Positions 1-64,000 of a DNA stretch of 64,000 nt are shown one piece after another. Source of the stretch: Desulfovibrionaceae bacterium (GTDB taxonomy: Bacteria > Desulfobacterota > Desulfovibrionia > Desulfovibrionales > Desulfovibrionaceae); assembly GCA_016932995.1 (NCBI GenBank), contig JAFGBU010000001.1, positions 1-64,000 of the forward strand. Reading direction: 5' to 3'. The translations under genes were made by a program, and so were the position numbers. The number at the start of each line of letters is the position of its first letter. Positions within the stretch are counted from its first letter, which is position 1. The notes beneath the pieces are model-generated. The model saw only the letters and a program-made list of their open reading frames with translations, did no database searches and was not told where the DNA came from.

Positions 1-271
1 CGTTGTCCGCGACCACGAAGACCCCGGCCGCGGGGTCCCGGCCTTCCGCTTCCAGGGCCTGCCGGGGCCGGTACTCGATGCCCTGGCCGGCCCGGACCTT
101 GTACGACCTGGGCCTCGGCCGGCCGTTGACCAGGACCTCGCCCCTGTCCCAGGCCCGGCGGCGCAGGTTCAGGCCCGTGCCCGGCAGGGCCAGGACCAGG
201 GCTTGGTCCAGCCGCCGGCCGTCAAACTCCGGTCCGACCACGACCACCGGGCTTGGCTGCTCCAGGTCCAT
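1..271 (-). CDS. RluA-family pseudouridine synthase, N-terminal fragment
   Basis: This is the first 90 codons of a gene that runs off the left edge. The ATG at 271 opens a protein beginning MDLEQPSPVVVVGPEF. It continues into an S4-type RNA-binding fold, with GRRLDQAL, then NLRRRAWDRGEVLVNGRP and a KVRAGQGIEY strand. That order (RLD, RR at the helix, VNG, V..G) is the usual N-terminus of RluA/RluD enzymes, which isomerise uridines in 23S rRNA or tRNA. The catalytic domain with its Asp lies outside the window, so the substrate cannot be told. The gene is divergent from the AddA-like gene with 53 bases between the starts. An unrelated S4-domain protein is the alternative. Confidence 0.7.
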   Translation of the reverse strand, partial: MDLEQPSPVVVVGPEFDGRRLDQALVLALPGTGLNLRRRAWDRGEVLVNGRPRPRSYKVRAGQGIEYRPRQALEAEGRDPAAGVFVVADN

Positions 272-324
272 GCCGCCTGGTACGCTTTGACAGCCCGAAT
301 GACAACCGCGTACATTCCCGGGCC

Positions 325-3300
325 ATGGGCGTATCCGCACTCAAGCAGGTCAAGGCCTCGGCCGGCTCGGGCAAGACCTACCGGCTCACCAGGCGCTTCC
401 TGGACCTGCTCAAGGGCTGCCGGGACCCGGACCCGGTCTCGGCCTGCGCCGCGGCCAAGGCCGGCGGCTTCTCCTGGTCCGAGATACTGGCCGTGACCTT
501 CACCAACAAGGCGGCCACGGAGATGAAGGAGCGCCTGGTCCGGGCCCTGAAGGCCTGCGCCCTGGGCATTGACCCGGACGAGTTGTCCACCGCCCTGCCC
601 CAAGCCAGGGCCCGGGGCCTTCTCGAGGTCATCCTGCGCCGCTACCACCTCCTGAACATCCGGACCATAGACAGCCTCCAGGTGCTCCTGCTCAGGCTCT
701 TTGCCCTACAGTTCGGCCTCAACCCGGACTTCGAGATGGTCTTTGACGAGGACCAGAGGATATTCGAGCCGGTCTTCACCCGGTTCCTGGAGCGCCTGGA
801 AAAGGCAAAAGGCCGCGACCTGCTGGCCGAGGCCGTGGAGTCCATGATCCTGCACGGCCGGGCCAGGGGATTCTGGGTCCAGGAGCGCCTCGGCGAGAGC
901 CTCAAGGGCCTGGTCGGACATCTGCGCGCGGACCCGGGCCCGTACGTGACCGAGCGCTCCCTGATGCTCGAAAGGCTGGAGCGCGGCCGCCGGGACCTGC
1001 TCCGGGCCGTGAAGCGCCTGCTGGCCGTGATGCGCGAGCTGAACCTCAAGCCCGTGGCCAACTTTTCGAACTTCCTGGACAAATGCCTGGCCACCGAGAG
1101 CTGCTCCAGGCCCCCGGACTCCGAGTACGCCGCCAAGGCCGGGCTGAGGGACTGCCTGCTCAAGGAGAGCAAGGACCTCGTAGGCCCAAGGGCGGATACG
1201 GCCTTTGCCGAATTCAAGACCGCCCTGTCCGAGTACGCATACGCCCAGGCCGTGCTCGGCGGGGCCCTGGAGCTGCTGCCCTGCCTGACCATGGCCCGGG
1301 AGCTTGCGCGCGACCTGGACCGGTTTCAAAAGAGCCACGGCCTGGAGCCCATATCCTGCCTGGCCCGGGACGCGGCAGACTTGCTCTCGCCGGGCCTGGC
1401 CGTGCCCGAGGCCTACTGCCGACTCGGATGCAGGCTCCAGCACCTGCTGATCGACGAGTTCCAGGACACCTCCAGGCTGCAATGGGCCGCGCTCACCCCC
1501 CTGGCCGAGGAGTGCCTGGCCAAGGGCGGCAGCCTGTTCTACGTGGGCGACGTCAAACAGGCCATCTACGCCTGGCGCGGCGGGGACGCCGAGCTCTTCG
1601 ACCAGGTCCTGGCACAGCCCGGCCTGGCCGAGCTGGCCGAGGACCCGCAGACCGAGCCTTTGCCCCACAACTGGCGCAGCCGCCGAGAGATCGTCGAGTT
1701 CAACAACCGCTTCTTCTCCAAGTTCGCGGACCAGGAGCGCATATCCGAGCTGGCCGCGGAGGTGCTCGCCAAGGCCCCCCGGGAGGCCGTGGACGACTTG
1801 GCCCGCTCCCTTGCCCGCCAGTACCGGGACGTGGTCCAAACGATCCCCCCGGACAGGCCGGGGCTCACGGGCGGCTACGTGCGCATGGAGCGGCTCCCCG
1901 GCGGGCCCAAGGACGAGGTCGCCAGGCAGACCCTCTCGGCCATGGACAAGGTCCTGGACCGGCTGGCGGCCAGGGACAGGTTGAAGGACACGGTCATCCT
2001 GGTGCGCAAGCACGACGAGGCCGAGATGCTCTGCGGGCACCTGGTCTCCAGGGGCCTGCCGGTGATCACCGAGTCCAGCCTGCGCCTGGACAGGGAGCCC
2101 GCGGTGCGCCAGTTGGCGGCCCTTTTGGCCTTCCTGGACCGGCCCGAGGACGACCTGGCCTTTGTGGAGCTCGTCTGCGGGGAGGTCTTTCTGGGCGCGG
2201 CCGAGCTTGACCCGGACCAGGTCCTGGACTGGCTCGCCCAGGGCAACAAGAGCCCGCTGCATACGGCCTTCAGGACCGAATTCCCCGAGGCCTGGGAGCG
2301 GTTCCTGGAGCCCTTCCTGCGCAAGTCCGGGCTCATGCTGCCCTACGACCTGGCCGTGGAGGCGACAGCCGGGTTCCGGGTCCTTAAGCGTCGGCCCGAG
2401 GCCGAGCTCTACGTCAAGCGCTTCCTGGAGGTCGTGCACCTGGCCGGGGAGCGCGGCCTGGGCTCCCTGCCCGCCTTTCTGGACTACTGGAGGGAGCACT
2501 CCGGCGAGGAAAAGGTCCCCCTGCCCGAGAACCTGGACGCGGTGCGCATCCTGACCATGCACAAGGCCAAGGGCCTGGAGTTCCCGGTGGTCGTCGTGCC
2601 CTTTCACAACTGGCCCAAGGGCAGGGACCGGGACTTCGCGGGCGCGGACCTGGACGGCGCGCGCTACCTGACCAGGCTGGCCAAGGGCCTGGGCGAACCG
2701 TACTTCAACAGGCTCGGCCGGGACATCCGCGAGGAGTTCAACCTGCTCTACGTGTCCTGGACCAGGGCCAAGGACGAGCTCTACGGCTTCTTCCCGGCCA
2801 AGGCCCAGAGCGCCTCCCCGGCCCTGCGCGCGGTCCGGGCCTTTCTGGACATGGACGACCTAAACCCGGTGCTCGAGCTCGGGCCCAGGCCCCCTGTCCC
2901 GGACAAGGCCCCCCCGCGGCCGGAGAGGCCCGGGATCAGGGACAGCGGACCGGCCCCGACAGGGCCCCTGGAGTTCATGTCCTGGCTGCCCAGGCTCAGG
3001 GTCCACCGCCACCTGGAAGAGGCCTCCCTGGAGGGCCTGCGCGGCGAGGCCGTGCACAAGGCCCTGGAGCGCCTGAATCCGGCCCTGCCCGGCCAGGCCG
3101 ACCCGAACGCGGCCGTGCGCCTGGCCCTGGAGGACTTCCCGCGGCTCAGGGCCGCGGCCCGGGACATCGAGGCCCAGTTCCGGGCCATGGCCGACTGGCT
3201 CCTGTCCCGCGAGGATCTGCGGCGCTGGCTGGCCGTGGGCTCCAGAGAGGCGGCCATCCTGGACGCCGAGGGCGAGGTGCACCGGCCGGACCTCGTGGTC

Positions 3301-3486
3301 CGCGGGCCCGAGGAGACCGTGGTCGTGGAGTACAAGACCGGCCGGCCCGAGCCCGGGCACCCGGCCCAGGTCAGGCGCTACCTGGGCCTGATCCGGGCCA
3401 TGCAGGGCCCGGGCCCGGCGCCCCGCGGGGTCCTGGTCTACCTGGACCAGAAGACGACCGTCGGGGTCAAAGCAGGGGACGTCTGA
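325..3486 (+). CDS. addA: AddA/RecB-like UvrD-type helicase-nuclease
   Basis: Probable helicase-nuclease subunit that processes double-strand DNA ends for RecA-dependent repair. The 1053-residue protein shows the superfamily 1 motifs in order: KASAGSGKT (Walker A, Lys17), LLIDEFQDTS (Walker B), GDVKQAIYAWRGGD (motif III), TMHKAKGLEFPVVVVPF (motif V) and LLYVSWTRAKDEL (motif VI). A PD-(D/E)XK nuclease end follows, with RPDLVV near residue 988 and VEYKTG near 1002. The ATG at 325 is preferred because Walker A then sits at the usual distance from the start. A TTG at 253 would overlap the divergent gene. No strong ribosome binding site is visible. The stop overlaps the next start by one base (TGATG), so the two genes are probably translationally coupled. 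Confidence 0.9.
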   Translation: MGVSALKQVKASAGSGKTYRLTRRFLDLLKGCRDPDPVSACAAAKAGGFSWSEILAVTFTNKAATEMKERLVRALKACALGIDPDELSTALPQARARGLLEVILRRYHLLNIRTIDSLQVLLLRLFALQFGLNPDFEMVFDEDQRIFEPVFTRFLERLEKAKGRDLLAEAVESMILHGRARGFWVQERLGESLKGLVGHLRADPGPYVTERSLMLERLERGRRDLLRAVKRLLAVMRELNLKPVANFSNFLDKCLATESCSRPPDSEYAAKAGLRDCLLKESKDLVGPRADTAFAEFKTALSEYAYAQAVLGGALELLPCLTMARELARDLDRFQKSHGLEPISCLARDAADLLSPGLAVPEAYCRLGCRLQHLLIDEFQDTSRLQWAALTPLAEECLAKGGSLFYVGDVKQAIYAWRGGDAELFDQVLAQPGLAELAEDPQTEPLPHNWRSRREIVEFNNRFFSKFADQERISELAAEVLAKAPREAVDDLARSLARQYRDVVQTIPPDRPGLTGGYVRMERLPGGPKDEVARQTLSAMDKVLDRLAARDRLKDTVILVRKHDEAEMLCGHLVSRGLPVITESSLRLDREPAVRQLAALLAFLDRPEDDLAFVELVCGEVFLGAAELDPDQVLDWLAQGNKSPLHTAFRTEFPEAWERFLEPFLRKSGLMLPYDLAVEATAGFRVLKRRPEAELYVKRFLEVVHLAGERGLGSLPAFLDYWREHSGEEKVPLPENLDAVRILTMHKAKGLEFPVVVVPFHNWPKGRDRDFAGADLDGARYLTRLAKGLGEPYFNRLGRDIREEFNLLYVSWTRAKDELYGFFPAKAQSASPALRAVRAFLDMDDLNPVLELGPRPPVPDKAPPRPERPGIRDSGPAPTGPLEFMSWLPRLRVHRHLEEASLEGLRGEAVHKALERLNPALPGQADPNAAVRLALEDFPRLRAAARDIEAQFRAMADWLLSREDLRRWLAVGSREAAILDAEGEVHRPDLVVRGPEETVVVEYKTGRPEPGHPAQVRRYLGLIRAMQGPGPAPRGVLVYLDQKTTVGVKAGDV

Positions 3487-6413
3487 TGCGCCCGGCAAGG
3501 ATAGTCTCCTGGCGCGGGTGCTTCTTCAAGGGCCTGGTCCGGCTCATGTCCGGCCCGCTCTCGCGCTCTCCGGACCAGTGCCTGGTGATCTTCCCCCACC
3601 ACCGGCCGGCCCGATACCTCAAGGCCCGGCTGGCCGAGGACCCGGACCTGGCCAAGCCCCTGATCCTGCCGCGCATGGTCTCCTTCCAGGACCTGACGGC
3701 CGAACTGAGGAGGCGGCTCGTTGACCGGCCCCTGGCCCGCCTGGACCGGGCCGCACGGCCCGGCCTGGACCAGGTCGGCCTCGTCTACGAGATCGTGCGC
3801 GACCTCCGGGCAACGGGCCGGGGTCTTTTGGCCGAGCTGCCCCTGGACTGGGAGCGCTTCCTGCCCTGGGGCGAGCGCCTGGCCGCGCTCCTGGAGGAGT
3901 TTCTGCGCCACGGCCTGGACCCGGACAACCTGGGGCACATGAAGGACGAGGTCCCGGACTTTGCCGCGGCCCTGCTCGAGCACCTGGGCGCGATCCACGA
4001 GCAGTACGCGGCCAGGCTCCTTGAGCGCGGCCAGACCACCCGGGGCCTGGACTGCGCCCTCATCGCCCGCGACCCGGAGCGGGCCGCGGAGATATTGGCG
4101 GGCAAAAAGATATTCATCGCCGGGTTCTACGCCCTGAGCGGGGCCGAGGACGCCCTGTTCAAGAGGCTCTGGAGCGGATGCGGGGCCGAGGTGGTCTGGC
4201 ACTCGGACCCGGCCCTGGCCGGGTCGGGCAAGGCCCACTGGGCCGTGGCCGAGCACGCGGCCTGGCTCAAGAGGTGGGCCATGAGGGCCGAGCTCGTCGG
4301 GCCGAGCGGGAGCGGACCGGAGCCCGCGATCCGCTTTCACCAGGGCTTTGACCTCCACTCCCAGCTCGCGGCCCTGGCCGAGGAGCTGGAGGCCCCGGCC
4401 GGGCGCACCGCCGTGGTCCTGCCCGACGCCGCGGCCCTGGGGCCCGCCCTGCACCATCTGCCCAAGCGCGACATCAACATCAGCATGGGCTACCCCCTGG
4501 ACCGCTCGGCCCTGCACCAGCTGCTCGAAAACATCATGGCCCTGCAGGAGAGGCGCGCCGAGTCCGGGGCCTATGAGCGCCGCGACCTGGCCGAGCTGCT
4601 CAGGCACCCGTACCTCAAGATGCTCGACTCGGGCACCGGCCAGTGGCTCAGGCCCGTGTTCAGGCTCTGGGAGGCCGAGCTGCGCAACTCCGGGCCCATG
4701 TCCGATCCCCTGGGCTGGCTGCCGGACTACGGGTCCGAGGCCCTGGCCCAGGTCCCGGCCCAGGAGGCCGAGGCCCTGCGCCTGGAGGTGGTCGGACGCT
4801 GCCTGACCGAGTTCGAGGACCTGAACAGCCTCAAGGACCTGGCCCGGGCCGTCGAGGGCCTGATCCGGCTGTTGCGCGACAGGGGCGGCGACCTGTGGGC
4901 CAGGTACCTGATCGACGCCGAGTGCCTGGCCAGGCTCGAGTCCGACGTGCTCCCGGAGCTCGCCGCAAGCCGGATGAGCCGGGAGCGGCTGTCCGGGGAC
5001 ATCCTGTTCTCCATGCTCAGGAGGCTGTGCGCCGCGCAGCGGGTCCCGTTCGAGCCCGAGCCCCTGACCGGGTTGCAGGTCCTGGGCCTGCTGGAGACCA
5101 GGCTGCTCGGCTTCGACAAGGTCCTGATCCTGGACGCCCAGGAGGAAAAGCTGCCCGGCGCGGCGCGCCACGACCCGCTCCTGCCGGACGCCATGCGCCA
5201 CATGCTCGGGCTCCCGGACACGGGAGAGCGCGACAACGTGGCCGCCTACAACTTCTACCGGCTCATCCAGGGCTCGTCCGAGGCGGTCCTGATCTACCAG
5301 AGCGGGACCCAGGCGGGCGTCTTGGACTCCAAGAGCCTGCGCAGCCGGTTCGTGGAGCAGCTCCTGTGGGACCTGGAAAAACGCCGCGGAACCCTGATCG
5401 AGCCCGGCTCGGAGCCGCTCAGGGCCGTGGCCTTCAAGGTCGGCCCGGTCCCCTCCCTGGTCCCGGGCCTGCCCAAGACACAGGCCATGGCCGACGCCCT
5501 GCTCCGCCTGCTGACCCAAAAGAGCCTCTCGGTGTCCATGCTCGAGGACTATGTCCAGTGCCCCAAGAAGTTCTTCTACCGGTGCCTGGCCAAGCTCAGG
5601 CCCCTTCAGGAGCCCGGCCAAGAGAATGAAAAGGCCGCCCTGGGCTCCCTGGTGCACAGGGTGCTCAGGGATTTCCTGGCCCCGTTCAAGGACCGGCGAG
5701 TCTCCGGCCCGGACCTGGACCACAAGGCCCTTGCCGCGCTCTACGACCAGGCCCTGGAGCGCGACGAGTCGCTCAAAAACAGGCCCCTGGACATGCGCGT
5801 GGCCCTTGCCGTGGCCGGAAGGGCCCGGCTGACCGGGTATCTGAAGGCCATGCCCGAGACGACCGTCAGACACCTGGAACACCCGGTCTCAGCCGGGATC
5901 GCGCCGCCCCAAAACCTCGGCCTGCCCGAAACCGTGACCCTCATGGCCCGGCTGGACAGGGTCGACGAACGCGACCGGGCCCTCCTGGTCCTGGACTACA
6001 AGACCGGCGGCCTGCCCAAGCCCGACAAGGGGTTCTGGACCGGCGGCCGGGCCGATCTCTGGGAGGCCATGCGCGGCCTGGACCCGGCCGAAAACGCGGA
6101 CCCGGCCCTGCTGGCCGGGATCACGGCCGCCTCGGGCGGGCTCCAGTTGCCCGCCTACCTTCACCTCCTGGCCCGCTCCACGCCCGAATCCGAGGTCCGC
6201 GAGGCCTGCTGGGTGGAGCTTGCCAACCAGGGCCAGGAGGTTTACCTGTTCGGACCCAAGGTGTCCGCAGAGCAACGCCGCCGGGCGATAGATCGCCTGG
6301 TCCCGGAGATGATCGGCTTCTGCCTGCGGCACATGGTCCTTGCCCGGGAGTTCGCGGCCGCGCCGGGCAGGCAGTGCGAGTACTGCGACTTCAGCGGGCC
6401 GTGCGGCAGATAG
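3486..6413 (+). CDS. addB: AddB-like nuclease subunit with iron-sulfur Cys set
   Basis: Partner of the preceding helicase-nuclease, 975 residues. The C-terminal third is a PD-(D/E)XK nuclease with LVLDYKTGG (Asp near residue 837). Four cysteines frame that domain: Cys692 in YVQCPKKFF, and Cys964, Cys967 and Cys973 in CEYCDFSGPC. The C-X(~270)-C-X2-C-X5-C spacing matches the [4Fe-4S] cluster that staples the AddB nuclease domain. No Walker A motif is visible in the N-terminal half, which is a degenerate helicase fold as in RecC and many Gram-negative AddB proteins. It overlaps the AddA-like gene by one base. A Chi-type recognition function is inferred from the family only. Confidence 0.87.
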   Translation: MRPARIVSWRGCFFKGLVRLMSGPLSRSPDQCLVIFPHHRPARYLKARLAEDPDLAKPLILPRMVSFQDLTAELRRRLVDRPLARLDRAARPGLDQVGLVYEIVRDLRATGRGLLAELPLDWERFLPWGERLAALLEEFLRHGLDPDNLGHMKDEVPDFAAALLEHLGAIHEQYAARLLERGQTTRGLDCALIARDPERAAEILAGKKIFIAGFYALSGAEDALFKRLWSGCGAEVVWHSDPALAGSGKAHWAVAEHAAWLKRWAMRAELVGPSGSGPEPAIRFHQGFDLHSQLAALAEELEAPAGRTAVVLPDAAALGPALHHLPKRDINISMGYPLDRSALHQLLENIMALQERRAESGAYERRDLAELLRHPYLKMLDSGTGQWLRPVFRLWEAELRNSGPMSDPLGWLPDYGSEALAQVPAQEAEALRLEVVGRCLTEFEDLNSLKDLARAVEGLIRLLRDRGGDLWARYLIDAECLARLESDVLPELAASRMSRERLSGDILFSMLRRLCAAQRVPFEPEPLTGLQVLGLLETRLLGFDKVLILDAQEEKLPGAARHDPLLPDAMRHMLGLPDTGERDNVAAYNFYRLIQGSSEAVLIYQSGTQAGVLDSKSLRSRFVEQLLWDLEKRRGTLIEPGSEPLRAVAFKVGPVPSLVPGLPKTQAMADALLRLLTQKSLSVSMLEDYVQCPKKFFYRCLAKLRPLQEPGQENEKAALGSLVHRVLRDFLAPFKDRRVSGPDLDHKALAALYDQALERDESLKNRPLDMRVALAVAGRARLTGYLKAMPETTVRHLEHPVSAGIAPPQNLGLPETVTLMARLDRVDERDRALLVLDYKTGGLPKPDKGFWTGGRADLWEAMRGLDPAENADPALLAGITAASGGLQLPAYLHLLARSTPESEVREACWVELANQGQEVYLFGPKVSAEQRRRAIDRLVPEMIGFCLRHMVLAREFAAAPGRQCEYCDFSGPCGR

Positions 6414-6427
6414 ATAAGGAGAGAGCC

Positions 6428-6871
6428 ATGCGCTACAGCGAGGCCAAAACGGGCCGGATGTTCGTGCTCAGGCTGGAAGACGGGGACAAATTGCCCCAGG
6501 TCGTGGAGGATTTCGCCGCAGACAAGGGCCTCAAGGCCGCGGTCTGCTGGCTGGTGGGCGGTATGGGCGGCGGCCGGCTGGTGGTCGGGCCCAAGGACGG
6601 CGCGGCCGCGGTCCCGGACCCGATCCTGAAGACCATTGCCCAGGCCCACGAGGCCGCGGCCGTGGGGACCATATTCCCGGACCAGGACAACAGGCCGGTC
6701 CTGCACATGCACGCCGCCCTGGGCCGGGACCGCGAGAGCGCCGTGGGCTGCGTCCGGCCCGGGGTCGAGGTCTGGCTGGTGGCCGAGGTGGTGATCCTGG
6801 AGATACTGGACTCGGACATGGTCAGAAGACCGGACCCCAAGTCCAAGCTCGTCCTCCTGGACAGGAAATAG
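6428..6871 (+). CDS. DUF296 / PCC-domain protein
   Basis: A 147-residue single-domain protein of the PCC (DUF296) fold, related to the AT-hook nuclear-localised plant proteins and to small bacterial proteins often labelled PD1-like DNA-binding. Visible family features are the opening MRYSEAKTGRMFVLRLEDGD, a glycine-rich turn (LVGGMGGGRL), the metal-site stretch PVLHMHAALGRD, and VEVWLVAEVVILEI near the end. The start at 6428 follows AAGGAGAGAGCC, a good ribosome binding site, 14 bases after addB. The bacterial members have no settled function, and trimer formation and metal binding are known only for relatives. Co-transcription with addAB and the next gene is likely. Confidence 0.75.
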   Translation: MRYSEAKTGRMFVLRLEDGDKLPQVVEDFAADKGLKAAVCWLVGGMGGGRLVVGPKDGAAAVPDPILKTIAQAHEAAAVGTIFPDQDNRPVLHMHAALGRDRESAVGCVRPGVEVWLVAEVVILEILDSDMVRRPDPKSKLVLLDRK

Positions 6872-6874
6872 GCC

Positions 6875-8065
6875 ATGAACAAGGCCTCGGTGCTCATCTG
6901 CGGCGCGGGAATCATCGGCCTGACCCTGGCCAGGCGCCTGATCCAGGCCGGACGCCGGGACATCCTGATCTTCGAAAAGGAGCCGGCCCCGGGCAGGCAC
7001 GCCTCGGGCCGCAACTCAGGGGTGCTCCACGCCGGGGTCTACTACGACCCGGGCACGCTCAAGGCCCGCTTCTGCCTCAAGGGCAACAAGCTCATGCGCG
7101 CCTACTGCCGGGAGCGCGGCCTGCCCCTGGTCGAGTCGGGCAAGGTCGTGGTGGCCCGCTCCGAGGACGAGCTGCCCGTGCTCCGCGAGCTGCACAAAAG
7201 GGCGGTCCAGAACGGGGCCGACGTGGCCCTGATCGACGAGGCCGAGCTGGCCGAGATCGAGCCCAACGCCAGGACCACGGGCCTGGCCATGCACTCCAGG
7301 GACACCGCGGTCATCGACCCCGGGGCGATACTGGAGGCGCTGCGCAAAGAGCTTGCGGCCAGCCGCAAGGTGCGCTTCATGTTCTCGACCAGGTTCACCG
7401 GCCGGGCCGGGCCGGACTGCGTCCAGACCGACCGGGGGGCCCTGGGCTTTGAGCTGTTCATAAACGCGGCCGGGGCCTACAGCGACCGCGTGGCCCAGGC
7501 CTTCGGCCTGGGCCGGGGCTTCCGGCTCGCGCCGTTCAAGGGCGTGTACCGGAGGCTGAAAAAAGAAAAATCCCACCTGGTGCGGGGCAGCATCTACCCG
7601 GTGCCGAACATCAAGAACCCCTTTCTGGGCGTGCACCTGACCCGCAACGCGCACGGCGAGGTCTACCTCGGGCCCACGGCCATCCCGGCCCTGGGCAGGG
7701 AGAACTACGGGATACTCAAGGGCCTGGACTCGGAGTGGGCGGCCATACTGGCCCTGGACGCGGCCCTGTTCGTCAGAAACGCCAGGTTCCGGGGCGTGGC
7801 CCTGGAGGAGCCGCGCAAGTACCTGTTCCCCTTTCTTTTCAGGGACGCCAAAGCCCTGGTCAAGGAGCTCGACCCCTCGGACGTGGAGCCAAGCCCCAAG
7901 GTCGGCATCAGGCCCCAGCTGGTGGACCTTAAAAAGGGCGAGCTGGTCATGGACTTCAAGGTCGAGCGCGGGGAGAACAGCGTGCACGTGCTCAACTCCA
8001 TCTCCCCGGCCTTCACCAGCTCCATGGCCTTCGCGGACATGGTGGTCGCGGACTACTGCGCCTAG
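6875..8065 (+). CDS. lhgO: L-2-hydroxyglutarate oxidase/dehydrogenase (LhgO-like)
   Basis: FAD enzyme of the DadA/glycine-oxidase fold, 396 residues. The N-terminus has the dinucleotide motif LICGAGIIGLTLARRL, then EKEPAPGRHASGRNSGVLHA and GVYYDPGTLKARFC, which are typical of LhgO/YgaF. FINAAGAYSDRVA and a C-terminal flavin-contact segment (FTSSMAFADMV) complete the fold. The family oxidises L-2-hydroxyglutarate to 2-oxoglutarate, passing electrons to quinone or oxygen; in an anaerobe quinone is more likely. It begins 3 bases after the DUF296 stop. Its TAG stop lies in a CTAG that also contains the stop of the convergent cyclophilin gene. Another 2-hydroxyacid or amino acid remains possible as substrate. 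Confidence 0.82.
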   Translation: MNKASVLICGAGIIGLTLARRLIQAGRRDILIFEKEPAPGRHASGRNSGVLHAGVYYDPGTLKARFCLKGNKLMRAYCRERGLPLVESGKVVVARSEDELPVLRELHKRAVQNGADVALIDEAELAEIEPNARTTGLAMHSRDTAVIDPGAILEALRKELAASRKVRFMFSTRFTGRAGPDCVQTDRGALGFELFINAAGAYSDRVAQAFGLGRGFRLAPFKGVYRRLKKEKSHLVRGSIYPVPNIKNPFLGVHLTRNAHGEVYLGPTAIPALGRENYGILKGLDSEWAAILALDAALFVRNARFRGVALEEPRKYLFPFLFRDAKALVKELDPSDVEPSPKVGIRPQLVDLKKGELVMDFKVERGENSVHVLNSISPAFTSSMAFADMVVADYCA

Positions 8066-8571
8066 CCCCGGCGCCTGGCCGAGACGATCTCCACCGGCTC
8101 AAGGGGCGCGTCCTCGAAAAGGCCCCGCCTGCCCGTGGGCGTCTTGGCTATGGCCTCCACGACCTCAAGGCCCTCCAGGACCCTGCCGAACACCGCGTAG
8201 CCGAAGCCCTGGGGCGTGGCGTCGCGATGGTTCAGGAAGTCGTTGTCCGCCACGTTGATGAAGAACTGGGCCGTTGCGCTGTGCGGGTCCATGGTCCTGG
8301 CCATGGCCACGGTGTAGGCCCGGTTGGCCGGTCCGCCCTTGGCCTCGTTCGGCACCGGCGCGCGGGTCTCTTTCCCGCGCATCTCCCGGTCCATGCCCCC
8401 GCCCTGGATCATGAACCCGGGTATCACCCGGTGGAAGATGGTCCCGTCATAGTGCCCCTGATCCAGGTAGGAAAGAAAATTCTCCACTGTTTTAGGGGCC
8501 TTGTCCGGCCAGAGCTCCAGGGCGAGGTCGCCCAGGCCGGTCTTGATCTCCACCACGATCTCATTTTTCAT
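8062..8571 (-). CDS. Cyclophilin-type peptidyl-prolyl cis-trans isomerase
   Basis: A 169-residue cytoplasmic cyclophilin with no signal peptide. Core motifs are TIFHRVIPGFMIQGGG, MARTMDPHSATAQFFIN (normally MARTNDPNSATSQFFIN) and GYAVFGRVLEGLEVVEAI. The catalytic Arg (FHRV), Phe and Gln (QGGG) positions are present. It speeds proline isomerisation during protein folding. It is the last gene of the minus-strand operon and overlaps the xerC-like gene by 11 bases. Its stop lies inside the CTAG shared with the convergent lhgO-like gene. Confidence 0.93.
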   Translation of the reverse strand: MKNEIVVEIKTGLGDLALELWPDKAPKTVENFLSYLDQGHYDGTIFHRVIPGFMIQGGGMDREMRGKETRAPVPNEAKGGPANRAYTVAMARTMDPHSATAQFFINVADNDFLNHRDATPQGFGYAVFGRVLEGLEVVEAIAKTPTGRRGLFEDAPLEPVEIVSARRRG

Positions 8572-9553
8572 CGTCGTCTCCTCCGCCCTCCCGGGCCTGC
8601 TTATTCGCGGCCCTGGGGTGGGCCTTGTCGTATATGCGCATGATGTGGCCCAGGTTCAAGTGGGTGTAGCGCTGGGTCGTGCTGATGCGCTTGTGGCCCA
8701 GAAGCTCCTGCACGTCGCGCAGGTCGGCCCCGCCCTCCAGGAGGTGGGTGGCGAAGCTGTGCCTGAGCATGTGCGGATGGACGTTCACGGGCAGCCCGGC
8801 GGCCGCGGCCAGGCCCCGGACTATGCGGTTGGCCTGCCTGCGGTTCAGCCTCCGGCCCCTGAGGCCCAAAAACAGGGCCGCCTCGTCCGGGGCGGGCGAA
8901 AAGGCCCGCCTCTGATCCAGGTAGGCCGAAAGCCGCCTCTTGGAGGCGTCGCTCAGGGGCACGACCCGCTCCTTGGCGCCCTTGCCCAGGACCCTGACCA
9001 GGCCGGACTCCAGGTCCAGGTCGTAGATGTCCAGGCCCACGGCCTCGCTGATCCTGAGCCCGGAGCCGTAGAGCAGCTCGGCCAGGGCCAGGTCGCGCAG
9101 GCCCTCGGGACCCGGGGCCACGTGGGCCTGCATGACCCCCAGGGCCTGGTCCACGTTGAGCGCCCTGGGGTGGCGCTTGTCCTGCTTGGGGCTGCGCACC
9201 GCGGCCGCGGGATTGGACGCGGCCGCCTGGTATGTCTGGAGGTAGCGGAAAAAGGTCCGCAGGGAGGAGAGCTTGCGGGCCACGCTGCTCTTGGCCGCGC
9301 CCAGGCGGTGGAGCTCGGCCAACAGGCCCTGGACATGGACCTTGCCCACCCCGGCCGGCTCGGCCAGGGACAGGCCCTTGCGGCCGAGATGGTCCTCGAA
9401 CTGGGCCAGGTCCGTGCGATAGGAGCGGATCGTGGCCTCGGAGTAGCCCTTTTCCACGGAAAGCCAGGCCAGAAAGCCCAGGCAGACCTCGGGCAGGTTC
9501 CTTTCCGGGCCCTTTCCGGGCCCGGACCTACCTGCCCCTCTTGTCCAGGACAT
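8561..9553 (-). CDS. xerC: XerC/XerD-type tyrosine recombinase
   Basis: A 330-residue integrase of chromosomal Xer size. The N-terminal SAM-like core-binding domain (SVEKGYSEATIRSYRTDLAQF) precedes a catalytic domain with Arg in YGSGLRISEAVGL, Lys in GKGAKERVVPL, His-x-x-Arg in HMLRHSFATHLL, His in LLGHKRISTTQ and the Tyr nucleophile in QRYTHL. It would resolve chromosome dimers at dif. The operon setting and absence of phage genes argue against a phage integrase. The start overlaps the GGDEF gene by 26 bases; no later ATG, GTG or TTG fits. The C-terminal tail is unusually charged (EGGGDDDEK). Whether this is XerC or XerD needs the second copy, which is outside the window. Confidence 0.88.
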   Translation of the reverse strand: MSWTRGAGRSGPGKGPERNLPEVCLGFLAWLSVEKGYSEATIRSYRTDLAQFEDHLGRKGLSLAEPAGVGKVHVQGLLAELHRLGAAKSSVARKLSSLRTFFRYLQTYQAAASNPAAAVRSPKQDKRHPRALNVDQALGVMQAHVAPGPEGLRDLALAELLYGSGLRISEAVGLDIYDLDLESGLVRVLGKGAKERVVPLSDASKRRLSAYLDQRRAFSPAPDEAALFLGLRGRRLNRRQANRIVRGLAAAAGLPVNVHPHMLRHSFATHLLEGGADLRDVQELLGHKRISTTQRYTHLNLGHIMRIYDKAHPRAANKQAREGGGDDDEK

Positions 9554-10496
9554 AGCAGCTCTTGGGGTTTTCCTTGGCCTTCTTCTTGAGGCTCATGGCT
9601 ATGGACGAGGCCTCGCCGAAGTGCTCCAGGCGGCCCTCGGGGTTGAAGACCACGGCTATGGACACGGCCATGAGCGGGAACTCGCGCACCTCGCCCTGGC
9701 GGTCCGTGGACACGATGCAGCCGCGCTTGCGGTCCTCGGCGTCGTAGAAGCTGGGCACTATGCCGTCGAAGCTGTGGATGATGCGGCGGCAGGCCTCCTC
9801 CACCAGGTCCGGGGACATTATGAACACGAAGTCGTCGCCGCCCACGTGGCCCACGAACCCGGCCGGCCCGGCGAACTGACGGATGGTGTTGACGATGACC
9901 CGGGCGGTCATCATGAGCACCTCGTCGCCCCGGGAAAAGCCGTACTTGTCGTTGAAGGACTTGAAGTGGTCCAGGTCGCAGTAGGCCAGGGCGAAGTCCT
10001 CGCGCCTGTCGATCAGGTCCTGGATGCGCTGGATGATGGACGTGTTCCCGGGCAGCTTGCTCAGGGGGTTGGCGTCCAGGGCGCGCAGGGCCCGGCACAG
10101 GGTCAGGTTGATCCGCTCCCTGGCCTCGGGCGCGGAGAACGGCCGGACCAGGAAGTCGTCCACCTCCACGGCCTTCCAGTCGCAATGCCGCTCCAGGTCG
10201 GCCTGGTCCAGGCAGATGATCACCGGGACCTGGCGGTAGACGTTCTCGCCCTTGACCATGTTGGCCACCTCGGCCGCGGCGATGTCCTCAAGGCGGTTGT
10301 CCACCACCAGCAGGTCCGGGGGCTCGTTGAACAGGGCCTCTATGGCCCCCCGGCCCTTGTCGAAGAAGGTGAACTCCATGTCCTGCGGGGACCAGAGCCC
10401 GGAAAGCATGTCCACCAGCCCCCGGTCCGGGGAGATGACAAAGGTCCTCTGGGACCTGGCAAAGGGCAGGCTGCGCGTCGGCTCGACCATGTGCAT
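9528..10496 (-). CDS. Receiver-like + GGDEF domain diguanylate cyclase
   Basis: A 322-residue two-domain protein. Residues ~15-135 resemble a receiver: FVISPDRGLVD, phosphoacceptor-like Asp66 in LLVVDNRL, and LVRPFS where the conserved Lys is replaced by Arg. Phosphorylation is therefore doubtful. The GGDEF domain follows, with YCDLDHFKSFNDKYGFSRGD (metal-binding Asp) and signature GGDDF at about residues 219-223. The fourth signature residue is Asp rather than Glu. Related Desulfovibrio-type proteins often carry this variant, so cyclic di-GMP synthesis is plausible but not certain. It is read between the HDOD gene and the xerC-like gene, overlapping the latter. Confidence 0.85.
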   Translation of the reverse strand: MHMVEPTRSLPFARSQRTFVISPDRGLVDMLSGLWSPQDMEFTFFDKGRGAIEALFNEPPDLLVVDNRLEDIAAAEVANMVKGENVYRQVPVIICLDQADLERHCDWKAVEVDDFLVRPFSAPEARERINLTLCRALRALDANPLSKLPGNTSIIQRIQDLIDRREDFALAYCDLDHFKSFNDKYGFSRGDEVLMMTARVIVNTIRQFAGPAGFVGHVGGDDFVFIMSPDLVEEACRRIIHSFDGIVPSFYDAEDRKRGCIVSTDRQGEVREFPLMAVSIAVVFNPEGRLEHFGEASSIAMSLKKKAKENPKSCYVLDKRGR

Positions 10497-10547
10497 GGCC
10501 TAGCACCGGGACGCGGATTCGTAAAGGAGCGGGCCGGGCGCGCGGCC

Positions 10548-11381
10548 CTAGAAGGTCAGGTCCGATATCTCCACGAGCAGGTCCGTGAACTCGTCCATGA
10601 CCCGCTCCAGGTCCACGACCTTGAACCTGAGCAGCTTCAGGGCCTCGGGCGAAAGCCGGGATATGTGATCGTCCCCGCCGTTGCCATACTCAAAGGCCCT
10701 GGTCAGGAAGTCCCCGACATTGACCACGGCCGGGTACAGGGGATAGTGCTGGGCCGCTTCCGGCCGGTGGTGGTTGCTCATGGCCTCGCGGATGTTGCCC
10801 GGCAGGTTCCAGTGCCTGGCCAGCCAGGCGTTGATGCGGTCGTGGCCGAAGCCCATGACCTTTTTCTCGGCATCGTAATAAGACAAGTCGTCGTGCTCCA
10901 CGCTGGCCGCCACGGCCTGGTGCAGCTCGGGCAGCTGCACGGCGCTGACCACCTTGCCCAGGTCGTGGAGCAGGCCGGCCACGGCGAACTCCTCGGGGTC
11001 GTCCAGCTTGAGCGTCCTGGCCACGATGCCGCAGGCCGTGGAGCAGCCCAGGCTGTGCTCCCAGAGGCCCTTCATGGCCGACTCCATCATGTCGAAGACC
11101 GAGGTCGAGATGATCACCCCCCTGATGACGTTGAAGCCCAAGAGCACCAGGGCGTGCTGGATGGAGCTGATCCGGCCCGGGAAGCCGTAGACCGGGGAGT
11201 TGACCATCTTCAAAACCTTGGCCGAGAGGACCTGGTCCCTGGAGATGAGCCGGGCGATCTCCTCGGTGGACGAGTCCGGGTCCTTGACCAGCTTGGTCAC
11301 CTCGTCAAGGACCCGGGGCAGGGTCGGCAGGTCCTTGATGGACAGTATCTGGCCCTTGACGCCGGTCTTCAGGTCTTCCAT
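10548..11381 (-). CDS. HDOD domain signalling protein
   Basis: A 277-residue protein consisting mostly of an HDOD domain, a relative of HD phosphohydrolases that usually lacks the full catalytic set. Visible features are the entry helix ILSIKDLPTLPRVLDEVTKL, the motif SRDQVLSAKVLKMVNSPVYG, ISSIQHALVLLGFNVIRGV and a GLLHDLGKVV segment that does keep an HD pair. HDOD proteins take part in nucleotide signalling, stress and cell-cycle regulation. It starts 4 bases after the small upstream protein and is followed by the GGDEF gene, suggesting one regulatory unit. Hydrolase activity is not established by the sequence. Confidence 0.86.
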   Translation of the reverse strand: MEDLKTGVKGQILSIKDLPTLPRVLDEVTKLVKDPDSSTEEIARLISRDQVLSAKVLKMVNSPVYGFPGRISSIQHALVLLGFNVIRGVIISTSVFDMMESAMKGLWEHSLGCSTACGIVARTLKLDDPEEFAVAGLLHDLGKVVSAVQLPELHQAVAASVEHDDLSYYDAEKKVMGFGHDRINAWLARHWNLPGNIREAMSNHHRPEAAQHYPLYPAVVNVGDFLTRAFEYGNGGDDHISRLSPEALKLLRFKVVDLERVMDEFTDLLVEISDLTF

Positions 11382-11385
11382 GGGC

Positions 11386-11742
11386 CTAGCGCTCCTTGGC
11401 CTGTTTTTCGGCCTCCTCGGCCTCCTGGGCCGCGGCCTTGATCTGGAAGTAGGAGCGCAGATGCCCCTTGACCTCCATCATCCACCCATCCCCGTCAAGG
11501 CCCCTGAACAGATGGTCGAGCCTCTCGACCCGCTCGGCGAACTTGGTGCCCCCGCCGACCCCGGCCAGGTCCACGGGGTTTCCCTGGACCACTATGCGCT
11601 CGACCTTCATGTTCTCCAGGCGCATGATCAGGCCGTCGCTCAACTCCATGCCCTCGGCCATGAGGGTCATGCCGCTGTCGCTTACAACGGGCTTGGCCAG
11701 CTTCATGCCCGGCCTGGCCAGCTTCAAGGGTATCTTCTGCAT
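11386..11742 (-). CDS. Small protein with HD-GYP-associated N-terminal-like domain
   Basis: A 118-residue protein. The start at 11742 is chosen because GGGAGAGGAC precedes it; an earlier in-frame start at 11844 would add a low-complexity Gly/Pro tail. The N-terminal half (MKLAKPVVSDSGMTL, AEGMELSDGLIMRLENM, VERIVVQG) resembles the short domain found in front of many HD-GYP and HDOD proteins. The C-terminal half has a helix with FAERVERLDHLF and a charged Glu/Lys/Ala end. It ends 4 bases before the HDOD start, so it is probably a partner or regulatory subunit of that protein. The function is otherwise unknown. Confidence 0.75.
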   Translation of the reverse strand: MQKIPLKLARPGMKLAKPVVSDSGMTLMAEGMELSDGLIMRLENMKVERIVVQGNPVDLAGVGGGTKFAERVERLDHLFRGLDGDGWMMEVKGHLRSYFQIKAAAQEAEEAEKQAKER

Positions 11743-11871
11743 GTCCTCTCCCAGGGCCCGGAATACGGGAACACGGCCCGGCGCGGCCGGGCCCGGACCG
11801 CCCGCCGGGGCGGGCCCATAATACATGTCCGCGCACCGCCGCACAAGGCCGGACGGACGCGCCGCGACCGC

Positions 11872-13023
11872 TCAGCCCAGGCTGTAGTACATGCCCGGCC
11901 ACTGGCGCACCAGCCCGCGCATCTCGAGCATGACCACGGTCCCGCTGACCTTGCGGGCCTCCCAGCCGAGGGACCGGCCGAGGCTGTCGATGTGCATTTT
12001 ATCCCGGCCGGCCAAAATCGCGAACAGCTCGGCCTCGGCCGGGCTCAGGTCCGCCGGGGCCTGGGGCGGGGTCCGGACCGCCGGGGCCTGGGGCGGGGCG
12101 CTCGGGGCCGCGGCCCGCAGCAAGGCCAGTTCGCGGCCCAGTTGCGGGGCGAGCGCCCTGAGCACGTCCTCGGCCGTCTCGACCAGGCAGGCGCCGTCCT
12201 TTATGAGCCGGTTGCAGCCGCCGGATTCGGGCCGGCCGGGCGGCCCGGGGAGGGCGAAGACCTCCCGGCCCTGGTCCCCGGCCAGGCGGGCGGTTATCAG
12301 GCTGCCGCTCCTCTCCGCGGCCTCGGCCACGAGCACGCCCAGGGACAGGCCGCTTATTATCCGGTTGCGAAAAGGGAAGTTTCCGGCCTCGGGCCTGATC
12401 CCGGGCCCGAACTCGGTGACCACCAGGCCCTTTTCCTCCATGTCCCTGCGCAGGTCCGCGTTGCCCGCGGGATAGTTCACGTCCAGGCCCGCGCCCAGGA
12501 CCCCTATGGACCGGCCGATCCCGGAGAGCCCGGCCAGGTGCGCCTGCCGGTCTATGCCGCAGGCCATGCCCGAGACAATGGTCAGGCCCGCGGCCGAGAG
12601 CTCCGCGCTTATCCGGGCCGCGGCCTCGAGGCCCTGGCCGGAGCAGTGCCTGGCCCCGACAACGGCCAGGCAGGGATTCAAGAGCAGGGAGAGGTCGCCG
12701 CAATAGTAGAGAAACGCGGGCGGGTCCGGGATGTGCCGCAGCCTGTCCGGATAGTCGGGATCGGACCAGGTCAGCACGGCCATGCCCTTGGCCCGGGCCG
12801 CGCGGTACTCCTGCTCGGCCGCGGGCCTCCAGGACTGGTCCTGAAAGGCCCTGGCCTGGCCCTTGTTGACCAGGCCGCGGCCCAGCCAGGACCCGGCCGC
12901 CTGCACGGCCTGGTACGCGCCGTCAAAGGCCTCGAGTACGGCCTTCCAGGTCTTGGGACCGATGCCCGGGGTGTGGCGGACGGCCAAACAGGCGAAAAAT
13001 TCCTTGCTCTGGTCCGGGGACAT
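11872..13023 (-). CDS. dprA: DNA-processing protein DprA
   Basis: DprA/Smf loads RecA on single-stranded DNA taken up during transformation and is widespread even in species not known to be competent. The 383-residue protein has an N-terminal helix-hairpin-helix-like stretch (TPGIGPKTWKAVLEAF), a Rossmann core with AVVGARHCSGQG, IVSGMACGIDRQAH and AERSGSLITARLAGDQGREV, and a C-terminal winged helix (residues ~320-383). A Pro/Ala-rich linker with a repeated APAVRTPPQAPA-like piece joins the last two. The ATG at 13023 has GGGAG at a good distance; a TTG at 13059 would add 12 residues. It lies downstream of the cpoB-like gene. Confidence 0.93.
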   Translation of the reverse strand: MSPDQSKEFFACLAVRHTPGIGPKTWKAVLEAFDGAYQAVQAAGSWLGRGLVNKGQARAFQDQSWRPAAEQEYRAARAKGMAVLTWSDPDYPDRLRHIPDPPAFLYYCGDLSLLLNPCLAVVGARHCSGQGLEAAARISAELSAAGLTIVSGMACGIDRQAHLAGLSGIGRSIGVLGAGLDVNYPAGNADLRRDMEEKGLVVTEFGPGIRPEAGNFPFRNRIISGLSLGVLVAEAAERSGSLITARLAGDQGREVFALPGPPGRPESGGCNRLIKDGACLVETAEDVLRALAPQLGRELALLRAAAPSAPPQAPAVRTPPQAPADLSPAEAELFAILAGRDKMHIDSLGRSLGWEARKVSGTVVMLEMRGLVRQWPGMYYSLG

Positions 13024-13068
13024 GGGCGCTCCCGGCGTCCGGACGGGCAAAACGGTCAAGGCGACCGG

Positions 13069-13866
13069 CTACCCGGGCAGGTCCTTGAGCAGGTTGCGGG
13101 CCAGGCCGGCGGGCTCGGATGCGGGAAACTCGTCCACCAGGGCCCGGAGATAAAAGGCGGCGTTGTCCCTGTCCCCGGCCTTGAGATGGGACATGCCGAT
13201 CTTGAGCAGGGCCGCGGCGCTCTTCTCGTGCTTGGGAAAACGCCGGGTGACCTCCTTGAAGGCCAGCACGGCCTCAGTGAAGTTCTTTTCCGAATAAAAG
13301 GTCTCGCCGATCCAATAGAGCGCGTTGGGGACCAGGGCGCTCTTGGGCTGGCTGGAGAGAAACTCGGTCAGCGCCTTGCGCGCGGCCTGGGGCTGATCGG
13401 CCCGGGCCAGGCGCAGGCCCTCCTGGTACAGGGCGTCCGGTCCGGACCCGGCGGCCGGGCCCGGAACCTTGGCCCAGGGCTTTTCCTCGCCGCTCTGGGC
13501 CACGACCCGGCCCATTTCAGCGGGCTCGGCCGGGGTCTGGGCCGGGGTCTCGGCCGAGGTCTCGGCCGGGGTCCGGACGACCTCCGGGGCCTGGGGCCTG
13601 GACTCGACGGCCTCAAGCCTTTCCTGGATCAGGGCCAGGCGCTCGTCCATGACCTTGAGGCGCTCGTCCACGCGCCTCTCCAGGCCGGCGGCCTTGGATT
13701 CCTGGCTGCGCTGGGACTCCTTGAAGTTGAGGAAGTTCTCCTCCAGGCCCTGGATGCGCCACTCGTCGCTGCCCGCCTTGGCCGGGCCGGCCGCCTTGGT
13801 GCTCACGCAAGCGGCCGCGGCAAACAACAACCCCAAGGCCAAGACGAGGAATTTGCCCAACTTCAT
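13069..13866 (-). CDS. cpoB: CpoB/YbgF-like TPR lipoprotein
   Basis: A 265-residue envelope protein. It begins with a lipoprotein signal peptide (MKLGKFLVLALGLLFAAAAC; Cys20 is the lipidated residue). A coiled-coil helix follows (KAAGLERRVDERLKVMDERL), then a Pro/Glu/Thr linker with AETPAQTPAEPAE. Three or so tetratricopeptide-like repeats close it from about residue 140 (DALYQEGLRLARADQPQAAR, ALYWIGETFYSEKNFTEAV). That architecture is CpoB/YbgF of the Tol-Pal system, which coordinates outer-membrane constriction with peptidoglycan synthesis. Canonical CpoB is periplasmic and soluble, whereas this one is lipidated. GGGAG precedes the ATG. No tol or pal gene is nearby. It is the first gene of the minus-strand operon. 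Confidence 0.8.
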   Translation of the reverse strand: MKLGKFLVLALGLLFAAAACVSTKAAGPAKAGSDEWRIQGLEENFLNFKESQRSQESKAAGLERRVDERLKVMDERLALIQERLEAVESRPQAPEVVRTPAETSAETPAQTPAEPAEMGRVVAQSGEEKPWAKVPGPAAGSGPDALYQEGLRLARADQPQAARKALTEFLSSQPKSALVPNALYWIGETFYSEKNFTEAVLAFKEVTRRFPKHEKSAAALLKIGMSHLKAGDRDNAAFYLRALVDEFPASEPAGLARNLLKDLPG

Positions 13867-13903
13867 GCCACAGACTCCCGGTTGTCGGCTATCCGATGTT
13901 CTG

Positions 13904-13932
13904 GGAATAGGCGATAGCGGACATTTTTGCAA
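13904..13932 (-). promoter_or_regulatory. Candidate sigma-70 promoter for the cpoB-dprA-xerC operon
   Basis: On the minus strand TTGCAA (13927-13932) is followed after 17 bases by TATTCC (13904-13909), about 38 bases upstream of the cpoB-like ATG. Both boxes are imperfect: 4 of 6 and 3 of 6 matches. The placement in the only AT-richer part of the gap is the main support. Confidence 0.3.
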
Positions 13933-14033
13933 CAATGCCCCGGGCAAGGCGTCTTGCCTCGGACCCGGATTTAAGGCACCCTGGGCCTGGCGCGGACTTT
14001 CGGCCGCGCCCAAGCCTTGGAGATAAAGCCGCA

Positions 14034-14978
14034 ATGATCTCGCCGGACAGCCTGAGCCTGGCCCTGAACCTGCTGGGCCCCGCGTTCTTCGATGTCCTGG
14101 GCCTGGCCGGCCTGGGCGCCCCGATCCTGGCCACGGCCTGCGAACTGACGGCCGCGGCCCGAAGCAAGGTCCTCGCGGACAAGTACGGCCGCCATGCCTC
14201 GGGCATGGGCCTGGCCCTGCTGACCATCTCCCTGGCGGCCGTGGCCGCCGGGGCCGTGGCCGCGGCCGTGAAGCTGCCGAACGTGTCCGTGTGGCTCAGA
14301 AACCCCGGGCCCATGCTCTCATCCATCTACGTCCTGCTGGCCGCGAGCCTGGTCTTGAGCGCCGCGTACAGGCTGACCTGGGACAGATCGGCCCGCAAAA
14401 AAAACCTGCACATCCTCTTGGGGGCCCTGGCCTGCCTGGCCGGGCTCATGACCGTGTTCGCCTGCCTGGTGGCCGTCCGGGCCGTGGGCCTGGCCTCCCT
14501 GTCCCAGGCCGACTCGCAGCCGGTCGATCTCGCCTTGGGCCTCAGCGCGGGCTCGCTCGTCTGGCCCCTGTCCACGATCTGCGCCCTGCTGGCCCTGGCC
14601 TACGCGGCCGGCGCAAGCCTCGTCTATCTCCTGTACCGCCGCAAAAAGGACGACTACGGCCGGGACTACTACGCCTTTGCCCTGCGCCTGGGCGCCAGGC
14701 TGGCGCTCTGGCCCATGCTCGCCTGCCTGCTCTGCAACGCCTGGCTCTTCGCGGCCCTGCCCCGGAAGCTCACGGCCCTGATCCCTGGGTCGGCCGCGGC
14801 CCTGGCCTGGGCAGGCGGCCTGGGCCTGGCCCTGGTCTGCTGCCTGCTCTGGGGACTTGTCGCGCGCAGCCAGGCCCCGCTCAGGCTGAAGGGCCTGATA
14901 TTCGCCGCGGCCCTGGGCCTCTGGGCCTCCCACAGCCTGCTGCTCACGGCCTTTCTGAGCCTGGGGTTGATGCTCTAG
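14034..14978 (+). CDS. Unknown polytopic membrane protein (about 8 helices)
   Basis: I do not recognise this 314-residue family. It has about eight hydrophobic segments, including LLGPAFFDVLGLAGLGAPIL, GLALLTISLAAVAAGAVAAA, SSIYVLLAASLVLSAAYRL, LLGALACLAGLMTVFACLV, and the last helix pair from LKGLIFAAALGLWASHSLLL to the end. Short cytoplasmic loops are basic (YRLTWDRSARKKN and YRRKKDDYGRDYY). There is no Cys-x-x-Cys-His or other cofactor motif. It stands alone on the plus strand between two minus-strand operons. The start at 14034 follows TTGGAG with a long spacer and removes a low-complexity extension. Confidence 0.75.
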   Translation: MISPDSLSLALNLLGPAFFDVLGLAGLGAPILATACELTAAARSKVLADKYGRHASGMGLALLTISLAAVAAGAVAAAVKLPNVSVWLRNPGPMLSSIYVLLAASLVLSAAYRLTWDRSARKKNLHILLGALACLAGLMTVFACLVAVRAVGLASLSQADSQPVDLALGLSAGSLVWPLSTICALLALAYAAGASLVYLLYRRKKDDYGRDYYAFALRLGARLALWPMLACLLCNAWLFAALPRKLTALIPGSAAALAWAGGLGLALVCCLLWGLVARSQAPLRLKGLIFAAALGLWASHSLLLTAFLSLGLML

Positions 14979-14981
14979 CCG

Positions 14982-15013
14982 AAAAAAAACGGCGCGCCGT
15001 AAACAGCGCGCCG
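14982..15013 (-). terminator. Intrinsic terminator after cheA
   Basis: The arms CGGCGCGC (14990-14997) and GCGCGCCG (15006-15013) form a perfect 8-bp stem with an 8-base loop. Reading the minus strand, the stem is followed at once by eight T residues (14989-14982). This closes the seven-gene chemotaxis operon. The plus strand has no matching T run. Confidence 0.85.
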
Positions 15014-15042
15014 CAAAAACCGGCCCCGGATCCCGGAGGTCG

Positions 15043-17949
15043 TCAAAGGCCCGCGGGCTCGGGCAAGGCGGCCTTCTTTCTCAAGGACATGGCCAGGCTG
15101 TATATCTCGTGCGGGTCCAGGATCAGGATGACCGAACCGTCGCCCATGATCGTGGCCCCGGAAATGCCGTGGATGTCATAGTTGTTGAGGTACTCGCCCA
15201 GGGGCTTGATGACTATCTCCTGGCGCTCCAGCAGACGGTCCACGACCAGGCCCAACCGCTTCTCGCCGTCCTGGATCACGACCACCGGCAATATCTCCCG
15301 CGCGTCCTTGTTGCCGGGCATCTCCAAGAGCTCGGAGAGCTCCACGATGCCCAACACGTCGCCGCGCAGGGTCACGGCCTTGCGCTGGTTGATCTCCGTG
15401 AGCCTTTCGGTCTCGATCTTGGTGGTCTCGGAGACCGCGTCCAGGGGTATGGCGAACATGTCCTCGCCGACCATGACCATGAGCACGTCTATGATCGCCA
15501 GGGTCAGGGGCAGGGTCATGGTGATCTTGGTGCCCTTGCCCAGCTCCGAGGTGGTGTGCACGCTGCCCTTGAGGTTCTTGATGTTGGTCTTGACCACGTC
15601 CATGCCCACGCCGCGGCCGGAGATGTCCGTGATCTTCTCGGCCGAGGAGAACCCGGGCGCGAATATGAGCTCGATGGAGGACTGGTCGTCCAGGGTCCTG
15701 GCCTCCTCGGCGCTGATGACCCCCTTGGTCACCGCCACCTGGCGCATCCTCTCCGGATCAATGCCCCGGCCGTCGTCCTCGACCTCGATGGCCACGGAGT
15801 TGCCCCGGTGGTAGGCCCTGAGCCAGACATGGCCCTTGGCGCTCTTGCCCTTGGCCTGCCGCTCCTCGCTGCTCTCCAGGCCATGGTCCAGCGAGTTGCG
15901 GATCAGATGCACCAGGGGATCGCCGATCTCCTCGACCACGCTCTTGTCCAGCTCGGTCTCCTCGCCCTCGGTTATCAGGTCCACCTGCTTGCCGCTCTTG
16001 CGGCTCAGGTCGCGCACCAGCCGGGGAAACCTCGAAAACACCGTCTGCACCGGGACCATGCGGACCTTCATTATGGTGTCCTGAAGGTCGTCCGAGATCC
16101 TGGCCATGGAATAGGTGGTCTCGGTCAACTGCACGGCGACTTCCTGGACCTCTTCCCTGCCGTCCTCAAGGGCCCGGGCGAGCATGGCGTAGCGGTTGCG
16201 GTTTATTATCAGCTCGCCGATCAGGTTCATGAGATGGTCCAGCTTCTGGTGATCCACCCGGATGGTGGCCGAGGCCTTGTGCTTGACCCCGGGCGCGGCC
16301 GGGCCGGCCACGGGCATGGGCCTCGGCGCGGGCTCAGGCCTCGGCGCGGGCTCAGGCCTCGGCGCGGGCTCAGGCCTCGGCGCGGCCGCGGGCCTCGGCG
16401 CGGGCTCCGGTTCAAGCTCCGGCTCCGGTTCAAGCTCCGGCTCCGGTTCGGGCTCGGGCTCCGGTTCGGGCTCGGGCTCGAATTCGACCTCAGGCTCAGG
16501 TTCAGGCTCGGGCTCGGGTTCGGGCACGGCCTGTTCAACGCCGGCCGGGTTGATGCGCGCAAGCTCGGCCTGGACCATGTCCTTCAAGATGTCGCACTCC
16601 TGCTCCAGGATGCCGAGCATGGCCTCGAAACCGATGTCCGCCTTTCGGCCCTGGTCCACGAGATTGGCCGTGTTCGCGGCGTACTGCCTGAGCTCGTCAA
16701 GGCCCATGTAGTTGGCGGAGTTCTGAATGGTCTGCAGGGCCCTGAACAGGGCGTCAACATAGTCCTTCTGGGAGTCGTCCCTGGCCAGCTCCTTGAGCGC
16801 GACCTCGATGTGCTCCAGCTGCTGGCCCGCGGCCTGGCTGAATATGGCCACGTCCTCGGGATCGTAGCCCTGGGATGCGGCCGCGGCCTTTTCAGGCCCG
16901 GCTCCGGCGGGCTTCGGTTCGGCGGGCGCGGGCGCGGGCCTCTCCCCCCCGGCCCCGGCCGCGGCGGACTGGGCGGCCGCCCCGCCGAGCGCGGACGGCG
17001 GGACGAAGACCCCCTCGACGCTGGCCTTTTGCAGCAGGGCGACCATGACCCCGATGTCCATGGGGGTGACCTTGCCGCTCTCGGTATCCACCTTGTCGAT
17101 GAGGTTCTCGATCAGGTCCACCGAGGCCAAGAGCAGGTCTATCATCTCCTGGCTGGATTCGAGCTCGCCCTTGCGGACCCTGTTCAGCAGGGTCTCGGCC
17201 TCATGGGTCAGGGCGTTCAGCTCCTTGAACCCGATGATCCCGCTGTTGCCCTTGAGATTGTGAAAAAAACGAAAGATGTCGTTTATCAGCTCCCCGCCCT
17301 CGGCCGGGGACTCGCCAAGGGCGACCAGGGAGCTGTTCAGATCGGCGACTATCTCGTGGGCCTCCTCCATGAAGTCCGAGAGATGGCCCATGCCGACCGT
17401 CGTAAGGCTGTACGGGGTCTCGTCGAAGTCGGGATTGGACCCGGCCGCGGGCGCGGCCTCGGGCTCGGCTTCGGCCGCGGCTTCGAACTCGACCGCGGAT
17501 TCGGGCTCAAGCTCGGCTTCGGGCTCGGGCTCGGGCTCGGGCGCGGGCGCGCCCCCGCCCTCCAACAGGGTGTCGAGCGTATATTTGATGGACTCGGTGT
17601 CCACATCGCCCTCGGAGCCGCTCTCGTCGAGGTTGTCGACCATCTGCCTGAGGGCGTCGGTGGCCGCGAGGATGACGTCCATGATCTCGGAGGTCACGGC
17701 CATGGAGCCCTGCCTGAGCTCGTCCATCACGCTCTCGGCCTTGTGGGCCAAGGCGTTGATCTTGTTCAGACCCAAAAAGCCGGAGGCGCCCTTGAGGGAG
17801 TGCATGGGCCGAAATATCTCGTTCAACAGGCTCAGGTCCTCGGGATTTTCCTCGAGCTTGAGGAGATTGGGCTCGATGGTCTCGAGGTGCTCCCTGGCCT
17901 CGGCAAAGAAATCGGCGAGAATTTCGGAATCAAGAAACTCCTGACTCAT
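15043..17949 (-). CDS. cheA: CheA-type chemotaxis histidine kinase with two Hpt domains and a His-less third
   Basis: A 968-residue kinase that phosphorylates CheY and CheB in response to chemoreceptors. Order: Hpt1 with His50 ([12 protein letters not shown]); acidic Pro/Glu linker; Hpt2 with His230 ([13 protein letters not shown]); an Hpt-like third domain at ~365-465 in which the aligned residue is Gln406 ([14 protein letters not shown]); a long Glu-Pro/Arg-Pro repeat linker (~475-545); dimerisation helices ([16 protein letters not shown]); an ATPase domain with [19 protein letters not shown] and GRGVGMDVV; and a C-terminal CheW-like domain. The third domain cannot carry phosphate on His. 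It is the last gene of the operon. The layout matches what I recall of Desulfovibrio CheA3, which was linked to motility. Confidence 0.95.
16321..16474. repeat. 18-bp tandem repeats within cheA
   Basis: Three perfect copies of CCTCGGCGCGGGCTCAGG run from 16321 to 16374, followed by a partial fourth. From 16403 to 16474 come two perfect copies of GGCTCCGGTTCAAGCTCC and two of GGCTCCGGTTCGGGCTCG. On the coding (minus) strand these give Pro-Glu-Pro-Ala-Pro-Arg and Glu-Leu-Glu-Pro-Glu-Pro type units of six residues. All periods are multiples of three, so copy-number change would keep the reading frame. They lie in the linker between the third Hpt-like domain and the kinase core. Confidence 0.9.
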
Positions 17950-18021
17950 TCAGGCCCCCGTGTACTTTCAAAAACCGACCCGGCCCCGCGTCCGGGCCGG
18001 GCCGAAGCGGACAAAAAACGC

Positions 18022-18390
18022 CTAGCCAAGGAGCATCCTCACGTTCTTCACCAGCTTGTCCGGCTGGGCCGGTTTGACCATGTACAGATTGGCGCCCACG
18101 GTAATGCCGGACTTGATGTCCTTCTCCTGGCCCTCCGTGGAAAGGATGATGATCGGAATGTCCTTGTAGGCGTCCTGTTCCCTCACGGCCTTTATGTACG
18201 ACAACCCGTCCATGCGGGGCATGTTGATGTCCGAGATGATCAGGTCCAGCTGGCCGGCCCCGTACAGCTTTTCCAGGCCGTCCAGGCCGTCCTCGGCGGT
18301 CGTGACCTTGAAGCCTTCCTTTTTCATGATGAAGGCGACCAGGTTGCGGACTGTCTTGGAATCGTCCACGATCAATATATGTTTAGCCAT
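18022..18390 (-). CDS. cheY: CheY-like single-domain response regulator
   Basis: A 122-residue stand-alone receiver. It has the acidic pair in ILIVDDSKTVRN, the phosphoacceptor Asp in LIISDINMPRMDG, the switch Ser/Thr region IIILSTEGQE and the conserved Lys in MVKPAQPDKL. It should accept phosphate from CheA and act on the flagellar switch or another motility output. Its start overlaps the end of the CheW gene by 8 bases, and cheA follows after 72 bases, so it is translated as part of the che operon. Confidence 0.93.
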   Translation of the reverse strand: MAKHILIVDDSKTVRNLVAFIMKKEGFKVTTAEDGLDGLEKLYGAGQLDLIISDINMPRMDGLSYIKAVREQDAYKDIPIIILSTEGQEKDIKSGITVGANLYMVKPAQPDKLVKNVRMLLG

Positions 18391-19084
18391 AAATGCCCCC
18401 TTGCTGGCTTAGCATCCCCTCCACCAGTTTTTCAATAGAAAGAATGCTGATGAGCTTGTCGTCAACCTTCATGAGCGCGAGAAGCAGCTCGGCGGCGTCG
18501 CCCAGATGCGCTGATATGTTCCAGTCTATGTCCTTGGCCTCGGCCCTGTGCATGGCCGCCGCGCTGTGTATCAACAGGCCGACCTGGAGACCCCGATACC
18601 GGCAGACGACAATGAACCGCGGCTTGCCCGCCACGTCCGAGCCCAGGCCGAACAAAAGCCTCAGCCTGATCAAGGGCGTCATCCTGCCCCGCAGGTCGAT
18701 GACCCCGGCGATTAACGGCGACGCGGTCGGCAGCTTGGCCGGCTCGACCAGCCTGATGACCTCCTGGACCACTGATATGGGCACGGCGAACTCCCTGTTC
18801 CCCAAGGAAAAGGTTATGAACTGAAGGTCGTCCGCCGAGCGGACGCTGTCGTCCATCCCCTCCCTGTCCTCGGTCTCCTCCGGGACCTCGGCCGGCCCTG
18901 AAAACCTGAGCGACTGCTCTGCCTTCGGGTCCACGCGCCTGACCCCGGCCAGGACCTTTTCCTGGTCCAGGCCCACGTACTTGTCCAAAAAGGCCTGTTC
19001 CGCCGCGGTCAGATCGCGCGGGTCAGGGGCCTGGTCCGGGACCGCCACCTGTTCCTCGAAATACTTCTCAGGAGTCTTCTTCAT
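18383..19084 (-). CDS. cheW: CheW-domain scaffold protein with N-terminal extension
   Basis: A 233-residue protein. The CheW fold starts near residue 86 (DLQFITFSLGNREFAVPIS) and continues with VQEVIRLVEPAKLP, PLIAGVIDLRGRMTPLIRL and KVDDKLISILSIEKLV. The first ~85 residues are an extra region with a predicted helix (DLTAAEQAFLDKYVGLDQ) and an acidic, probably disordered part. Plain CheW proteins are about 150-170 residues. It overlaps the parA gene by 17 bases and cheY by 8. In Vibrio the neighbour of the ParA-like ATPase ParC is ParP, a protein with an N-terminal part and a CheW-like domain, so this single CheW may combine the CheW and ParP roles. That link is inference. Confidence 0.9.
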   Translation of the reverse strand: MKKTPEKYFEEQVAVPDQAPDPRDLTAAEQAFLDKYVGLDQEKVLAGVRRVDPKAEQSLRFSGPAEVPEETEDREGMDDSVRSADDLQFITFSLGNREFAVPISVVQEVIRLVEPAKLPTASPLIAGVIDLRGRMTPLIRLRLLFGLGSDVAGKPRFIVVCRYRGLQVGLLIHSAAAMHRAEAKDIDWNISAHLGDAAELLLALMKVDDKLISILSIEKLVEGMLSQQGGIYG

Positions 19085-19850
19085 GGGCCACGACCTCTTT
19101 CGCCAACAGCATATACTCCACGGCCCCGCGCGACTGATCGTCTATTTCAAAAATCAGCTTGCCCTCGGCGCAGGCCTCTCTGAATTTGGTGTCCAAATTT
19201 ATCACCGTCTCGAAAACCCGGGCGCCGAGCTTTTTGCGCATCATCCTCAAGACCTTGACGCAGGCCCCGGCCCTTCGATCATGCATGGTCGCCAGGGCCA
19301 TGAACCTCACCGGCCTGGGCAGCACCCCGTTCAAAAGCCTGATGGTGTCGAACAGCAGCCTGATCCCGTAGAGGGCCAGAAAATCGGTCTGGATCGGGAT
19401 GAGCACCAGGTCAGAGGCCACGATGGCGTTGACCAAAAGCACCCCGACATGGGGCGGACAGTCGAGGAGAATGTAGTCGTAATCCCCACCGACCGCCTCA
19501 AGGACCGTGCGCAGGATCAGCCCCCTGCTCTTTCTCTCCCTGAGATCCACCTCCAGTTCCGACAGCCTTATGCCGCCGGGCACGAAATCGAATCCCGCGT
19601 CCGGTCGCCTCTTGATGACCCTGGGCCAAAGGGCCGGCGACGCGGTCTCCAGCAGGAACAGATCGCAGGCCGTATGCTCCAGCTCCTCCGGATAATAGGC
19701 CAGATGGATCGAGGCGTTGGCGTGCGGGTCCAGATCCATTACCAAGACCCTCCTCCCCATCCGGCCGAGGGCCGCCCCCAGGCTAAGGGCCGTGGTGGTC
19801 TTTCCCACCCCGCCCTTCTGGTTGGCCACCGCCAATACCCTTGCAGCCAA
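19068..19850 (-). CDS. ParA/MinD-family ATPase of the chemotaxis operon
   Basis: A 260-residue P-loop ATPase with the deviant Walker A NQKGGVGKTTTALSLG, switch region VLVMDLDPHANASIH and Walker B YDYILLDCPPHVGVLLVNA. There is no partner ParB gene. Its place inside a che operon suggests a role like Vibrio ParC or Rhodobacter PpfA, which place chemoreceptor arrays at the pole or in the cell. The start is TTG at 19850, preceded by AAAGGGG; an in-frame TGA lies just upstream, so no longer start is possible. It overlaps the CheW gene, implying coupled synthesis. In related genomes this gene type appears to sit in the same position of the cheA3 operon. Confidence 0.88.
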   Translation of the reverse strand: MAARVLAVANQKGGVGKTTTALSLGAALGRMGRRVLVMDLDPHANASIHLAYYPEELEHTACDLFLLETASPALWPRVIKRRPDAGFDFVPGGIRLSELEVDLRERKSRGLILRTVLEAVGGDYDYILLDCPPHVGVLLVNAIVASDLVLIPIQTDFLALYGIRLLFDTIRLLNGVLPRPVRFMALATMHDRRAGACVKVLRMMRKKLGARVFETVINLDTKFREACAEGKLIFEIDDQSRGAVEYMLLAKEVVAHEEDS

Positions 19851-19948
19851 TTCCGGCCCCTTTCACGCTCAAGGATCGCATTCCCGGCGGCGCGGCCCGG
19901 CTTGGGGGCCGCCCGCCGGATCATCGGACAAAATATCCCGGCCGCCGG

Positions 19949-20827
19949 TCACTCCTCCTTCTTGTATATGATCGCGCCGGGGTGATGGACCGGCTTGAAG
20001 ACCCTGGAAATGTTGTGCAGCGACTCGGAATGGCCGATGATCAGATGGCCGCCGGGCAAAAGATTGTCGTAAAACGCGCCGATGACCTTTCTTTTCATCT
20101 CGTTGTCGAAATAGATTATCACGTTCCTGCAGAACACGATCTGGGAACGCTCGACCCTCTTGAGCTGTTCCCGGTCGCTCAGGTTGATCTGCCCCAAGGA
20201 CACGAGCTTCTTGACATTGTCCTTGATCTTGAACAGGTCCCCCTGCTTGTCGAAATGCCGGGCCACCAGCTCCGGAGGCGTGCTTCTCAAGGTGTACTCG
20301 TTGTAAAGGCCGACCTGGGCCGACTCCAAGACCTTTTCCGAGAGATCGTTGGCCGTGATCTTTATGTCCCAGAGCCCCAGCTCGCTCTTGAGCAACTCGT
20401 GAATGATGATCGCTATGGTGTACGGCTCCTCGCCCGTGGAGCAGCCGGCGGACCAGATGCGCAGTCTCTTGGTCCCCTTCTTGCGCAGATCATTGACCAC
20501 CTCCGCGAGGATATTCTCGTGGAAGACCTTGAGCTGCGGGGGGTTGCGGAAAAAACTGGTCTCGTTGGTGGTGATGACCTCAAAGAGCTTGCCGAGCTCG
20601 GCCTTTCTGCCCGGATCGTACTGCAGATAGTGATAATACTCGCCATAGCCCTTCAAGTTCAGGTGCTTGATCCTGTTGGCCAGGCGGTTCTCCAGCAGAT
20701 ACTTCCGGTTGTCGGCGATGAATATGCCGCAGAGGTCGTAAATATAGCCCCTCAGCTGGGCGAACTCGGCGTCGGATATCTTGTGGTCCTTGCCGAGTGA
20801 TATGGTCTTGGAAAAAAGGGATGACAT
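19949..20827 (-). CDS. cheR: Chemoreceptor glutamate methyltransferase CheR
   Basis: A 292-residue SAM-dependent enzyme that methylates receptor glutamates for adaptation. The N-terminal helical domain (DAEFAQLRGYIYDLCGI) precedes the SAM fold with IWSAGCSTGEEPYTIAI, TANDLSEKVL, FKIKDNVKKLV and FCRNVIIYFDNEMKRKVI. The C-terminal end (GGHLIIGHSESLHNISRVFK) is standard. The ATG follows directly on the stop of the HEAT-repeat gene (TAAATG), which indicates translational coupling. It lacks the C-terminal pentapeptide-binding TPR extensions seen in some CheR proteins. Confidence 0.95.
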   Translation of the reverse strand: MSSLFSKTISLGKDHKISDAEFAQLRGYIYDLCGIFIADNRKYLLENRLANRIKHLNLKGYGEYYHYLQYDPGRKAELGKLFEVITTNETSFFRNPPQLKVFHENILAEVVNDLRKKGTKRLRIWSAGCSTGEEPYTIAIIIHELLKSELGLWDIKITANDLSEKVLESAQVGLYNEYTLRSTPPELVARHFDKQGDLFKIKDNVKKLVSLGQINLSDREQLKRVERSQIVFCRNVIIYFDNEMKRKVIGAFYDNLLPGGHLIIGHSESLHNISRVFKPVHHPGAIIYKKEE

Positions 20828-22753
20828 TTAGCCCCCTGAGCCTTGTTCTTCCTGAATCCTTTCCATGGCCGCCTCCGCGGCCCGGACAAGCTCCGGTTCA
20901 TCGCAGTTGGAGATGTCGATCAGGGTCTGAAAGGCCGCCGAGCCGCCGATCTCGCCCAGCGATTCCAGAACCTTCAGGACTATCAATCGGTTGGACTTGT
21001 GCAGAAGCGGCGCCAAATGGGCCACGGCCTGCGGGTCGCGGCGCGCTCCAAGGGCCTCCACGGCCCTGATCTTGACCCAGTCGTCCCCATCCTCAAGGGC
21101 CCGGAGGAGGTGCGGAACGACATCCCCGCTGCAGCATTCGCCCAACTGCTCGACCACCGCGCACCTGACCTCGCTGTTTTCGTCCTCCAGTCCGGCTATC
21201 AGGAGCTCGCGGGACTCCCGATCGTCCTCGCAGGCCCCGGCCAGGGCCTCCAGGGCGATCTTGCGGATGTCCGGGACCTCGTCCCCAAGGGCCTGCTTGA
21301 TGGTTTGGATGTTGGCCCGGGCGTCCAGCTTGCCGATGGCGTATATGGCCATCAGCCGCTGCATGGGGTCCCGGCTCTGGGCCGAGTCCAGGAACCTGGC
21401 CGTGACCTCGGGGCCGCCCAGGGTCACGCAGCCCTCGAGCGCGGCCTCCTTGACGTCGTCGTACTTGTGTTCGAGCAGCGCGAACATGCTGTCCAGGGAC
21501 TGCTGGACCTTGTGTTCGGAGCAATATTTGACGGCGCTTTTCAGGACCTTGCCGTCGGTGTGCCTCGCAAACAGGTCGAGAAAGAAGTCCACGGCCTCGG
21601 GACCGGCAAGCTTCGACAACACCCAGGCCATGCGCCGCTGAAGATTCAAGTCCTTGTCCCAAAAGGCGTCCATGAGCAGCCGGGGCACGGCGGGATCGGT
21701 CATCCTGCCCATGGCCTCCACGGCCACCTCGGCCCGGGCCGCGTCCGCGGAGTCCAGGTCGGACCTGATGGCCTCGGTGAGCCCGATGTTGGCCAGGTGG
21801 CCGACAATCTCGTCCAGACGCTCCTGGTTCAGGTCCCGGTCGATGCCCGCGGCTATGCCGATTATGGCCTTGGAGGCCCTCTCCCCGCCGAGGTAGGCCA
21901 GGCCCTGGATGGCGGCGTCCTGGACCTCCTCGTCCTCGTCCTCCACGGCCTTGAGCATGGCCAGGCGCAGGGTTTCCCGGTCGTGGTCCGAAAGCATGGT
22001 CAGGGCCTTGCCCCCGAGGATGCCGACCACGGCCTTGACTATCTTGTTGGCCAGGGCGGTCGGGGAATCCGGTATCCGGCGCATGAGCATGGCCACGGCC
22101 TTGACGTTGCCGATCTCGGCCAGGGCGTCGATGATCATGGACGCGACCAGGTCCGAGGAACGGTCCATGCCCTTCACCAGGGCGTCCACGGAGCTGGAGT
22201 GCTTGATCTTGGCCAGGGCCTCGATGACCGCGTACTGGACCCACTCCTCGTCGCCCATGGCCAGGTTCAGGCATTTGGCCGCCTCGGGCATGGCCAAAAC
22301 CCCCAGGCTCACCGCGGCCTGGTAGCGCACATTGACCTCCGGGTCCTTCAACAGGGCGTTGCACAGCGGATTGACGGCCAGACTGTTCGCGGTGGTGCCC
22401 AGGATGTCGGCGGCGAAGATGCGGATGTCCGGGTCCTCGTCGCGCATGAGGCCGAACACGGCGTGCAGGTCGTCGCAACCGATCACCCGCAGGATGTCCA
22501 TGGCCATGTTCCGCGAGGGCGCGTTCTCGGACCTGAGCAGCGGGATCACGGACTGGACCGCCTCGGGGCCGGCGATCCTGCGCAGGGCGTTGTCCGCCGC
22601 CTCCTGGACCCCGATGTTGCTGGTTTCCAAGAGACCGACCAACAGAGGCACGGCGTCCTTCAGGTCCAGCTCGCCGGCCTGGAAGGCCGCCTCGCGCAGG
22701 ACCTCGTTGTCGTCGCTTCTCAACCCTTCGAGAATTTCCTTCACGTCCGGCAT
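20828..22753 (-). CDS. HEAT-repeat protein of the chemotaxis operon
   Basis: A 641-residue, apparently cytoplasmic protein built of HEAT-like alpha-helical repeats of about 30 residues from end to end. Examples are VLREAAFQAGELDLKDAVPL, VQEAADNALRRIAGPEAVQ, VRYQAAVSLGVLAMPEAAKC, VRCAVVEQLGECCSGDVVPH and VKIRAVEALGARRDPQAVAH. Such solenoids serve as protein-binding scaffolds. It has no enzyme motif, signal peptide or membrane segment. The start at 22753 (MPDVKEILEGLRSDDNE) is chosen because the upstream extension is the shadow of cheB. It lies between cheB and cheR, so an interaction with methylation enzymes or the array is a reasonable guess. Its direct role is unknown. Confidence 0.88.
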   Translation of the reverse strand: MPDVKEILEGLRSDDNEVLREAAFQAGELDLKDAVPLLVGLLETSNIGVQEAADNALRRIAGPEAVQSVIPLLRSENAPSRNMAMDILRVIGCDDLHAVFGLMRDEDPDIRIFAADILGTTANSLAVNPLCNALLKDPEVNVRYQAAVSLGVLAMPEAAKCLNLAMGDEEWVQYAVIEALAKIKHSSSVDALVKGMDRSSDLVASMIIDALAEIGNVKAVAMLMRRIPDSPTALANKIVKAVVGILGGKALTMLSDHDRETLRLAMLKAVEDEDEEVQDAAIQGLAYLGGERASKAIIGIAAGIDRDLNQERLDEIVGHLANIGLTEAIRSDLDSADAARAEVAVEAMGRMTDPAVPRLLMDAFWDKDLNLQRRMAWVLSKLAGPEAVDFFLDLFARHTDGKVLKSAVKYCSEHKVQQSLDSMFALLEHKYDDVKEAALEGCVTLGGPEVTARFLDSAQSRDPMQRLMAIYAIGKLDARANIQTIKQALGDEVPDIRKIALEALAGACEDDRESRELLIAGLEDENSEVRCAVVEQLGECCSGDVVPHLLRALEDGDDWVKIRAVEALGARRDPQAVAHLAPLLHKSNRLIVLKVLESLGEIGGSAAFQTLIDISNCDEPELVRAAEAAMERIQEEQGSGG

Positions 22754-22802
22754 AGCCCGCACACCCCCGTAAAGCACCCCATCCAGGCCGGTCCGTCCGG
22801 CG

Positions 22803-23849
22803 TCATACGTACAGGTTGTCCATGATCGCTCCGGCCATGTCCTCGATGTCGACCACGGCGTCCGTGATCCCGGCCTCGACCACCGCCCTGGGCATGCCGT
22901 AGACCACGCATGTGGAATCACTCTGAGCGATAATCCGCCCGCCGTTTTTTTTCAATTCGCCGGCCCCCTCGGCCCCGTCGCTGCCCATGCCGGTCATGAT
23001 GACCCCAAGGGAACGGCGGCCCAGGCTCTGGGCCAGGGATTTCAAAAGCACGTTGGCCGAAGGCCTGTACAGGGCGTCCGACGGAGTGTCCGAGACATCC
23101 ACCTCCAGCCGGCTCGAACGCTGACAAATGGAAATATGCCGCCCGCCGGGCGAGACATAGGCCTGTCCGGGCTTGAAGCGCTCCCCGGACTCGGCCTCCT
23201 TGACCCCGATCTTGCACACCCCGTCCAGGCGTTTGGCGAACGGGCCGGTAAAGGCCCTGGGCATGTGCTGGGCGATGAGGATGCCGGCCGGAAAGTCCTC
23301 GGGCAGGGCGGAAAGCACCTTCTGCACGGCGGGCGGCCCTCCGGTGGACACGCCGATGGCGACCACGTCGCGGACCTGCACGCCCGAGGGCCGGACCACC
23401 GCCTCCGGACGGGCCTTGGCCTCGGCCCTGTCCGGGGTGCGGCTGAACACGAGCTTGCGGTGGGCCACGGACCTGACCTTGGCGATGAGGTCCTTTTCTA
23501 TCTTGACGATCTCCAGGGAGACCATGGACAGCTGTTTGGGGATGAAGTCCACGGCCCCGAGCTCCATGGCCTTGAGGGTCGCCTCCGCGCCCTCGGTGGT
23601 CAGGGAGCTGATCATGAGCACGGGCCTGGGCATTTCCATCATGATCCGGCGCAGGGCGGTGAGCCCGTCCATGCGCGGCATCTCGATGTCCATGGTGACC
23701 ACGTCGGGGTCGTGCTTGCGGATGACTTCGAGACCCTCTTCGCCGTTGCGGGCCGTAGCCGCCACCTTGATGCCGGGGTCCTTTTCGAGCATTGTGCTGA
23801 TGGCTTTGCGCATGAAGGCGGAGTCATCAACCACAACGACCTTGATCAT
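22803..23849 (-). CDS. cheB: Receptor methylesterase/response regulator CheB
   Basis: A 348-residue two-domain enzyme. The receiver (residues ~1-120) has VVVVDDSAFMRK and phosphoacceptor Asp in VVTMDIEMPRMDG. A linker leads to the esterase domain with the catalytic Ser in IGVSTGGPPAVQKVL, His in LIAQHMPRAFTGPFAKRL and Asp in IMTGMGSDGAEG. It demethylates or deamidates receptor glutamates after phosphorylation by CheA, opposing CheR. AAGGAG lies 7 bases before the ATG. It is the first gene of the seven-gene operon, behind an AT-rich upstream region with a palindrome. Confidence 0.96.
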   Translation of the reverse strand: MIKVVVVDDSAFMRKAISTMLEKDPGIKVAATARNGEEGLEVIRKHDPDVVTMDIEMPRMDGLTALRRIMMEMPRPVLMISSLTTEGAEATLKAMELGAVDFIPKQLSMVSLEIVKIEKDLIAKVRSVAHRKLVFSRTPDRAEAKARPEAVVRPSGVQVRDVVAIGVSTGGPPAVQKVLSALPEDFPAGILIAQHMPRAFTGPFAKRLDGVCKIGVKEAESGERFKPGQAYVSPGGRHISICQRSSRLEVDVSDTPSDALYRPSANVLLKSLAQSLGRRSLGVIMTGMGSDGAEGAGELKKNGGRIIAQSDSTCVVYGMPRAVVEAGITDAVVDIEDMAGAIMDNLYV

Positions 23850-23967
23850 CCACTGCTCCTTTGACAGGACCGAAAATAAGGCCGGCACCGTTCGGGGTCT
23901 GCCGCAAACAGGGGCCCGGGGCCCGGCCGAAGCAGGGCCGAACGGCTCTTTTCACCGCCCCCGGATT

Positions 23968-24003
23968 TGAAATGATAGTGTCATATTTCATTTTTCTTGT
24001 CTA
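23968..24003 (-). promoter_or_regulatory. Candidate promoter and operator of the che operon
   Basis: On the minus strand TAGACA (24003-23998) is 17 bases from CACTAT (23980-23975), a possible sigma-70 pair with a good -35 and weak -10. The -10 sits inside an inverted repeat, TGAAAT at 23968-23973 and ATTTCA at 23985-23990, with inner arms ATGA and TCAT. The stretch is AT-rich in an otherwise GC-rich window and lies 120-150 bases upstream of cheB. A repressor site is the simplest reading. Confidence 0.4.
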
Positions 24004-24036
24004 ACCAAAGAAGAGGCATTCCCAAGGCCTCGGCCC

Positions 24037-24065
24037 TTGCCTTTTAAGGAGCTTTTGGCTATTGA
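24037..24065 (+). promoter_or_regulatory. Candidate promoter of tRNA-Pro
   Basis: TTGCCT (24037-24042) is followed after 17 bases by TATTGA (24060-24065). This places a start about 12 bases before the mature tRNA end. The -10 is only a partial match, so the call rests mainly on position. Confidence 0.4.
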
Positions 24066-24083
24066 CCTCTTCTTCCTGACCGT

Positions 24084-24160
24084 CGGGATGTGGCTCAGTC
24101 TGGTAGAGCGCTGCGTTCGGGACGCAGAGACCGCGCGTTCAAATCGCGCCATCCCGACCA
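24084..24160 (+). tRNA. tRNA-Pro (anticodon CGG), CCA encoded
   Basis: A full cloverleaf can be drawn: acceptor stem CGGGATG with CATCCCG, a D-arm in GGCTCAGTCTGGTAGAGC, anticodon stem CTGCG/CGCAG around loop TTCGGGA (anticodon CGG, reading CCG), and a T-arm GCGCG-TTCAAAT-CGCGC. The discriminator is A24157 and CCA (24158-24160) is encoded. CCG is a plausible common Pro codon in this GC-rich genome. No integrase, att repeat or island border follows it. Confidence 0.97.
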
Positions 24161-24167
24161 GAAAATC

Positions 24168-24208
24168 AAGGGCTTGCGGGGTCACCCCGCAAGCCCTTTG
24201 CTTTTTTT
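24168..24208 (+). terminator. Intrinsic terminator after tRNA-Pro
   Basis: A 14-bp perfect stem (AAGGGCTTGCGGGG at 24168-24181 and its complement at 24185-24198) with a TCA loop is followed by TGC and seven T residues. It begins 7 bases after the tRNA CCA end and insulates the serine dehydratase gene. Confidence 0.92.
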
Positions 24209-24301
24209 GGCAATATAAAAACTAAAACAACAAATTCTACCCGCCCGGCCCATTCCCGGCCGCCGCCCGCCCTCCGCCCCGAAAATCCCGGCCAGGCCGC
24301 T

Positions 24302-24330
24302 TTGCCAATTTCCGGTTTTTTATGTAAAAA
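24302..24330 (+). promoter_or_regulatory. Candidate sigma-70 promoter of the serine dehydratase gene
   Basis: TTGCCA (24302-24307) is separated by 17 bases from TAAAAA (24325-24330), matching the consensus at 5 and 4 of 6 positions. It lies about 20 bases before the start codon, just ahead of the GGAG ribosome binding site. The 5' leader would be very short. Confidence 0.45.
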
Positions 24331-24349
24331 AAACGCAACAGGAGCGGGC

Positions 24350-25714
<1,365 letters not shown>

Positions 25715-25753
25715 CCAACCAAAACAACCCGACCGGACACGGAAAAAAAGCGC

Positions 25754-26974
25754 ATGACCAAAGGCAAAGCCAAGGCCGCCGTCCTGACCACGGCCTTTGT
25801 GGTCACCGGGAACCTCATCGGCGCCGGGATACTGGCCCTGCCCATCAAGACCGGGCTGGCGGGCCTTGCGCCGTCCATCCTGGCCATGGTCGGGGTCTGG
25901 GCCCTGATGCTCTCCACGGCCCTGATCCTGGCCAACCAAAAAAGCCTGACCCAGGGCAAAAACGCCGATCTGCCGACCTTTTTCGAGGAGCAGCTCGGCC
26001 ACGCCGGAAAATGGGCCGCGGTGATCGGGAACATGGTCCTGCTCTACGGCATCATGGTCGCCTATCTGAGCGGCGGCTCGGCCATCCTGGAGAGCGTCCT
26101 CGGAAACCACGTCCCCCGCCCGCTTCTGATCGTGGCCTTCTTCATCCCGGTCACGACCGTGGCCCTGTTCGGCATGACCGTCATACGCAGGGGCAACGCC
26201 GTGCTCGTGCTGGCCATGTGGCTGGCCTTCGGCACGCTCGTAGCCATGGGCCTCGAGCACATGGACCCGGCCCGGCTGGCCCACGTGGACTGGGGATTCC
26301 TGCCCGCGGCCCTGCCGATCATGGTCACCTCCTTCCACTTCCACAACATCATCCCCTCGCTCTGCCGGAGCATGGACTTCGACCAGCGCTCCATCCGCAG
26401 GGCCATTGTCCTGGGCACGCTCATCGGCCTGGCCATGAACACGGTCTGGGTCCTGGTGGCCATGGGCGCGATACCCGTGGACGGGCTTGGGGACCGGACG
26501 CTGACCTACGCCTTTGAGCACGACCTGCCGGCCACGGTGCCCATGGCCGGGATGATCGGCTCCGGCGTGTTCAGCGCCGCGGCCCTGGTCTTCGCCTTTG
26601 TGGCCATCAGCACCTCCTACATGACCAACGGCCTGGCCCTGAGCAGCTTCTTGGGCGATCTGGTCAGGCTCCCCGGGACCAAGGGCCGGATCAGCGCCGC
26701 CTGCCTCTCGTTTCTGCCGCCCCTGTGCGTGACGGTCATCGACCCGGACCTGTTCCTCAAGGCCCTGGACCTGGTCGGCGGGGTGGGCATAAACCTGATC
26801 TTCGGCATCCTGCCCGGGGTGGTGGCCTTCAAGCAGGCCCGCGGCAGGGCGAGGCCGGCCGCGCTGGTCCTGATCCTGGCCTTCGGCCTGCTCCTGGCCT
26901 TTGAGCTCGGCCAGGAGACCGGCCTGTTGCGCAACCCCAGCGTCGGGCACTGGAAGGCGACGATCAGCCATTGA
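25754..26974 (+). CDS. HAAAP-family amino-acid transporter, probably for serine
   Basis: A 406-residue inner-membrane protein with about eleven hydrophobic segments. It belongs to the hydroxy/aromatic amino acid permease family (TyrP, Mtr, TnaB, SdaC). The first helix carries the family motif VVTGNLIGAGILALPIKTG, followed by LMLSTALILANQKS and MVTSFHFHNIIPSLCRSMDF. Proton symport is usual. By sequence it looks like the TyrP/Mtr branch, but its position directly after sdaA favours serine. Substrate cannot be settled from motifs. Confidence 0.85.
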   Translation: MTKGKAKAAVLTTAFVVTGNLIGAGILALPIKTGLAGLAPSILAMVGVWALMLSTALILANQKSLTQGKNADLPTFFEEQLGHAGKWAAVIGNMVLLYGIMVAYLSGGSAILESVLGNHVPRPLLIVAFFIPVTTVALFGMTVIRRGNAVLVLAMWLAFGTLVAMGLEHMDPARLAHVDWGFLPAALPIMVTSFHFHNIIPSLCRSMDFDQRSIRRAIVLGTLIGLAMNTVWVLVAMGAIPVDGLGDRTLTYAFEHDLPATVPMAGMIGSGVFSAAALVFAFVAISTSYMTNGLALSSFLGDLVRLPGTKGRISAACLSFLPPLCVTVIDPDLFLKALDLVGGVGINLIFGILPGVVAFKQARGRARPAALVLILAFGLLLAFELGQETGLLRNPSVGHWKATISH

Positions 26975-27102
26975 GGCCGGGCCCAAGGACCAGGGACCGG
27001 GCGCAACCGCCCCTGGACAGCCGGGGCGGATGCGCATTACCCTTCATCCGGACAAGGCGGCCTAAACGGCCGATGAAACCATGAACAGCCCGGGAGGCGA
27101 TT

Positions 27103-27378
27103 ATGGTCAACGCCATAGTGCTCATGAACGTGGAGCCCAAGATGATCAACGAGGTGGCCCAGAAGCTGGTGGACATAGACGGGGTCAGCGAGGTCTACTC
27201 CGTGGGCGGACGCTTCGACCTGGTGGCCATGGTCCGGGTGCCGGACAACGAGGCCCTGGCCAGGGTGGTCACCGAGCACTTCCTCCAGGTGGACGGCATC
27301 AAGGCCTCCGAGACGCTCATCGCCTACCGCTCGGTCTCCAAGTTCGACATGGAGCGGCTCTTTTCCGTGGGCGCCTGA
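27103..27378 (+). CDS. Stand-alone RAM (Lrp/AsnC ligand-binding) domain protein
   Basis: A 91-residue protein consisting only of the effector-binding and oligomerisation domain of Lrp/AsnC regulators, with no DNA-binding helix-turn-helix. It reads AIVLMNVEPKMINEVAQKL, VYSVGGRFDLVAMVRV and IKASETLIAYRSVSKFDME. Stand-alone RAM proteins form decamers and bind amino acids. GGGAGG precedes the ATG. It follows the amino-acid transporter by 128 bases, so it may sense serine or another amino acid, but its partner is unknown. Confidence 0.88.
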   Translation: MVNAIVLMNVEPKMINEVAQKLVDIDGVSEVYSVGGRFDLVAMVRVPDNEALARVVTEHFLQVDGIKASETLIAYRSVSKFDMERLFSVGA

Positions 27379-27398
27379 GCGGAGCGGGAAAAAATGGG

Positions 27399-27442
27399 CC
27401 GCGGTGCGCAATAATTACCCGCGCCCCGGCCGCCCACCGCGG
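27399..27442. promoter_or_regulatory. Inverted repeat upstream of the cytochrome c3 promoter
   Basis: CCGCGGTG (27399-27406) and CACCGCGG (27435-27442) are perfect 8-bp inverted arms with a 28-base spacer. The centre is about 77 bases upstream of the start expected from the sigma-54 promoter, where enhancer-binding activators often bind. A separate 10-bp palindrome TTATCGATAA lies at 27454-27463. No factor can be named. Confidence 0.35.
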
Positions 27443-27471
27443 ATAAATCAATTTTATCGATAAGTTGACCC

Positions 27472-27487
27472 TGGCACGGGTGTTGCT
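27472..27487 (+). promoter_or_regulatory. Consensus sigma-54 promoter of cytochrome c3
   Basis: TGGCACG (27472-27478), four bases, then TTGCT (27483-27487) matches the RpoN consensus TGGCACG-N4-TTGCW at every fixed position, with GG and GC 12 bases apart. The expected start is near 27498, and the ribosome binding site AAAGGAGG and ATG at 27526 follow. An activator ATPase would be required. The match lies in a non-coding gap, which makes chance less likely. Confidence 0.75.
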
Positions 27488-27525
27488 TCAGTAGTCTTGA
27501 AACCAAGCCCAAAGGAGGTTTTGAG

Positions 27526-27924
27526 ATGAAGCGCATCCTGACACTAGGGCTGGCCTGCCTGATCGCGGTCGGCCTTTCGGCCCCGTCCCCGGCAGGCGCG
27601 ACCCAGCCCAAGGCGCCCTGCGACCTGGTCCTCAAGGCGCCTGCCGGGGCCAAGGCCACAAAGACCCCGGTGGCCTTTTCCCACGCCGGGCACAAGGCCC
27701 TGGACTGCAAGGCCTGCCATCACAAGTGGGACGGCAAGGGCGATCTCAAGGGCTGCTCGAGCAAGGGCTGCCACGCCAACTTCAAGGCCAAGAAGGGCGA
27801 GGACTCGTTCTACGCCGCGTTCCACGCCACGGCCAAGAACAGCTGCCTGGGCTGCCACAAGGACCTGAAGAAGGCCAACAAGGCCGCCGGGCCCACGGCC
27901 TGCGCCAAGTGCCATCCCAAGTAG
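27526..27924 (+). CDS. Periplasmic tetraheme cytochrome c3
   Basis: A 132-residue class III cytochrome c, the main periplasmic electron carrier between hydrogenases or formate dehydrogenases and membrane complexes such as Qrc. A signal peptide (MKRILTLGLACLIAVGLSA, likely cut after AGA25) leaves about 107 residues. Heme attachment sites are C61KACH65, C77SSKGCH83 (CX4CH), C107LGCH111 and C126AKCH130. Axial His candidates are His53, His56, His66 and His100. The fourth site is CX2CH, while many Desulfovibrio type I c3 proteins have CX4CH there. An extra Cys32 remains in the mature chain. AAAGGAGG precedes the ATG. The sigma-54-type promoter is the visible control. Confidence 0.95.
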   Translation: MKRILTLGLACLIAVGLSAPSPAGATQPKAPCDLVLKAPAGAKATKTPVAFSHAGHKALDCKACHHKWDGKGDLKGCSSKGCHANFKAKKGEDSFYAAFHATAKNSCLGCHKDLKKANKAAGPTACAKCHPK

Positions 27925-27962
27925 CGGTCCCAAGCCAGCGGTCCGCCGGCCCTGAAAAAAGC

Positions 27963-27993
27963 AAAGGCCCGCGCCGTGTCGGCGCGGGCCTTT
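27963..27993. terminator. Bidirectional intrinsic terminator
   Basis: A 13-bp perfect stem (AAAGGCCCGCGCC and its complement) with a GTGTC loop lies between cytochrome c3 and the convergent rel/spoT gene. A run of six A residues at 27955-27960 gives a T tract for minus-strand transcripts. On the plus strand only a short T run ends the stem. Confidence 0.85.
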
Positions 27994-28021
27994 GTCCGGA
28001 CCCGGGCCGCCCTGCCGCGTT

Positions 28022-30193
28022 TTAAGATATCCTCACCGCCTCGGAGACCTCGTCCAGGACCTGGACCCTGGCCAGGGCCGTCTGGAGCTGGCCCAGGCCC
28101 CGGACCTCGACCGTGAACTCGATGGTCGAGGTGCCGTCCACGTCCGAGTGGATGGCCCCGGAATCGATGTTCACGTTCTCCTCGCTCAACACCCCGCAGA
28201 TATGGGCCAACACGCCCTTCACGTTGCGGCACTTGATCCTGACCCGGGCCGGATAGGGCTTGTCCTCCTGGCCCTCCCAGGTGACGCTCAACAGCCTCTC
28301 GGGCTCGAACTTCTTGACGTTGGCGCAGGAAGTCGTGTGGATGGTCACCCCCCGGCCCCGGGTGATGTATCCGATGATCGGCTCGCCCGGCAGGGGGTTG
28401 CAGCAGCTGGCGAAACGGATGAGCATGTTGTCCACGCCGCTTATCTTGATGCCCTCGCCCTTGGTCCTGGCCGGCTCGGCCGCGGCGCGCTCGCGGACCC
28501 GCTGCTCCTCCTCGCGCTCCTGCTGCTCATCCTCGCGCCTTTCGCCGTGCAGCATGGTGTAGAGCCTTCTTATGACCTTCTTGGGCGTGATGCGCGAGTA
28601 GCCGACCTGGGACAGGAGCTCGTCCACGCTGCCGTAGTTGAACTCCACGGCCAGGCGCAGGAAATGGCCCTCCTTCATGCCCTTGGCCACGTTGATCCCG
28701 ACCTTGCGGCCCTCCCGCTCCAGGAGCTCCTTGGCCAGGACGATGCTCCTGGCGCGCTCCTCGGTGCGGACGTAGTGCTTGACCCGGGTGATGGCCTTGG
28801 CCGTCTTCACGAACTTGAGCCAGTCCCGGCTGGGCTTGCGGTTCTTGTCCGTGATTATCTCGACCCGGTCGCCGTTCTTGAGCGCGGTGTTCAGGGGCAC
28901 CAGCCGGCCGTTGACCTTGGCCCCGGCGCAGTGGTCCCCGACCTCGGTGTGGATGGAGTAGGCGAAGTCCACGGGCGTTGCGCCCTCGGGAAGCTCCTTG
29001 ATGTCCCCCCGGGGGGTGAACACGTAGACCTCGTCCTGGAAGAGGTCGAAACGCAGCGAGGCCATGAACTCCCTGGGGTCGGCCAGCTCCCGCTGCCAGT
29101 CCAGTATCTGCCTGAGCCAGGAGAAGCGCTCGGCGTCCCTGGCCGCCCCGGCCTTTTCGTGGCGCTCCTTGTACTGCCAGTGCGCGGCCACGCCGTGCTC
29201 CGCGACCCGGTTCATCTCCTCGGTGCGGATCTGGATCTCTATGCCCTCGCCCTCGGGCCCGATGACCGTGGTGTGCAGGCTCTGGTACATGTTGGCCTTG
29301 GGTATGGAGATGTAGTCCTTGAACCTGCCGGCCACCGGCTTCCAGATGGAGTGGATCAGGCCCAGGGTGGCGTAGCACTCCTTGATGCCGTCGACTATGA
29401 CCCTGAAGGCGATCAGGTCGTATATCTGGTCCAGGCTCAGGTTCTGTTGAACCATCTTGCTGTAGATGCTGTAGAAATGCTTGGTCCGGCCAAAGACCCT
29501 GGCCTTGATCCCGTTCTTTTCCAACATCTCGCTGACCAGGCCGATGACCTTGTTGATGTAGTCCTGGCCCGCGGCGTGGTAATGAGTCACCCCGTCCTGT
29601 ATCTGGGCGAACACGTCCGGCTTCAGGTACTTGAGGCAGTAGTCCTCCAGCTCGCTCTTGAGCATGTGCAGCCCCAGCCTGTTGGCCAGGGGCGCGTAGA
29701 TGTCCAGGGTCTCCTGGGCCACGAGCTGGCGCTTGATCGTGGGCTGGAACTCCAGGGTGCGCATGTTGTGCAGCCTGTCGGCCAGCTTGACCATGAGCAC
29801 GCGGATGTCCTCGGCCATGGCCAGGATCATCTTGCGCATGTTCTCGGCCTGGGCCACGGCCTTGGACTCGAACTGCATCTTGCCGATCTTGGTCATCCCG
29901 TCGACGATGTCGGCCACCTCTTCGCCGAAGAGCTCCTCGATCTCGTCCACCGTGGTCCCGGTGTCCTCGATGGTGTCGTGCAGAAGCCCGGCCGTGACCG
30001 TGGCCTCGTCCAAATGCAGCTCGGCCAGGATGTTGGCCACCTCCATGGGGTGCGAGAGATAGGGCTCCCCGGACAGCCGGACCTGGCCCTCGTGGACCTG
30101 GGCGGAAAACACGTAGGCCTTGCGGATCAGGTCCAGGTCCGGGTTCTCGATGTACGAGGCGACCTTGTCGATTATCTCGTTTATGCGGATCAT
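28022..30193 (-). CDS. spoT: Bifunctional (p)ppGpp synthetase/hydrolase Rel/SpoT
   Basis: A 723-residue stringent-response enzyme. The N-terminal HD hydrolase domain keeps its metal residues (YLSHPMEVANIL, GLLHDTIEDTGTTVDEIEEL). The synthetase domain has LIAFRVIVDGIKECYATLG and AGRFKDYI, the RXKD type seen in bifunctional enzymes rather than the EXDD of RelA, then IEIQIRTEEMNRVAEHG. TGS (VYVFTPRGDIKELPEGAT), a helical part and a C-terminal ACT domain (VRIKCRNVKGVLAHICGVL) follow. It makes and degrades ppGpp according to starvation cues. It starts 3 bases after the stop of the peptide-binding lipoprotein, so the two are co-transcribed. Confidence 0.96.
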   Translation of the reverse strand: MIRINEIIDKVASYIENPDLDLIRKAYVFSAQVHEGQVRLSGEPYLSHPMEVANILAELHLDEATVTAGLLHDTIEDTGTTVDEIEELFGEEVADIVDGMTKIGKMQFESKAVAQAENMRKMILAMAEDIRVLMVKLADRLHNMRTLEFQPTIKRQLVAQETLDIYAPLANRLGLHMLKSELEDYCLKYLKPDVFAQIQDGVTHYHAAGQDYINKVIGLVSEMLEKNGIKARVFGRTKHFYSIYSKMVQQNLSLDQIYDLIAFRVIVDGIKECYATLGLIHSIWKPVAGRFKDYISIPKANMYQSLHTTVIGPEGEGIEIQIRTEEMNRVAEHGVAAHWQYKERHEKAGAARDAERFSWLRQILDWQRELADPREFMASLRFDLFQDEVYVFTPRGDIKELPEGATPVDFAYSIHTEVGDHCAGAKVNGRLVPLNTALKNGDRVEIITDKNRKPSRDWLKFVKTAKAITRVKHYVRTEERARSIVLAKELLEREGRKVGINVAKGMKEGHFLRLAVEFNYGSVDELLSQVGYSRITPKKVIRRLYTMLHGERREDEQQEREEEQRVRERAAAEPARTKGEGIKISGVDNMLIRFASCCNPLPGEPIIGYITRGRGVTIHTTSCANVKKFEPERLLSVTWEGQEDKPYPARVRIKCRNVKGVLAHICGVLSEENVNIDSGAIHSDVDGTSTIEFTVEVRGLGQLQTALARVQVLDEVSEAVRIS

Positions 30194-30196
30194 GCG

Positions 30197-31873
30197 CTAA
30201 CGGTCCTCGACCCTTCTCTGCAAATCCTTGGGGATCCACCACTGGTTGAAGTTGTAGCCTATGCCCGCCGGGGCCGGCTCGACCCCCTTGATCCTGGCGT
30301 GCAGTATGGGCAGGGACATGGGCACGTACAGGAAACAGTAAGGCTGGTCCCGGTGCAGGACCTCCTGCACCCGGTCGTAAATCTCCTTGCGCCTGGCCTT
30401 GTCCAGGGTCCTTCTGCCCTTTTCCAGGAGCTCGTCCAGCTCCGGGCTCTTGTAGCCGATGAAGTTGAGCCCGCCCGGGACCGCCTTTGACGAATGCCAG
30501 ACATCATAGATATCAGGGTCTTGTGAAATACTCCAGCCCAATATGACCGCCTCGAAGCGGCCCTTGTCCACGAACTCCTTGATGAACGCGGCCCACTCCA
30601 CGGTCCGGACCCTGACCTTGATGCCCACGGCCCCGAGCCTGTGGATGAGGATCGTCCCGGCGGCGATGCGCTGGGAATTGCCCTGGTTGGTCAGGATGGT
30701 GAACGAGAACGGCCTGCCGTCCCTGTCCAGGACCCCGTCGTGGTCCGTGTCCGTCCAGCCGGCCTCGGCCAGCAGGGCCTTGGCCTTGGCCGGATCGTAC
30801 TCATACGGGGCCAGGCGCTCGTTGTAGGCCCAGGTCCCGGGCTTGTAGGGCCCGACGCCCGGCACGCCCAGCCCGGACAAGACCCCCTTGACCAGCTCGC
30901 GCTTGTCTATGGCCATGGCGATGGCCCGGCGGACCCGGACGTCCTTGAACAGGTCGCAGGACAGGTTGTAGCCCAGATAGCTGTAGCTGAAGGACAGGTA
31001 CTCGTACTTCCTGAAGTTCTCCTGCCACCACGGGGAGTCTGTCTGGCGCAGGTACTGGGTCGGGGTCAGACCCATGGAGTCCAGGTTCCCGGCCGCGAGC
31101 TCCATGAACTGGGTGGATTGGTCCGGGATTATCCGGTACACGACCTCGTCGATGTACGCACGGCCCTCGAAGTAGTCCGGGTTGGCCGTGAGCACCAGGC
31201 GCCTGCCCGGGACCCACTCCTTGAGCCTGTAGGCGCCCGCGCCCAGGGGCCGGCGGCTGTACTTGGTGTCGAGCAGGTCCTCGGCCTCGAGGGCGTGCTT
31301 GGGCAGGATGGCGTGGGCCCAGGTGGTCAGGGCCCGGGCGAACGGCTTGTCGTACACGACCTCGAAGCAGTAGGGGTCCAGGACCCTGAACTCCTTGACC
31401 GCCTTGTAGTCCTCGGCATAGGCCGTGGGCGTCTTGGGGTCGATCATCAAGCGATAGGTGAACTCCACGTCCTTTGCGGTCAGGGGCCGGCCGTCGAACC
31501 AGCGGATGTCCTGCCTGAGCCTGAAGCGCAACAGGCGGCCGTGGTTGAGTATCTCGTAGCTCTCCGCGGCCCAGGGCCTGAGCTCGATGTCCTTGTCGTA
31601 CTTGAGCGGGGCCACGTAGATGTGGTCGGCTATCTCGTGCGAGGCCCCGTCCGTGGCCAGGGGCGGGATGAGGTTGCTCGGTTCGCCGAGCATGGCCTGT
31701 ATGATCCGGCCGCCGCTGACCGGGACCGAGGCCCCGGGCCGCTCCCGGCCCTGATCCGGGGCGCGCCGGCCGGACAAGTCCCGGCCCTCGCACCCGGCCA
31801 CGAGCAGCGCGCAGGCCAAGACGGCCAAAAGACCGCCCGCGGCTTTGCGCATCGACAAGGGCATCAGGGCCAT
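30197..31873 (-). CDS. Family 5 extracellular solute-binding lipoprotein (peptide type)
   Basis: A 558-residue periplasmic binding protein of the OppA/DppA family. The N-terminus (MRKAAGGLLAVLACALLVAG then Cys) is a lipoprotein signal. The mature part has LIPPLATDGASHEIADHIYV, WFDGRPLTAKDVEFTYRLM, VRRAIAMAIDKRELVKGVL and YDPAKAKALLAEAGW, all standard family blocks. Substrate may be a peptide, nickel complex or other solute. No permease or ATPase gene is adjacent; instead spoT follows directly. GAGAGG precedes the ATG at 31873; an ATG at 31852 is possible. Confidence 0.9.
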   Translation of the reverse strand: MALMPLSMRKAAGGLLAVLACALLVAGCEGRDLSGRRAPDQGRERPGASVPVSGGRIIQAMLGEPSNLIPPLATDGASHEIADHIYVAPLKYDKDIELRPWAAESYEILNHGRLLRFRLRQDIRWFDGRPLTAKDVEFTYRLMIDPKTPTAYAEDYKAVKEFRVLDPYCFEVVYDKPFARALTTWAHAILPKHALEAEDLLDTKYSRRPLGAGAYRLKEWVPGRRLVLTANPDYFEGRAYIDEVVYRIIPDQSTQFMELAAGNLDSMGLTPTQYLRQTDSPWWQENFRKYEYLSFSYSYLGYNLSCDLFKDVRVRRAIAMAIDKRELVKGVLSGLGVPGVGPYKPGTWAYNERLAPYEYDPAKAKALLAEAGWTDTDHDGVLDRDGRPFSFTILTNQGNSQRIAAGTILIHRLGAVGIKVRVRTVEWAAFIKEFVDKGRFEAVILGWSISQDPDIYDVWHSSKAVPGGLNFIGYKSPELDELLEKGRRTLDKARRKEIYDRVQEVLHRDQPYCFLYVPMSLPILHARIKGVEPAPAGIGYNFNQWWIPKDLQRRVEDR

Positions 31874-31941
31874 GATCCTCTCTCCAGGCGAAGGTCAAAG
31901 GCAAAAGACCTTAACGAGGGCATAAAAAATCCGACCAGGCC

Positions 31942-31969
31942 TTGACAGGACATGCACTTCTTCTAGTAT
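31942..31969 (+). promoter_or_regulatory. Candidate sigma-70 promoter of the SNF2 gene
   Basis: A perfect TTGACA (31942-31947) is followed after 16 bases by TAGTAT (31964-31969), or after 19 by TATAAC. The start codon is about 100 bases downstream, leaving a leader in which I see no known RNA element. The reverse strand reads TATACT at the same -10 place, so the divergent lipoprotein gene may share the region. Confidence 0.55.
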
Positions 31970-32077
31970 AACGGCGTACCTTAGGGTTCGCCGATCAAGT
32001 CGCCGGCCGGCAAGTTGCTGGATACCCCTTATCCGGGCCGGAATGCAAATACGCCCAGAAGGAGTTTTCCCATATAA

Positions 32078-35000
32078 ATGGCCAGTCCTGATGACGCCAT
32101 CGTCAAGAACATACTAGACAATTTCGTTTCCCACACCATACCAGACTATATACTGGAAGGGTCGCGCGAATTGGCGGAATCCGGCAGGGTTCAGAAGATC
32201 AGCCTCAAGAAGCGGGACCAGTATCTCGACGTGGACGGGCAGGTGCAGGGGGACGACTTCCAGGTCTACACCTCGGAACTGGGCCTGAACCTCGAGGACA
32301 AGACCGTCAACTACTATTGCAACTGCCCGGAGTCGTTCTCCGGGGTCTGCAAACACGTCGGCGCCACGGCCCTCAACATACTCAAGACCCTCAAGGAGGA
32401 CTCCGGCGAAAGGCCGCCCGTGCCCAGGACCGAATGGAGGCAGACCTTCAGGAACTTCTTCGCCACCGAGCTGGAGCCCGAGGCCGGCAGGCACTACCTG
32501 GTCTACCGGCTGTACCCCGAACCCGGACGCCTCCAGGTGGCCTTTTTCAGGGCCCGGCAGAACAAGTCCGGCCTGTCCACGGTCCAGACCCCGGTCACCC
32601 TCCAGGACATCGCCAACAACCCCGACTGGAGCGAGACCGCGCCGTCCCTGCCCCGCGTGGCCCAGCTCATCGGCCACTACCTCGACTACGCCGGCCACAG
32701 GGTCGACATCCCGGCCGGCCTGCACTCCTGGTTCTTCAGGGCGGTCAAGAACGACTACTACCTGTTTCTGAGGGACACGGACCAGCCCGTGCGCATCGAG
32801 AACAAGACCATGCAGCTCAAGCTCTCGCCGCAGATATCCGAGAACGGCCTGAGCTTCGACATCCTCCTGTCCCAGGAGGGCAAGCCGCCCTACCGCATCG
32901 AGGAGGACCCCGAGATATACTTCTACGGCAGGCTCCCGCTGTGGGTCTACTGGAAGGGCGTGTTCTATCCGGTCCAGACCGGCCTGGACCCGGTGCTCAT
33001 CCAGAACCTGGTCGAGCACCGGCCGTTGATCCCCCACGCGGACATCTCCGAGTTCCTGGACCGGGTCTGGACCCGGATACCCAGCTCCGACCTCTACGGC
33101 CAGGAGGAGTTCCTGGAGCGGATGAAGCCCATCTACGCCCCGGCGACCTTCAATCCCAAGCTCTTCCTGGACGAAGAGGGAAGCCTGCTGGTGCTCAAGA
33201 TAGAGAACATCTACCAGACCGCGGACGGCGAGGTCTCCCTGCCCGGCCCCAACCCGGACCTGCAGACCGGCAGCTACCACGCCAAGGGCAAGTCATTCCT
33301 CATCCGCAGGGCCCAGGACGAGGAGGCCGTGCTCTTCGCCGAGCTCCAGGGCATGGGCTTCCAGCCCAGGAACAACCAGACCTGGTTCATGGAGCAGGAG
33401 GCGGCCATAAACTTTTTGCTCGACTACTACCCCATGCTCCTTGAGGCCTACCGGGTGTACGGCGAACAGAACCTGTCCCGGTACAAGGTCCGGGCGGCCA
33501 AGCCCAAGATCGTGGCCGAGCTCGAAACCGACGAGGAAAACAAGTGGTTCAACCTGGACCTGGCCGTGGAGTACGACAACCAGAAGGTGCCCATAGACAA
33601 GATATGGAAGGCCTGGACCTCGGGCAAGCGCTACGTCCAGCTCAAGGACGGCTCCTACACCAGCCTGCCCGAGCCCTGGCTCAGGGCCCTGGGAGGCAGG
33701 CTCAAGGCCCTGGGATACCCGCCCGACAAGCCGCCCCAGAAAAACTTCCAGCAGTTCGAGATCCCGGTCCTGGACAAGCTCCTGGAGGAGATACCCCAGA
33801 CCAGGACCGACGCCTTCTACGTCAACCTGCGCGAAAAGATCACCAACTTCCAGAGCATCAGGCACATCGACCAGCCCAAGGGCCTGAACGCCAAGCTCAG
33901 GCCCTACCAGGTCAGCGGCCTGAGCTACCTGAACTTCCTGCGCGACTATGGCTTCGGCGGCATACTGGCCGACGAGATGGGCCTGGGCAAGACCGTCCAG
34001 ACCCTGGCCTTTCTCCAGCACGTCATGGAAAAGGGACACCGCGGCCCGAACCTGATCATCGTGCCGACCTCGGTGCTGCCCAACTGGGAACGCGAGACCG
34101 CCAAGTTCACGCCGGACATCAAGCTGTTGACCATATACGGCGCGCGGCGCGAGGACCTGTTCAAGAAGATCAAGGACTCGGACCTGATCATCACCACCTA
34201 CGCCCTGCTGCGCCGCGACCTGGACGAGCTGCTCAAGTACTCCTACAAGGTCATCATCCTGGACGAGGCCCAGAACATAAAAAACCCCAACACCATAACC
34301 GCGCGCTCGGTGCGCAGGCTGAAGTCCGACATGAGGCTCTGCCTGTCCGGCACGCCGATCGAGAACAACCTCTTCGAGCTCTGGTCCCTGTTCGAGTTCT
34401 TGATGCCCGGATTCCTGGGCTCCCAGCACGCCTTTCAAAAGGGCATCGTCAAGCCGATCAAGGACGGCGACCAGGAGACCCTGGACTACCTGCGCAGCCG
34501 GGTCAAACCGTTCATCCTGCGCCGGACCAAGGCCGAGGTGGCCAAGGACCTGCCGCCCAAGATCGAGACCACCTACTACTGCGACCTGGACGAGGAGCAG
34601 CGCGCCCTCTACGGGGCCCTGGCCAAGCGGCTCAAGGAGCAGGTCTTAAAGGACGTCGAGGAAAAGGGCATGGCCAAGAGCCAGATGTCCATCCTGGACG
34701 CCCTGCTCAAGCTGCGCCAGATCTGCTGCCATCCGAGGCTTCTGAAGCTGGACATGCCCGGGCTCAACGCCAACCTGCCCTCGGGCAAGTTCGACGCCTT
34801 CAAGGACCTGGTCACGGACATAGTCGAGGGCGGCCACAAGGTCCTGGTCTTCTCCCAGTTCGTGCAGATGCTCCAGGTCATCAAGTCCTGGCTGAACATC
34901 CAGGGCACGCCCTACGCCTATCTGGACGGATCGAGCAAGGACCGCTTCGAGCAGGTGGACCGCTTCAACGAGGACCCGGACATCCCGATCTTCCTGATCT

Positions 35001-35287
35001 CCCTCAAGGCCGGGGGCACCGGCCTGAACCTCACGGCCGCGGACTACGTGATCCACTACGACCCGTGGTGGAACCCGGCCGTGGAGAACCAGGCCACGGA
35101 CCGCACCCACCGCATCGGACAGAGGAGGCAGGTCTTCGCCTACAAGATGATCTGCCAGAACACCGTGGAGGAGAAGATACTCAAGCTCCAGGAGCAGAAA
35201 AAGGGCGTGGCCGAGTCCATCATCCCCGGCCAGTCGGCCCTCAAGAACCTGACCCGCGACGACCTCGAAATGCTCTTCGAAGTCTAG
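32078..35287 (+). CDS. SNF2-family helicase with SWIM zinc finger
   Basis: A 1069-residue DNA translocase. Near the N-terminus is a SWIM zinc site: Cys81, Cys83, Cys91 and His93 in CNCPESFSGVCKHVG. A long middle region follows (bacterial SNF2 N-terminal domain). The C-terminal 450 residues carry ILADEMGLGKTVQTLAFL (Walker A near residue 632), IILDEAQNIKNPNT (DEAQ rather than DEAH), LSGTPIENNLFELWSLFEF, VLVFSQFVQML, LISLKAGGTGLNLTAADYV and ATDRTHRIGQRRQVFAYKM. Such proteins remodel or displace RNA polymerase or other DNA-bound proteins; the exact job is unknown. No methylase or nuclease gene is adjacent, so it is not an evident defence-island member. Confidence 0.92.
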   Translation: MASPDDAIVKNILDNFVSHTIPDYILEGSRELAESGRVQKISLKKRDQYLDVDGQVQGDDFQVYTSELGLNLEDKTVNYYCNCPESFSGVCKHVGATALNILKTLKEDSGERPPVPRTEWRQTFRNFFATELEPEAGRHYLVYRLYPEPGRLQVAFFRARQNKSGLSTVQTPVTLQDIANNPDWSETAPSLPRVAQLIGHYLDYAGHRVDIPAGLHSWFFRAVKNDYYLFLRDTDQPVRIENKTMQLKLSPQISENGLSFDILLSQEGKPPYRIEEDPEIYFYGRLPLWVYWKGVFYPVQTGLDPVLIQNLVEHRPLIPHADISEFLDRVWTRIPSSDLYGQEEFLERMKPIYAPATFNPKLFLDEEGSLLVLKIENIYQTADGEVSLPGPNPDLQTGSYHAKGKSFLIRRAQDEEAVLFAELQGMGFQPRNNQTWFMEQEAAINFLLDYYPMLLEAYRVYGEQNLSRYKVRAAKPKIVAELETDEENKWFNLDLAVEYDNQKVPIDKIWKAWTSGKRYVQLKDGSYTSLPEPWLRALGGRLKALGYPPDKPPQKNFQQFEIPVLDKLLEEIPQTRTDAFYVNLREKITNFQSIRHIDQPKGLNAKLRPYQVSGLSYLNFLRDYGFGGILADEMGLGKTVQTLAFLQHVMEKGHRGPNLIIVPTSVLPNWERETAKFTPDIKLLTIYGARREDLFKKIKDSDLIITTYALLRRDLDELLKYSYKVIILDEAQNIKNPNTITARSVRRLKSDMRLCLSGTPIENNLFELWSLFEFLMPGFLGSQHAFQKGIVKPIKDGDQETLDYLRSRVKPFILRRTKAEVAKDLPPKIETTYYCDLDEEQRALYGALAKRLKEQVLKDVEEKGMAKSQMSILDALLKLRQICCHPRLLKLDMPGLNANLPSGKFDAFKDLVTDIVEGGHKVLVFSQFVQMLQVIKSWLNIQGTPYAYLDGSSKDRFEQVDRFNEDPDIPIFLISLKAGGTGLNLTAADYVIHYDPWWNPAVENQATDRTHRIGQRRQVFAYKMICQNTVEEKILKLQEQKKGVAESIIPGQSALKNLTRDDLEMLFEV

Positions 35288-35332
35288 GACCTACTCCGGC
35301 CGCTCCCCGGCCGCAGCCCGCAGGAACCAGCC

Positions 35333-36196
35333 ATGGCCATGACCGGAATCTACGACGCGGCGACCCACGCCTTCGAGCCCCTGCACAGGTTCTGGGAAGA
35401 CCGCAAAACCCACAGGTTCACGGCCGGGGTCCTGGTGCTCGTGTTCCTGGCCACGCTTCTGGGCATCGAGCTGGCCCGGCGCGGCCTGCTGCCGCCCGGG
35501 CTGGCGGACATCACGCCCACCAACCACTTCCGGGCCGTGGACCTGGCCTTCGGCCTGGTGCTGGTCATCGAGGTCGTGAGCCTGATCTTCGCCATCCCCT
35601 GCTCCATATCCTGGAGCGTGGGCAAGCAGATAGAGATACTGTCGCTCATTCTGCTGCGCAGCGCGTTCAAGGATCTGGCCGCGTTCCCGGAGCCGATCTC
35701 GGTGATCGGGCACACGGACACCCTTCTGCGCATCTGCTCGGACGCCGTGGGCGCCCTGGCCGTGTTCGTGATCCTGGGGATATATTACCGGCTACAGCGA
35801 AAACACCGCGACGCCATAACCCAGGGCGAGAGCCGCTACTGCTTCGTGGCCGCCAAAAAGATCATCGCCCTGGCCCTGCTGGCCGCGTTCGCGGGCCTGG
35901 GCTGCGTCCACGCCTGGAAGGCCCTGGCCGGGGGGCCGAACGGAGACGAGTTCTTCCCGGCCTTCTACACCCTGCTCATCTTCAGCGACATCCTCATAGT
36001 CTTTCTGTCCCAGAGGCACCTGCCCACCTTCAGGGCCATATTCCGCTACTCCGGCTTCGCCCTGACCACGGTGCTCATCCGCCTGGCCCTGAGCGCCCCG
36101 GCCTACGTCAACTCGCTCATCGGCGTGGCCGCCGCGGCCTTTGCCGTGGGGGTGGTCCTGGCCTACAACTCGTTTTATTCAAACGAGGTCTGCTGA
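35333..36196 (+). CDS. Unknown membrane protein (about 7 helices)
   Basis: A 287-residue protein I cannot assign. About seven hydrophobic segments are visible, including FTAGVLVLVFLATLLGIELA, VDLAFGLVLVIEVVSLIFAI, VGALAVFVILGIYYRLQ, IIALALLAAFAGLGCVHAW, FFPAFYTLLIFSDILIVFLS and IGVAAAAFAVGVVLAYNSFY. Between helices 2 and 3 is SWSVGKQIEILSLILLRSAF, which has an amphipathic look with conserved-looking Lys/Glu and Arg. It lies 45 bases after the SNF2 gene and may be co-transcribed. It ends 17 bases from the convergent ssb gene. Confidence 0.75.
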   Translation: MAMTGIYDAATHAFEPLHRFWEDRKTHRFTAGVLVLVFLATLLGIELARRGLLPPGLADITPTNHFRAVDLAFGLVLVIEVVSLIFAIPCSISWSVGKQIEILSLILLRSAFKDLAAFPEPISVIGHTDTLLRICSDAVGALAVFVILGIYYRLQRKHRDAITQGESRYCFVAAKKIIALALLAAFAGLGCVHAWKALAGGPNGDEFFPAFYTLLIFSDILIVFLSQRHLPTFRAIFRYSGFALTTVLIRLALSAPAYVNSLIGVAAAAFAVGVVLAYNSFYSNEVC

Positions 36197-36213
36197 CCGG
36201 GCCGCGGGCCGGG

Positions 36214-36714
36214 TCAGAAGGGCACGTCGTCCATGCCGCTGGCCTCCGAGGGGAAGGCCGGGCCCAGGTCCTCGTCCGGTTCGGGCTGGCCCTCGGCCTG
36301 GGCCGGCCTCTGGCGGGCCTTGGCCTGGGAGGCCTGTCCGGGCTGCGGGCCGCCCGGAGACTGCCCTTCCTGCTGCTGCCTGCGGTCCAGGCCCTGGACC
36401 CTCTGGGCCACGATCTCCGTGGTGTAGCGGTCCTGGCCGTCCTGGCCCTGCCACTTGCGGGTCTGGAGACGGCCCTCGACCAAAAGCAGGGAGCCCTTGG
36501 ACAGATAGTTGGAGCAGAACTCGGCCTGCTGGCCCCAGACGACCACGCTGTGCCATTCGGCCCGGTCCACCCACTGGCCGCTCTGCCTGTCCTTGTAGCC
36601 CTCGTCGGTGGCCATGCGCAGATTGGCCACCGCCTGGCCCGAGGTCGTGTAGGACAACTTGGGGTCCTGCCCCAACCTGCCGACCAGAAGGACCTTGTTC
36701 ATACTGCCGGCCAT
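36214..36714 (-). CDS. ssb: Single-stranded DNA-binding protein
   Basis: A 166-residue SSB. The OB fold covers residues ~5-112 (MNKVLLVGRLGQDPKLSYT, WHSVVVWGQQAEFCSNYL, GSLLLVEGRLQTRKWQ, TTEIVAQRVQGLDRR). A Gln/Gly/Pro-rich flexible linker ends in the acidic partner-binding tip MDDVPF. It protects single-stranded DNA and recruits repair proteins. AGGAG lies before the ATG at 36714; an in-frame ATG four codons later is also possible. It is the last gene of the motA-to-ssb run. Confidence 0.96.
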   Translation of the reverse strand: MAGSMNKVLLVGRLGQDPKLSYTTSGQAVANLRMATDEGYKDRQSGQWVDRAEWHSVVVWGQQAEFCSNYLSKGSLLLVEGRLQTRKWQGQDGQDRYTTEIVAQRVQGLDRRQQQEGQSPGGPQPGQASQAKARQRPAQAEGQPEPDEDLGPAFPSEASGMDDVPF

Positions 36715-36756
36715 ACTCGCTCCTCATGCTTGCAGGCCCCCGGACCGGGCCGGGGC

Positions 36757-37101
36757 CTATAGTTTACCCGCCTTTTCCTCGAGGCCGTCCAGGGCCTCCT
36801 CCAGCTCGTAGCTCAACCTGTCCGCCTCAGCGGGCCGCCAGTCCGCGAGCCCGGCCTCCAGGCGCAGGCGCAGGGAGTCGGCGGCCTTTATCTCCGGGCC
36901 CAGGGCCCGGGCCGCGCTTTGGGGCAGCATCCCGATGCCCAGCCTGTCGGCCAGGGCCTGGGTCATCTCCAGGACCCCGGCCCGGGGCTCGGACGGCGCG
37001 CCGTCGGCCCAGGCCAGGCTGCGCAAAAAAGGCCAACGCTTCTGGACCTCGGCCGGATCGTAGGTCACGGCCATTACCCGTATCTGCAGCACTCGTCCCA
37101 T
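36757..37101 (-). CDS. Hypothetical small protein
   Basis: A 114-residue protein of unknown family. It begins MGRVLQIRVMAVTYDPAEVQ and continues with KRWPFLRSLAW, a helix (GVLEMTQALADRLGIG) and a C-terminal Glu/Leu-rich helix (RLSYELEEALDGLEEKAGKL). No signal peptide or membrane segment is visible. It starts 18 bases after the carboxylase carrier gene and precedes ssb, so it is likely expressed with them. GGGGGG precedes the ATG at 37101. Nothing visible ties it to carboxylase or DNA work. Confidence 0.7.
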   Translation of the reverse strand: MGRVLQIRVMAVTYDPAEVQKRWPFLRSLAWADGAPSEPRAGVLEMTQALADRLGIGMLPQSAARALGPEIKAADSLRLRLEAGLADWRPAEADRLSYELEEALDGLEEKAGKL

Positions 37102-37119
37102 CGCGCGCCCCCCAAAAGG

Positions 37120-37776
37120 CTATTCGACCTCCTCCCACTCGCTCTGGACCTTGGTGACCACGTCCTGGATCAAGGAGAGCTGGTCCTCGGGGCACACGCC
37201 TATGAGCGGCTGCCCGGCGTCCACATTGTCGCCCCGGTGGAAGTAGACCGAGTAGATTATCCCCCCGGGCCCGGTGTAGGGCAAGACCGTCTCCCGCTTC
37301 ATGCGCGAGACGATGAACACCTCCATGCCGTCCCTGAGCTTGACCGAGCGCTTGCCCGAGACCTTGAGCTTCTGGTCTATCTCCGGGACGAAGTAGTACT
37401 TGGCCTTTTCCGGGGCCGGGAAGAGCGACAGGGCCTTCTTTAAAATGAGCTCGATGACCTCCTTCCTGGTCAGGAAGTGGCGGATCACGGCCAGGGGCTC
37501 GCCGGCCTCCACGAACCTGCCCTCGAGCTCGACGTGGACCTCGACCACCTCGCCCTTTTCCGGCGCGCAGAGCGGCTTCCTGTTCTTCTCCCTGGTCAGG
37601 TGGGCCAGAACGGTCCCGGGCTTCTCCTTCCAGGTACCGCTGCGGCCCTGGACCTTGTCCCCGGGCCTTATCCCGGCGAACTCGACCACGCCGGTGTGCG
37701 GGGCGGCGATGACTATCTCCTCGTACGGCGAGGCCTTGATATCCTCGAGCAGTCCCTTGACGTTCAGCACTTGCAC
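37120..37776 (-). CDS. Biotin-carrier-like protein with two barrel domains
   Basis: A 218-residue protein downstream of a biotin carboxylase and a carboxyltransferase, so it should be the biotin carrier of that complex. Two barrel-sandwich domains can be read. The first (residues ~20-100: IAAPHTGVVEF, RPGDKV, then CAPEKGEVVEVHVE and VEAGEPLAVI) puts Lys64 (REKN) where BCCP has AMKM. The second (residues ~145-195: DGMEVFIVSRMKRETVLPY, then GPGGIIYSVYFHRGDNVDAG) puts Lys160 (RMKR) there. Neither has the canonical MKM. Lys160, with a preceding Met, is the better candidate for biotinylation. It begins 28 bases after the carboxyltransferase stop. Confidence 0.75.
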   Translation of the reverse strand: MQVLNVKGLLEDIKASPYEEIVIAAPHTGVVEFAGIRPGDKVQGRSGTWKEKPGTVLAHLTREKNRKPLCAPEKGEVVEVHVELEGRFVEAGEPLAVIRHFLTRKEVIELILKKALSLFPAPEKAKYYFVPEIDQKLKVSGKRSVKLRDGMEVFIVSRMKRETVLPYTGPGGIIYSVYFHRGDNVDAGQPLIGVCPEDQLSLIQDVVTKVQSEWEEVE

Positions 37777-37804
37777 GACCCTCGGCCCGCCGGTCGAGAC
37801 CGGC

Positions 37805-40069
37805 TCAGCGGTAGTAGAGGTTGCGGCCGCCCATGGTCATGAGGGCCTGGTACAGATTCCTGCCTATCTCCCTGCGGTCCCATACACCATGGATGTGCCC
37901 CCTGGCCAGGGCCTGATACGCGCCCTGGTAGTGCGGCGGCGTCTCCAGGCCCGTGGTCTCCAGGATCACGCCCGGCCCGGCGAACCCGATGTTGGAGGAG
38001 CGCACCGCGAACTGGTACGGGGAGCAGCCCAGAAACGAGGCCACGGGCCCGGCGTAGGAGTTGGTGTCGTAGAGCACCAGGTACAGCCCCCCGGCGTCGA
38101 TGTACCGGCGCACGGCCATGACGCAGCGCGGCATCTGGATCACCCCGTGGGTGCCCTCGTGGATCCTTATTCCCGCGGTGCCGTGCACGTAGGCGATGAG
38201 CGGAAAGCGCTTGCTCATCGCCCTCTCGGCCGCGAGGATGAACTTCTCCCCCTCGGCGGCCCCCACTGTGCCCCCCCTGAAGGTCGCGGTCAAGACCGCG
38301 ACCACGGCCTTGACGTCCTGCATCTCGGTCTCGAAGGTGACGCAGGCGCTCTTTCTCCCGGAGTTCTTCTTGGCCTGCTCCAGCTTGAGGCCGAAGCCCT
38401 CGTAGCTCAGGGGGTTGACGGACTCGATCTCGGAGTTGAACTCCCGGGACGGGGAGTAGTTGAAGACGTTGTGCAGATACCACTCGTACTCCATGGGGAA
38501 GTGGTGGCCGCAGCAGTCGCAGACCCCGGCGAACTCGCCGTACAGGTCCGGGGCCCAGAGGTCCCGGCAGCCGTGGGTCTCGGCGTTCGGGCAGGTCACG
38601 GTCCTGTCCTCGCGGCTCTTGGGGCTCAGGTAGGCCCACTCGCCCTCGGGCCTGCAAAGGCCCTCCTCGGGCCGCGACAGGCGGGTGAGCCTCTGCCTGG
38701 CCTCGTCCGAGGCCAGGCGCTCCCGGCCCGAGACCCGGTCCAGAAAGCTGCGCACCGGCCGGCCCACGCGCTCCCTGACCAGATGGGCCTCGGCCCCGAT
38801 CTCCTCCATGACCCTCTGCATGCGCCTGCGGTGCTTGCCCAACAGGTCGTGGCGAAAAAACGAGTTGATCCCCCAGACCGCCCCCTGGACCGCCATCCAG
38901 GCCCTGCGCAGGACCGAGCGCCCGTCCAGGCGGGCCTTTCGGCTCATGGCCCGGTACTTGCGGCGTCGGCGCAGGACCAGCCGCTCCCTGGCCTTGGCGT
39001 TCAGGGTCCAGCGCATAAAGATGTTCTCGACCTCAAAGGCCTCCCGGTTCGCGCCGCGGCGCATGGCCAGGGCCCTGAACAGCTTCATGCCCTTGACCGC
39101 GCCCACGACCTCGTTGGTGGCCATGATCAGCTCGCCGCGCAGCAGCTTGAAGAAGTCGTAGTCCTGGACCCGGGCCCCCAGGGCGGGCTCGGGCACGATC
39201 CTGTCCACGTACCCGAAACGCAAATTGTCCGCGGCGGTGATCTTGAGCAGGCGCGCGCACTTGTCCGCCAGGGCCGGGGGGGCCTTCTGGCCCAGCCTGA
39301 GCCCGGCCTCGATGGCCGCGGCGCCCTCGGGCGAGATGACCGAGTAGTAGCCGTGGGAGAGCATGAGCCTCTTGTCGGCCAGGGCCACGGCCTCGGCCCC
39401 GCCCGAGCCGCCCTCGGAGACGACGCAGATCACCGGCACCTTGAGCGCGGCCATCTCGTAGAGGTTCCTGGCTATCTGCTGGGCCGCGCCGGGATAGTCC
39501 TCGATGGGGTAGGCCCCGGGCGTGAACACGAAGCTGTGCACCGGGATGTTCTCGGTCTCCGCGACCCTCATGTAGTGCAGGGCCTTGGCGTTGCCCCAGG
39601 GCTTGACCGAGCCGCCGTTGCGGAACTCCTCGCCGTGGCCCTTTTCCTGGCCGATGACCATGACCGACTGGTTGACCACCCTCTCGCCCACCCGGCGGGT
39701 GAAATAGGCCCTGGCGATGAGCATGCTCGGGTCGATGCTGAACTCGTCCTTGCCCCCGATCTCGGTGTAGTTGTCGTAGACGTTCTCCAGGATGTCCTTG
39801 AGGCAGACCCTCTGGGGATGGCGCACGATGCGCACCAGGTCCATGGGCGTGAGCTCGGCCGCGAGCTTTTTCTCCAGAAACGCGAACAGGTCCTCCAGCT
39901 GGATCAGGCGCCGGAGCTGCTCGTCCGGGTCCATGGCCGACCGGCGGTCCAGGAACTCCCCGAGCCTGGAGTTCATGAGCCGGTGGTTGGCCCCGCCCTT
40001 GGGCCCGAACACGTCGTTCACGTAGGCCAGCCTCGCGGCCAGCTCGCGCAGCCTCTTGTCGATATCCAT
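37805..40069 (-). CDS. Fused AccA/AccD-type acyl-CoA carboxyltransferase
   Basis: A 754-residue carboxyltransferase that would move carboxyl from biotin to an acyl-CoA, most likely acetyl-CoA. The N-terminal ~330 residues are AccA-like (IGGKDEFSIDPSMLIARAYF, ICVVSEGGSGGAEAVALADK, YYSVISPEGAAAIEAG). A strongly basic linker follows (LVLRRRRKYRAMSRKARL, LLGKHRRRMQRVMEEIG). The C-terminal part is AccD-like with a cysteine set resembling its zinc site (TCPNAETHGCRDLW, GVCDCCGHHF) and AYVHGTAGIRIHEGTHGV. In E. coli the two halves are separate subunits. The gene lies between biotin carboxylase and the carrier. Another acyl-CoA substrate is possible. Confidence 0.87.
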   Translation of the reverse strand: MDIDKRLRELAARLAYVNDVFGPKGGANHRLMNSRLGEFLDRRSAMDPDEQLRRLIQLEDLFAFLEKKLAAELTPMDLVRIVRHPQRVCLKDILENVYDNYTEIGGKDEFSIDPSMLIARAYFTRRVGERVVNQSVMVIGQEKGHGEEFRNGGSVKPWGNAKALHYMRVAETENIPVHSFVFTPGAYPIEDYPGAAQQIARNLYEMAALKVPVICVVSEGGSGGAEAVALADKRLMLSHGYYSVISPEGAAAIEAGLRLGQKAPPALADKCARLLKITAADNLRFGYVDRIVPEPALGARVQDYDFFKLLRGELIMATNEVVGAVKGMKLFRALAMRRGANREAFEVENIFMRWTLNAKARERLVLRRRRKYRAMSRKARLDGRSVLRRAWMAVQGAVWGINSFFRHDLLGKHRRRMQRVMEEIGAEAHLVRERVGRPVRSFLDRVSGRERLASDEARQRLTRLSRPEEGLCRPEGEWAYLSPKSREDRTVTCPNAETHGCRDLWAPDLYGEFAGVCDCCGHHFPMEYEWYLHNVFNYSPSREFNSEIESVNPLSYEGFGLKLEQAKKNSGRKSACVTFETEMQDVKAVVAVLTATFRGGTVGAAEGEKFILAAERAMSKRFPLIAYVHGTAGIRIHEGTHGVIQMPRCVMAVRRYIDAGGLYLVLYDTNSYAGPVASFLGCSPYQFAVRSSNIGFAGPGVILETTGLETPPHYQGAYQALARGHIHGVWDRREIGRNLYQALMTMGGRNLYYR

Positions 40070-40073
40070 CAGC

Positions 40074-41492
40074 CTAGAATTCCAAAATGTTTTGGTTCTT
40101 CTCCAGGAGAAAGCCGATATTGGAGCGCATCTCCCCGCCCCCGGCCGCCGCGCCCTCCAGGACCAATTCGTTCAGAAAGCTTTTGCCGCGCTCCTTGGCC
40201 TGGGCCAGGTTCTCGCCCCAGACAATGGCCAGGGCCAGGTTGGGGTCGAAGTCCATGGGGATGTCGTAGGCCGCGTCCCGGGGCACGTGGCTGTGGACCG
40301 TCAGCCAGGGCCGCTCGGCCCACTGGAAGCGTTCGATGCGTCCGGCCCAGGGCGCGAAGCGCTCCCTGGGGTCCTCGGCCACGATGCGGTACTCCACGCC
40401 CACGCCCTCAAAGGACAGGTCCTGCTGGGAGTAGCCCAGGGGCTCGCCCAGGGCCAGGCGGATGTGCTCGGAGACCAGGTCCACGCCCGGCTCGCCCCTG
40501 AGCCTGGCGATCGCCGCCGAGACGCCGTTCTCGACCTGGATGCGGGTGTTGACCTCCATGAGAAAGGGCTCGCCCTTGGGGGTGACTATCCACTCCCAGG
40601 TGCCCACGCTGTCGTAGCCGACCTCCGCGGCCATGGCCAGGGAGTTGCGGGTGATGGCCTCCAGGACCCCGGCGGCGTCGAAGTAATAGCCGATCTCGCC
40701 CGGGACGAAGCCCGGCGCGACCTCGATGCGCTTCTGCCTGCCCAGGCTCTGGATCGAGCAGTTGCGCGTGCCGAAATGGACGTGGTTCCTGCCGCCGCGC
40801 TCGGAGACGATCTGGACCTCCAGGTGGTTGAAGTCCAGGATGCGCTGCTCGATGAGCACGCCCTCGTCGTTGAAGTGCCGCTTGGCGTAGTTGCGCACCC
40901 TGCGGAACACGGACCTGAAGCGGTCCATGTTCCAGACCTCCTCGATGCCCATGCCCCCGCCGCCGGCCGAGGCCTTGACCAGGACGCAGCCGCTCTCCAC
41001 GCCCTGCTCGTCCTGGAAGGCGAACAGGGCCCTGGCCAGCTCCTCGGCCTCGAGCTCGTCGTAGACCGGCCTATCCGAGCCCGGGACCGTGGGCACGCCC
41101 AGGCTGCGCGCGATCCTCTTGGTGCTTATCTTGTCGCCCAGGTCGCGGATGGCCCACCAGGAGGGACCGATGAAGGTCAGGGGCCGGTCCCTGGCCGCGG
41201 TCCGGCGCGCGAAGCGGTAGTCCTCGGCAAAAAACCCGTATCCCGGATGCACGGCCGTGGCCCCGGCCGCGTCGGCCACGGACAGTATCTCGTTGGCGTC
41301 GTGATAGGACTCGATGCGGTACAAGGCCTTTTCCCCGCCCAGCTCGCGGGCCAGGGAGACGTGGCCCGAGGCCAGGTCCCCGGCCGTGGCCAGAGACACG
41401 AAGTCCAGGCCCAGACCGCAACAGGCCCTGATGATCCGGGTGGCGATCTCGCCCCTGTTGGCTATGAGTACCTTGTGCTTGTTGGCCGGCAC
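40074..41492 (-). CDS. Biotin carboxylase (AccC-like)
   Basis: A 472-residue ATP-grasp enzyme that carboxylates biotin using bicarbonate and ATP. Motifs: VLIANRGEIATRIIRAC, AVHPGYGFFAEDYRFAR, KISTKRIARSLGVPTVPGSD, the glycine loop KASAGGGGMGIEEVW, GTRNCSIQSLGRQKRIEVAP and LMEVNTRIQVENGVSAAI. The last normally reads NTRIQVEHPVTE; here His-Pro is replaced by Asn-Gly, while the catalytic Glu and Arg remain. The start is a GTG at 41492 with no strong ribosome binding site, 11 bases after the PilZ gene. The stop is 4 bases before the carboxyltransferase start. Confidence 0.9.
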   Translation of the reverse strand: MPANKHKVLIANRGEIATRIIRACCGLGLDFVSLATAGDLASGHVSLARELGGEKALYRIESYHDANEILSVADAAGATAVHPGYGFFAEDYRFARRTAARDRPLTFIGPSWWAIRDLGDKISTKRIARSLGVPTVPGSDRPVYDELEAEELARALFAFQDEQGVESGCVLVKASAGGGGMGIEEVWNMDRFRSVFRRVRNYAKRHFNDEGVLIEQRILDFNHLEVQIVSERGGRNHVHFGTRNCSIQSLGRQKRIEVAPGFVPGEIGYYFDAAGVLEAITRNSLAMAAEVGYDSVGTWEWIVTPKGEPFLMEVNTRIQVENGVSAAIARLRGEPGVDLVSEHIRLALGEPLGYSQQDLSFEGVGVEYRIVAEDPRERFAPWAGRIERFQWAERPWLTVHSHVPRDAAYDIPMDFDPNLALAIVWGENLAQAKERGKSFLNELVLEGAAAGGGEMRSNIGFLLEKNQNILEF

Positions 41493-41503
41493 CGGAAGGT
41501 CCG

Positions 41504-41884
41504 CTACTCTTCCGCCCTCTTGGCCTTGCGCAGTTCGATCAGCCGCTTCTGGACCTCGAGGACGAGCTTGTCCAGCCTGATCTGCTGATGGCGGTCCAGG
41601 TCCACGAAGTTGACGCCCACTATGCCGTTGTCAAGGACGCGCATGATCTTGCACCTGACCCCGCCGAGAAACAGCTTCCTGTTGAGGAAGAACTCCAGCT
41701 CCAGGGCCTTGCCCTCGCGCAGGGACTTGGACTCGTCCATGAGCGCCACGCCGCTGGCGCTCACGTCCTTGACCGCAAAGACCCGGCCCGTGCCCACGAT
41801 CCTGGCGTCGAAACCCGGGACCCTGGTCCTGAAGGCCTTTCTGAGTTGCTCGTCCTCGTCCGGCATGTTGACCGAAAAATCCAT
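41504..41884 (-). CDS. PilZ-domain protein (cyclic di-GMP receptor-like)
   Basis: A 126-residue protein that is essentially one PilZ domain. It has the arginine motif in LRKAFRTRVPG and the second motif DVSASGVAL (usual form D/N-x-S-x-x-G). The end (QIRLDKLVLEVQKRLIELRK) is a helix. It probably binds cyclic di-GMP. It lies 17 bases after motB, so it is a good candidate for a stator brake like YcgR, but it lacks the YcgR N-terminal domain. It is followed closely by the biotin carboxylase gene. Confidence 0.85.
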   Translation of the reverse strand: MDFSVNMPDEDEQLRKAFRTRVPGFDARIVGTGRVFAVKDVSASGVALMDESKSLREGKALELEFFLNRKLFLGGVRCKIMRVLDNGIVGVNFVDLDRHQQIRLDKLVLEVQKRLIELRKAKRAEE

Positions 41885-41901
41885 TTCGATCCCCCTGATG
41901 G

Positions 41902-42648
41902 CTAGTTCCCGGTGACCCGCTTCTCGAGCACGAACTCCACCCGCCTGTTCTTGGCCCGGTACTCGTCGGTCGAGTTCGGGAACAGCGGCTTGAGATCGGC
42001 CAGGCCCGTGGCCATCAACCTGTTCGGTCTTATACCCATTTCAACAAGAAATCTCAACACGTTGACGGCCCGAAGGGCGGATATCTCCCAGTTGTCCCTG
42101 AACCGCGAGCCGGCCGACGGATTGACGTCGTCGGTGTAGCCGATGATGTTGATGGTCTGGTCCGGATGCTGGATGAAGAAGTTCTTCAGCTCGCCGACCA
42201 GAAGCCTGCCCATGGGCGTCAGGTCCACCTGTCCCGGGGGGAAGAGCACGTCCCCGGGCACCCTCAGGGTGATGAGCCCGTCCTCGAAATTGGCGCTCAC
42301 CAAGCCCTCCACGCCCTTCTTGGTCTGCAGGGTCTTGACGTCGGCAAAGACCTTGCGCTGGGACTCGATTATCTGGCGGCGCATTATGGCCTGGTCCAGC
42401 AGGACCCCGGCCTCCTCCCTGGTGATCTTGTGGGTCGCGATCTTCTCCATCTTGCCCTGCAGGGCCCTGGTCACCGAGGTGAAGGTCTCGGAGAACTTGT
42501 CCACGTCCAGGGTGGACATGGAATAGAGAAGCACGAAAAAAACGAGCAGGAGCATGCACAGGTCGGCAAAGGTCGTCAACCAGTCCTTGGACTCCTCCTC
42601 TTCCTCCTCCTCGGCCAGGAAACTTATGTCCTCGTATTCTTCGGACAT
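41902..42648 (-). CDS. motB: Flagellar stator protein MotB (OmpA-like C-terminus)
   Basis: A 248-residue stator subunit. A Glu-rich N-terminus (residues 13-19 all Glu) leads to one membrane helix with the ion-channel Asp29 (TTFADLCMLLLVFFVLLYSM). The periplasmic part carries a peptidoglycan-binding OmpA domain (INIIGYTDDVNPSAGSRFRD, NWEISALRAVNVLRFLVEMG, RVEFVLEKRV). The ion (proton or sodium) cannot be decided by eye. It starts 3 bases after the motA stop. Confidence 0.93.
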   Translation of the reverse strand: MSEEYEDISFLAEEEEEEESKDWLTTFADLCMLLLVFFVLLYSMSTLDVDKFSETFTSVTRALQGKMEKIATHKITREEAGVLLDQAIMRRQIIESQRKVFADVKTLQTKKGVEGLVSANFEDGLITLRVPGDVLFPPGQVDLTPMGRLLVGELKNFFIQHPDQTINIIGYTDDVNPSAGSRFRDNWEISALRAVNVLRFLVEMGIRPNRLMATGLADLKPLFPNSTDEYRAKNRRVEFVLEKRVTGN

Positions 42649-42651
42649 GGC

Positions 42652-43398
42652 CTACTCGCGCTCCTTGGGCGGCAAAAAGGACGAGAGCTTCTCGTAGACC
42701 AGCCTGGGGTTGTTGTTCTCCAGGATGGACTTGGCGCCCTCGAAGATGACCTCCAGGTGGAGCTGCTCCTGCAGGGTCCTGGCCCTGAGCTTGGCCGCTA
42801 TGGGTATGAAGATGATGGTCGCCATGAGCGAGCCGTAGAACGTGGTCAGGATGGCCACGGCCATGGCCGGGCCTATGGACTTGGGATCGTCCAGCCGGGA
42901 GAGCATCTGGACCAGGCCGATGAGCGTGCCCATCATCCCGAATGACGGGGCCAGGCCGGCGAGCCTCTTGAACACCTCCTGCCCGACCTTGTGCCGCCGT
43001 TTCATGGACGTTATCTCAATGACCAGGGTGTCCCTGATCAGCTGGGGGTCGGCGTTGTCGGCTATGAGCTGGCAGGACTTCTTGAGCAGCGCGTTCTCGG
43101 TCTGGACGTTCTCCAGGGCGAGCAGGCCCTCGCGCCGGCTGATCTCGGCCACCTTGACCATGATGTTGATGACTTCCTTGACCTTGACCTTGCGCGAGGT
43201 GAACATCTTGAAACCGGCGGTAAAGGCCTGTATGACCTCTTCAAAGGGAAAGGCCACGCAGATCGAGGCCAGGGTGCCGCCGATGACGATCATCATGCCC
43301 GGGACGTTGATGAACACATTCAAGGCGCCGCCCAGGAAAATGGCGCCGACCACCAGCGACAGACCGAACAGCAAACCCAAAAGCGTGGCGAAATCCAT
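42652..43398 (-). CDS. motA: Flagellar stator protein MotA
   Basis: A 248-residue protein with four membrane helices (FATLLGLLFGLSLVVGAIFL, INVPGMMIVIGGTLASICVA, LAPSFGMMGTLIGLVQML, VAILTTFYGSLMATIIFIPI). A large cytoplasmic loop contains charged segments (KVKVKEVINIMVKVAEISRR, EITSMKRRHKVGQEVFKRL). It forms the stator with MotB and drives flagellar rotation. AAGGTAGGA precedes the ATG. It is the first gene of the run down to ssb. No convincing sigma-28 or sigma-54 box was found in its 104-base upstream gap. Confidence 0.93.
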   Translation of the reverse strand: MDFATLLGLLFGLSLVVGAIFLGGALNVFINVPGMMIVIGGTLASICVAFPFEEVIQAFTAGFKMFTSRKVKVKEVINIMVKVAEISRREGLLALENVQTENALLKKSCQLIADNADPQLIRDTLVIEITSMKRRHKVGQEVFKRLAGLAPSFGMMGTLIGLVQMLSRLDDPKSIGPAMAVAILTTFYGSLMATIIFIPIAAKLRARTLQEQLHLEVIFEGAKSILENNNPRLVYEKLSSFLPPKERE

Positions 43399-43502
43399 AA
43401 GACGATCCTACCTTGGTCCAGCTAGCAATTGCACGGCGCTTCAGCGCGACCCCCCCGGCCCCGCCGCCGAGATTCCGTTGATCTGCAACACAGGGGGCCC
43501 CA

Positions 43503-44333
43503 GTGCTCGAACGTGAGAATATCCAAAACGCTGTATCCCTCATACAGGAAAACCTGGACAATGTTCAAGCCGGGACAACGGGCCTGGTCCTGGGCTCGGG
43601 CCTGTCCGGGGTCGCCGAGTGCATCGAGGACCCCAAGAGCATGGAATACAAGGACATCCCCGGTCTTCCCCAGGGCACCGCGCCCGGCCACCAGGGCCGA
43701 CTCGTGGCCGGGACCATCTCCGGCCGGCCGGTCCTGGCCCTGTGCGGCCGCTTCCACCTCTACGAGGGACTGTCCGCGGCCCGGGCCTGCGCCGGGATCC
43801 GCGTGCTCGGCGGCCTGGGCGTGCGCAGCCTGGTCCTGACCAACGCGGCCGGGGCCCTGAACCCGAACTTCGAGATCGGCTCGTTCATGTGCATCATTGA
43901 CCACATCAACCTGACCGGCCAGAGCCCGCTCACCGCGCTCGAGCCGGACTTCCGGGGCCGGCGCTTCCCGGACATGTCCCGGGCCTACGACCCCGAGCTG
44001 ATCCGCGTCGCCAGGGCCCAGGCCAAAGGCCTGGGACCGACCCTGGAGCTCGGCGTCTATCTCCAGGTCCCGGGCCCGAACCTGGAGACACCGGCCGAGA
44101 CCCGGGCCTTCAGGGCCCTGGGGGCCGACGCCGTGGGCATGTCCACGGCCATAGAGACCATCGCCGCCAGGCACCTGGGCATGCGCGTGCTCGGGATCTG
44201 CTGCCTGACCAACAAGAACCTGCCCGACTGCATGCAGGAGATAGACGAGGACACGACCCTGGAGCGGGCCGGCCGCGCCTCAGGGGACCTGGCCAGGCTC
44301 CTGCAGGCGGTCCTGGCCGGGATCAAGGCATAA
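43503..44333 (+). CDS. Purine nucleoside phosphorylase
   Basis: A 276-residue trimeric-class phosphorylase that splits purine nucleosides with phosphate. Motifs: TGLVLGSGLSGVAE (phosphate loop), LCGRFHLYEGLSAARA, LVLTNAAGALNPNFEIGSF, IIDHINLTGQSPL, LQVPGPNLETPAETRAFRAL, DAVGMSTAIETIAARHLGM and ICCLTNKN. The start is GTG at 43503, 104 bases from divergent motA. Its TAA stop overlaps the -35 element of a sigma-28 promoter for the next gene. Xanthosine preference is possible. It belongs to nucleoside salvage, like deoC nearby. Confidence 0.92.
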   Translation: MLERENIQNAVSLIQENLDNVQAGTTGLVLGSGLSGVAECIEDPKSMEYKDIPGLPQGTAPGHQGRLVAGTISGRPVLALCGRFHLYEGLSAARACAGIRVLGGLGVRSLVLTNAAGALNPNFEIGSFMCIIDHINLTGQSPLTALEPDFRGRRFPDMSRAYDPELIRVARAQAKGLGPTLELGVYLQVPGPNLETPAETRAFRALGADAVGMSTAIETIAARHLGMRVLGICCLTNKNLPDCMQEIDEDTTLERAGRASGDLARLLQAVLAGIKA

Positions 44334-44357
44334 AGATCAGGACGAGCGGGCCGATAA
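44331..44357 (+). promoter_or_regulatory. Consensus sigma-28 (FliA) promoter of the FlgO-like gene
   Basis: TAAA (44331-44334), 15 bases, then GCCGATAA (44350-44357) match the flagellar sigma-28 consensus TAAA-N15-GCCGATAA exactly. The -35 box contains the stop codon of the phosphorylase gene. The start codon of the FlgO-like lipoprotein lies 50 bases past the -10 box. Confidence 0.85.
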
Positions 44358-44406
44358 GCGCTACGAGGGGCGCTGCCGGATCAACCCGAGGTCAAGGATG
44401 CTGCAA

Positions 44407-45114
44407 ATGAGGACAAAAACGATCATTCTCGCCCTGGCGGCCCTGGCCGTGCTGGCGGCCGGGGGCTGCTCCTGGACCAAGACCAAGCGGGGCATCAAGA
44501 ACACCTACAACGAGATGTTCGACAACAAGCCCACGGCCAGCCCCCTGTACATTGAAGACGACACGCCGATCATCGAGCTCAACTACGAGGCCGCGGACGA
44601 GCTGGTCAGCGATCTGAAAAGCGACATCCCCAAGACTTCGCGCATCTACAGACGGCCGTTCCTCAACGCCGACGACCCCGGGGACAAGGCGCCCCTGGGC
44701 CGGGTCGTGGCCGACCAGGTGGCCGCGTACCTGGCCCAGAAGGACTTTCCGGTGGTCAACGGCCCGCCCCCGGCCCCGGCCCCGGCCCCGGAGGCGAAGA
44801 GCGCTGAGGAACAGGCCCAGGCCCAGGCCGAGACACAGGCCGGGGGACAGGGCGAGGGAAAAGAGGACCAGGGCCTGTTCCGGCCCAAGGACACGGCGCT
44901 CAAAAAACCCATGGACGCGGTCCTGGAGGGCTCCTACACCGTGGGCGAAAACGTGATCTACGTCTCGGCCACGGTGACCCTGATAGAGGACGGCACCGTG
45001 GTCTCCGGATATCAATGGACCCTGCCCATAAACCGGAACACCAGGGAGCTTCTGCCCCGGCTCAAGGACCCGGGCGGGCTGAGCCCGTCGGTGTCCACCA
45101 GGCTTGGCGACTGA
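44407..45114 (+). CDS. FlgO-like outer-membrane lipoprotein
   Basis: A 235-residue lipoprotein. MRTKTIILALAALAVLAAGG precedes the lipidated Cys. The mature part has NYEAADELVSDLKSDIPKTS, PLGRVVADQVAAYLAQKDF and DAVLEGSYTVGENVIYVSAT, which matches the FlgO domain of flagellum-associated outer-membrane proteins. A Pro/Ala/Glu/Gln-rich insert (PPPAPAPAPEAKSAEEQAQ and onward) interrupts the domain. The ATG at 44407 is chosen over 44398 because AAGGA then lies 9 bases upstream. A sigma-28 promoter supports a flagellar role; a structural or ring-associated job is inferred. Confidence 0.8.
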   Translation: MRTKTIILALAALAVLAAGGCSWTKTKRGIKNTYNEMFDNKPTASPLYIEDDTPIIELNYEAADELVSDLKSDIPKTSRIYRRPFLNADDPGDKAPLGRVVADQVAAYLAQKDFPVVNGPPPAPAPAPEAKSAEEQAQAQAETQAGGQGEGKEDQGLFRPKDTALKKPMDAVLEGSYTVGENVIYVSATVTLIEDGTVVSGYQWTLPINRNTRELLPRLKDPGGLSPSVSTRLGD

Positions 45115-45126
45115 ACGGGCTGCGGC

Positions 45127-45804
45127 TCAGCCCCTGACAATGGCCGGCCCGGCCGAGGCCCCGATGCGCTCGGCCCCGGCCCGGAGCAGGGCCAGGACCT
45201 GCTCAAAGGTCCTGATCCCGCCGCTGGCCTTGATCCCCACCTTTGGGCCCGCCGCGGCCCGCAACAGGGCCACGTCCGCCACGCTGGCCCCGGCCCGGGC
45301 GAACCCGGTGCTGGTCTTGACAAAGGCCGCCCCGGCCTGTTCGGCCAGGCCGCAGGCCAGGACCTTTTCCCGGTCATCGAGCAGGCAGGTCTCCAGGATC
45401 ACCTTGACCGGACAGGGGGCAACGGCCCTGACCACGGCCTCGATGTCCCTGGCCACGGCCGCCGCGTCGCCGGACTTGAGCGCCCCGATGTTCATGACCA
45501 TGTCCACCTCGAAAGCGCCCTGGCGCACGGCCTCGGCGGCCTCCAGGGCCTTGACCCGGCTCAGGCCCGCGCCCAGGGGAAAACCGGCCACCGAGACCAC
45601 GAAGGGCCCTTGCCCGGCAAGCAGGGCCGCGGCCCTGGACACGTGCCAGGGGTTCAGACACACGGCCCTGAACCCGAAACGCAAGGCCTCTTGGCAGAGC
45701 CGCTCGACGTCCGCGGCCGAGGCCTCGGGCCTGAGCAGGGTGTGCTCGATGAACGCGGCCGCCTGGGCCGGGGTCGAGGGCAGATCAAGGCGCGGGCGGG
45801 TCAT
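45127..45804 (-). CDS. deoC: Deoxyribose-phosphate aldolase
   Basis: A 225-residue class I aldolase that splits 2-deoxyribose-5-phosphate into glyceraldehyde-3-phosphate and acetaldehyde. Motifs: FIEHTLLRPEASAADVERLC, AVCLNPWHV, FPLGAGLSRVKALEA, EVDMVMNIGALKSGD, VKVILETCLL, the Schiff-base Lys in FVKTSTGFA and a second Lys in VGIKASGGIRTFEQ. The ATG at 45804 is where family similarity starts. It lies 44 bases downstream of the ABC transporter permease and may be its last co-transcribed gene. It is convergent with flgO, 12 bases apart. Confidence 0.95.
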   Translation of the reverse strand: MTRPRLDLPSTPAQAAAFIEHTLLRPEASAADVERLCQEALRFGFRAVCLNPWHVSRAAALLAGQGPFVVSVAGFPLGAGLSRVKALEAAEAVRQGAFEVDMVMNIGALKSGDAAAVARDIEAVVRAVAPCPVKVILETCLLDDREKVLACGLAEQAGAAFVKTSTGFARAGASVADVALLRAAAGPKVGIKASGGIRTFEQVLALLRAGAERIGASAGPAIVRG

Positions 45805-45848
45805 GGCCCTATGTGCCCCACAACCGGGCCCCGAGGCAAGGCCGGGGC

Positions 45849-46541
45849 CTAGTTCCTGGCCTGGTAGCGGGCCAGGTGCCTTTCGAGCCGCCGGCTGAAG
45901 GAGGTCAGGACGTAGCAGACGATGAAGTAGAGCACGAGCATGGTCAGAAATATCTCCATGGGCGCGTTCATGGTCCTGTTGTTGACCTGGGTCGCGGCGC
46001 GGGTGAGCTCGTTGACCCCGATGATGTAGGCCAGGGAGGTGTCCTTGGTCAGGCTCACAAACTGGTTCACGAACGAGGGGATCATGTTCCGCAGGGACTG
46101 GGGCAGGATGACGAAGCACATGGCCTGGACATGGCTCAGGCCCGAGCCCCTGGCGGCCTCCATCTGGCCCTTGGGCAGGGCCAGGACCCCGGCCCGGACG
46201 ATCTCGGCCACGTACGCCCCGGTAAAGACCACAAAGGCGACGAGCGCGCTCTGGAACTCGGGCATGGTGTGCCCGAGGACCACCGGGGCCAGGAAGTAGA
46301 ACCAGAATATGCACATCAACAGGGGCACGCCCCTGATGATCTCGACGTAGACCAGGGCCGGATAGTGCAGCCACCAGCGCCCGGACAGGCGCATCAGGCC
46401 CGCGGCCAGGCCGAGCCAGAAGGCGAAGAATATGCCGAGCAGGGCCAGGATGATGCTCATGGCCAGGCCGCCCAGCGCCCCCTCGGGGAAGGCCCCCCAG
46501 AGGAAGTAATCCATGTTGTCCCAGACCACCTGCCAATGCAT
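45849..46541 (-). CDS. Polar amino-acid ABC transporter permease (second)
   Basis: A 230-residue inner-membrane permease of the HisM/GltK family. It has about five membrane helices, the EAA coupling motif in EAARGSGLSHVQAMCFVILP and the terminal SFSRRLERHL. The segment GVNELTRAATQVNNRTMNAP resembles glutamate/aspartate importers. It starts 10 bases after the first permease and works with the substrate-binding protein and ATPase encoded upstream. Confidence 0.9.
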   Translation of the reverse strand: MHWQVVWDNMDYFLWGAFPEGALGGLAMSIILALLGIFFAFWLGLAAGLMRLSGRWWLHYPALVYVEIIRGVPLLMCIFWFYFLAPVVLGHTMPEFQSALVAFVVFTGAYVAEIVRAGVLALPKGQMEAARGSGLSHVQAMCFVILPQSLRNMIPSFVNQFVSLTKDTSLAYIIGVNELTRAATQVNNRTMNAPMEIFLTMLVLYFIVCYVLTSFSRRLERHLARYQARN

Positions 46542-46551
46542 CCGAGGGCTC

Positions 46552-47253
46552 CTAGTACTTGACCTGCAGCATGAAGTGCTTGTTGTACATGGTGATGGCG
46601 AAGGAGACGATCAGCGAGATGCCCAGGTAGAGCAGCGTGGACACGGTGAAGGCCTCGAACCCGTGGAAGGTGTAGGACTCGACCTGCCTGGCCATGTAGG
46701 TCAGGTCGGCGACCCCGATGGTCATGACCAGGGACGAGTTCTTGATCAGGTTCAGGAACTGGGAGATGAGCGGGGGGATGATTATCCTGAAGGCCTGGGG
46801 CAGGATCACGTAGCGGTAGGCCTGGACAAAGGACAGGCCCACGGCCCTGGAGGCCTCGATCTGGTTCCTGGGTATGGAGAATATCCCGGCCCGTATCTCC
46901 TCGGCGATGAACGCCGAGGTGTACACGGTCAGTCCGATGACGCCCGAGGCGAACTCGTAGTCATGGGCGTAGAGCCACTTGTTGACCGCCTCGGGCAGGA
47001 TGACGTTGCACCCGAAGTACCAGAAAAAAAGCTGCACCAGCAGGGGCGTGTTGCGGAAGAACTCGGTGTAGGCCAGGCTCAGCCACTGCAGGGGCCTTAT
47101 CCTGGTCATCCTGAGCACGGCCACGACCGTGCCCATGAGCAGGGCGAGGACAATGGACACGGCCGAGATCTTCAAGGTGACCACAAGGCCCTTGACGATC
47201 CAGTCGGCGTACTCGCCCTTGAGCACCAACTGCCAATTGAACTGATAGTTCAA
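46552..47253 (-). CDS. Polar amino-acid ABC transporter permease (first)
   Basis: A 233-residue permease of the same family (GltJ/HisQ type), with ISAVSIVLALLMGTVVAVLR, the coupling motif EASRAVGLSFVQAYRYVILP and IGVADLTYMARQVESYTFHG. About five membrane helices are visible. It pairs with the following permease. It begins 98 bases after the binding-protein gene, with a strong stem-loop in between. The overall set resembles GltIJKL, so glutamate or aspartate is the likeliest cargo, but arginine or glutamine cannot be excluded. Confidence 0.9.
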   Translation of the reverse strand: MNYQFNWQLVLKGEYADWIVKGLVVTLKISAVSIVLALLMGTVVAVLRMTRIRPLQWLSLAYTEFFRNTPLLVQLFFWYFGCNVILPEAVNKWLYAHDYEFASGVIGLTVYTSAFIAEEIRAGIFSIPRNQIEASRAVGLSFVQAYRYVILPQAFRIIIPPLISQFLNLIKNSSLVMTIGVADLTYMARQVESYTFHGFEAFTVSTLLYLGISLIVSFAITMYNKHFMLQVKY

Positions 47254-47273
47254 GATGATCTTCCGACGTGATT

Positions 47274-47303
47274 TTGGGGCGCGCCCTTTCGGGCGCGCCC
47301 CAA
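47274..47303 (-). promoter_or_regulatory. Intra-operon stem-loop after the binding-protein gene
   Basis: TTGGGGCGCGCCC (47274-47286) and its exact complement (47291-47303) form a 13-bp stem with a four-base TTTC loop. No T run follows on either strand, so it is not a classic terminator. Such hairpins after binding-protein genes protect the upstream mRNA and reduce downstream permease expression. Confidence 0.7.
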
Positions 47304-47351
47304 TCTATGCAAAGCGCCCGGTTGAAAACACCCCGGCGCCTTCAGAACGAA

Positions 47352-48233
47352 CTAGGGCCAGATCTCCATCTGCCAGGTCAGGGGCAGATAGTACTTGGTG
47401 TCCGGACCGAACCACTTGTCGTAGATCTTCTTGTACTCGCCGGAGGTCCACATCTCCATGAGCGAGGCGTTGACGAAGTCGCGGAAGTTGGACTCGTTCT
47501 CGGGCAGGCCCAGGCCGTAGGGCTCCGCGGCGATGAAGTCGCCGACGATCGCCCACTGCTCGGGGTTCTCGTCGGAATTCTTGAGACCCAACAGGATGGT
47601 CGAGTCCGTGGTCACGGCCGAGACCTTGCCCTGCTTGAGGGCCAAGAAGGCCTCGGGATAGCCCTCGAACGAGAGCACCGTGCAGTCGGGCTGGACGGCC
47701 TTGATGTTCTTCTCCGAGGTCGAGCCCTTGGCCGTGCCGACCTTTTTGCCGGCCAGGTCAGCCGCGCCCTTGATGCCGCCGTCCTTCTTAACCAGCACCT
47801 TCTGGCCGTCCATGAAGTAGGTGATGGAGAAGTCGATGACGTCGTCGCGGGATATCTTGTGGGTCATGGTCGCGGCCGCGAGGTCGATGGAGCCCTGGGC
47901 GACCATGGGGATGCGCGTGGCCGAGGTCACGGGTTTGAGGTCCAGCTTCACGCCGAGCTTGTCGGCCAGGTACTGGCAGATGTCCACGTCAAAGCCGATG
48001 ATCTGATTGGACTGGGGATCGACATACCCGAAGGGCACCACGGCGTCCTTGACGCCGGCCACCAGGACGCCGCGCTCCTTGACGACCTCGAGCAGGTCCT
48101 TCTTGGCCTCGGGCGCGACGGCTCTCTGCGCCGTATCGCCCGTGGCGGCCTTGTCCGGGGCCTGGGAACAGCCAAAGGCCGCGGCCAGGCCCAACACCAG
48201 CATCAAAACGACAACCCTGCGCAATCCTAGCAT
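47352..48233 (-). CDS. Amino-acid ABC transporter substrate-binding lipoprotein
   Basis: A 293-residue family 3 solute-binding protein. The signal MLGLRRVVVLMLVLGLAAAF is followed by GC, a lipobox. The mature protein has LEVVKERGVLVAGVKDAVVP, GFDVDICQYLADKLGVKLDL, GSIDLAAATMTHKISRDDVI, FSITYFMDGQKVLVKKDG, KKVGTAKGSTSEKNI and FVNASLMEMWTSGEYKKIYD. It captures a polar amino acid in the periplasm for the two permeases and the ATPase. It lies 50 bases after the ATPase gene. Confidence 0.92.
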   Translation of the reverse strand: MLGLRRVVVLMLVLGLAAAFGCSQAPDKAATGDTAQRAVAPEAKKDLLEVVKERGVLVAGVKDAVVPFGYVDPQSNQIIGFDVDICQYLADKLGVKLDLKPVTSATRIPMVAQGSIDLAAATMTHKISRDDVIDFSITYFMDGQKVLVKKDGGIKGAADLAGKKVGTAKGSTSEKNIKAVQPDCTVLSFEGYPEAFLALKQGKVSAVTTDSTILLGLKNSDENPEQWAIVGDFIAAEPYGLGLPENESNFRDFVNASLMEMWTSGEYKKIYDKWFGPDTKYYLPLTWQMEIWP

Positions 48234-48283
48234 GTTCTACCTCCTGAGATTTGTTATGCAGCCGACCGCACCCACAGCGCCCG

Positions 48284-49012
48284 TCAAAGAATTTCCTTGA
48301 GAAACGCCTTGGTGCGTTCATGCCTGGGGTTCTTGAAAAACTCGTCCGGAGGGGCCTCCTCGACCACCTCGCCGCCGTCCATGAACACCACCCGGTCCGA
48401 GACCTCCCGGGCAAAGCCCATCTCGTGGGTCACGCAGAGCATGGTCATGCCCTCGCGGGCCAGGTCCTTCATGACGTTTAAGACCTCGTTTATCATCTCC
48501 GGGTCAAGGGCCGAGGTCGGCTCGTCAAAGAGCATTACCTTGGGCCTCACGGCCAGGGCCCGGGCTATGGCCACGCGCTGCTGCTGGCCGCCGGAGAGCT
48601 CCACCGGGTACTTGTGGGCCTGGTCGGTTATCCCGACCCGCTCGAGCAGGCCCAGGGCGACCTCCTCGGCCTCGTTCTTGGGCATGCCCTTGACCTTGAT
48701 CGGGGCCAGGGTGACGTTCTTCAAGACCGTCAGGTGCGGATAGAGGTTGAACTGCTGGAACACGATCCCGATCTCGGCCCGCAGGGAGTTGACGTTCACG
48801 TCCCTGTCGTGGATGTCCTTGCCGTCAAAGCGGATGGTCCCGGACTGGTACTCCTCGAGCCGGTTGATGCACCGGATGAAGGTGCTCTTGCCCGAACCGC
48901 TGGGGCCGCAGATGACCAGGACCTCACCCTTGTTGACCTCCTCGGTGATGCCCTTGAGCACGTGGAACTCGCCGTACCACTTCTGCAGGCCGTTGACCTC
49001 TATCATCGCCAT
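48284..49012 (-). CDS. Amino-acid ABC transporter ATP-binding protein
   Basis: A 242-residue ABC ATPase of the GltL/GlnQ/HisP type. Walker A is [16 protein letters not shown], the Q-loop is [16 protein letters not shown], the signature is [17 protein letters not shown], Walker B is [16 protein letters not shown], and the H-loop is [12 protein letters not shown]. The ATG at 49012 is chosen because GGAG lies 8 bases upstream; a TTG at 49015 and an ATG at 49006 are alternatives. It is the first gene of the transporter operon, divergent from the RND efflux genes. Confidence 0.95.
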
Positions 49013-49223
49013 CAAGGATTCTCCAACCGGGCGGCCTCAAGGCGGAAACGCCCCGCTTGAAAAGCCGCCCGCAAGGCGCGGCAAGGCTGCCGAACGCAAG
49101 AATTCGGTGCAGGTTACTGCTTATCCCAAAAACGAGAAAAGTCAAGGACTAAGAAACTTGGGCCCTGGAGGGCAAAACCGAAACCGACCTTTTATATTGA
49201 ACTTTTCTCCACCAGCGGGTAGA

Positions 49224-49243
49224 TGTGGGGCTATAATCCCACA
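49224..49243 (+). promoter_or_regulatory. -10 element inside a palindrome, RND efflux operon
   Basis: A perfect TATAAT (49232-49237) sits between TGTGGG (49224-49229) and CCCACA (49238-49243), a 6-bp inverted repeat. No good -35 is found at 16-18 bases, which suggests activator dependence or a weak promoter. The start codon is 28 bases further on. A regulator binding the palindrome would block the -10. Confidence 0.4.
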
Positions 49244-49264
49244 CCCAAGAAAAAGGGGCTCCAG

Positions 49265-50464
49265 ATGACCAAGCGGACCGCCGGACTGATTCGGACACGT
49301 CTTCTCCTGGCAGCGGGCGCACTGGCCCTGGTCCTGTCCGCGGCCTGCTCCAAGCCCGACGACAAGCAGCACACCGCCCCGCCGGTCCCGGTGAGCACGG
49401 TCAAGGCCGTGGCCAAGGACGCGCCGGTGACCCTCCACGCCGTGGGCACGGTCAAGGCCTCGGACTCGGTGACCATCAGGTCCAGGGTCAACGGCCACAT
49501 AGCCAAGATACACTTCCTGGACGGCGAGGAGGTGGCCGCCGGGGACCTGCTGTTCTCCATCGACCCGACCTCGTCGCTGAGGCTCGACCAGATGGGCGCC
49601 CTGGCCGACCTGTCCAAGGCCAGGGCCCAGGCCGAGCAGGCGGCCAAGGAGATGGCCCGGTACAAGAGCCTCTACGCCCAGGGCGTGGTCAGCAAGGACG
49701 AGTACGAACAAAAGGCCACGGCCGCGGCCACGGCCCGGGAGGCGGTCCACTCGGACCTGGCCACTGCGGCCAGCGCCGGCCGCATGGCCGGTTTCGCCAA
49801 GATCAGCGCGCCCATCGGCGGCAGGGCCGGCAGCGCCCTGATCGACGAGGGCAACCTGGTCAACGCGGCCCAGGACGACCTGGTGAGCATCAAGAAGATC
49901 GTCCCCTCGGACGTGGAGTTCTCCATACCCGAAAAGGACCTTTTGGACGTCAAAAGGCACTTTGTCACCGGCGTGCTCGAGGTCTTTGCCCAGCCGCCCG
50001 GCGGGGAGGAGCGCAGGGAGGGCGGCCTGCTGACCTTCATAGACAACTGGGTGGACCCGTCAACAGGCATGATCAGGCTCAAGGCCCGCTTCCCCAACCA
50101 GTCCCAGAGGCTCTGGCCGGGCCAGTTCGTGAGCGTGACCATGGTCCTCACGAACATAAAGGACGCGGTGCAGGTCCCCATGACCGCGGTCCAGGACGGG
50201 CCTAACGGAAAGTTCGTCTACCTGGTCAAGGAAAACAAGGCCGTCCCCCAGGCCGTGAGCACCGGGTTCGTGACCGACGAGGGGCTCATGGTCATTGAAA
50301 AGGGCCTGCAAAAGGACGACGAGGTCGTGGTCGAGGGCCAGATCAGGCTCTATCCCGGGGCCAGGGTCCTGATCCCCGAACAGCAGGCCAAGCCCGGCGA
50401 GGCCAAGCCCGGCGAAGCCAACCCCCAGGGCAAGGCGGACAAATCCGGAGGCGCGGCCTCATGA
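49265..50464 (+). CDS. RND efflux periplasmic adaptor (membrane fusion lipoprotein)
   Basis: A 399-residue adaptor. A lipoprotein signal (RTRLLLAAGALALVLSAA then Cys) anchors it to the membrane. It has a lipoyl-like half (VKASDSVTIRSRVNGHIAKI, FLDGEEVAAGDLLFSIDP), an alpha-hairpin (LSKARAQAEQAAKEMARY), the return strand (FAKISAPIGGRAGSALIDEG) and beta-barrel and membrane-proximal parts. The C-terminus has a KPGEAKPGEA repeat. It links the RND pump to an outer-membrane channel; no tolC-like gene is adjacent. Its TGA stop overlaps the ATG of the pump gene (ATGA), so they are coupled. Confidence 0.92.
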   Translation: MTKRTAGLIRTRLLLAAGALALVLSAACSKPDDKQHTAPPVPVSTVKAVAKDAPVTLHAVGTVKASDSVTIRSRVNGHIAKIHFLDGEEVAAGDLLFSIDPTSSLRLDQMGALADLSKARAQAEQAAKEMARYKSLYAQGVVSKDEYEQKATAAATAREAVHSDLATAASAGRMAGFAKISAPIGGRAGSALIDEGNLVNAAQDDLVSIKKIVPSDVEFSIPEKDLLDVKRHFVTGVLEVFAQPPGGEERREGGLLTFIDNWVDPSTGMIRLKARFPNQSQRLWPGQFVSVTMVLTNIKDAVQVPMTAVQDGPNGKFVYLVKENKAVPQAVSTGFVTDEGLMVIEKGLQKDDEVVVEGQIRLYPGARVLIPEQQAKPGEAKPGEANPQGKADKSGGAAS

Positions 50465-53400
50465 ACGTGACCGAGCTGTTCATCAAACGGCCGGTCATGA
50501 CCTGTCTGCTCACCCTGGGCATGGTCTTTTTCGGCATCGTGGCCTACCTGAGCCTTCCGGTCAGCTACCTGCCGGCCGTGGAGTTCCCGACCATCCAGGT
50601 GACCGCCCAGCTGCCCGGGGCCAACGCCAAGACCATGGCCTCCAGCGTGGCCTCGCCCCTGGAGCGGGAGTTCTCGGCCATCGCCGGGCTCAACTCCATG
50701 AGCTCGGTCAACTCCGAGGGCCAGAGCCAAATCACCCTCCAGTTCGACCTGGACCGCAACATCGACGACGCCTCGATGGACGTGCAGGCGGCCATGACCA
50801 AGGCCAGCGGCTCCCTGCCCGACGAGATGACCGACCCGCCCTCGTTTTCCAAGGTCAACCCGGCGGACTCGCCCGTGTTCTACATGGCCCTGACCTCGCC
50901 GACCCTGCCCCTGTACACGGTCAACGACTACGCCAAGACCTTCCTGACCCAGACCATATCCATGATCCCGGGCGTGGCCCAGGTGCTCATCTACGGCGAG
51001 AAGAAGTACGCCGTGCGCATCCGGCTCGACCCGCGCGCCCTGGCCGCGCGCGGCCTGGGCATCGACGAGGTGCGCCAGGCCGTGTCCGCGGCCAACGTCA
51101 ACCTGCCCCTGGGCGGTCTGGAGGGGCCGGACATAAACCTGACCATCGACGCCCCGGGCCAGCTCTACCGGGCCGAGGAGTACAAGCCGGTGATCGTGGC
51201 CTGGAAGAACGGCCAGCCGGTGCGCCTCAAGGACCTGGGCCTGGTGGAGGACGGGGTCGAGTCCGAGCGCTTCAGCGCCTGGAACAACGGCCGCAAGCAG
51301 ATACTGGTGGCGATCAAGCGCCAGCCGGGTTCCAACACCATCGAGGTGGTCGACGCGATCAAGAAAAGGCTCCCGGCCATCAAGGCCCAGATGCCGGCCG
51401 CGGTGAACCTGGAGATCATCTACGACATGAGCCGGTTCATCAAGGACTCGGTGGACGACGTGAAGTTCACCCTGTCCCTGGCCGTGGCCCTGGTCATCCT
51501 GGTGGTCTTCGTGTTCCTGCGCAGCCTGGCCGGCACGTTCATCGCCTCGGTGGCCATACCGTTTTCCATCATCGCCACCTTCGCGGCCATGTTCGGACTG
51601 GGCTACACCCTGGACAACCTATCGCTCATGGCCCTGACCCTGTCCGTTGGCTTCGTGGTCGACGACGCCATAGTCATGCTCGAAAACATCGTCCGGCACC
51701 TGGAGATGGGCAAGACGCCCATGCGCGCCGCCCTGGACGGGGCCAGGGAGATCGGATTCACGATCATCTCCATGACCCTGTCCCTGGCCGTGGTCTTCGT
51801 GCCCATCGTGTTCATGGCCGGCATCGTGGGCCGAGTACTGCACGAGTTCGCCATGACCATCGCCCTGGCCATCCTCATCTCCGGCGCGGTCTCCCTGAGC
51901 CTGTCGCCCATGCTCTGCTCGCGCACCCTCAAGACCGGAAGCCGCATGGCCGAATCGGACCGCCTGTTCAACTGGCTGCTCAACCTGTACAAGAGGTCCC
52001 TGCACCTGGCCATCGACCACCGGGGCAAGACCATGATCGCGGCCGGCGCGGTCCTGGGGCTCACGGTCTGGGCCTTTATGGCCGTGCCCAAGGGCTTTCT
52101 GCCGACCAACGACATCGACTACTTCTTCGGCTTCACCCAGGCCCGGCAGGGCATCTCCTACCAGGCCATGCTCGACCGCCAGATCAGGCTGGAGCCGATC
52201 TTTCTGGCCGACCCGGACGTGATCATGGAGAACCAGATCATCGGCGTGCCCCTCCAGAACCAGGGCATGACCTTTGTCATGCTCAAGCCCCAGTCCGAGC
52301 GCAAGCGCGGGGCCGACGAGGTCATCCGGGACTTCATGCCCCGGGCCAACTCCATCCCGGGCCTGATGTGCTTCCTGGTCAACCCGCCCATGATCCAGAT
52401 CGGCGGCAAGCAGGCCAAGGGCGACTACGTGTTCACCCTCCAGAGCCCGGACACCGGGGTCCTCTACTCCGAGGCCAAGGAGTTCCTGGCCGCCCTGGCC
52501 AAGCTGCCCCAGCTGAGCGGCGTCAACAGCGACCTGCAGATGGCCAACCCCCAGGTGGAGCTCAACGTGGACCGGGACAAGGCCGCCAGCCTCGGCATAT
52601 CCATGAACGACGTGGAAAACGCCCTGTACACGGCCTACGGCGAACGCAAGATATCGACCATCTACGCCCAGAACGACGAGTACAAGGTCATCATGGAGCT
52701 TCTGCCCGAGTTCCAGAGGGACGCGCGGGCCCTGTCCATGCTCTACGTGCGCTCGGACTCGGGCAAGCTGGTGCGCCTGGACGCCGTGGCCTCGTTCAGC
52801 CTCGGCCTGGGCCCGGTCACGGTCAACCACACCGGGCAGCTGCCCTCGGTGACCGCCTCGTTCAACGCCGGCCCGGGCGTGGCCCTGGGCGAGGTCACCA
52901 AGGCCGTGTCCGACCTGGCGGCCAGGACCCTGCCCGAGAGCGTGAGCACCCAGTTCGAGGGCACCGCGGGCGCGTTCCAGGAGTCCATGAACAGCCTGTA
53001 CTTCCTGCTCGCGCTGGCCATCGTGGTCATCTACATCCTACTCGGCTGCCTGTACGAGAGCTTCATCCATCCCCTGACCATCCTCTCGGGCCTGCCCTCC
53101 GCGGCCCTGGGCGGGCTTTTGACCCTGATGGCCTTCGGCTACGAGCTCAACCTCTACGGATACGTGGGCGTGATCATGCTCATCGGCATAGTCAAGAAGA
53201 ACTCGATCATGGTCGTGGACTTCGCCATCGCCGCGGAAAAGGAGGGCAAGACCCCGGGCGAGGCCGCGTTCCAGGGCTCCATGGTCCGCTTCCGGCCGAT
53301 CATGATGACCACCCTGGCCGCGATCATGGGCGCAATGCCCATCGCCCTGGGCTTCGGGGCCGGGGCCGAGGCCAGGCGGCCCCTGGGCCTGGTGGTCGTC

Positions 53401-53526
53401 GGCGGCCTGGTCCTCTCCCAGCTGGTCACCCTGTACCTGACCCCGGTCTTCTACACCTACATGGACCAGCTCCAGAACTGGCTGAGGCGCAAATCGTCCG
53501 CGGCCGGGCACGCGGAGGAGGCCTAG
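50461..53526 (+). CDS. RND multidrug-type efflux pump (HAE1 family)
   Basis: A 1021-residue proton-driven pump of the AcrB/MdtBC class. It starts MNVTELFIKRPVMTCLLTLG as usual. Twelve helices are expected in two halves, with large periplasmic loops. The proton-relay Asp pair is present in SVGFVVDDAIVMLENIVRHL. The second half has YVGVIMLIGIVKKNSIMVVD and FRPIMMTTLAAIMGAMPIAL. It exports hydrophobic or amphiphilic compounds together with the preceding adaptor; the substrate is unknown. The CusA/CzcA heavy-metal signature is absent. Confidence 0.95.
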   Translation: MNVTELFIKRPVMTCLLTLGMVFFGIVAYLSLPVSYLPAVEFPTIQVTAQLPGANAKTMASSVASPLEREFSAIAGLNSMSSVNSEGQSQITLQFDLDRNIDDASMDVQAAMTKASGSLPDEMTDPPSFSKVNPADSPVFYMALTSPTLPLYTVNDYAKTFLTQTISMIPGVAQVLIYGEKKYAVRIRLDPRALAARGLGIDEVRQAVSAANVNLPLGGLEGPDINLTIDAPGQLYRAEEYKPVIVAWKNGQPVRLKDLGLVEDGVESERFSAWNNGRKQILVAIKRQPGSNTIEVVDAIKKRLPAIKAQMPAAVNLEIIYDMSRFIKDSVDDVKFTLSLAVALVILVVFVFLRSLAGTFIASVAIPFSIIATFAAMFGLGYTLDNLSLMALTLSVGFVVDDAIVMLENIVRHLEMGKTPMRAALDGAREIGFTIISMTLSLAVVFVPIVFMAGIVGRVLHEFAMTIALAILISGAVSLSLSPMLCSRTLKTGSRMAESDRLFNWLLNLYKRSLHLAIDHRGKTMIAAGAVLGLTVWAFMAVPKGFLPTNDIDYFFGFTQARQGISYQAMLDRQIRLEPIFLADPDVIMENQIIGVPLQNQGMTFVMLKPQSERKRGADEVIRDFMPRANSIPGLMCFLVNPPMIQIGGKQAKGDYVFTLQSPDTGVLYSEAKEFLAALAKLPQLSGVNSDLQMANPQVELNVDRDKAASLGISMNDVENALYTAYGERKISTIYAQNDEYKVIMELLPEFQRDARALSMLYVRSDSGKLVRLDAVASFSLGLGPVTVNHTGQLPSVTASFNAGPGVALGEVTKAVSDLAARTLPESVSTQFEGTAGAFQESMNSLYFLLALAIVVIYILLGCLYESFIHPLTILSGLPSAALGGLLTLMAFGYELNLYGYVGVIMLIGIVKKNSIMVVDFAIAAEKEGKTPGEAAFQGSMVRFRPIMMTTLAAIMGAMPIALGFGAGAEARRPLGLVVVGGLVLSQLVTLYLTPVFYTYMDQLQNWLRRKSSAAGHAEEA

Positions 53527-53531
53527 AACCC

Positions 53532-55298
53532 ATGCCCCGAAAAGGCCAGACGGTCCATCCGTTTGTCCGGGAAATGGCCCGGGAGGCCGAGGCCGGCAGG
53601 ATCAGCCGCAGGGATTTTTTGCGCTACGCGGGCCTGTTGGGCGTATCGGCCGCCGCGGCCGGGGCCCTGTTCGGCCCGGCACAGGTCCTGGCCGGGACCG
53701 AGGCCGGCCTGGTCCACAAGGTCGAGCCCCTAAGCGATGAATCGCCCTTCGAGATCAAGGACCTGCTCATCAAAAAGGCCGAGGACGCCTGCGCCAGGGC
53801 CCAAAAGGCCGGCGAGTCCCGGCGGTTCATCAACGCCGGCCGGGGCAACCCGGACTTTTTGAACACCACGGCGCGCAAGGCCCTGGCCCTGCTGACCCTG
53901 TTCGCGGCCCTGGCCGCCGAAGAACACGGCGAGACCCGGGACCTGGGCCTGAGGATTTCCCAAAAAGGGCTGTCAAACAGGCTGGACGCCTTTCTCAGGG
54001 GGAATGCGGACGCGCCGGGCGCGGCCTTTTTGAAGTCGGCCATGGACCACGCGCGCATGAACCTGGGCATGGACCCCGACCAGGCGGCCTTCGAGATCAT
54101 CGACGCCGCGCAGGGCGACTTCTATCCCGACCCGCCGCGCATCCTGCCGGTGACCGAGAAGATCGTCAGCGAATACCTGAACAAGGTCCTCTTCGCCGGA
54201 AGCCCGCCCAAGGGCAGGTTCCGCCTCTTCGCCACCGAGGGGGCCACCGCGGCCATGGTCTACATCTTCTACTCGCTTAAGATCAACAAGCTCCTTGCGC
54301 CCGGCGACTTCGTGGCCATACTCACGCCCATCTTCACGCCCTACCTGGAGATGCCGGTGCTCAAGGAGTTCGGGCTGGTCAACGTCAATGTCCAGGGCGA
54401 CGAGAGGTCCGGCTGGCAGATCCCGGACAGCGAGCTGACCAAGCTAAGGGACACGAGGATCAAGGCCCTGTTTTTGGTCAACCCGACCAACCCCACTTCA
54501 GTGTCCCTGGACCAAGACAGCGTGTCCAAGATCGCGCGGACCATCCGCGACCACAACCCCGATTGCCTGGTCGTCTCGGACACGGTCTACTCCGGCTTTG
54601 TCGAATCCTTTTTCAGCCTGTGCTCCGAGTTGCCGAAAAACGTCCTTGGGGTATACTCATTCTCCAAGTATTTCGGGGTCACGGGCTGGCGCCTGGGCGT
54701 GGTCATGGTCCACGAGGACTGCGTGGCGGACAGGCTCATCTCCAGGCTCCCGGCCAGGGACCAGGCGGGCCTGGACTTCCGCTACCGCCTGGTCTCGACC
54801 ACGCCGTGGGAGATCAAGTTCATCGACCGCCTGGAGATCGACAGCCGCGACGTGGCCCTGGCCCACACCGGCGGGCTGTCCGGGCCCCAGCAGGCGGCCA
54901 TGTGCCTGTTCGCCCTGTTCGAGATCCTGGACCCGGAAAACGAATACAAAAAATCCGTCACCGGGCTGCTCAAAAGACGCTGGGAGGCCCTGTACGGGGC
55001 CCTCGGCCTGACCCCGCCCGAGGGCCCGCAAAGGACCCGCTACTACGCCCTGCTCGACCTGCTCCAACTGGCCGAGGCCGGACACGGCAAGGACTTCGCC
55101 CAGGCCCTGGCCAAGCAGGACCCCTTGAATTTCCTGTTCAGGCTGGCCGAGGAACACTCCATGGTCTGCCTGCCCGGCCAGGGCTTCGCCGGGCCGAGAT
55201 GGTCCATCCGGGTCTGTCTGGCCAACGTGGCGGAAAAGGACTGCGCGGCCATCGGCAAGGCCGTTTCGGCGCTGCTCGACGACTACGCCCGAGGCTGA
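53532..55298 (+). CDS. Aspartate aminotransferase/aspartate 4-decarboxylase-like PLP enzyme with Tat signal
   Basis: A 588-residue fold-type I PLP enzyme. It resembles bifunctional L-aspartate beta-decarboxylase/transaminase (AsdA), which makes alanine and CO2 from aspartate. Typical pieces are RRFINAGRGNPDFLNTTARK, FATEGATAAMVYIFYSLKIN, FLVNPTNPTSVSLD and the PLP Lys in YSFSKYFGVTGWRLGVVMV. Known AsdA proteins are about 530-545 residues. Here the extra N-terminus carries a twin-arginine signal: ISRRDFLRYAGLLGVSAAAA, then GALFGPAQVLAG. That predicts export after folding with cofactor. It begins 5 bases after the RND pump stop and is followed by a strong terminator. Export and substrate are unproven. 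Confidence 0.85.
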   Translation: MPRKGQTVHPFVREMAREAEAGRISRRDFLRYAGLLGVSAAAAGALFGPAQVLAGTEAGLVHKVEPLSDESPFEIKDLLIKKAEDACARAQKAGESRRFINAGRGNPDFLNTTARKALALLTLFAALAAEEHGETRDLGLRISQKGLSNRLDAFLRGNADAPGAAFLKSAMDHARMNLGMDPDQAAFEIIDAAQGDFYPDPPRILPVTEKIVSEYLNKVLFAGSPPKGRFRLFATEGATAAMVYIFYSLKINKLLAPGDFVAILTPIFTPYLEMPVLKEFGLVNVNVQGDERSGWQIPDSELTKLRDTRIKALFLVNPTNPTSVSLDQDSVSKIARTIRDHNPDCLVVSDTVYSGFVESFFSLCSELPKNVLGVYSFSKYFGVTGWRLGVVMVHEDCVADRLISRLPARDQAGLDFRYRLVSTTPWEIKFIDRLEIDSRDVALAHTGGLSGPQQAAMCLFALFEILDPENEYKKSVTGLLKRRWEALYGALGLTPPEGPQRTRYYALLDLLQLAEAGHGKDFAQALAKQDPLNFLFRLAEEHSMVCLPGQGFAGPRWSIRVCLANVAEKDCAAIGKAVSALLDDYARG

Positions 55299-55316
55299 GG
55301 CGCGGCCCTGAAATAA

Positions 55317-55349
55317 AAAAGGCCCGGCCGATGATCGGCCGGGCCTTTT
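55317..55349. terminator. Bidirectional intrinsic terminator
   Basis: The arms AAAAGGCCCGGCCGA (55317-55331) and its complement (55335-55349) form a 15-bp perfect stem with a TGA loop. A and T tracts flank it on the two sides. It separates the aspartate decarboxylase gene from the convergent qrc operon. Confidence 0.92.
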
Positions 55350-55367
55350 GCTGTTCAAGGATCAAGA

Positions 55368-56600
55368 TCACTTGGCGTTGAGTCTGTGCTCCTGCGGAAA
55401 GACCGGCAGATACCGGTAGGACAGGGAGAGCACCAGGGCGCCGTAGGCCAGGATCATGAAGCTCGGGGCCCATTCCGCCCAGTTGGGCACGTAGGTCTGC
55501 CAGTTGTCAAAGGGCAGGACCGGCAGGGCGATGGTCTGGACCGTGAACACGTAGCGGTTGATGACTATGCCGCAGCAGTCCAGGATGGCCGCCAGATACA
55601 GGAGCGAGGGGCGGTTCCGGATGGCCGGGGTGATGAGCATGATCGCCGGGATGACCCCGCACAAGAACAGCTCGGACCACATCAGCCACTTGCCGTAGAT
55701 GTTGCCGTAGAACATCTCGTCAAAGGTCAGGCCCACGCTGGGCAGATACCCGGTGGCCCAGGCCCAGGTGTCCAGGAGCTTGAAGAACATGTACAGGCAG
55801 AGCATGGAGCCGGCGATCTTGCCCATGAGCGACTTGACCTTGTACTCGACCAGCTTCTTGCCCGAGACCTTCTCCAGCAGGGTGCAGATGAGCACCGCGA
55901 AGACCGGGCCCGAGGCCACGGCCGAGAGCACGAACAGGAAGAAGGTCCAGGGCCAGATGAAGAAGCCCTCGCGGAAGGCGTAGGGCCGGCCGATGAGCAC
56001 GCCGTACATGCCGCCCAGGGAGCCCTGGTGGAAGGTGGACAGATAGGTGCCCACGCCGACGAACAGGGCCATGTTCACATGCATGTTGTGGGCCAGGTGC
56101 CGCAGGAAGGGTATCCTGTTCAACTGCTTCTGCTCGAAGATGAGCGGCAGGTACTCGATGATCAGCACCATGCAGTAGCAGGTGATGCAAAAGATAACTT
56201 CCGTGAGCATGGAATGCACGTTGGGGTGCCAGTACCCGAACCAGGCCCGGCCCGGCTGGCCGATGTCCAGGGTGAGCACGAGCATGGCGCCCGAGTAGCA
56301 AATGAACCCGATGATGACCGTCAGGTTGACGATGTTCTTGAGCTGATCGATCTTCAGGATGTATTTGAGGAAGCCGGTGAAAAAGGCCCCGGCTCCCAGG
56401 GCGATGACCGCGAGGTCAAAGGTGATCCAGAGACCGAATCCGAAGTAGTTGTCCAGACCGGTGACGCCTATCCCGTTGTAGAGGATGATGAACGCGGCGT
56501 ATATGCCCCAGAGGAGGAATACGCCGACGGCGCCCAGCCAGAGCATGAACTTGCCCAGCGAGCACCTCTGCACTCCCTCGGGGAAGAGTTTGCTGTCCAT
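55368..56600 (-). CDS. qrcD: Qrc menaquinone reductase, NrfD-like membrane subunit QrcD
   Basis: A 410-residue integral membrane protein of the NrfD/PsrC family, with about ten hydrophobic segments (LWLGAVGVFLLWGIYAAFII, FDLAVIALGAGAFFTGFLKY, MLTEVIFCITCYCMVLIIEY, FFLFVLSAVASGPVFAVLIC and others). It holds the menaquinone-reducing site of the Qrc complex, which takes electrons from periplasmic cytochrome c3 and reduces menaquinone during growth on hydrogen or formate. It is the last gene of the operon and starts 12 bases after qrcC. It ends 19 bases from the shared terminator. Confidence 0.95.
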   Translation of the reverse strand: MDSKLFPEGVQRCSLGKFMLWLGAVGVFLLWGIYAAFIILYNGIGVTGLDNYFGFGLWITFDLAVIALGAGAFFTGFLKYILKIDQLKNIVNLTVIIGFICYSGAMLVLTLDIGQPGRAWFGYWHPNVHSMLTEVIFCITCYCMVLIIEYLPLIFEQKQLNRIPFLRHLAHNMHVNMALFVGVGTYLSTFHQGSLGGMYGVLIGRPYAFREGFFIWPWTFFLFVLSAVASGPVFAVLICTLLEKVSGKKLVEYKVKSLMGKIAGSMLCLYMFFKLLDTWAWATGYLPSVGLTFDEMFYGNIYGKWLMWSELFLCGVIPAIMLITPAIRNRPSLLYLAAILDCCGIVINRYVFTVQTIALPVLPFDNWQTYVPNWAEWAPSFMILAYGALVLSLSYRYLPVFPQEHRLNAK

Positions 56601-56612
56601 TACCGCCCTCCC

Positions 56613-57443
56613 TTAATGCTTCTTGGCGTGGGGTTCTTCGTTGGCCAGGTAGTTGTCGCCCTGCTTGCGCACCCAGTCGCGCTTGGTCAGGTAGTAGACC
56701 TGGGGGTCGAGGCCGAGCTTCTCCAGGAGCCTGAACGCGTACTTGCCGTGGGCCAACTGATGGACCTTGTGCTCGGGATTGTTCAGGTCCCCGAAGGTGA
56801 TCGCCCCGGTGGGACAGACCTCGACGCAGGCCGGAGTGTAGTAGCCCTCGGGAAGCTCGTTGGGATCGATGCCTTCCTGGCGGGCGCGCTCCTTGGCCTT
56901 GAGGAACCGGGTGTGGCAGAAGTTGCACTTCTCGACCACGCCCCTGGGCCGCACCGAGGTGCGCGGGCTGAGGGCCTTGTCCATGCCCTTGGGCCAAATG
57001 GGGTCGAACCAGTTGAAGTACCGGGCGTGGTATGGACAGGCGGCCATGCAGTACCGGCAGCCTATGCACCGCGGGTAGATCTGGCTGACGATCCCGCCCT
57101 CCTCGTTCTTGTCCGTGGCCACCACCGGGCAGACCGGCACGCAGGCCGGATTGCCGCACTGCATGCACGGCCTGGGCAGGAACGCGACCTCGTGATCCGG
57201 GTAGTCCTTGCGGTTGGAGAGCTCGTATACCATCAGCCAGGTCAGGGTGCGCATCTTGTTGCTGGGGTCGTCCCGCTCAAAGGTCATGGACGGGAGGTAG
57301 TTCTCCTTGTCCTGCCTGACCATGGGGGAGATGTTGTTCTCCACCTGGCAGGCGACCATGCATGCGCCGCAGCCCGTGCACTTGTCCACGTCTACGACCA
57401 TCCCCCATCTGACTTTGAACTCTTTCGCGTGTCCGTGTGACAT
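56613..57443 (-). CDS. qrcC: Qrc menaquinone reductase, iron-sulfur subunit QrcC
   Basis: A 276-residue periplasmic ferredoxin-like subunit. Four cysteine groups are visible: CTGCGACMVAC, CMQCGNPACVPVCP, CIGCRYCMAACPYHARYFN and a split set CNFCHTRF with later CVEVCPTGA. These would hold three or four iron-sulfur clusters linking the cytochrome side to the quinone site. There is no signal peptide of its own, so export with the Tat-bearing QrcB is expected. It starts 11 bases after qrcB. Confidence 0.95.
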   Translation of the reverse strand: MSHGHAKEFKVRWGMVVDVDKCTGCGACMVACQVENNISPMVRQDKENYLPSMTFERDDPSNKMRTLTWLMVYELSNRKDYPDHEVAFLPRPCMQCGNPACVPVCPVVATDKNEEGGIVSQIYPRCIGCRYCMAACPYHARYFNWFDPIWPKGMDKALSPRTSVRPRGVVEKCNFCHTRFLKAKERARQEGIDPNELPEGYYTPACVEVCPTGAITFGDLNNPEHKVHQLAHGKYAFRLLEKLGLDPQVYYLTKRDWVRKQGDNYLANEEPHAKKH

Positions 57444-57454
57444 GACGGTTCCCC

Positions 57455-59530
57455 CTACATTTTGGCGACGTTCACCGTGGAGCCGGCCCAGGTGGTCAGG
57501 CCCGACCCGGGCTCGATGCGCGCGGTGAGGATCTTGTTGACGTTATCGCCCTTGCCCTTGGAGAACTCGTCCCAGGCGGTGTGCCCGAACCCAAGGGGAA
57601 CCGCCACGACTCCGGGCATGACGCCCTCGAAGACATGGACCAGGGCCTTGCATTCGCCTCCCGCGCCGGTCAGCTTGACCTTGGAGCCCTCGGAAACGCC
57701 GAGCTGCTTGGCGGTCGCCTTGCAGACCTGGACGCACATGACACTGCCCTTGAGCTCCGTGTCCCTGATGGTCGTCGGGTTGTGGGGCGGGGTGGCGACG
57801 TGTCCGGAGCCGACGTTGAGCCGCATCACCGGGGCCACGGCCACCGGGGCCGTGGCCTTGGCCGGGAACGCCGCCTGGCCCAGGGTCGCGGCGCCCAGGG
57901 AGACGCCGCCCGAGACCTGGCCCGAACGGGTGAAGGCCGCGCCCGCGGCCAACTCGTCCCAGTTGCCGCCGATGGCCTCGACCTTGGCCTTGAGCACGTC
58001 CTCGAAGGTCTCGAAGCCGAGGTCCTGGCCGAGCTTGGCGGCCAGGCCCAGGATGACGTCCGGGGTGGACCTGACGTCCAGCTGCGGTTCGGCCACAGGC
58101 GCGCCCAGGCAGTAGGTGAACCGGCCGAGGCCGTAGGGGGTCTGGAGGTCGTCGAAACGCTCGTAGGGATGCGGCGCGGGCAGGATCAGGTCCGCTCCGG
58201 CCGCGGTCTCGTCCAGGTAGGTGCTGAAGCTGACCACGAATCCGGCCTTGGCCAGGCCCGCGGACATGGTCTCTGCCTGGGGCAGGGCGTAGACCGGGTT
58301 GGCCTCGTAGACCATGGCCACCTCGGGGGCCTTGGCCTTGCCCGCGGCCACGGCCGCCAGGTACCCGGCCAGATCGTTGCCGAGCGCCTGGGCCGGGCCC
58401 ATGGCCCCGGACACGACCTTGGGGGCCTGGGGCAGGGCGACCATGCCGCCCTTGGCGTTGAACCTGCCCAAAAGCACGTTCAGGGCCGCTCCGGCCGCGA
58501 ATCCGGCCGCGCCGCCGCCCAGGGCGCCGGGCACGACCACGGGCCGCTGGGCCTCCATGAGCGTCTTGGCCACGTCGGCCAGGACAGCGGCCTTGACCCC
58601 GGTCATCTTCTCCACCTGGCCCGGGGTGAACTTGGCCAGGACCAGGGACTTGAACTCGGCGAAGTCCGCCGCGGAGGCGGAGGCGCCGTTCTTGATCAGG
58701 ATTGCGGCCAGGCCCAGGGCAAAGGCGGCCGCGCCGCCCGGGGCCACCGGGACCCACTTGTCGCAGACCGCGGCGGTGCGGGTCTGGACCGGCCCGGCGT
58801 AGACATATTTGGCCGCGGCCTCGGCGCCCAGCGGATGCGTGGCGTCAAAGGCCTTCTGGTTGCGCACCGTGGGGCCCCAGGAATCCAGGGCGTCGGCGCC
58901 GATGAACAGCACGCAGTCGGAATCCTCGATGTCGAACCCGACCTGGCCCGAGCCGTTCATGGTCTCCCGCCACGCCCTGCCGGCCGCCTGGGCCTCGCCG
59001 GGCATGTAGTAGAAACCGCTCTGGCCGAGCTTGGCCATGAACGCGGAAAAGACCTCGTTGGCGGTCCCGGAGTCGTCCCCGGAAATGAACAGGGCCTTTC
59101 CGTCGCCGCCGGCCGCGGACTTGAGCTTGGCGGCCAAGACCTCCAGGGCCTCGTCCCAGGACACGGGATCGTACTTGCCCTCGCCGGTCTTCTTCATCGG
59201 GCCCTTGACCCTGGCCGGGCTGTTCATGAGCTGCGCGCCCGAGGCGCAGAGCGGGCAAATGCCGCCGCCGCTCAGGGGGTTGTCCTTGTTGCCCTTGGTC
59301 CCGTAGGGCGCGCCGCCCACGGTCTCGACCTTGACCGCGCAGCCCGAGGCGCAGAGCTTGCTCACCGTGGGCACGGCGCTGTCCGCGCCCTTCTTGAGCC
59401 TGGGTATCCAGCCCCAGTTCTGCGTCCAGATGGACACGTCATCGGTCAATTTCCAAATCACCGGCGTGAAAAGCGACCCAACGGCGCCTCCAACGGCGAA
59501 AGTGATGAATCTTCTGCGATTCAAACCCAT
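57455..59530 (-). CDS. qrcB: Qrc menaquinone reductase, molybdopterin-oxidoreductase-like subunit QrcB
   Basis: A 691-residue large subunit of the molybdopterin oxidoreductase superfamily. In Desulfovibrio vulgaris the equivalent protein lacks molybdenum and is structural. A Tat signal opens it (GLNRRRFITFAVGGAVGSLF). Cysteines C60, C64, C92 and C95 (LCASGC and ICPLC) replace the standard cluster motif. SWDEALEVLAAKLKSA and a C-terminal cofactor-domain remnant (GSGHVATPPHNPTTIRDTEL) follow. Alanine and glycine are very frequent. It starts 15 bases after qrcA. Whether a pterin is bound cannot be told from sequence. Confidence 0.94.
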   Translation of the reverse strand: MGLNRRRFITFAVGGAVGSLFTPVIWKLTDDVSIWTQNWGWIPRLKKGADSAVPTVSKLCASGCAVKVETVGGAPYGTKGNKDNPLSGGGICPLCASGAQLMNSPARVKGPMKKTGEGKYDPVSWDEALEVLAAKLKSAAGGDGKALFISGDDSGTANEVFSAFMAKLGQSGFYYMPGEAQAAGRAWRETMNGSGQVGFDIEDSDCVLFIGADALDSWGPTVRNQKAFDATHPLGAEAAAKYVYAGPVQTRTAAVCDKWVPVAPGGAAAFALGLAAILIKNGASASAADFAEFKSLVLAKFTPGQVEKMTGVKAAVLADVAKTLMEAQRPVVVPGALGGGAAGFAAGAALNVLLGRFNAKGGMVALPQAPKVVSGAMGPAQALGNDLAGYLAAVAAGKAKAPEVAMVYEANPVYALPQAETMSAGLAKAGFVVSFSTYLDETAAGADLILPAPHPYERFDDLQTPYGLGRFTYCLGAPVAEPQLDVRSTPDVILGLAAKLGQDLGFETFEDVLKAKVEAIGGNWDELAAGAAFTRSGQVSGGVSLGAATLGQAAFPAKATAPVAVAPVMRLNVGSGHVATPPHNPTTIRDTELKGSVMCVQVCKATAKQLGVSEGSKVKLTGAGGECKALVHVFEGVMPGVVAVPLGFGHTAWDEFSKGKGDNVNKILTARIEPGSGLTTWAGSTVNVAKM

Positions 59531-59545
59531 CTCAGCACCCCTTTT

Positions 59546-60094
59546 TTACTTATGGCAAACGTAACAGGCGTTGCTGACGCCGCCCTCGGCATGACAACGC
59601 TCGCACTGCCACATCTTCATGGTCTGCTTGCTGTAGCCGGTGATCACGTTCCGGTAGTGCGGGGGCGGCGTGTCGGAATCGCCCAGGTTGGGATGGCAGT
59701 CAGTGCACTCGAATCCGTCGTGCGCCTTGTGCGAGAAATAGACGTTGTCCGGCTGGTACTGATAGATGAGCCAAGGCACCGCCCGGCCCTTCTCCAAAAA
59801 TTCCTTGACGTACTTGGCCTCCGCAGGGTCCTGGCCCATCAGATCGGTATGGCACTCGGCGCACTGCTCATTGCTCGGCAGGCCGGCGTAGGAGCCGTCC
59901 TCCCTGAAGAAATGGCAGCCAGAGCATTCCATGCCCTGCTCCTTGTGCACGGTGTGGCTGAAACGGATCGGCTGGTCCTTCTGGCAATAGATAACCTGCG
60001 GAAAGATTATCCATAAAAAGACTGCGGACAGCACGAAACCGATCAGGAATGGAATTGCCCCGCCACTCCCTTTCGACGCTCTTTTTTCCTCCAT
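59546..60094 (-). CDS. qrcA: Qrc menaquinone reductase, multiheme cytochrome QrcA
   Basis: A 182-residue membrane-anchored cytochrome c. One N-terminal helix (IPFLIGFVLSAVFLWIIFP) is followed by five CXXCH sites: C57SGCH61, C78AECH82, C130TDCH134, C164ERCH168 and C177YVCH181. An extra Cys37 (IYCQKDQPIRFSH) lies before them. The D. vulgaris protein is described as hexaheme, so a sixth heme would need a non-standard site. It receives electrons from cytochrome c3. The ATG at 60094 (MEEKRASKG) fits the family N-terminus; a TTG at 60109 is the alternative. It is the first gene of the operon. The 171-base gap upstream holds a perfect TTGACA on the minus strand (60184-60179) without a convincing -10. 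Confidence 0.93.
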   Translation of the reverse strand: MEEKRASKGSGGAIPFLIGFVLSAVFLWIIFPQVIYCQKDQPIRFSHTVHKEQGMECSGCHFFREDGSYAGLPSNEQCAECHTDLMGQDPAEAKYVKEFLEKGRAVPWLIYQYQPDNVYFSHKAHDGFECTDCHPNLGDSDTPPPHYRNVITGYSKQTMKMWQCERCHAEGGVSNACYVCHK

Positions 60095-60265
60095 AACCTC
60101 GCCCCACAACTCCTAAAAGTTTATAAGGAAAAACCACGTAGTTAATTCCCTGATTCCTTACGGCACCTTTGCTTTCCGTGTCAAGGGGATATGCCGATTT
60201 GAACGGCTCTTTGCCCGCCGCGTACGCAGTCTCGATATTAACTCCTCCAAGTCCAAGGCGAAAAA

Positions 60266-61693
60266 TCACTTCACCCGGCCATAGACGTCGTCGAAGCGCA
60301 CGATGTCATCCTCCCCCAGATAGGGGCCGGTCTGGATCTCGATGATGTCCAGGGGCACCTTGCCGGGATTGCCCAGGCGGTGCACCGAGGTCTTGGGGAT
60401 GTCTATGGACTGGTTCTCCACCAGGGTCCTCTCGACCCCGGCCACCTCCACCGCGGCCGTGCCGTGGACCACGACCCAGTGCTCGGTCCGGTGGTGGTGC
60501 ATCTGGGAGCTCAGCCTGGCCCCGGCGTTGACCCGAATCCTCTTTATCTTGTAGTGCGGGCCCTCCTCAAGCACGCAATAGCTGCCCCAGGGCCTCTCCA
60601 CCGTGGGATGGCTCTCCACCAGGGGGCTGCCCTGGGACCTGAGGGTGGCGACCAGGTCCTTGACCTGCTGGACCTCGGCCAGGGGGCAGGCCAGGGTCGC
60701 GTCCCTGGTCTGGACCACGATCATGTCCTCGAGGCCCACGGCGGCGAGCTTTCCGCCCCTGGAGATGAGCAGGCTGCCGCTGCAGCCCATGGCCAGCACG
60801 TCCCCCTGGACCACGTTGCCGCGCCGGTCCTTGGTCCCCAGGCGGTGCATGGCCTCCCAGCTGCCCAGGTCGTCCCAGTCAAAGCCGGCCTCGACCACGG
60901 CGATGTTGTCGATCTTCTCGACCACGCCGTAGTCAATGGACACGCTCGGCAGCTCCCGGTAGCATTGGGCCAGGCCCTTTTGGGCCCGGGCCAGCCACCA
61001 GTCCCAGATCTCGGGCGTGAACCTGGCCACGGCCTTGAGGAACTCGCGGCCCCTGAAGGCGAACATGCCGCTGTTCCAGTAGTGCGCGCCGTCCCTGACA
61101 AAGGCCTTGGCCCTGTCCAGGTCCGGCTTCTCCACAAAGGCCGCGACCGTGAAGGCCTTGTCGCCCAGGGGCTCGCCCCGCTCGATGTAGCCGTACCCGG
61201 TCTCGGCCTGGCGGGGCCGGACCCCGAAGGTCACGAAACGGCCCTGGCCGGCCAAATCCAGGCCGATCCTGAGGCAGTCGGCCCAGGCCCCATGGTCCTG
61301 GATCAGATGGTCCGAGGGGAAGACCACCACCCTGGCCTCCCTGTCCGCCTCGAGCACGTGGTCCAGGGCCAGCAGCACGGCGGGAAGGGTGTTCCGGCTC
61401 AGGGGCTCGGACAAGACCTGGGCCTCCAGGCGGGTGTCCAGGTCCCTGACCTGCCTGCGGACCTCGAACACGTGCTCCTCGTTGGTCACCACCCAGACCT
61501 TGGCCAGATCAAAGCAGCCCAGGATCCGGTCCACGGTCTGCTGGAGCAGTGTCCTGCTGCCGTTGAGGGCCAGGAGCTGCTTGGGCAGGAGGCTGCGCGA
61601 CAGGGGCCAGAGCCTGGTCCCGGACCCGCCGGCCAAGATGACCGCGTGGCAGCCTTCAAAGCCCGGGGCGGGCCGTTTTTTGTCCTCAGGCAT
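60266..61693 (-). CDS. cpsB: Mannose-1-phosphate guanylyltransferase/mannose-6-phosphate isomerase
   Basis: A 475-residue bifunctional enzyme (type II phosphomannose isomerase, AlgA/CpsB). The nucleotidyltransferase domain opens HAVILAGGSGTRLWPLSRSL with PKQLLAL, then VVFPSDHLIQDHGAW, FVEKPDLDRAKAFV and DWDDLGSWEAMHRL. The C-terminal cupin has RPWGSYCVLEEG, MHHHRTEHWVVVHGTAAVEV and SIDIPKTSVHRLGNPG. It makes GDP-mannose for surface polysaccharide. The ATG at 61693 has AAGGAG upstream; a start at 61726 would overlap rfbC. It follows rfbC by 29 bases. Confidence 0.94.
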   Translation of the reverse strand: MPEDKKRPAPGFEGCHAVILAGGSGTRLWPLSRSLLPKQLLALNGSRTLLQQTVDRILGCFDLAKVWVVTNEEHVFEVRRQVRDLDTRLEAQVLSEPLSRNTLPAVLLALDHVLEADREARVVVFPSDHLIQDHGAWADCLRIGLDLAGQGRFVTFGVRPRQAETGYGYIERGEPLGDKAFTVAAFVEKPDLDRAKAFVRDGAHYWNSGMFAFRGREFLKAVARFTPEIWDWWLARAQKGLAQCYRELPSVSIDYGVVEKIDNIAVVEAGFDWDDLGSWEAMHRLGTKDRRGNVVQGDVLAMGCSGSLLISRGGKLAAVGLEDMIVVQTRDATLACPLAEVQQVKDLVATLRSQGSPLVESHPTVERPWGSYCVLEEGPHYKIKRIRVNAGARLSSQMHHHRTEHWVVVHGTAAVEVAGVERTLVENQSIDIPKTSVHRLGNPGKVPLDIIEIQTGPYLGEDDIVRFDDVYGRVK

Positions 61694-61722
61694 GTCTGCG
61701 GCTCCTTGGGATCGGACCGGGC

Positions 61723-62292
61723 TCAAACATCGGTCTCGGGATCAAAGGAAAACGGGGATTCGATCTGGGACAGCCTGGGCAGGGAGCGGTCCTTGTCCGA
61801 GAGGATGAGCTCCTTGAACGGCCAGCTCACGCCCAGGTCCGGATCGTTCCAGACGATCCCGGAGTCGTGCTCCCGGGAATAGGGCGCGTCGACCTTGTAC
61901 AAGAACTCGGTGTCCTCCTCCAGGGTCAGGTAGGCGTGGGCAAAGCCCCTGGGCACGAACAGCCTGTAGAAGTTGGCCGCCGAGAGCTCCGTCTCGAAGG
62001 CCTTTCCAAAGGTCGGCGAGCCCTTGCGCAGGTCCACGACCACGTCCAGGACGCGGCCGGCCACCACCCAGACCAGCTTGGCCTGGGCCATGGGCGGGAC
62101 CTGGAAGTGAAAGCCCCGGAGCACGCCCGCGGACCGGGAATAGGCCTGGTTGTCCTGGACGAAGTCGCAGTCCAGGCCCAAGGCCGCGAAGTCCCTCTTG
62201 CTGTAGCTCTCAAGGAAAAAGCCCCGCTCGTCGCGGAGGACCTTGGGCTGTATGATGAAAAGTCCGGGAAACGGCGTCTTGCCTATTTCCAC
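61723..62292 (-). CDS. rfbC: dTDP-4-dehydrorhamnose 3,5-epimerase
   Basis: A 189-residue cupin-type epimerase of dTDP-rhamnose synthesis. Visible motifs are VLRDERGFFLESYSKRDF, FVQDNQAYSRSAGVLRGFHF (catalytic His), QAKLVWVVAGRVLDVVVDLR, FYRLFVPRGFAHAYLTLEED, YKVDAPYSREHDSGIVWNDP and WPFKELILSDKD. The length fits the family. It is the first gene of a two-gene unit with cpsB. Other rhamnose genes (rfbA, rfbB, rfbD) are not in the window. Confidence 0.95.
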   Translation of the reverse strand: MEIGKTPFPGLFIIQPKVLRDERGFFLESYSKRDFAALGLDCDFVQDNQAYSRSAGVLRGFHFQVPPMAQAKLVWVVAGRVLDVVVDLRKGSPTFGKAFETELSAANFYRLFVPRGFAHAYLTLEEDTEFLYKVDAPYSREHDSGIVWNDPDLGVSWPFKELILSDKDRSLPRLSQIESPFSFDPETDV

Positions 62293-62475
62293 GAGCCCTC
62301 CTCAGGCAACGGGCCGGACAACCCCGCCCAGCCGTTCCCATTAGCCGAGTTCGCACCGCGATTCAAGCCAAAGCCGAGCGGGGCCGGACAGGGCGTATTC
62401 ACTTTTCGCCCTTGCTCTGCTAGAAAAAAAATAGGCCAGGCTCTCCAACGCCTTTGAGAATCAAGGTCAGGGACA

Positions 62476-63042
62476 ATGAATTTCTTGGACATCATCCTGT
62501 TGGCCGCGGCCGGTTTCTTTGTCTACCGGGGCTTCAGGCGCGGCTTCGTCAAGGAGATCGTGTCCCTGGGCTCCATCGCCCTGGGCGTGTTCGTGGCCTC
62601 GCGCTACCACGGGCTCATCGCGCCGCACATCAGCGTGTACCTGTCCAACGAGACGGGCATCAAGGCGGCCAGCTACCTGCTGGCCTTCGTGGGCACCCTG
62701 GTGGTCTGCTGGATCATCGCCAAGATTTTGAAAAACTTCCTGGAGGTCACCGTCGGCGAGTCCCTGGACCAGGCCGCCGGGGCCCTGTTCGGCCTGGCCG
62801 AGGGCGTGCTGGTCTGCCTGGTGATCCTGCTCGCGCTCAAGTCCTTTCTGCCCAACGCCGCGTTCGTGCGCGGCTCCAAGCTGGCGGTCAAGTCCGAATG
62901 GATGCTCGGCTACCTGGCCGACTTCACCCCGGAGGCGGTGCGCAAGACCCTCGAAAAGAGCGGCATAAACATGCCCGCCGGTCAGCCCGACACCCGGCCG
63001 GACCAGGCCCCGGCGGACAAGGACAAGGCCGGCGCCCTTTGA
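62476..63042 (+). CDS. CvpA family membrane protein
   Basis: A 188-residue inner-membrane protein of the CvpA family. Four hydrophobic segments are visible (MNFLDIILLAAAGFFVYRGF, IVSLGSIALGVFVASRYHGL, ASYLLAFVGTLVVCWIIAKI, ALFGLAEGVLVCLVILLALK), and the loop FRRGFVKEIVSLGS is typical. E. coli CvpA is tied to colicin V production and to envelope fitness; a precise biochemical role is not known. The C-terminus is a charged, Pro-rich tail. The 183-base gap to rfbC holds no clear promoter. mazG follows after 64 bases. Confidence 0.9.
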   Translation: MNFLDIILLAAAGFFVYRGFRRGFVKEIVSLGSIALGVFVASRYHGLIAPHISVYLSNETGIKAASYLLAFVGTLVVCWIIAKILKNFLEVTVGESLDQAAGALFGLAEGVLVCLVILLALKSFLPNAAFVRGSKLAVKSEWMLGYLADFTPEAVRKTLEKSGINMPAGQPDTRPDQAPADKDKAGAL

Positions 63043-63106
63043 GCCTCTGAGGCCCCCGGGCCGCCCCGGTCCGCCCCGAACGAACAAAGACCCCTGGAGA
63101 AAGACG

Positions 63107-63898
63107 GTGAACAGCGCAGACAGGTCGCCTTGCCTGGACAGGGTCCTCGGGGTGATCGACTCGCTGCTCGGCCCGAACGGCTGCCCGTGGGACAAGAAAC
63201 AGACCCCCGAGAGCCTGTGCGACTACCTGGTCGAGGAGGCCTTCGAGCTGGTCGCGGCCATCAGGGCCGGGGACCAAACCGAGGTCATGGAGGAGCTGGG
63301 CGACGTGCTCTTCCTGCTCCTGTTCGTGGCCCGGCTGTATGCGGACCAAAAGGCCTTCGGCCTGGACGAGGTGCTCCGGGCCAACGCCGAGAAGATGATC
63401 CGCCGCCACCCCCACGTGTTCGGGGACAAGGAGATCAAGGACCAGCAGGAACTGATCCGGGTCTGGGAAAAGATCAAGCGCGGGGAAAAGGACGCCGGGC
63501 CGGGCCGGGTGTTCGGGTCCCTGCCCCGGGGCCTGCCCCCGCTGCTGCGCGCCTACCGCATCAACTCCAAGGCCGCGCGCAACAACTTCACCTGGGCCTC
63601 GGACCAGGACCAGGAACGACACCTGGCCTCGGAATGGGAGGAGTTCAGGGGGGCCCTTGCGGCCGCGGACCCGGAGTCTGCGGAGCGCGAGTTCGGGGAC
63701 TATCTGTTCAGCCTGGTGGAGACCGGCCGCAGGAAGGGGATCAAGGCCAACGCGGCCCTGGACTCGGCCAACCAGCGCTTCCTGGCCCGCTTTGAGCGCA
63801 TGGAGGACCTGGCCCGGGAACAGGGCCGGGAGATCAACGAGCTTGATTTGAAGGAAATGAACGCCCTGTGGGAGCGGGCCAAGGCCGAATTGGGCTGA
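63107..63898 (+). CDS. mazG: Nucleoside triphosphate pyrophosphohydrolase MazG
   Basis: A 263-residue two-domain hydrolase that degrades (d)NTPs to monophosphates, a house-cleaning activity. The first domain has CPWDKKQTPESLCDYLVEEA and TEVMEELGDVLFLLLFVARL (the EExxD metal pattern), then RRHPHVFGDKE. The second has WASDQDQERHLASEWEEFRG and AEREFGDYLFSLVETGRRKG, with GIKANAALDSANQRFLARFE. The start is GTG at 63107 with GGAG 7 bases before it. It is probably co-transcribed with cvpA. Confidence 0.95.
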   Translation: MNSADRSPCLDRVLGVIDSLLGPNGCPWDKKQTPESLCDYLVEEAFELVAAIRAGDQTEVMEELGDVLFLLLFVARLYADQKAFGLDEVLRANAEKMIRRHPHVFGDKEIKDQQELIRVWEKIKRGEKDAGPGRVFGSLPRGLPPLLRAYRINSKAARNNFTWASDQDQERHLASEWEEFRGALAAADPESAEREFGDYLFSLVETGRRKGIKANAALDSANQRFLARFERMEDLAREQGREINELDLKEMNALWERAKAELG

Positions 63899-63906
63899 GG
63901 GCGGCC

Positions 63907-63934
63907 TAAAGTTTTTTCAGGCCTTGGCCGAAGG
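63907..63934 (+). promoter_or_regulatory. Sigma-28-like promoter at the right edge
   Basis: TAAA (63907-63910) is followed after 16 bases by GCCGAAGG (63927-63934). The first half reads TAAAGTTT, the full extended sigma-28 -35 element. The spacer is one base over the optimum and the last four bases of the -10 differ in part. The start codon at 63981 lies 46 bases further on. Confidence 0.55.
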
Positions 63935-63980
63935 ACCTGATAAGCGTTATTTTCAACCCCGGCTCAAGGGAGGGGAGCCT

Positions 63981-64000
63981 ATGGACGTGAGCGCCATCTC
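63981..64000 (+). CDS. Start of a gene cut by the right edge, possibly YjfB-type motility protein
   Basis: ATG at 63981 follows GGGAGGGGAGCCT, a strong ribosome binding site. Only MDVSAIS can be read before the window ends. Small putative motility proteins of the YjfB kind often begin MDVSSIA or similar, and a sigma-28-like promoter lies upstream. Seven residues cannot prove a family, so this is a suggestion only. Confidence 0.4.

Follow-up and report, generated by a model that had tools for sequence, protein, structure and literature searches.

We found that a gene in the analyzed window (a 64,000-nucleotide stretch of contig JAFGBU010000001.1 from a Desulfovibrionaceae bacterium) encodes a protein of the aspartate beta-decarboxylase (AsdA) family with an N-terminal Tat signal. 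As judged by sequence comparison, it is confirmed that this predicted signal is neither a chance resemblance nor the product of a mis-called start. Within the AsdA family, the protein belongs to a distinct branch whose members are mostly exported by prediction and come from several bacterial phyla; unlike the known members, which are cytoplasmic, it is probably active beyond the inner membrane. We consider it likely that Tat exports the decarboxylase after PLP has been bound in the cytoplasm, and that the enzyme then forms L-alanine and CO2 from L-aspartate in the periplasm.

Gene, locus and catalytic domain

The open reading frame lies at the coordinates given in the sequence-only reading (Table 1). 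Its ATG is backed by a good ribosome-binding site and by the MxxxxHPF beginning that is conserved in relatives. The genome that contains the window spans 2.48 Mb in 49 contigs, is 99.5% complete and has no other AsdA. The RND efflux pump gene located directly upstream is possibly co-transcribed with it, and this pump gene is not kept beside relatives of the window AsdA in the neighborhoods that were examined. Downstream, a QrcABCD-like operon (quinone reductase complex), with NrfD-like, Fe-S, molybdopterin-type and cytochrome c members, converges on the AsdA gene (55368–60034, reverse strand). Its molybdopterin-type protein also starts with an RR motif (MGLNRRRFITF).

Table 1. Positions of the AsdA-family gene, its parts and neighboring genes in the window
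Feature	Position	Strand	Basis or remark
Polar-amino-acid-type ABC transporter	45849–49012	-	typed by its binding protein
RND efflux pump gene	50461–53526	+	stop 5 bp upstream of the CDS at 53532; context only
Shine-Dalgarno-like GGAGGAGG	53514–53521	+	sequence; ten bases 5' of ATG 53532
CDS, Tat-signal AsdA-family protein, 588 aa	53532–55298	+	ATG 53532, stop ends at 55298
Tat signal peptide, residues 1–54	53532–53693	+	predicted cleavage after VLA (residue 54)
Twin-arginine motif SRRDFLR, residues 25–31	53604–53624	+	R26, R27, F29 invariant in 13 relatives
Uncharged stretch after the RR motif, 25 residues (32–56)	53625–53699	+	sequence
AsdA-family catalytic domain, residues 66–586	53727–55289	+	profile matches, solved relatives, AlphaFold model
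K76 (K17 of 3fdd)	53757–53759	+	homology
R104 (R37 of 3fdd), in NAGRGNP	53841–53843	+	homology
K379 (K315 of 3fdd), putative PLP Schiff-base lysine	54666–54668	+	homology
R560 (R497 of 3fdd), putative alpha-carboxylate arginine	55209–55211	+	homology

The earlier assignment of the product as an AsdA-type PLP enzyme holds, as both the full-length family matches and the kept catalytic residues bear it out. Model NF006755 matches residues 66–586 with 646 bits (cut-off 321) and TIGR03801 matches residues 71–586 with 577 bits (cut-off 435). The best solved relatives, 2zy2–2zy5 and 3fdd, are all L-aspartate beta-decarboxylases, and the AlphaFold model (mean pLDDT 76) finds its best PDB match in 2zy4 (TM 0.85 by target length, E 3.8e-38). 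Eleven positions of 3fdd (K17, R37, Y134, Y207, N256, D286, Y289, K315, R323, R375 and R497) were compared; their roles are presumed on the basis of what is known of AsdA and, more generally, of fold-type I PLP enzymes. The window protein has the same residue at each of them, and so do all 21 Tat forms wherever the sequence reaches. Other positions differ between the two subfamilies described below (D287T, N380A, A383G and A44N in the comparison with 3fdd); we refer to them as second-shell, a label given without measured distances. 2zy5 carries a mutation at R487, a position that varies even among the canonical AsdA members. Taken by its homology, the window protein would be an AsdA-family aspartate beta-decarboxylase with predicted activity on aspartate. 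Because it falls outside the branch of the crystallized AsdA and carries the second-shell changes, its substrate or reaction may differ.

The Tat signal

The N-terminus consists of MPRKGQTVHPFVREMAREAEAGRI-SRRDFLR-YAGLLGVSAAAAGALFGPAQVLAGT, with the layout SRRDFLR, 25 uncharged residues and VLA-G. It passes a TATFIND-like rule that we wrote ourselves, whereas shuffling this N-terminus 20,000 times gave only 72 sequences that pass. No other gene among the 54 called in the window passes it, in a gene set where some starts, including that of the QrcB-like gene, are truncated. Conservation among relatives gives stronger evidence than this rule. R26, R27 and F29 are invariant in an alignment of 13 related genes. 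In six pairs of relatives, dN/dS amounts to 0.06–0.24 over the N-terminal extension vs. 0.06–0.19 over the core; since these values are low and close to those of the core, the extension is translated and under constraint at the protein level. The hydrophobic stretch is followed by small residues at -3/-1 in the window protein and in most relatives (VLA, AQA, AVA-like). We detected TatC in the window genome (236 bits), and indeed in all 15 genomes checked (the window genome and 14 others). The proposal of a real Tat signal is thereby substantiated by the invariant residues, the TATFIND-like rule, the dN/dS values and the presence of TatC, and from these features we infer that the window protein is exported and cleaved.

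Distribution and phylogeny

AsdA is encoded by 30 of the 247 Desulfovibrionaceae genomes, in one copy each, and 13 of these 30, the window genome included, have the extension with the RR motif. The sampled members of the family with AsdA possess either the cytoplasmic or the exported (Tat) form, never both. Beyond the family, a contig scan and wider genome searches revealed Tat forms in Desulfogranum, Desulfocapsa, other Desulfobulbia, Dethiosulfatarculus and two Planctomycetota (L044 and L045, Rhodopirellula solitaria); L040, L044 and L045 were assigned to Tat partly by eye. Sec-like or anchor-like N-termini were found in L046 (Elusimicrobia), L064, L065, L081, L128 and L129, where L046 is ambiguous, as it was counted as Sec-like though it also passes the Tat rule.

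In a maximum-likelihood tree of 78 sequences, the family divides in two with 100/100 support. The canonical side comprises 39 sequences, the crystallized enzyme included, none of which has a signal. The second side pools 21 Tat forms together with 6 Sec-like forms with a hydrophobic N-terminus and 12 members without a signal, the latter mostly from Chlamydiota and Dependentiae. All but one of the Tat forms (20 of 21) make up a single clade (100/99 support). The 100/100 split lies between the window protein and the crystallized AsdA, and we therefore treat the former as part of a distinct subfamily within AsdA. The tree is unrooted and thus gives no direction of change.

Within this second subfamily, the signal-less loci of Chlamydiota and Dependentiae are L047–L049, L051, L053–L055 and L057. 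Two AsdA relatives with Sec-like signals (L128, 7244–8971, in genome G388, and L129 in genome G352) keep the PLP lysine and have lost several catalytic residues (R37Q, K17G, Y289E and R323H, with NAGRGNP changed to NAGQETP); they are possibly repurposed exported proteins.

AspT and gene context

Canonical cytoplasmic AsdA depends on AspT, which brings aspartate in and takes alanine out. AspT scored above the cut-off in 16 of the 247 Desulfovibrionaceae genomes. Of these 16, 15 have canonical AsdA (a form present in 17 genomes), and in 14 of the 15 AspT lies within ~350 bp of AsdA; the sixteenth is a 74%-complete genome with no AsdA detected. None of the 13 Tat-form Desulfovibrionaceae genomes has AspT above the cut-off (15/17 vs. 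0/13; Fisher p = 1.8e-6, uncorrected for shared ancestry). This contrast is partly uninformative, because genomes without AsdA lack AspT as well (it is missing from 216 of the 217 Desulfovibrionaceae genomes with no detected AsdA). AspT accompanies the canonical form and not the Tat form; these counts do not mean that the Tat form excludes AspT, and Rhodopirellula encodes AspT elsewhere in its genome, though its sole AsdA is the Tat form.

When the flanking ORFs were all clustered, no partner common to the Tat clade emerged. Local synteny is shared in 4–5 genomes of one genus only, where aspA is located ~3 kb away, with typA between. In Rhodopirellula solitaria, the end of the Tat-AsdA gene overlaps by four bases (L045, 9812 vs. 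9815) with the gene of a type II asparaginase, which scores 417 bits (cut-off 314) and bears a clear signal peptide. Among the Tat forms this neighbor occurs only in Rhodopirellula and was rejected as a general partner; the window genome yielded no type II asparaginase match. In turn, in three canonical genomes (G040:C33, G087:C1 and G096:C128) a signal-bearing asparaginase-family protein adjoins cytoplasmic AsdA and AspT, a layout that suggests a periplasmic Asn-to-Asp step feeding Asp:Ala exchange. As a signal-bearing asparaginase is found near both forms, both architectures can apparently use aspartate from the periplasmic side. Of the candidate roles raised in the sequence-only reading (an effect on periplasmic pH, amino-acid scavenging or cell-wall precursors), scavenging, here of aspartate and asparagine, receives some support from the asparaginase neighbor in Rhodopirellula.

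A secreted C45/phospholipase-B-like hydrolase gene adjoins Tat-AsdA in L040 (desulfobacterial, 6309–7769) and L044 (planctomycete, 10292–11680), and the two hydrolases are 65% identical across two phyla. It was rejected as a general partner because it is absent in the 18 other genomes tested. As for the nearby ABC transporter, considered possibly of Glu/Asp type in the sequence-only reading, its binding protein marks it as a polar-amino-acid type, and all Glu/Asp-specific models scored below the cut-off. We rejected a link between this transporter and AsdA, since the context is not conserved and the relatives examined have no transporter of this kind beside them.

Proposed mechanism and alternative explanations

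The AsdA-family protein would fold and bind PLP in the cytoplasm. For a folded cofactor-containing protein, Tat rather than Sec is the expected route, and PLP loading would precede export. The folded, PLP-loaded enzyme would then cross the membrane by Tat and be processed. The crystallized AsdA forms dodecamers, and a cargo of that size would be large for Tat; export in a smaller unit is therefore assumed. In the periplasm, the mature enzyme would convert L-aspartate to L-alanine and CO2. AspT would not be needed, because aspartate and alanine would both be in the periplasm, and no proton motive force is expected, because the reaction takes up a periplasmic proton. The likely use would be the conversion of extracellular aspartate, or of asparagine given a secreted asparaginase, to alanine for uptake, with scavenging as the simplest role.

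That the exported PLP enzyme has a different main reaction, acting as a transaminase, a cysteine-sulfinate desulfinase (which releases sulfite) or another beta-lyase, seems to us rather unlikely. Such a reaction would be in line with the separate subfamily and its subfamily-wide second-shell changes, and AsdA is bifunctional by family definition (NF006755); desulfination of cysteine sulfinate by AsdA is known from older biochemistry. It would also agree with the locus L127 of genome G272 (7318–11875), where a Sec-signal AsdA precedes an SDH_alpha-like gene (cysteine desulfidase or serine dehydratase type) and then a Ser/Thr-transporter relative. Yet, every catalytic residue checked is unchanged, and the only gene in a tight operon with Tat-AsdA encodes a secreted asparaginase, an enzyme that produces aspartate; these same residues would, in turn, be retained if AsdA-type catalysis acted on other acidic amino acids.

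The remaining two explanations concern the N-terminus. A Tat-targeted protein that keeps its signal uncleaved and stays anchored in the membrane, facing the periplasm with the same aspartate beta-decarboxylase chemistry, would resemble L065, whose hydrophobic N-terminal stretch has no obvious cleavage site. We regard this as quite improbable for the window protein, in view of the small -3/-1 residues that it shares with most relatives. A true start further downstream, which would leave an ordinary cytoplasmic AsdA and which the sequence-only reading itself had named as the case against it, could in principle use the TTG codons at residues 30 and 36. We give it hardly any credence and rejected it: it conflicts with the conservation of the RR motif and with purifying selection acting on the extension, the stretch that separates signal and catalytic domain contains no start codon, and the annotated ATG has its good ribosome-binding site.

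Decarboxylation of amino acids usually takes place in the cytoplasm and is coupled to an energy-conserving antiporter. If Tat-exported AsdA indeed decarboxylates aspartate in the periplasm, the same chemistry would run uncoupled from transport, at the expense of periplasmic protons. We are evenly divided on the broader proposal that an old, multi-phylum subfamily of exported beta-decarboxylases (mostly Tat, some Sec-like) exists in which extracytoplasmic Asp-to-Ala conversion replaces the antiporter-coupled arrangement. An exported form raises the questions of the compartment in which PLP is loaded, of how Tat would pass an enzyme that is normally a dodecamer, and of why each of the sampled Desulfovibrionaceae genomes with AsdA has the cytoplasmic form, mostly with AspT, or the exported one, but not both. 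Current AsdA models give both subfamilies one name, which masks the difference in location. We found no description of a Tat-dependent or periplasmic AsdA in the literature searched, which covered few subscription journals and is weak evidence of absence.

Comparison with known systems

The solved AsdA enzymes (TIGR03801/NF006755; 2zy2–2zy5 and 3fdd of Pseudomonas dacunhae) share full-length homology, fold and catalytic residues with the window protein, at 42% identity in the structural alignment. The window protein differs from them in its additional Tat signal, its position in the 100/100-separate subfamily and the changes D287T/N380A/A383G/A44N. The physiology of the AsdA-AspT module is that of Lactobacillus, Tetragenococcus and relatives. 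The same decarboxylation is expected here, and an asparaginase is a possible upstream partner in both systems; in contrast to the module, Tat-form Desulfovibrionaceae genomes are without AspT, and their enzyme is predicted to reside outside the membrane, with no gain of proton motive force expected.

PvdN of Pseudomonas is a Tat-exported folded PLP enzyme that acts in pyoverdine maturation. The likeness lies in the passage of a folded PLP enzyme by the Tat route, which is predicted here, whereas the PLP family and the role are different. Type II periplasmic asparaginase (TIGR00520), the operon partner of Tat-AsdA in Rhodopirellula, likewise represents extracytoplasmic amino-acid catabolism. 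It belongs to an unrelated family and supplies aspartate, which Tat-AsdA is predicted to consume.
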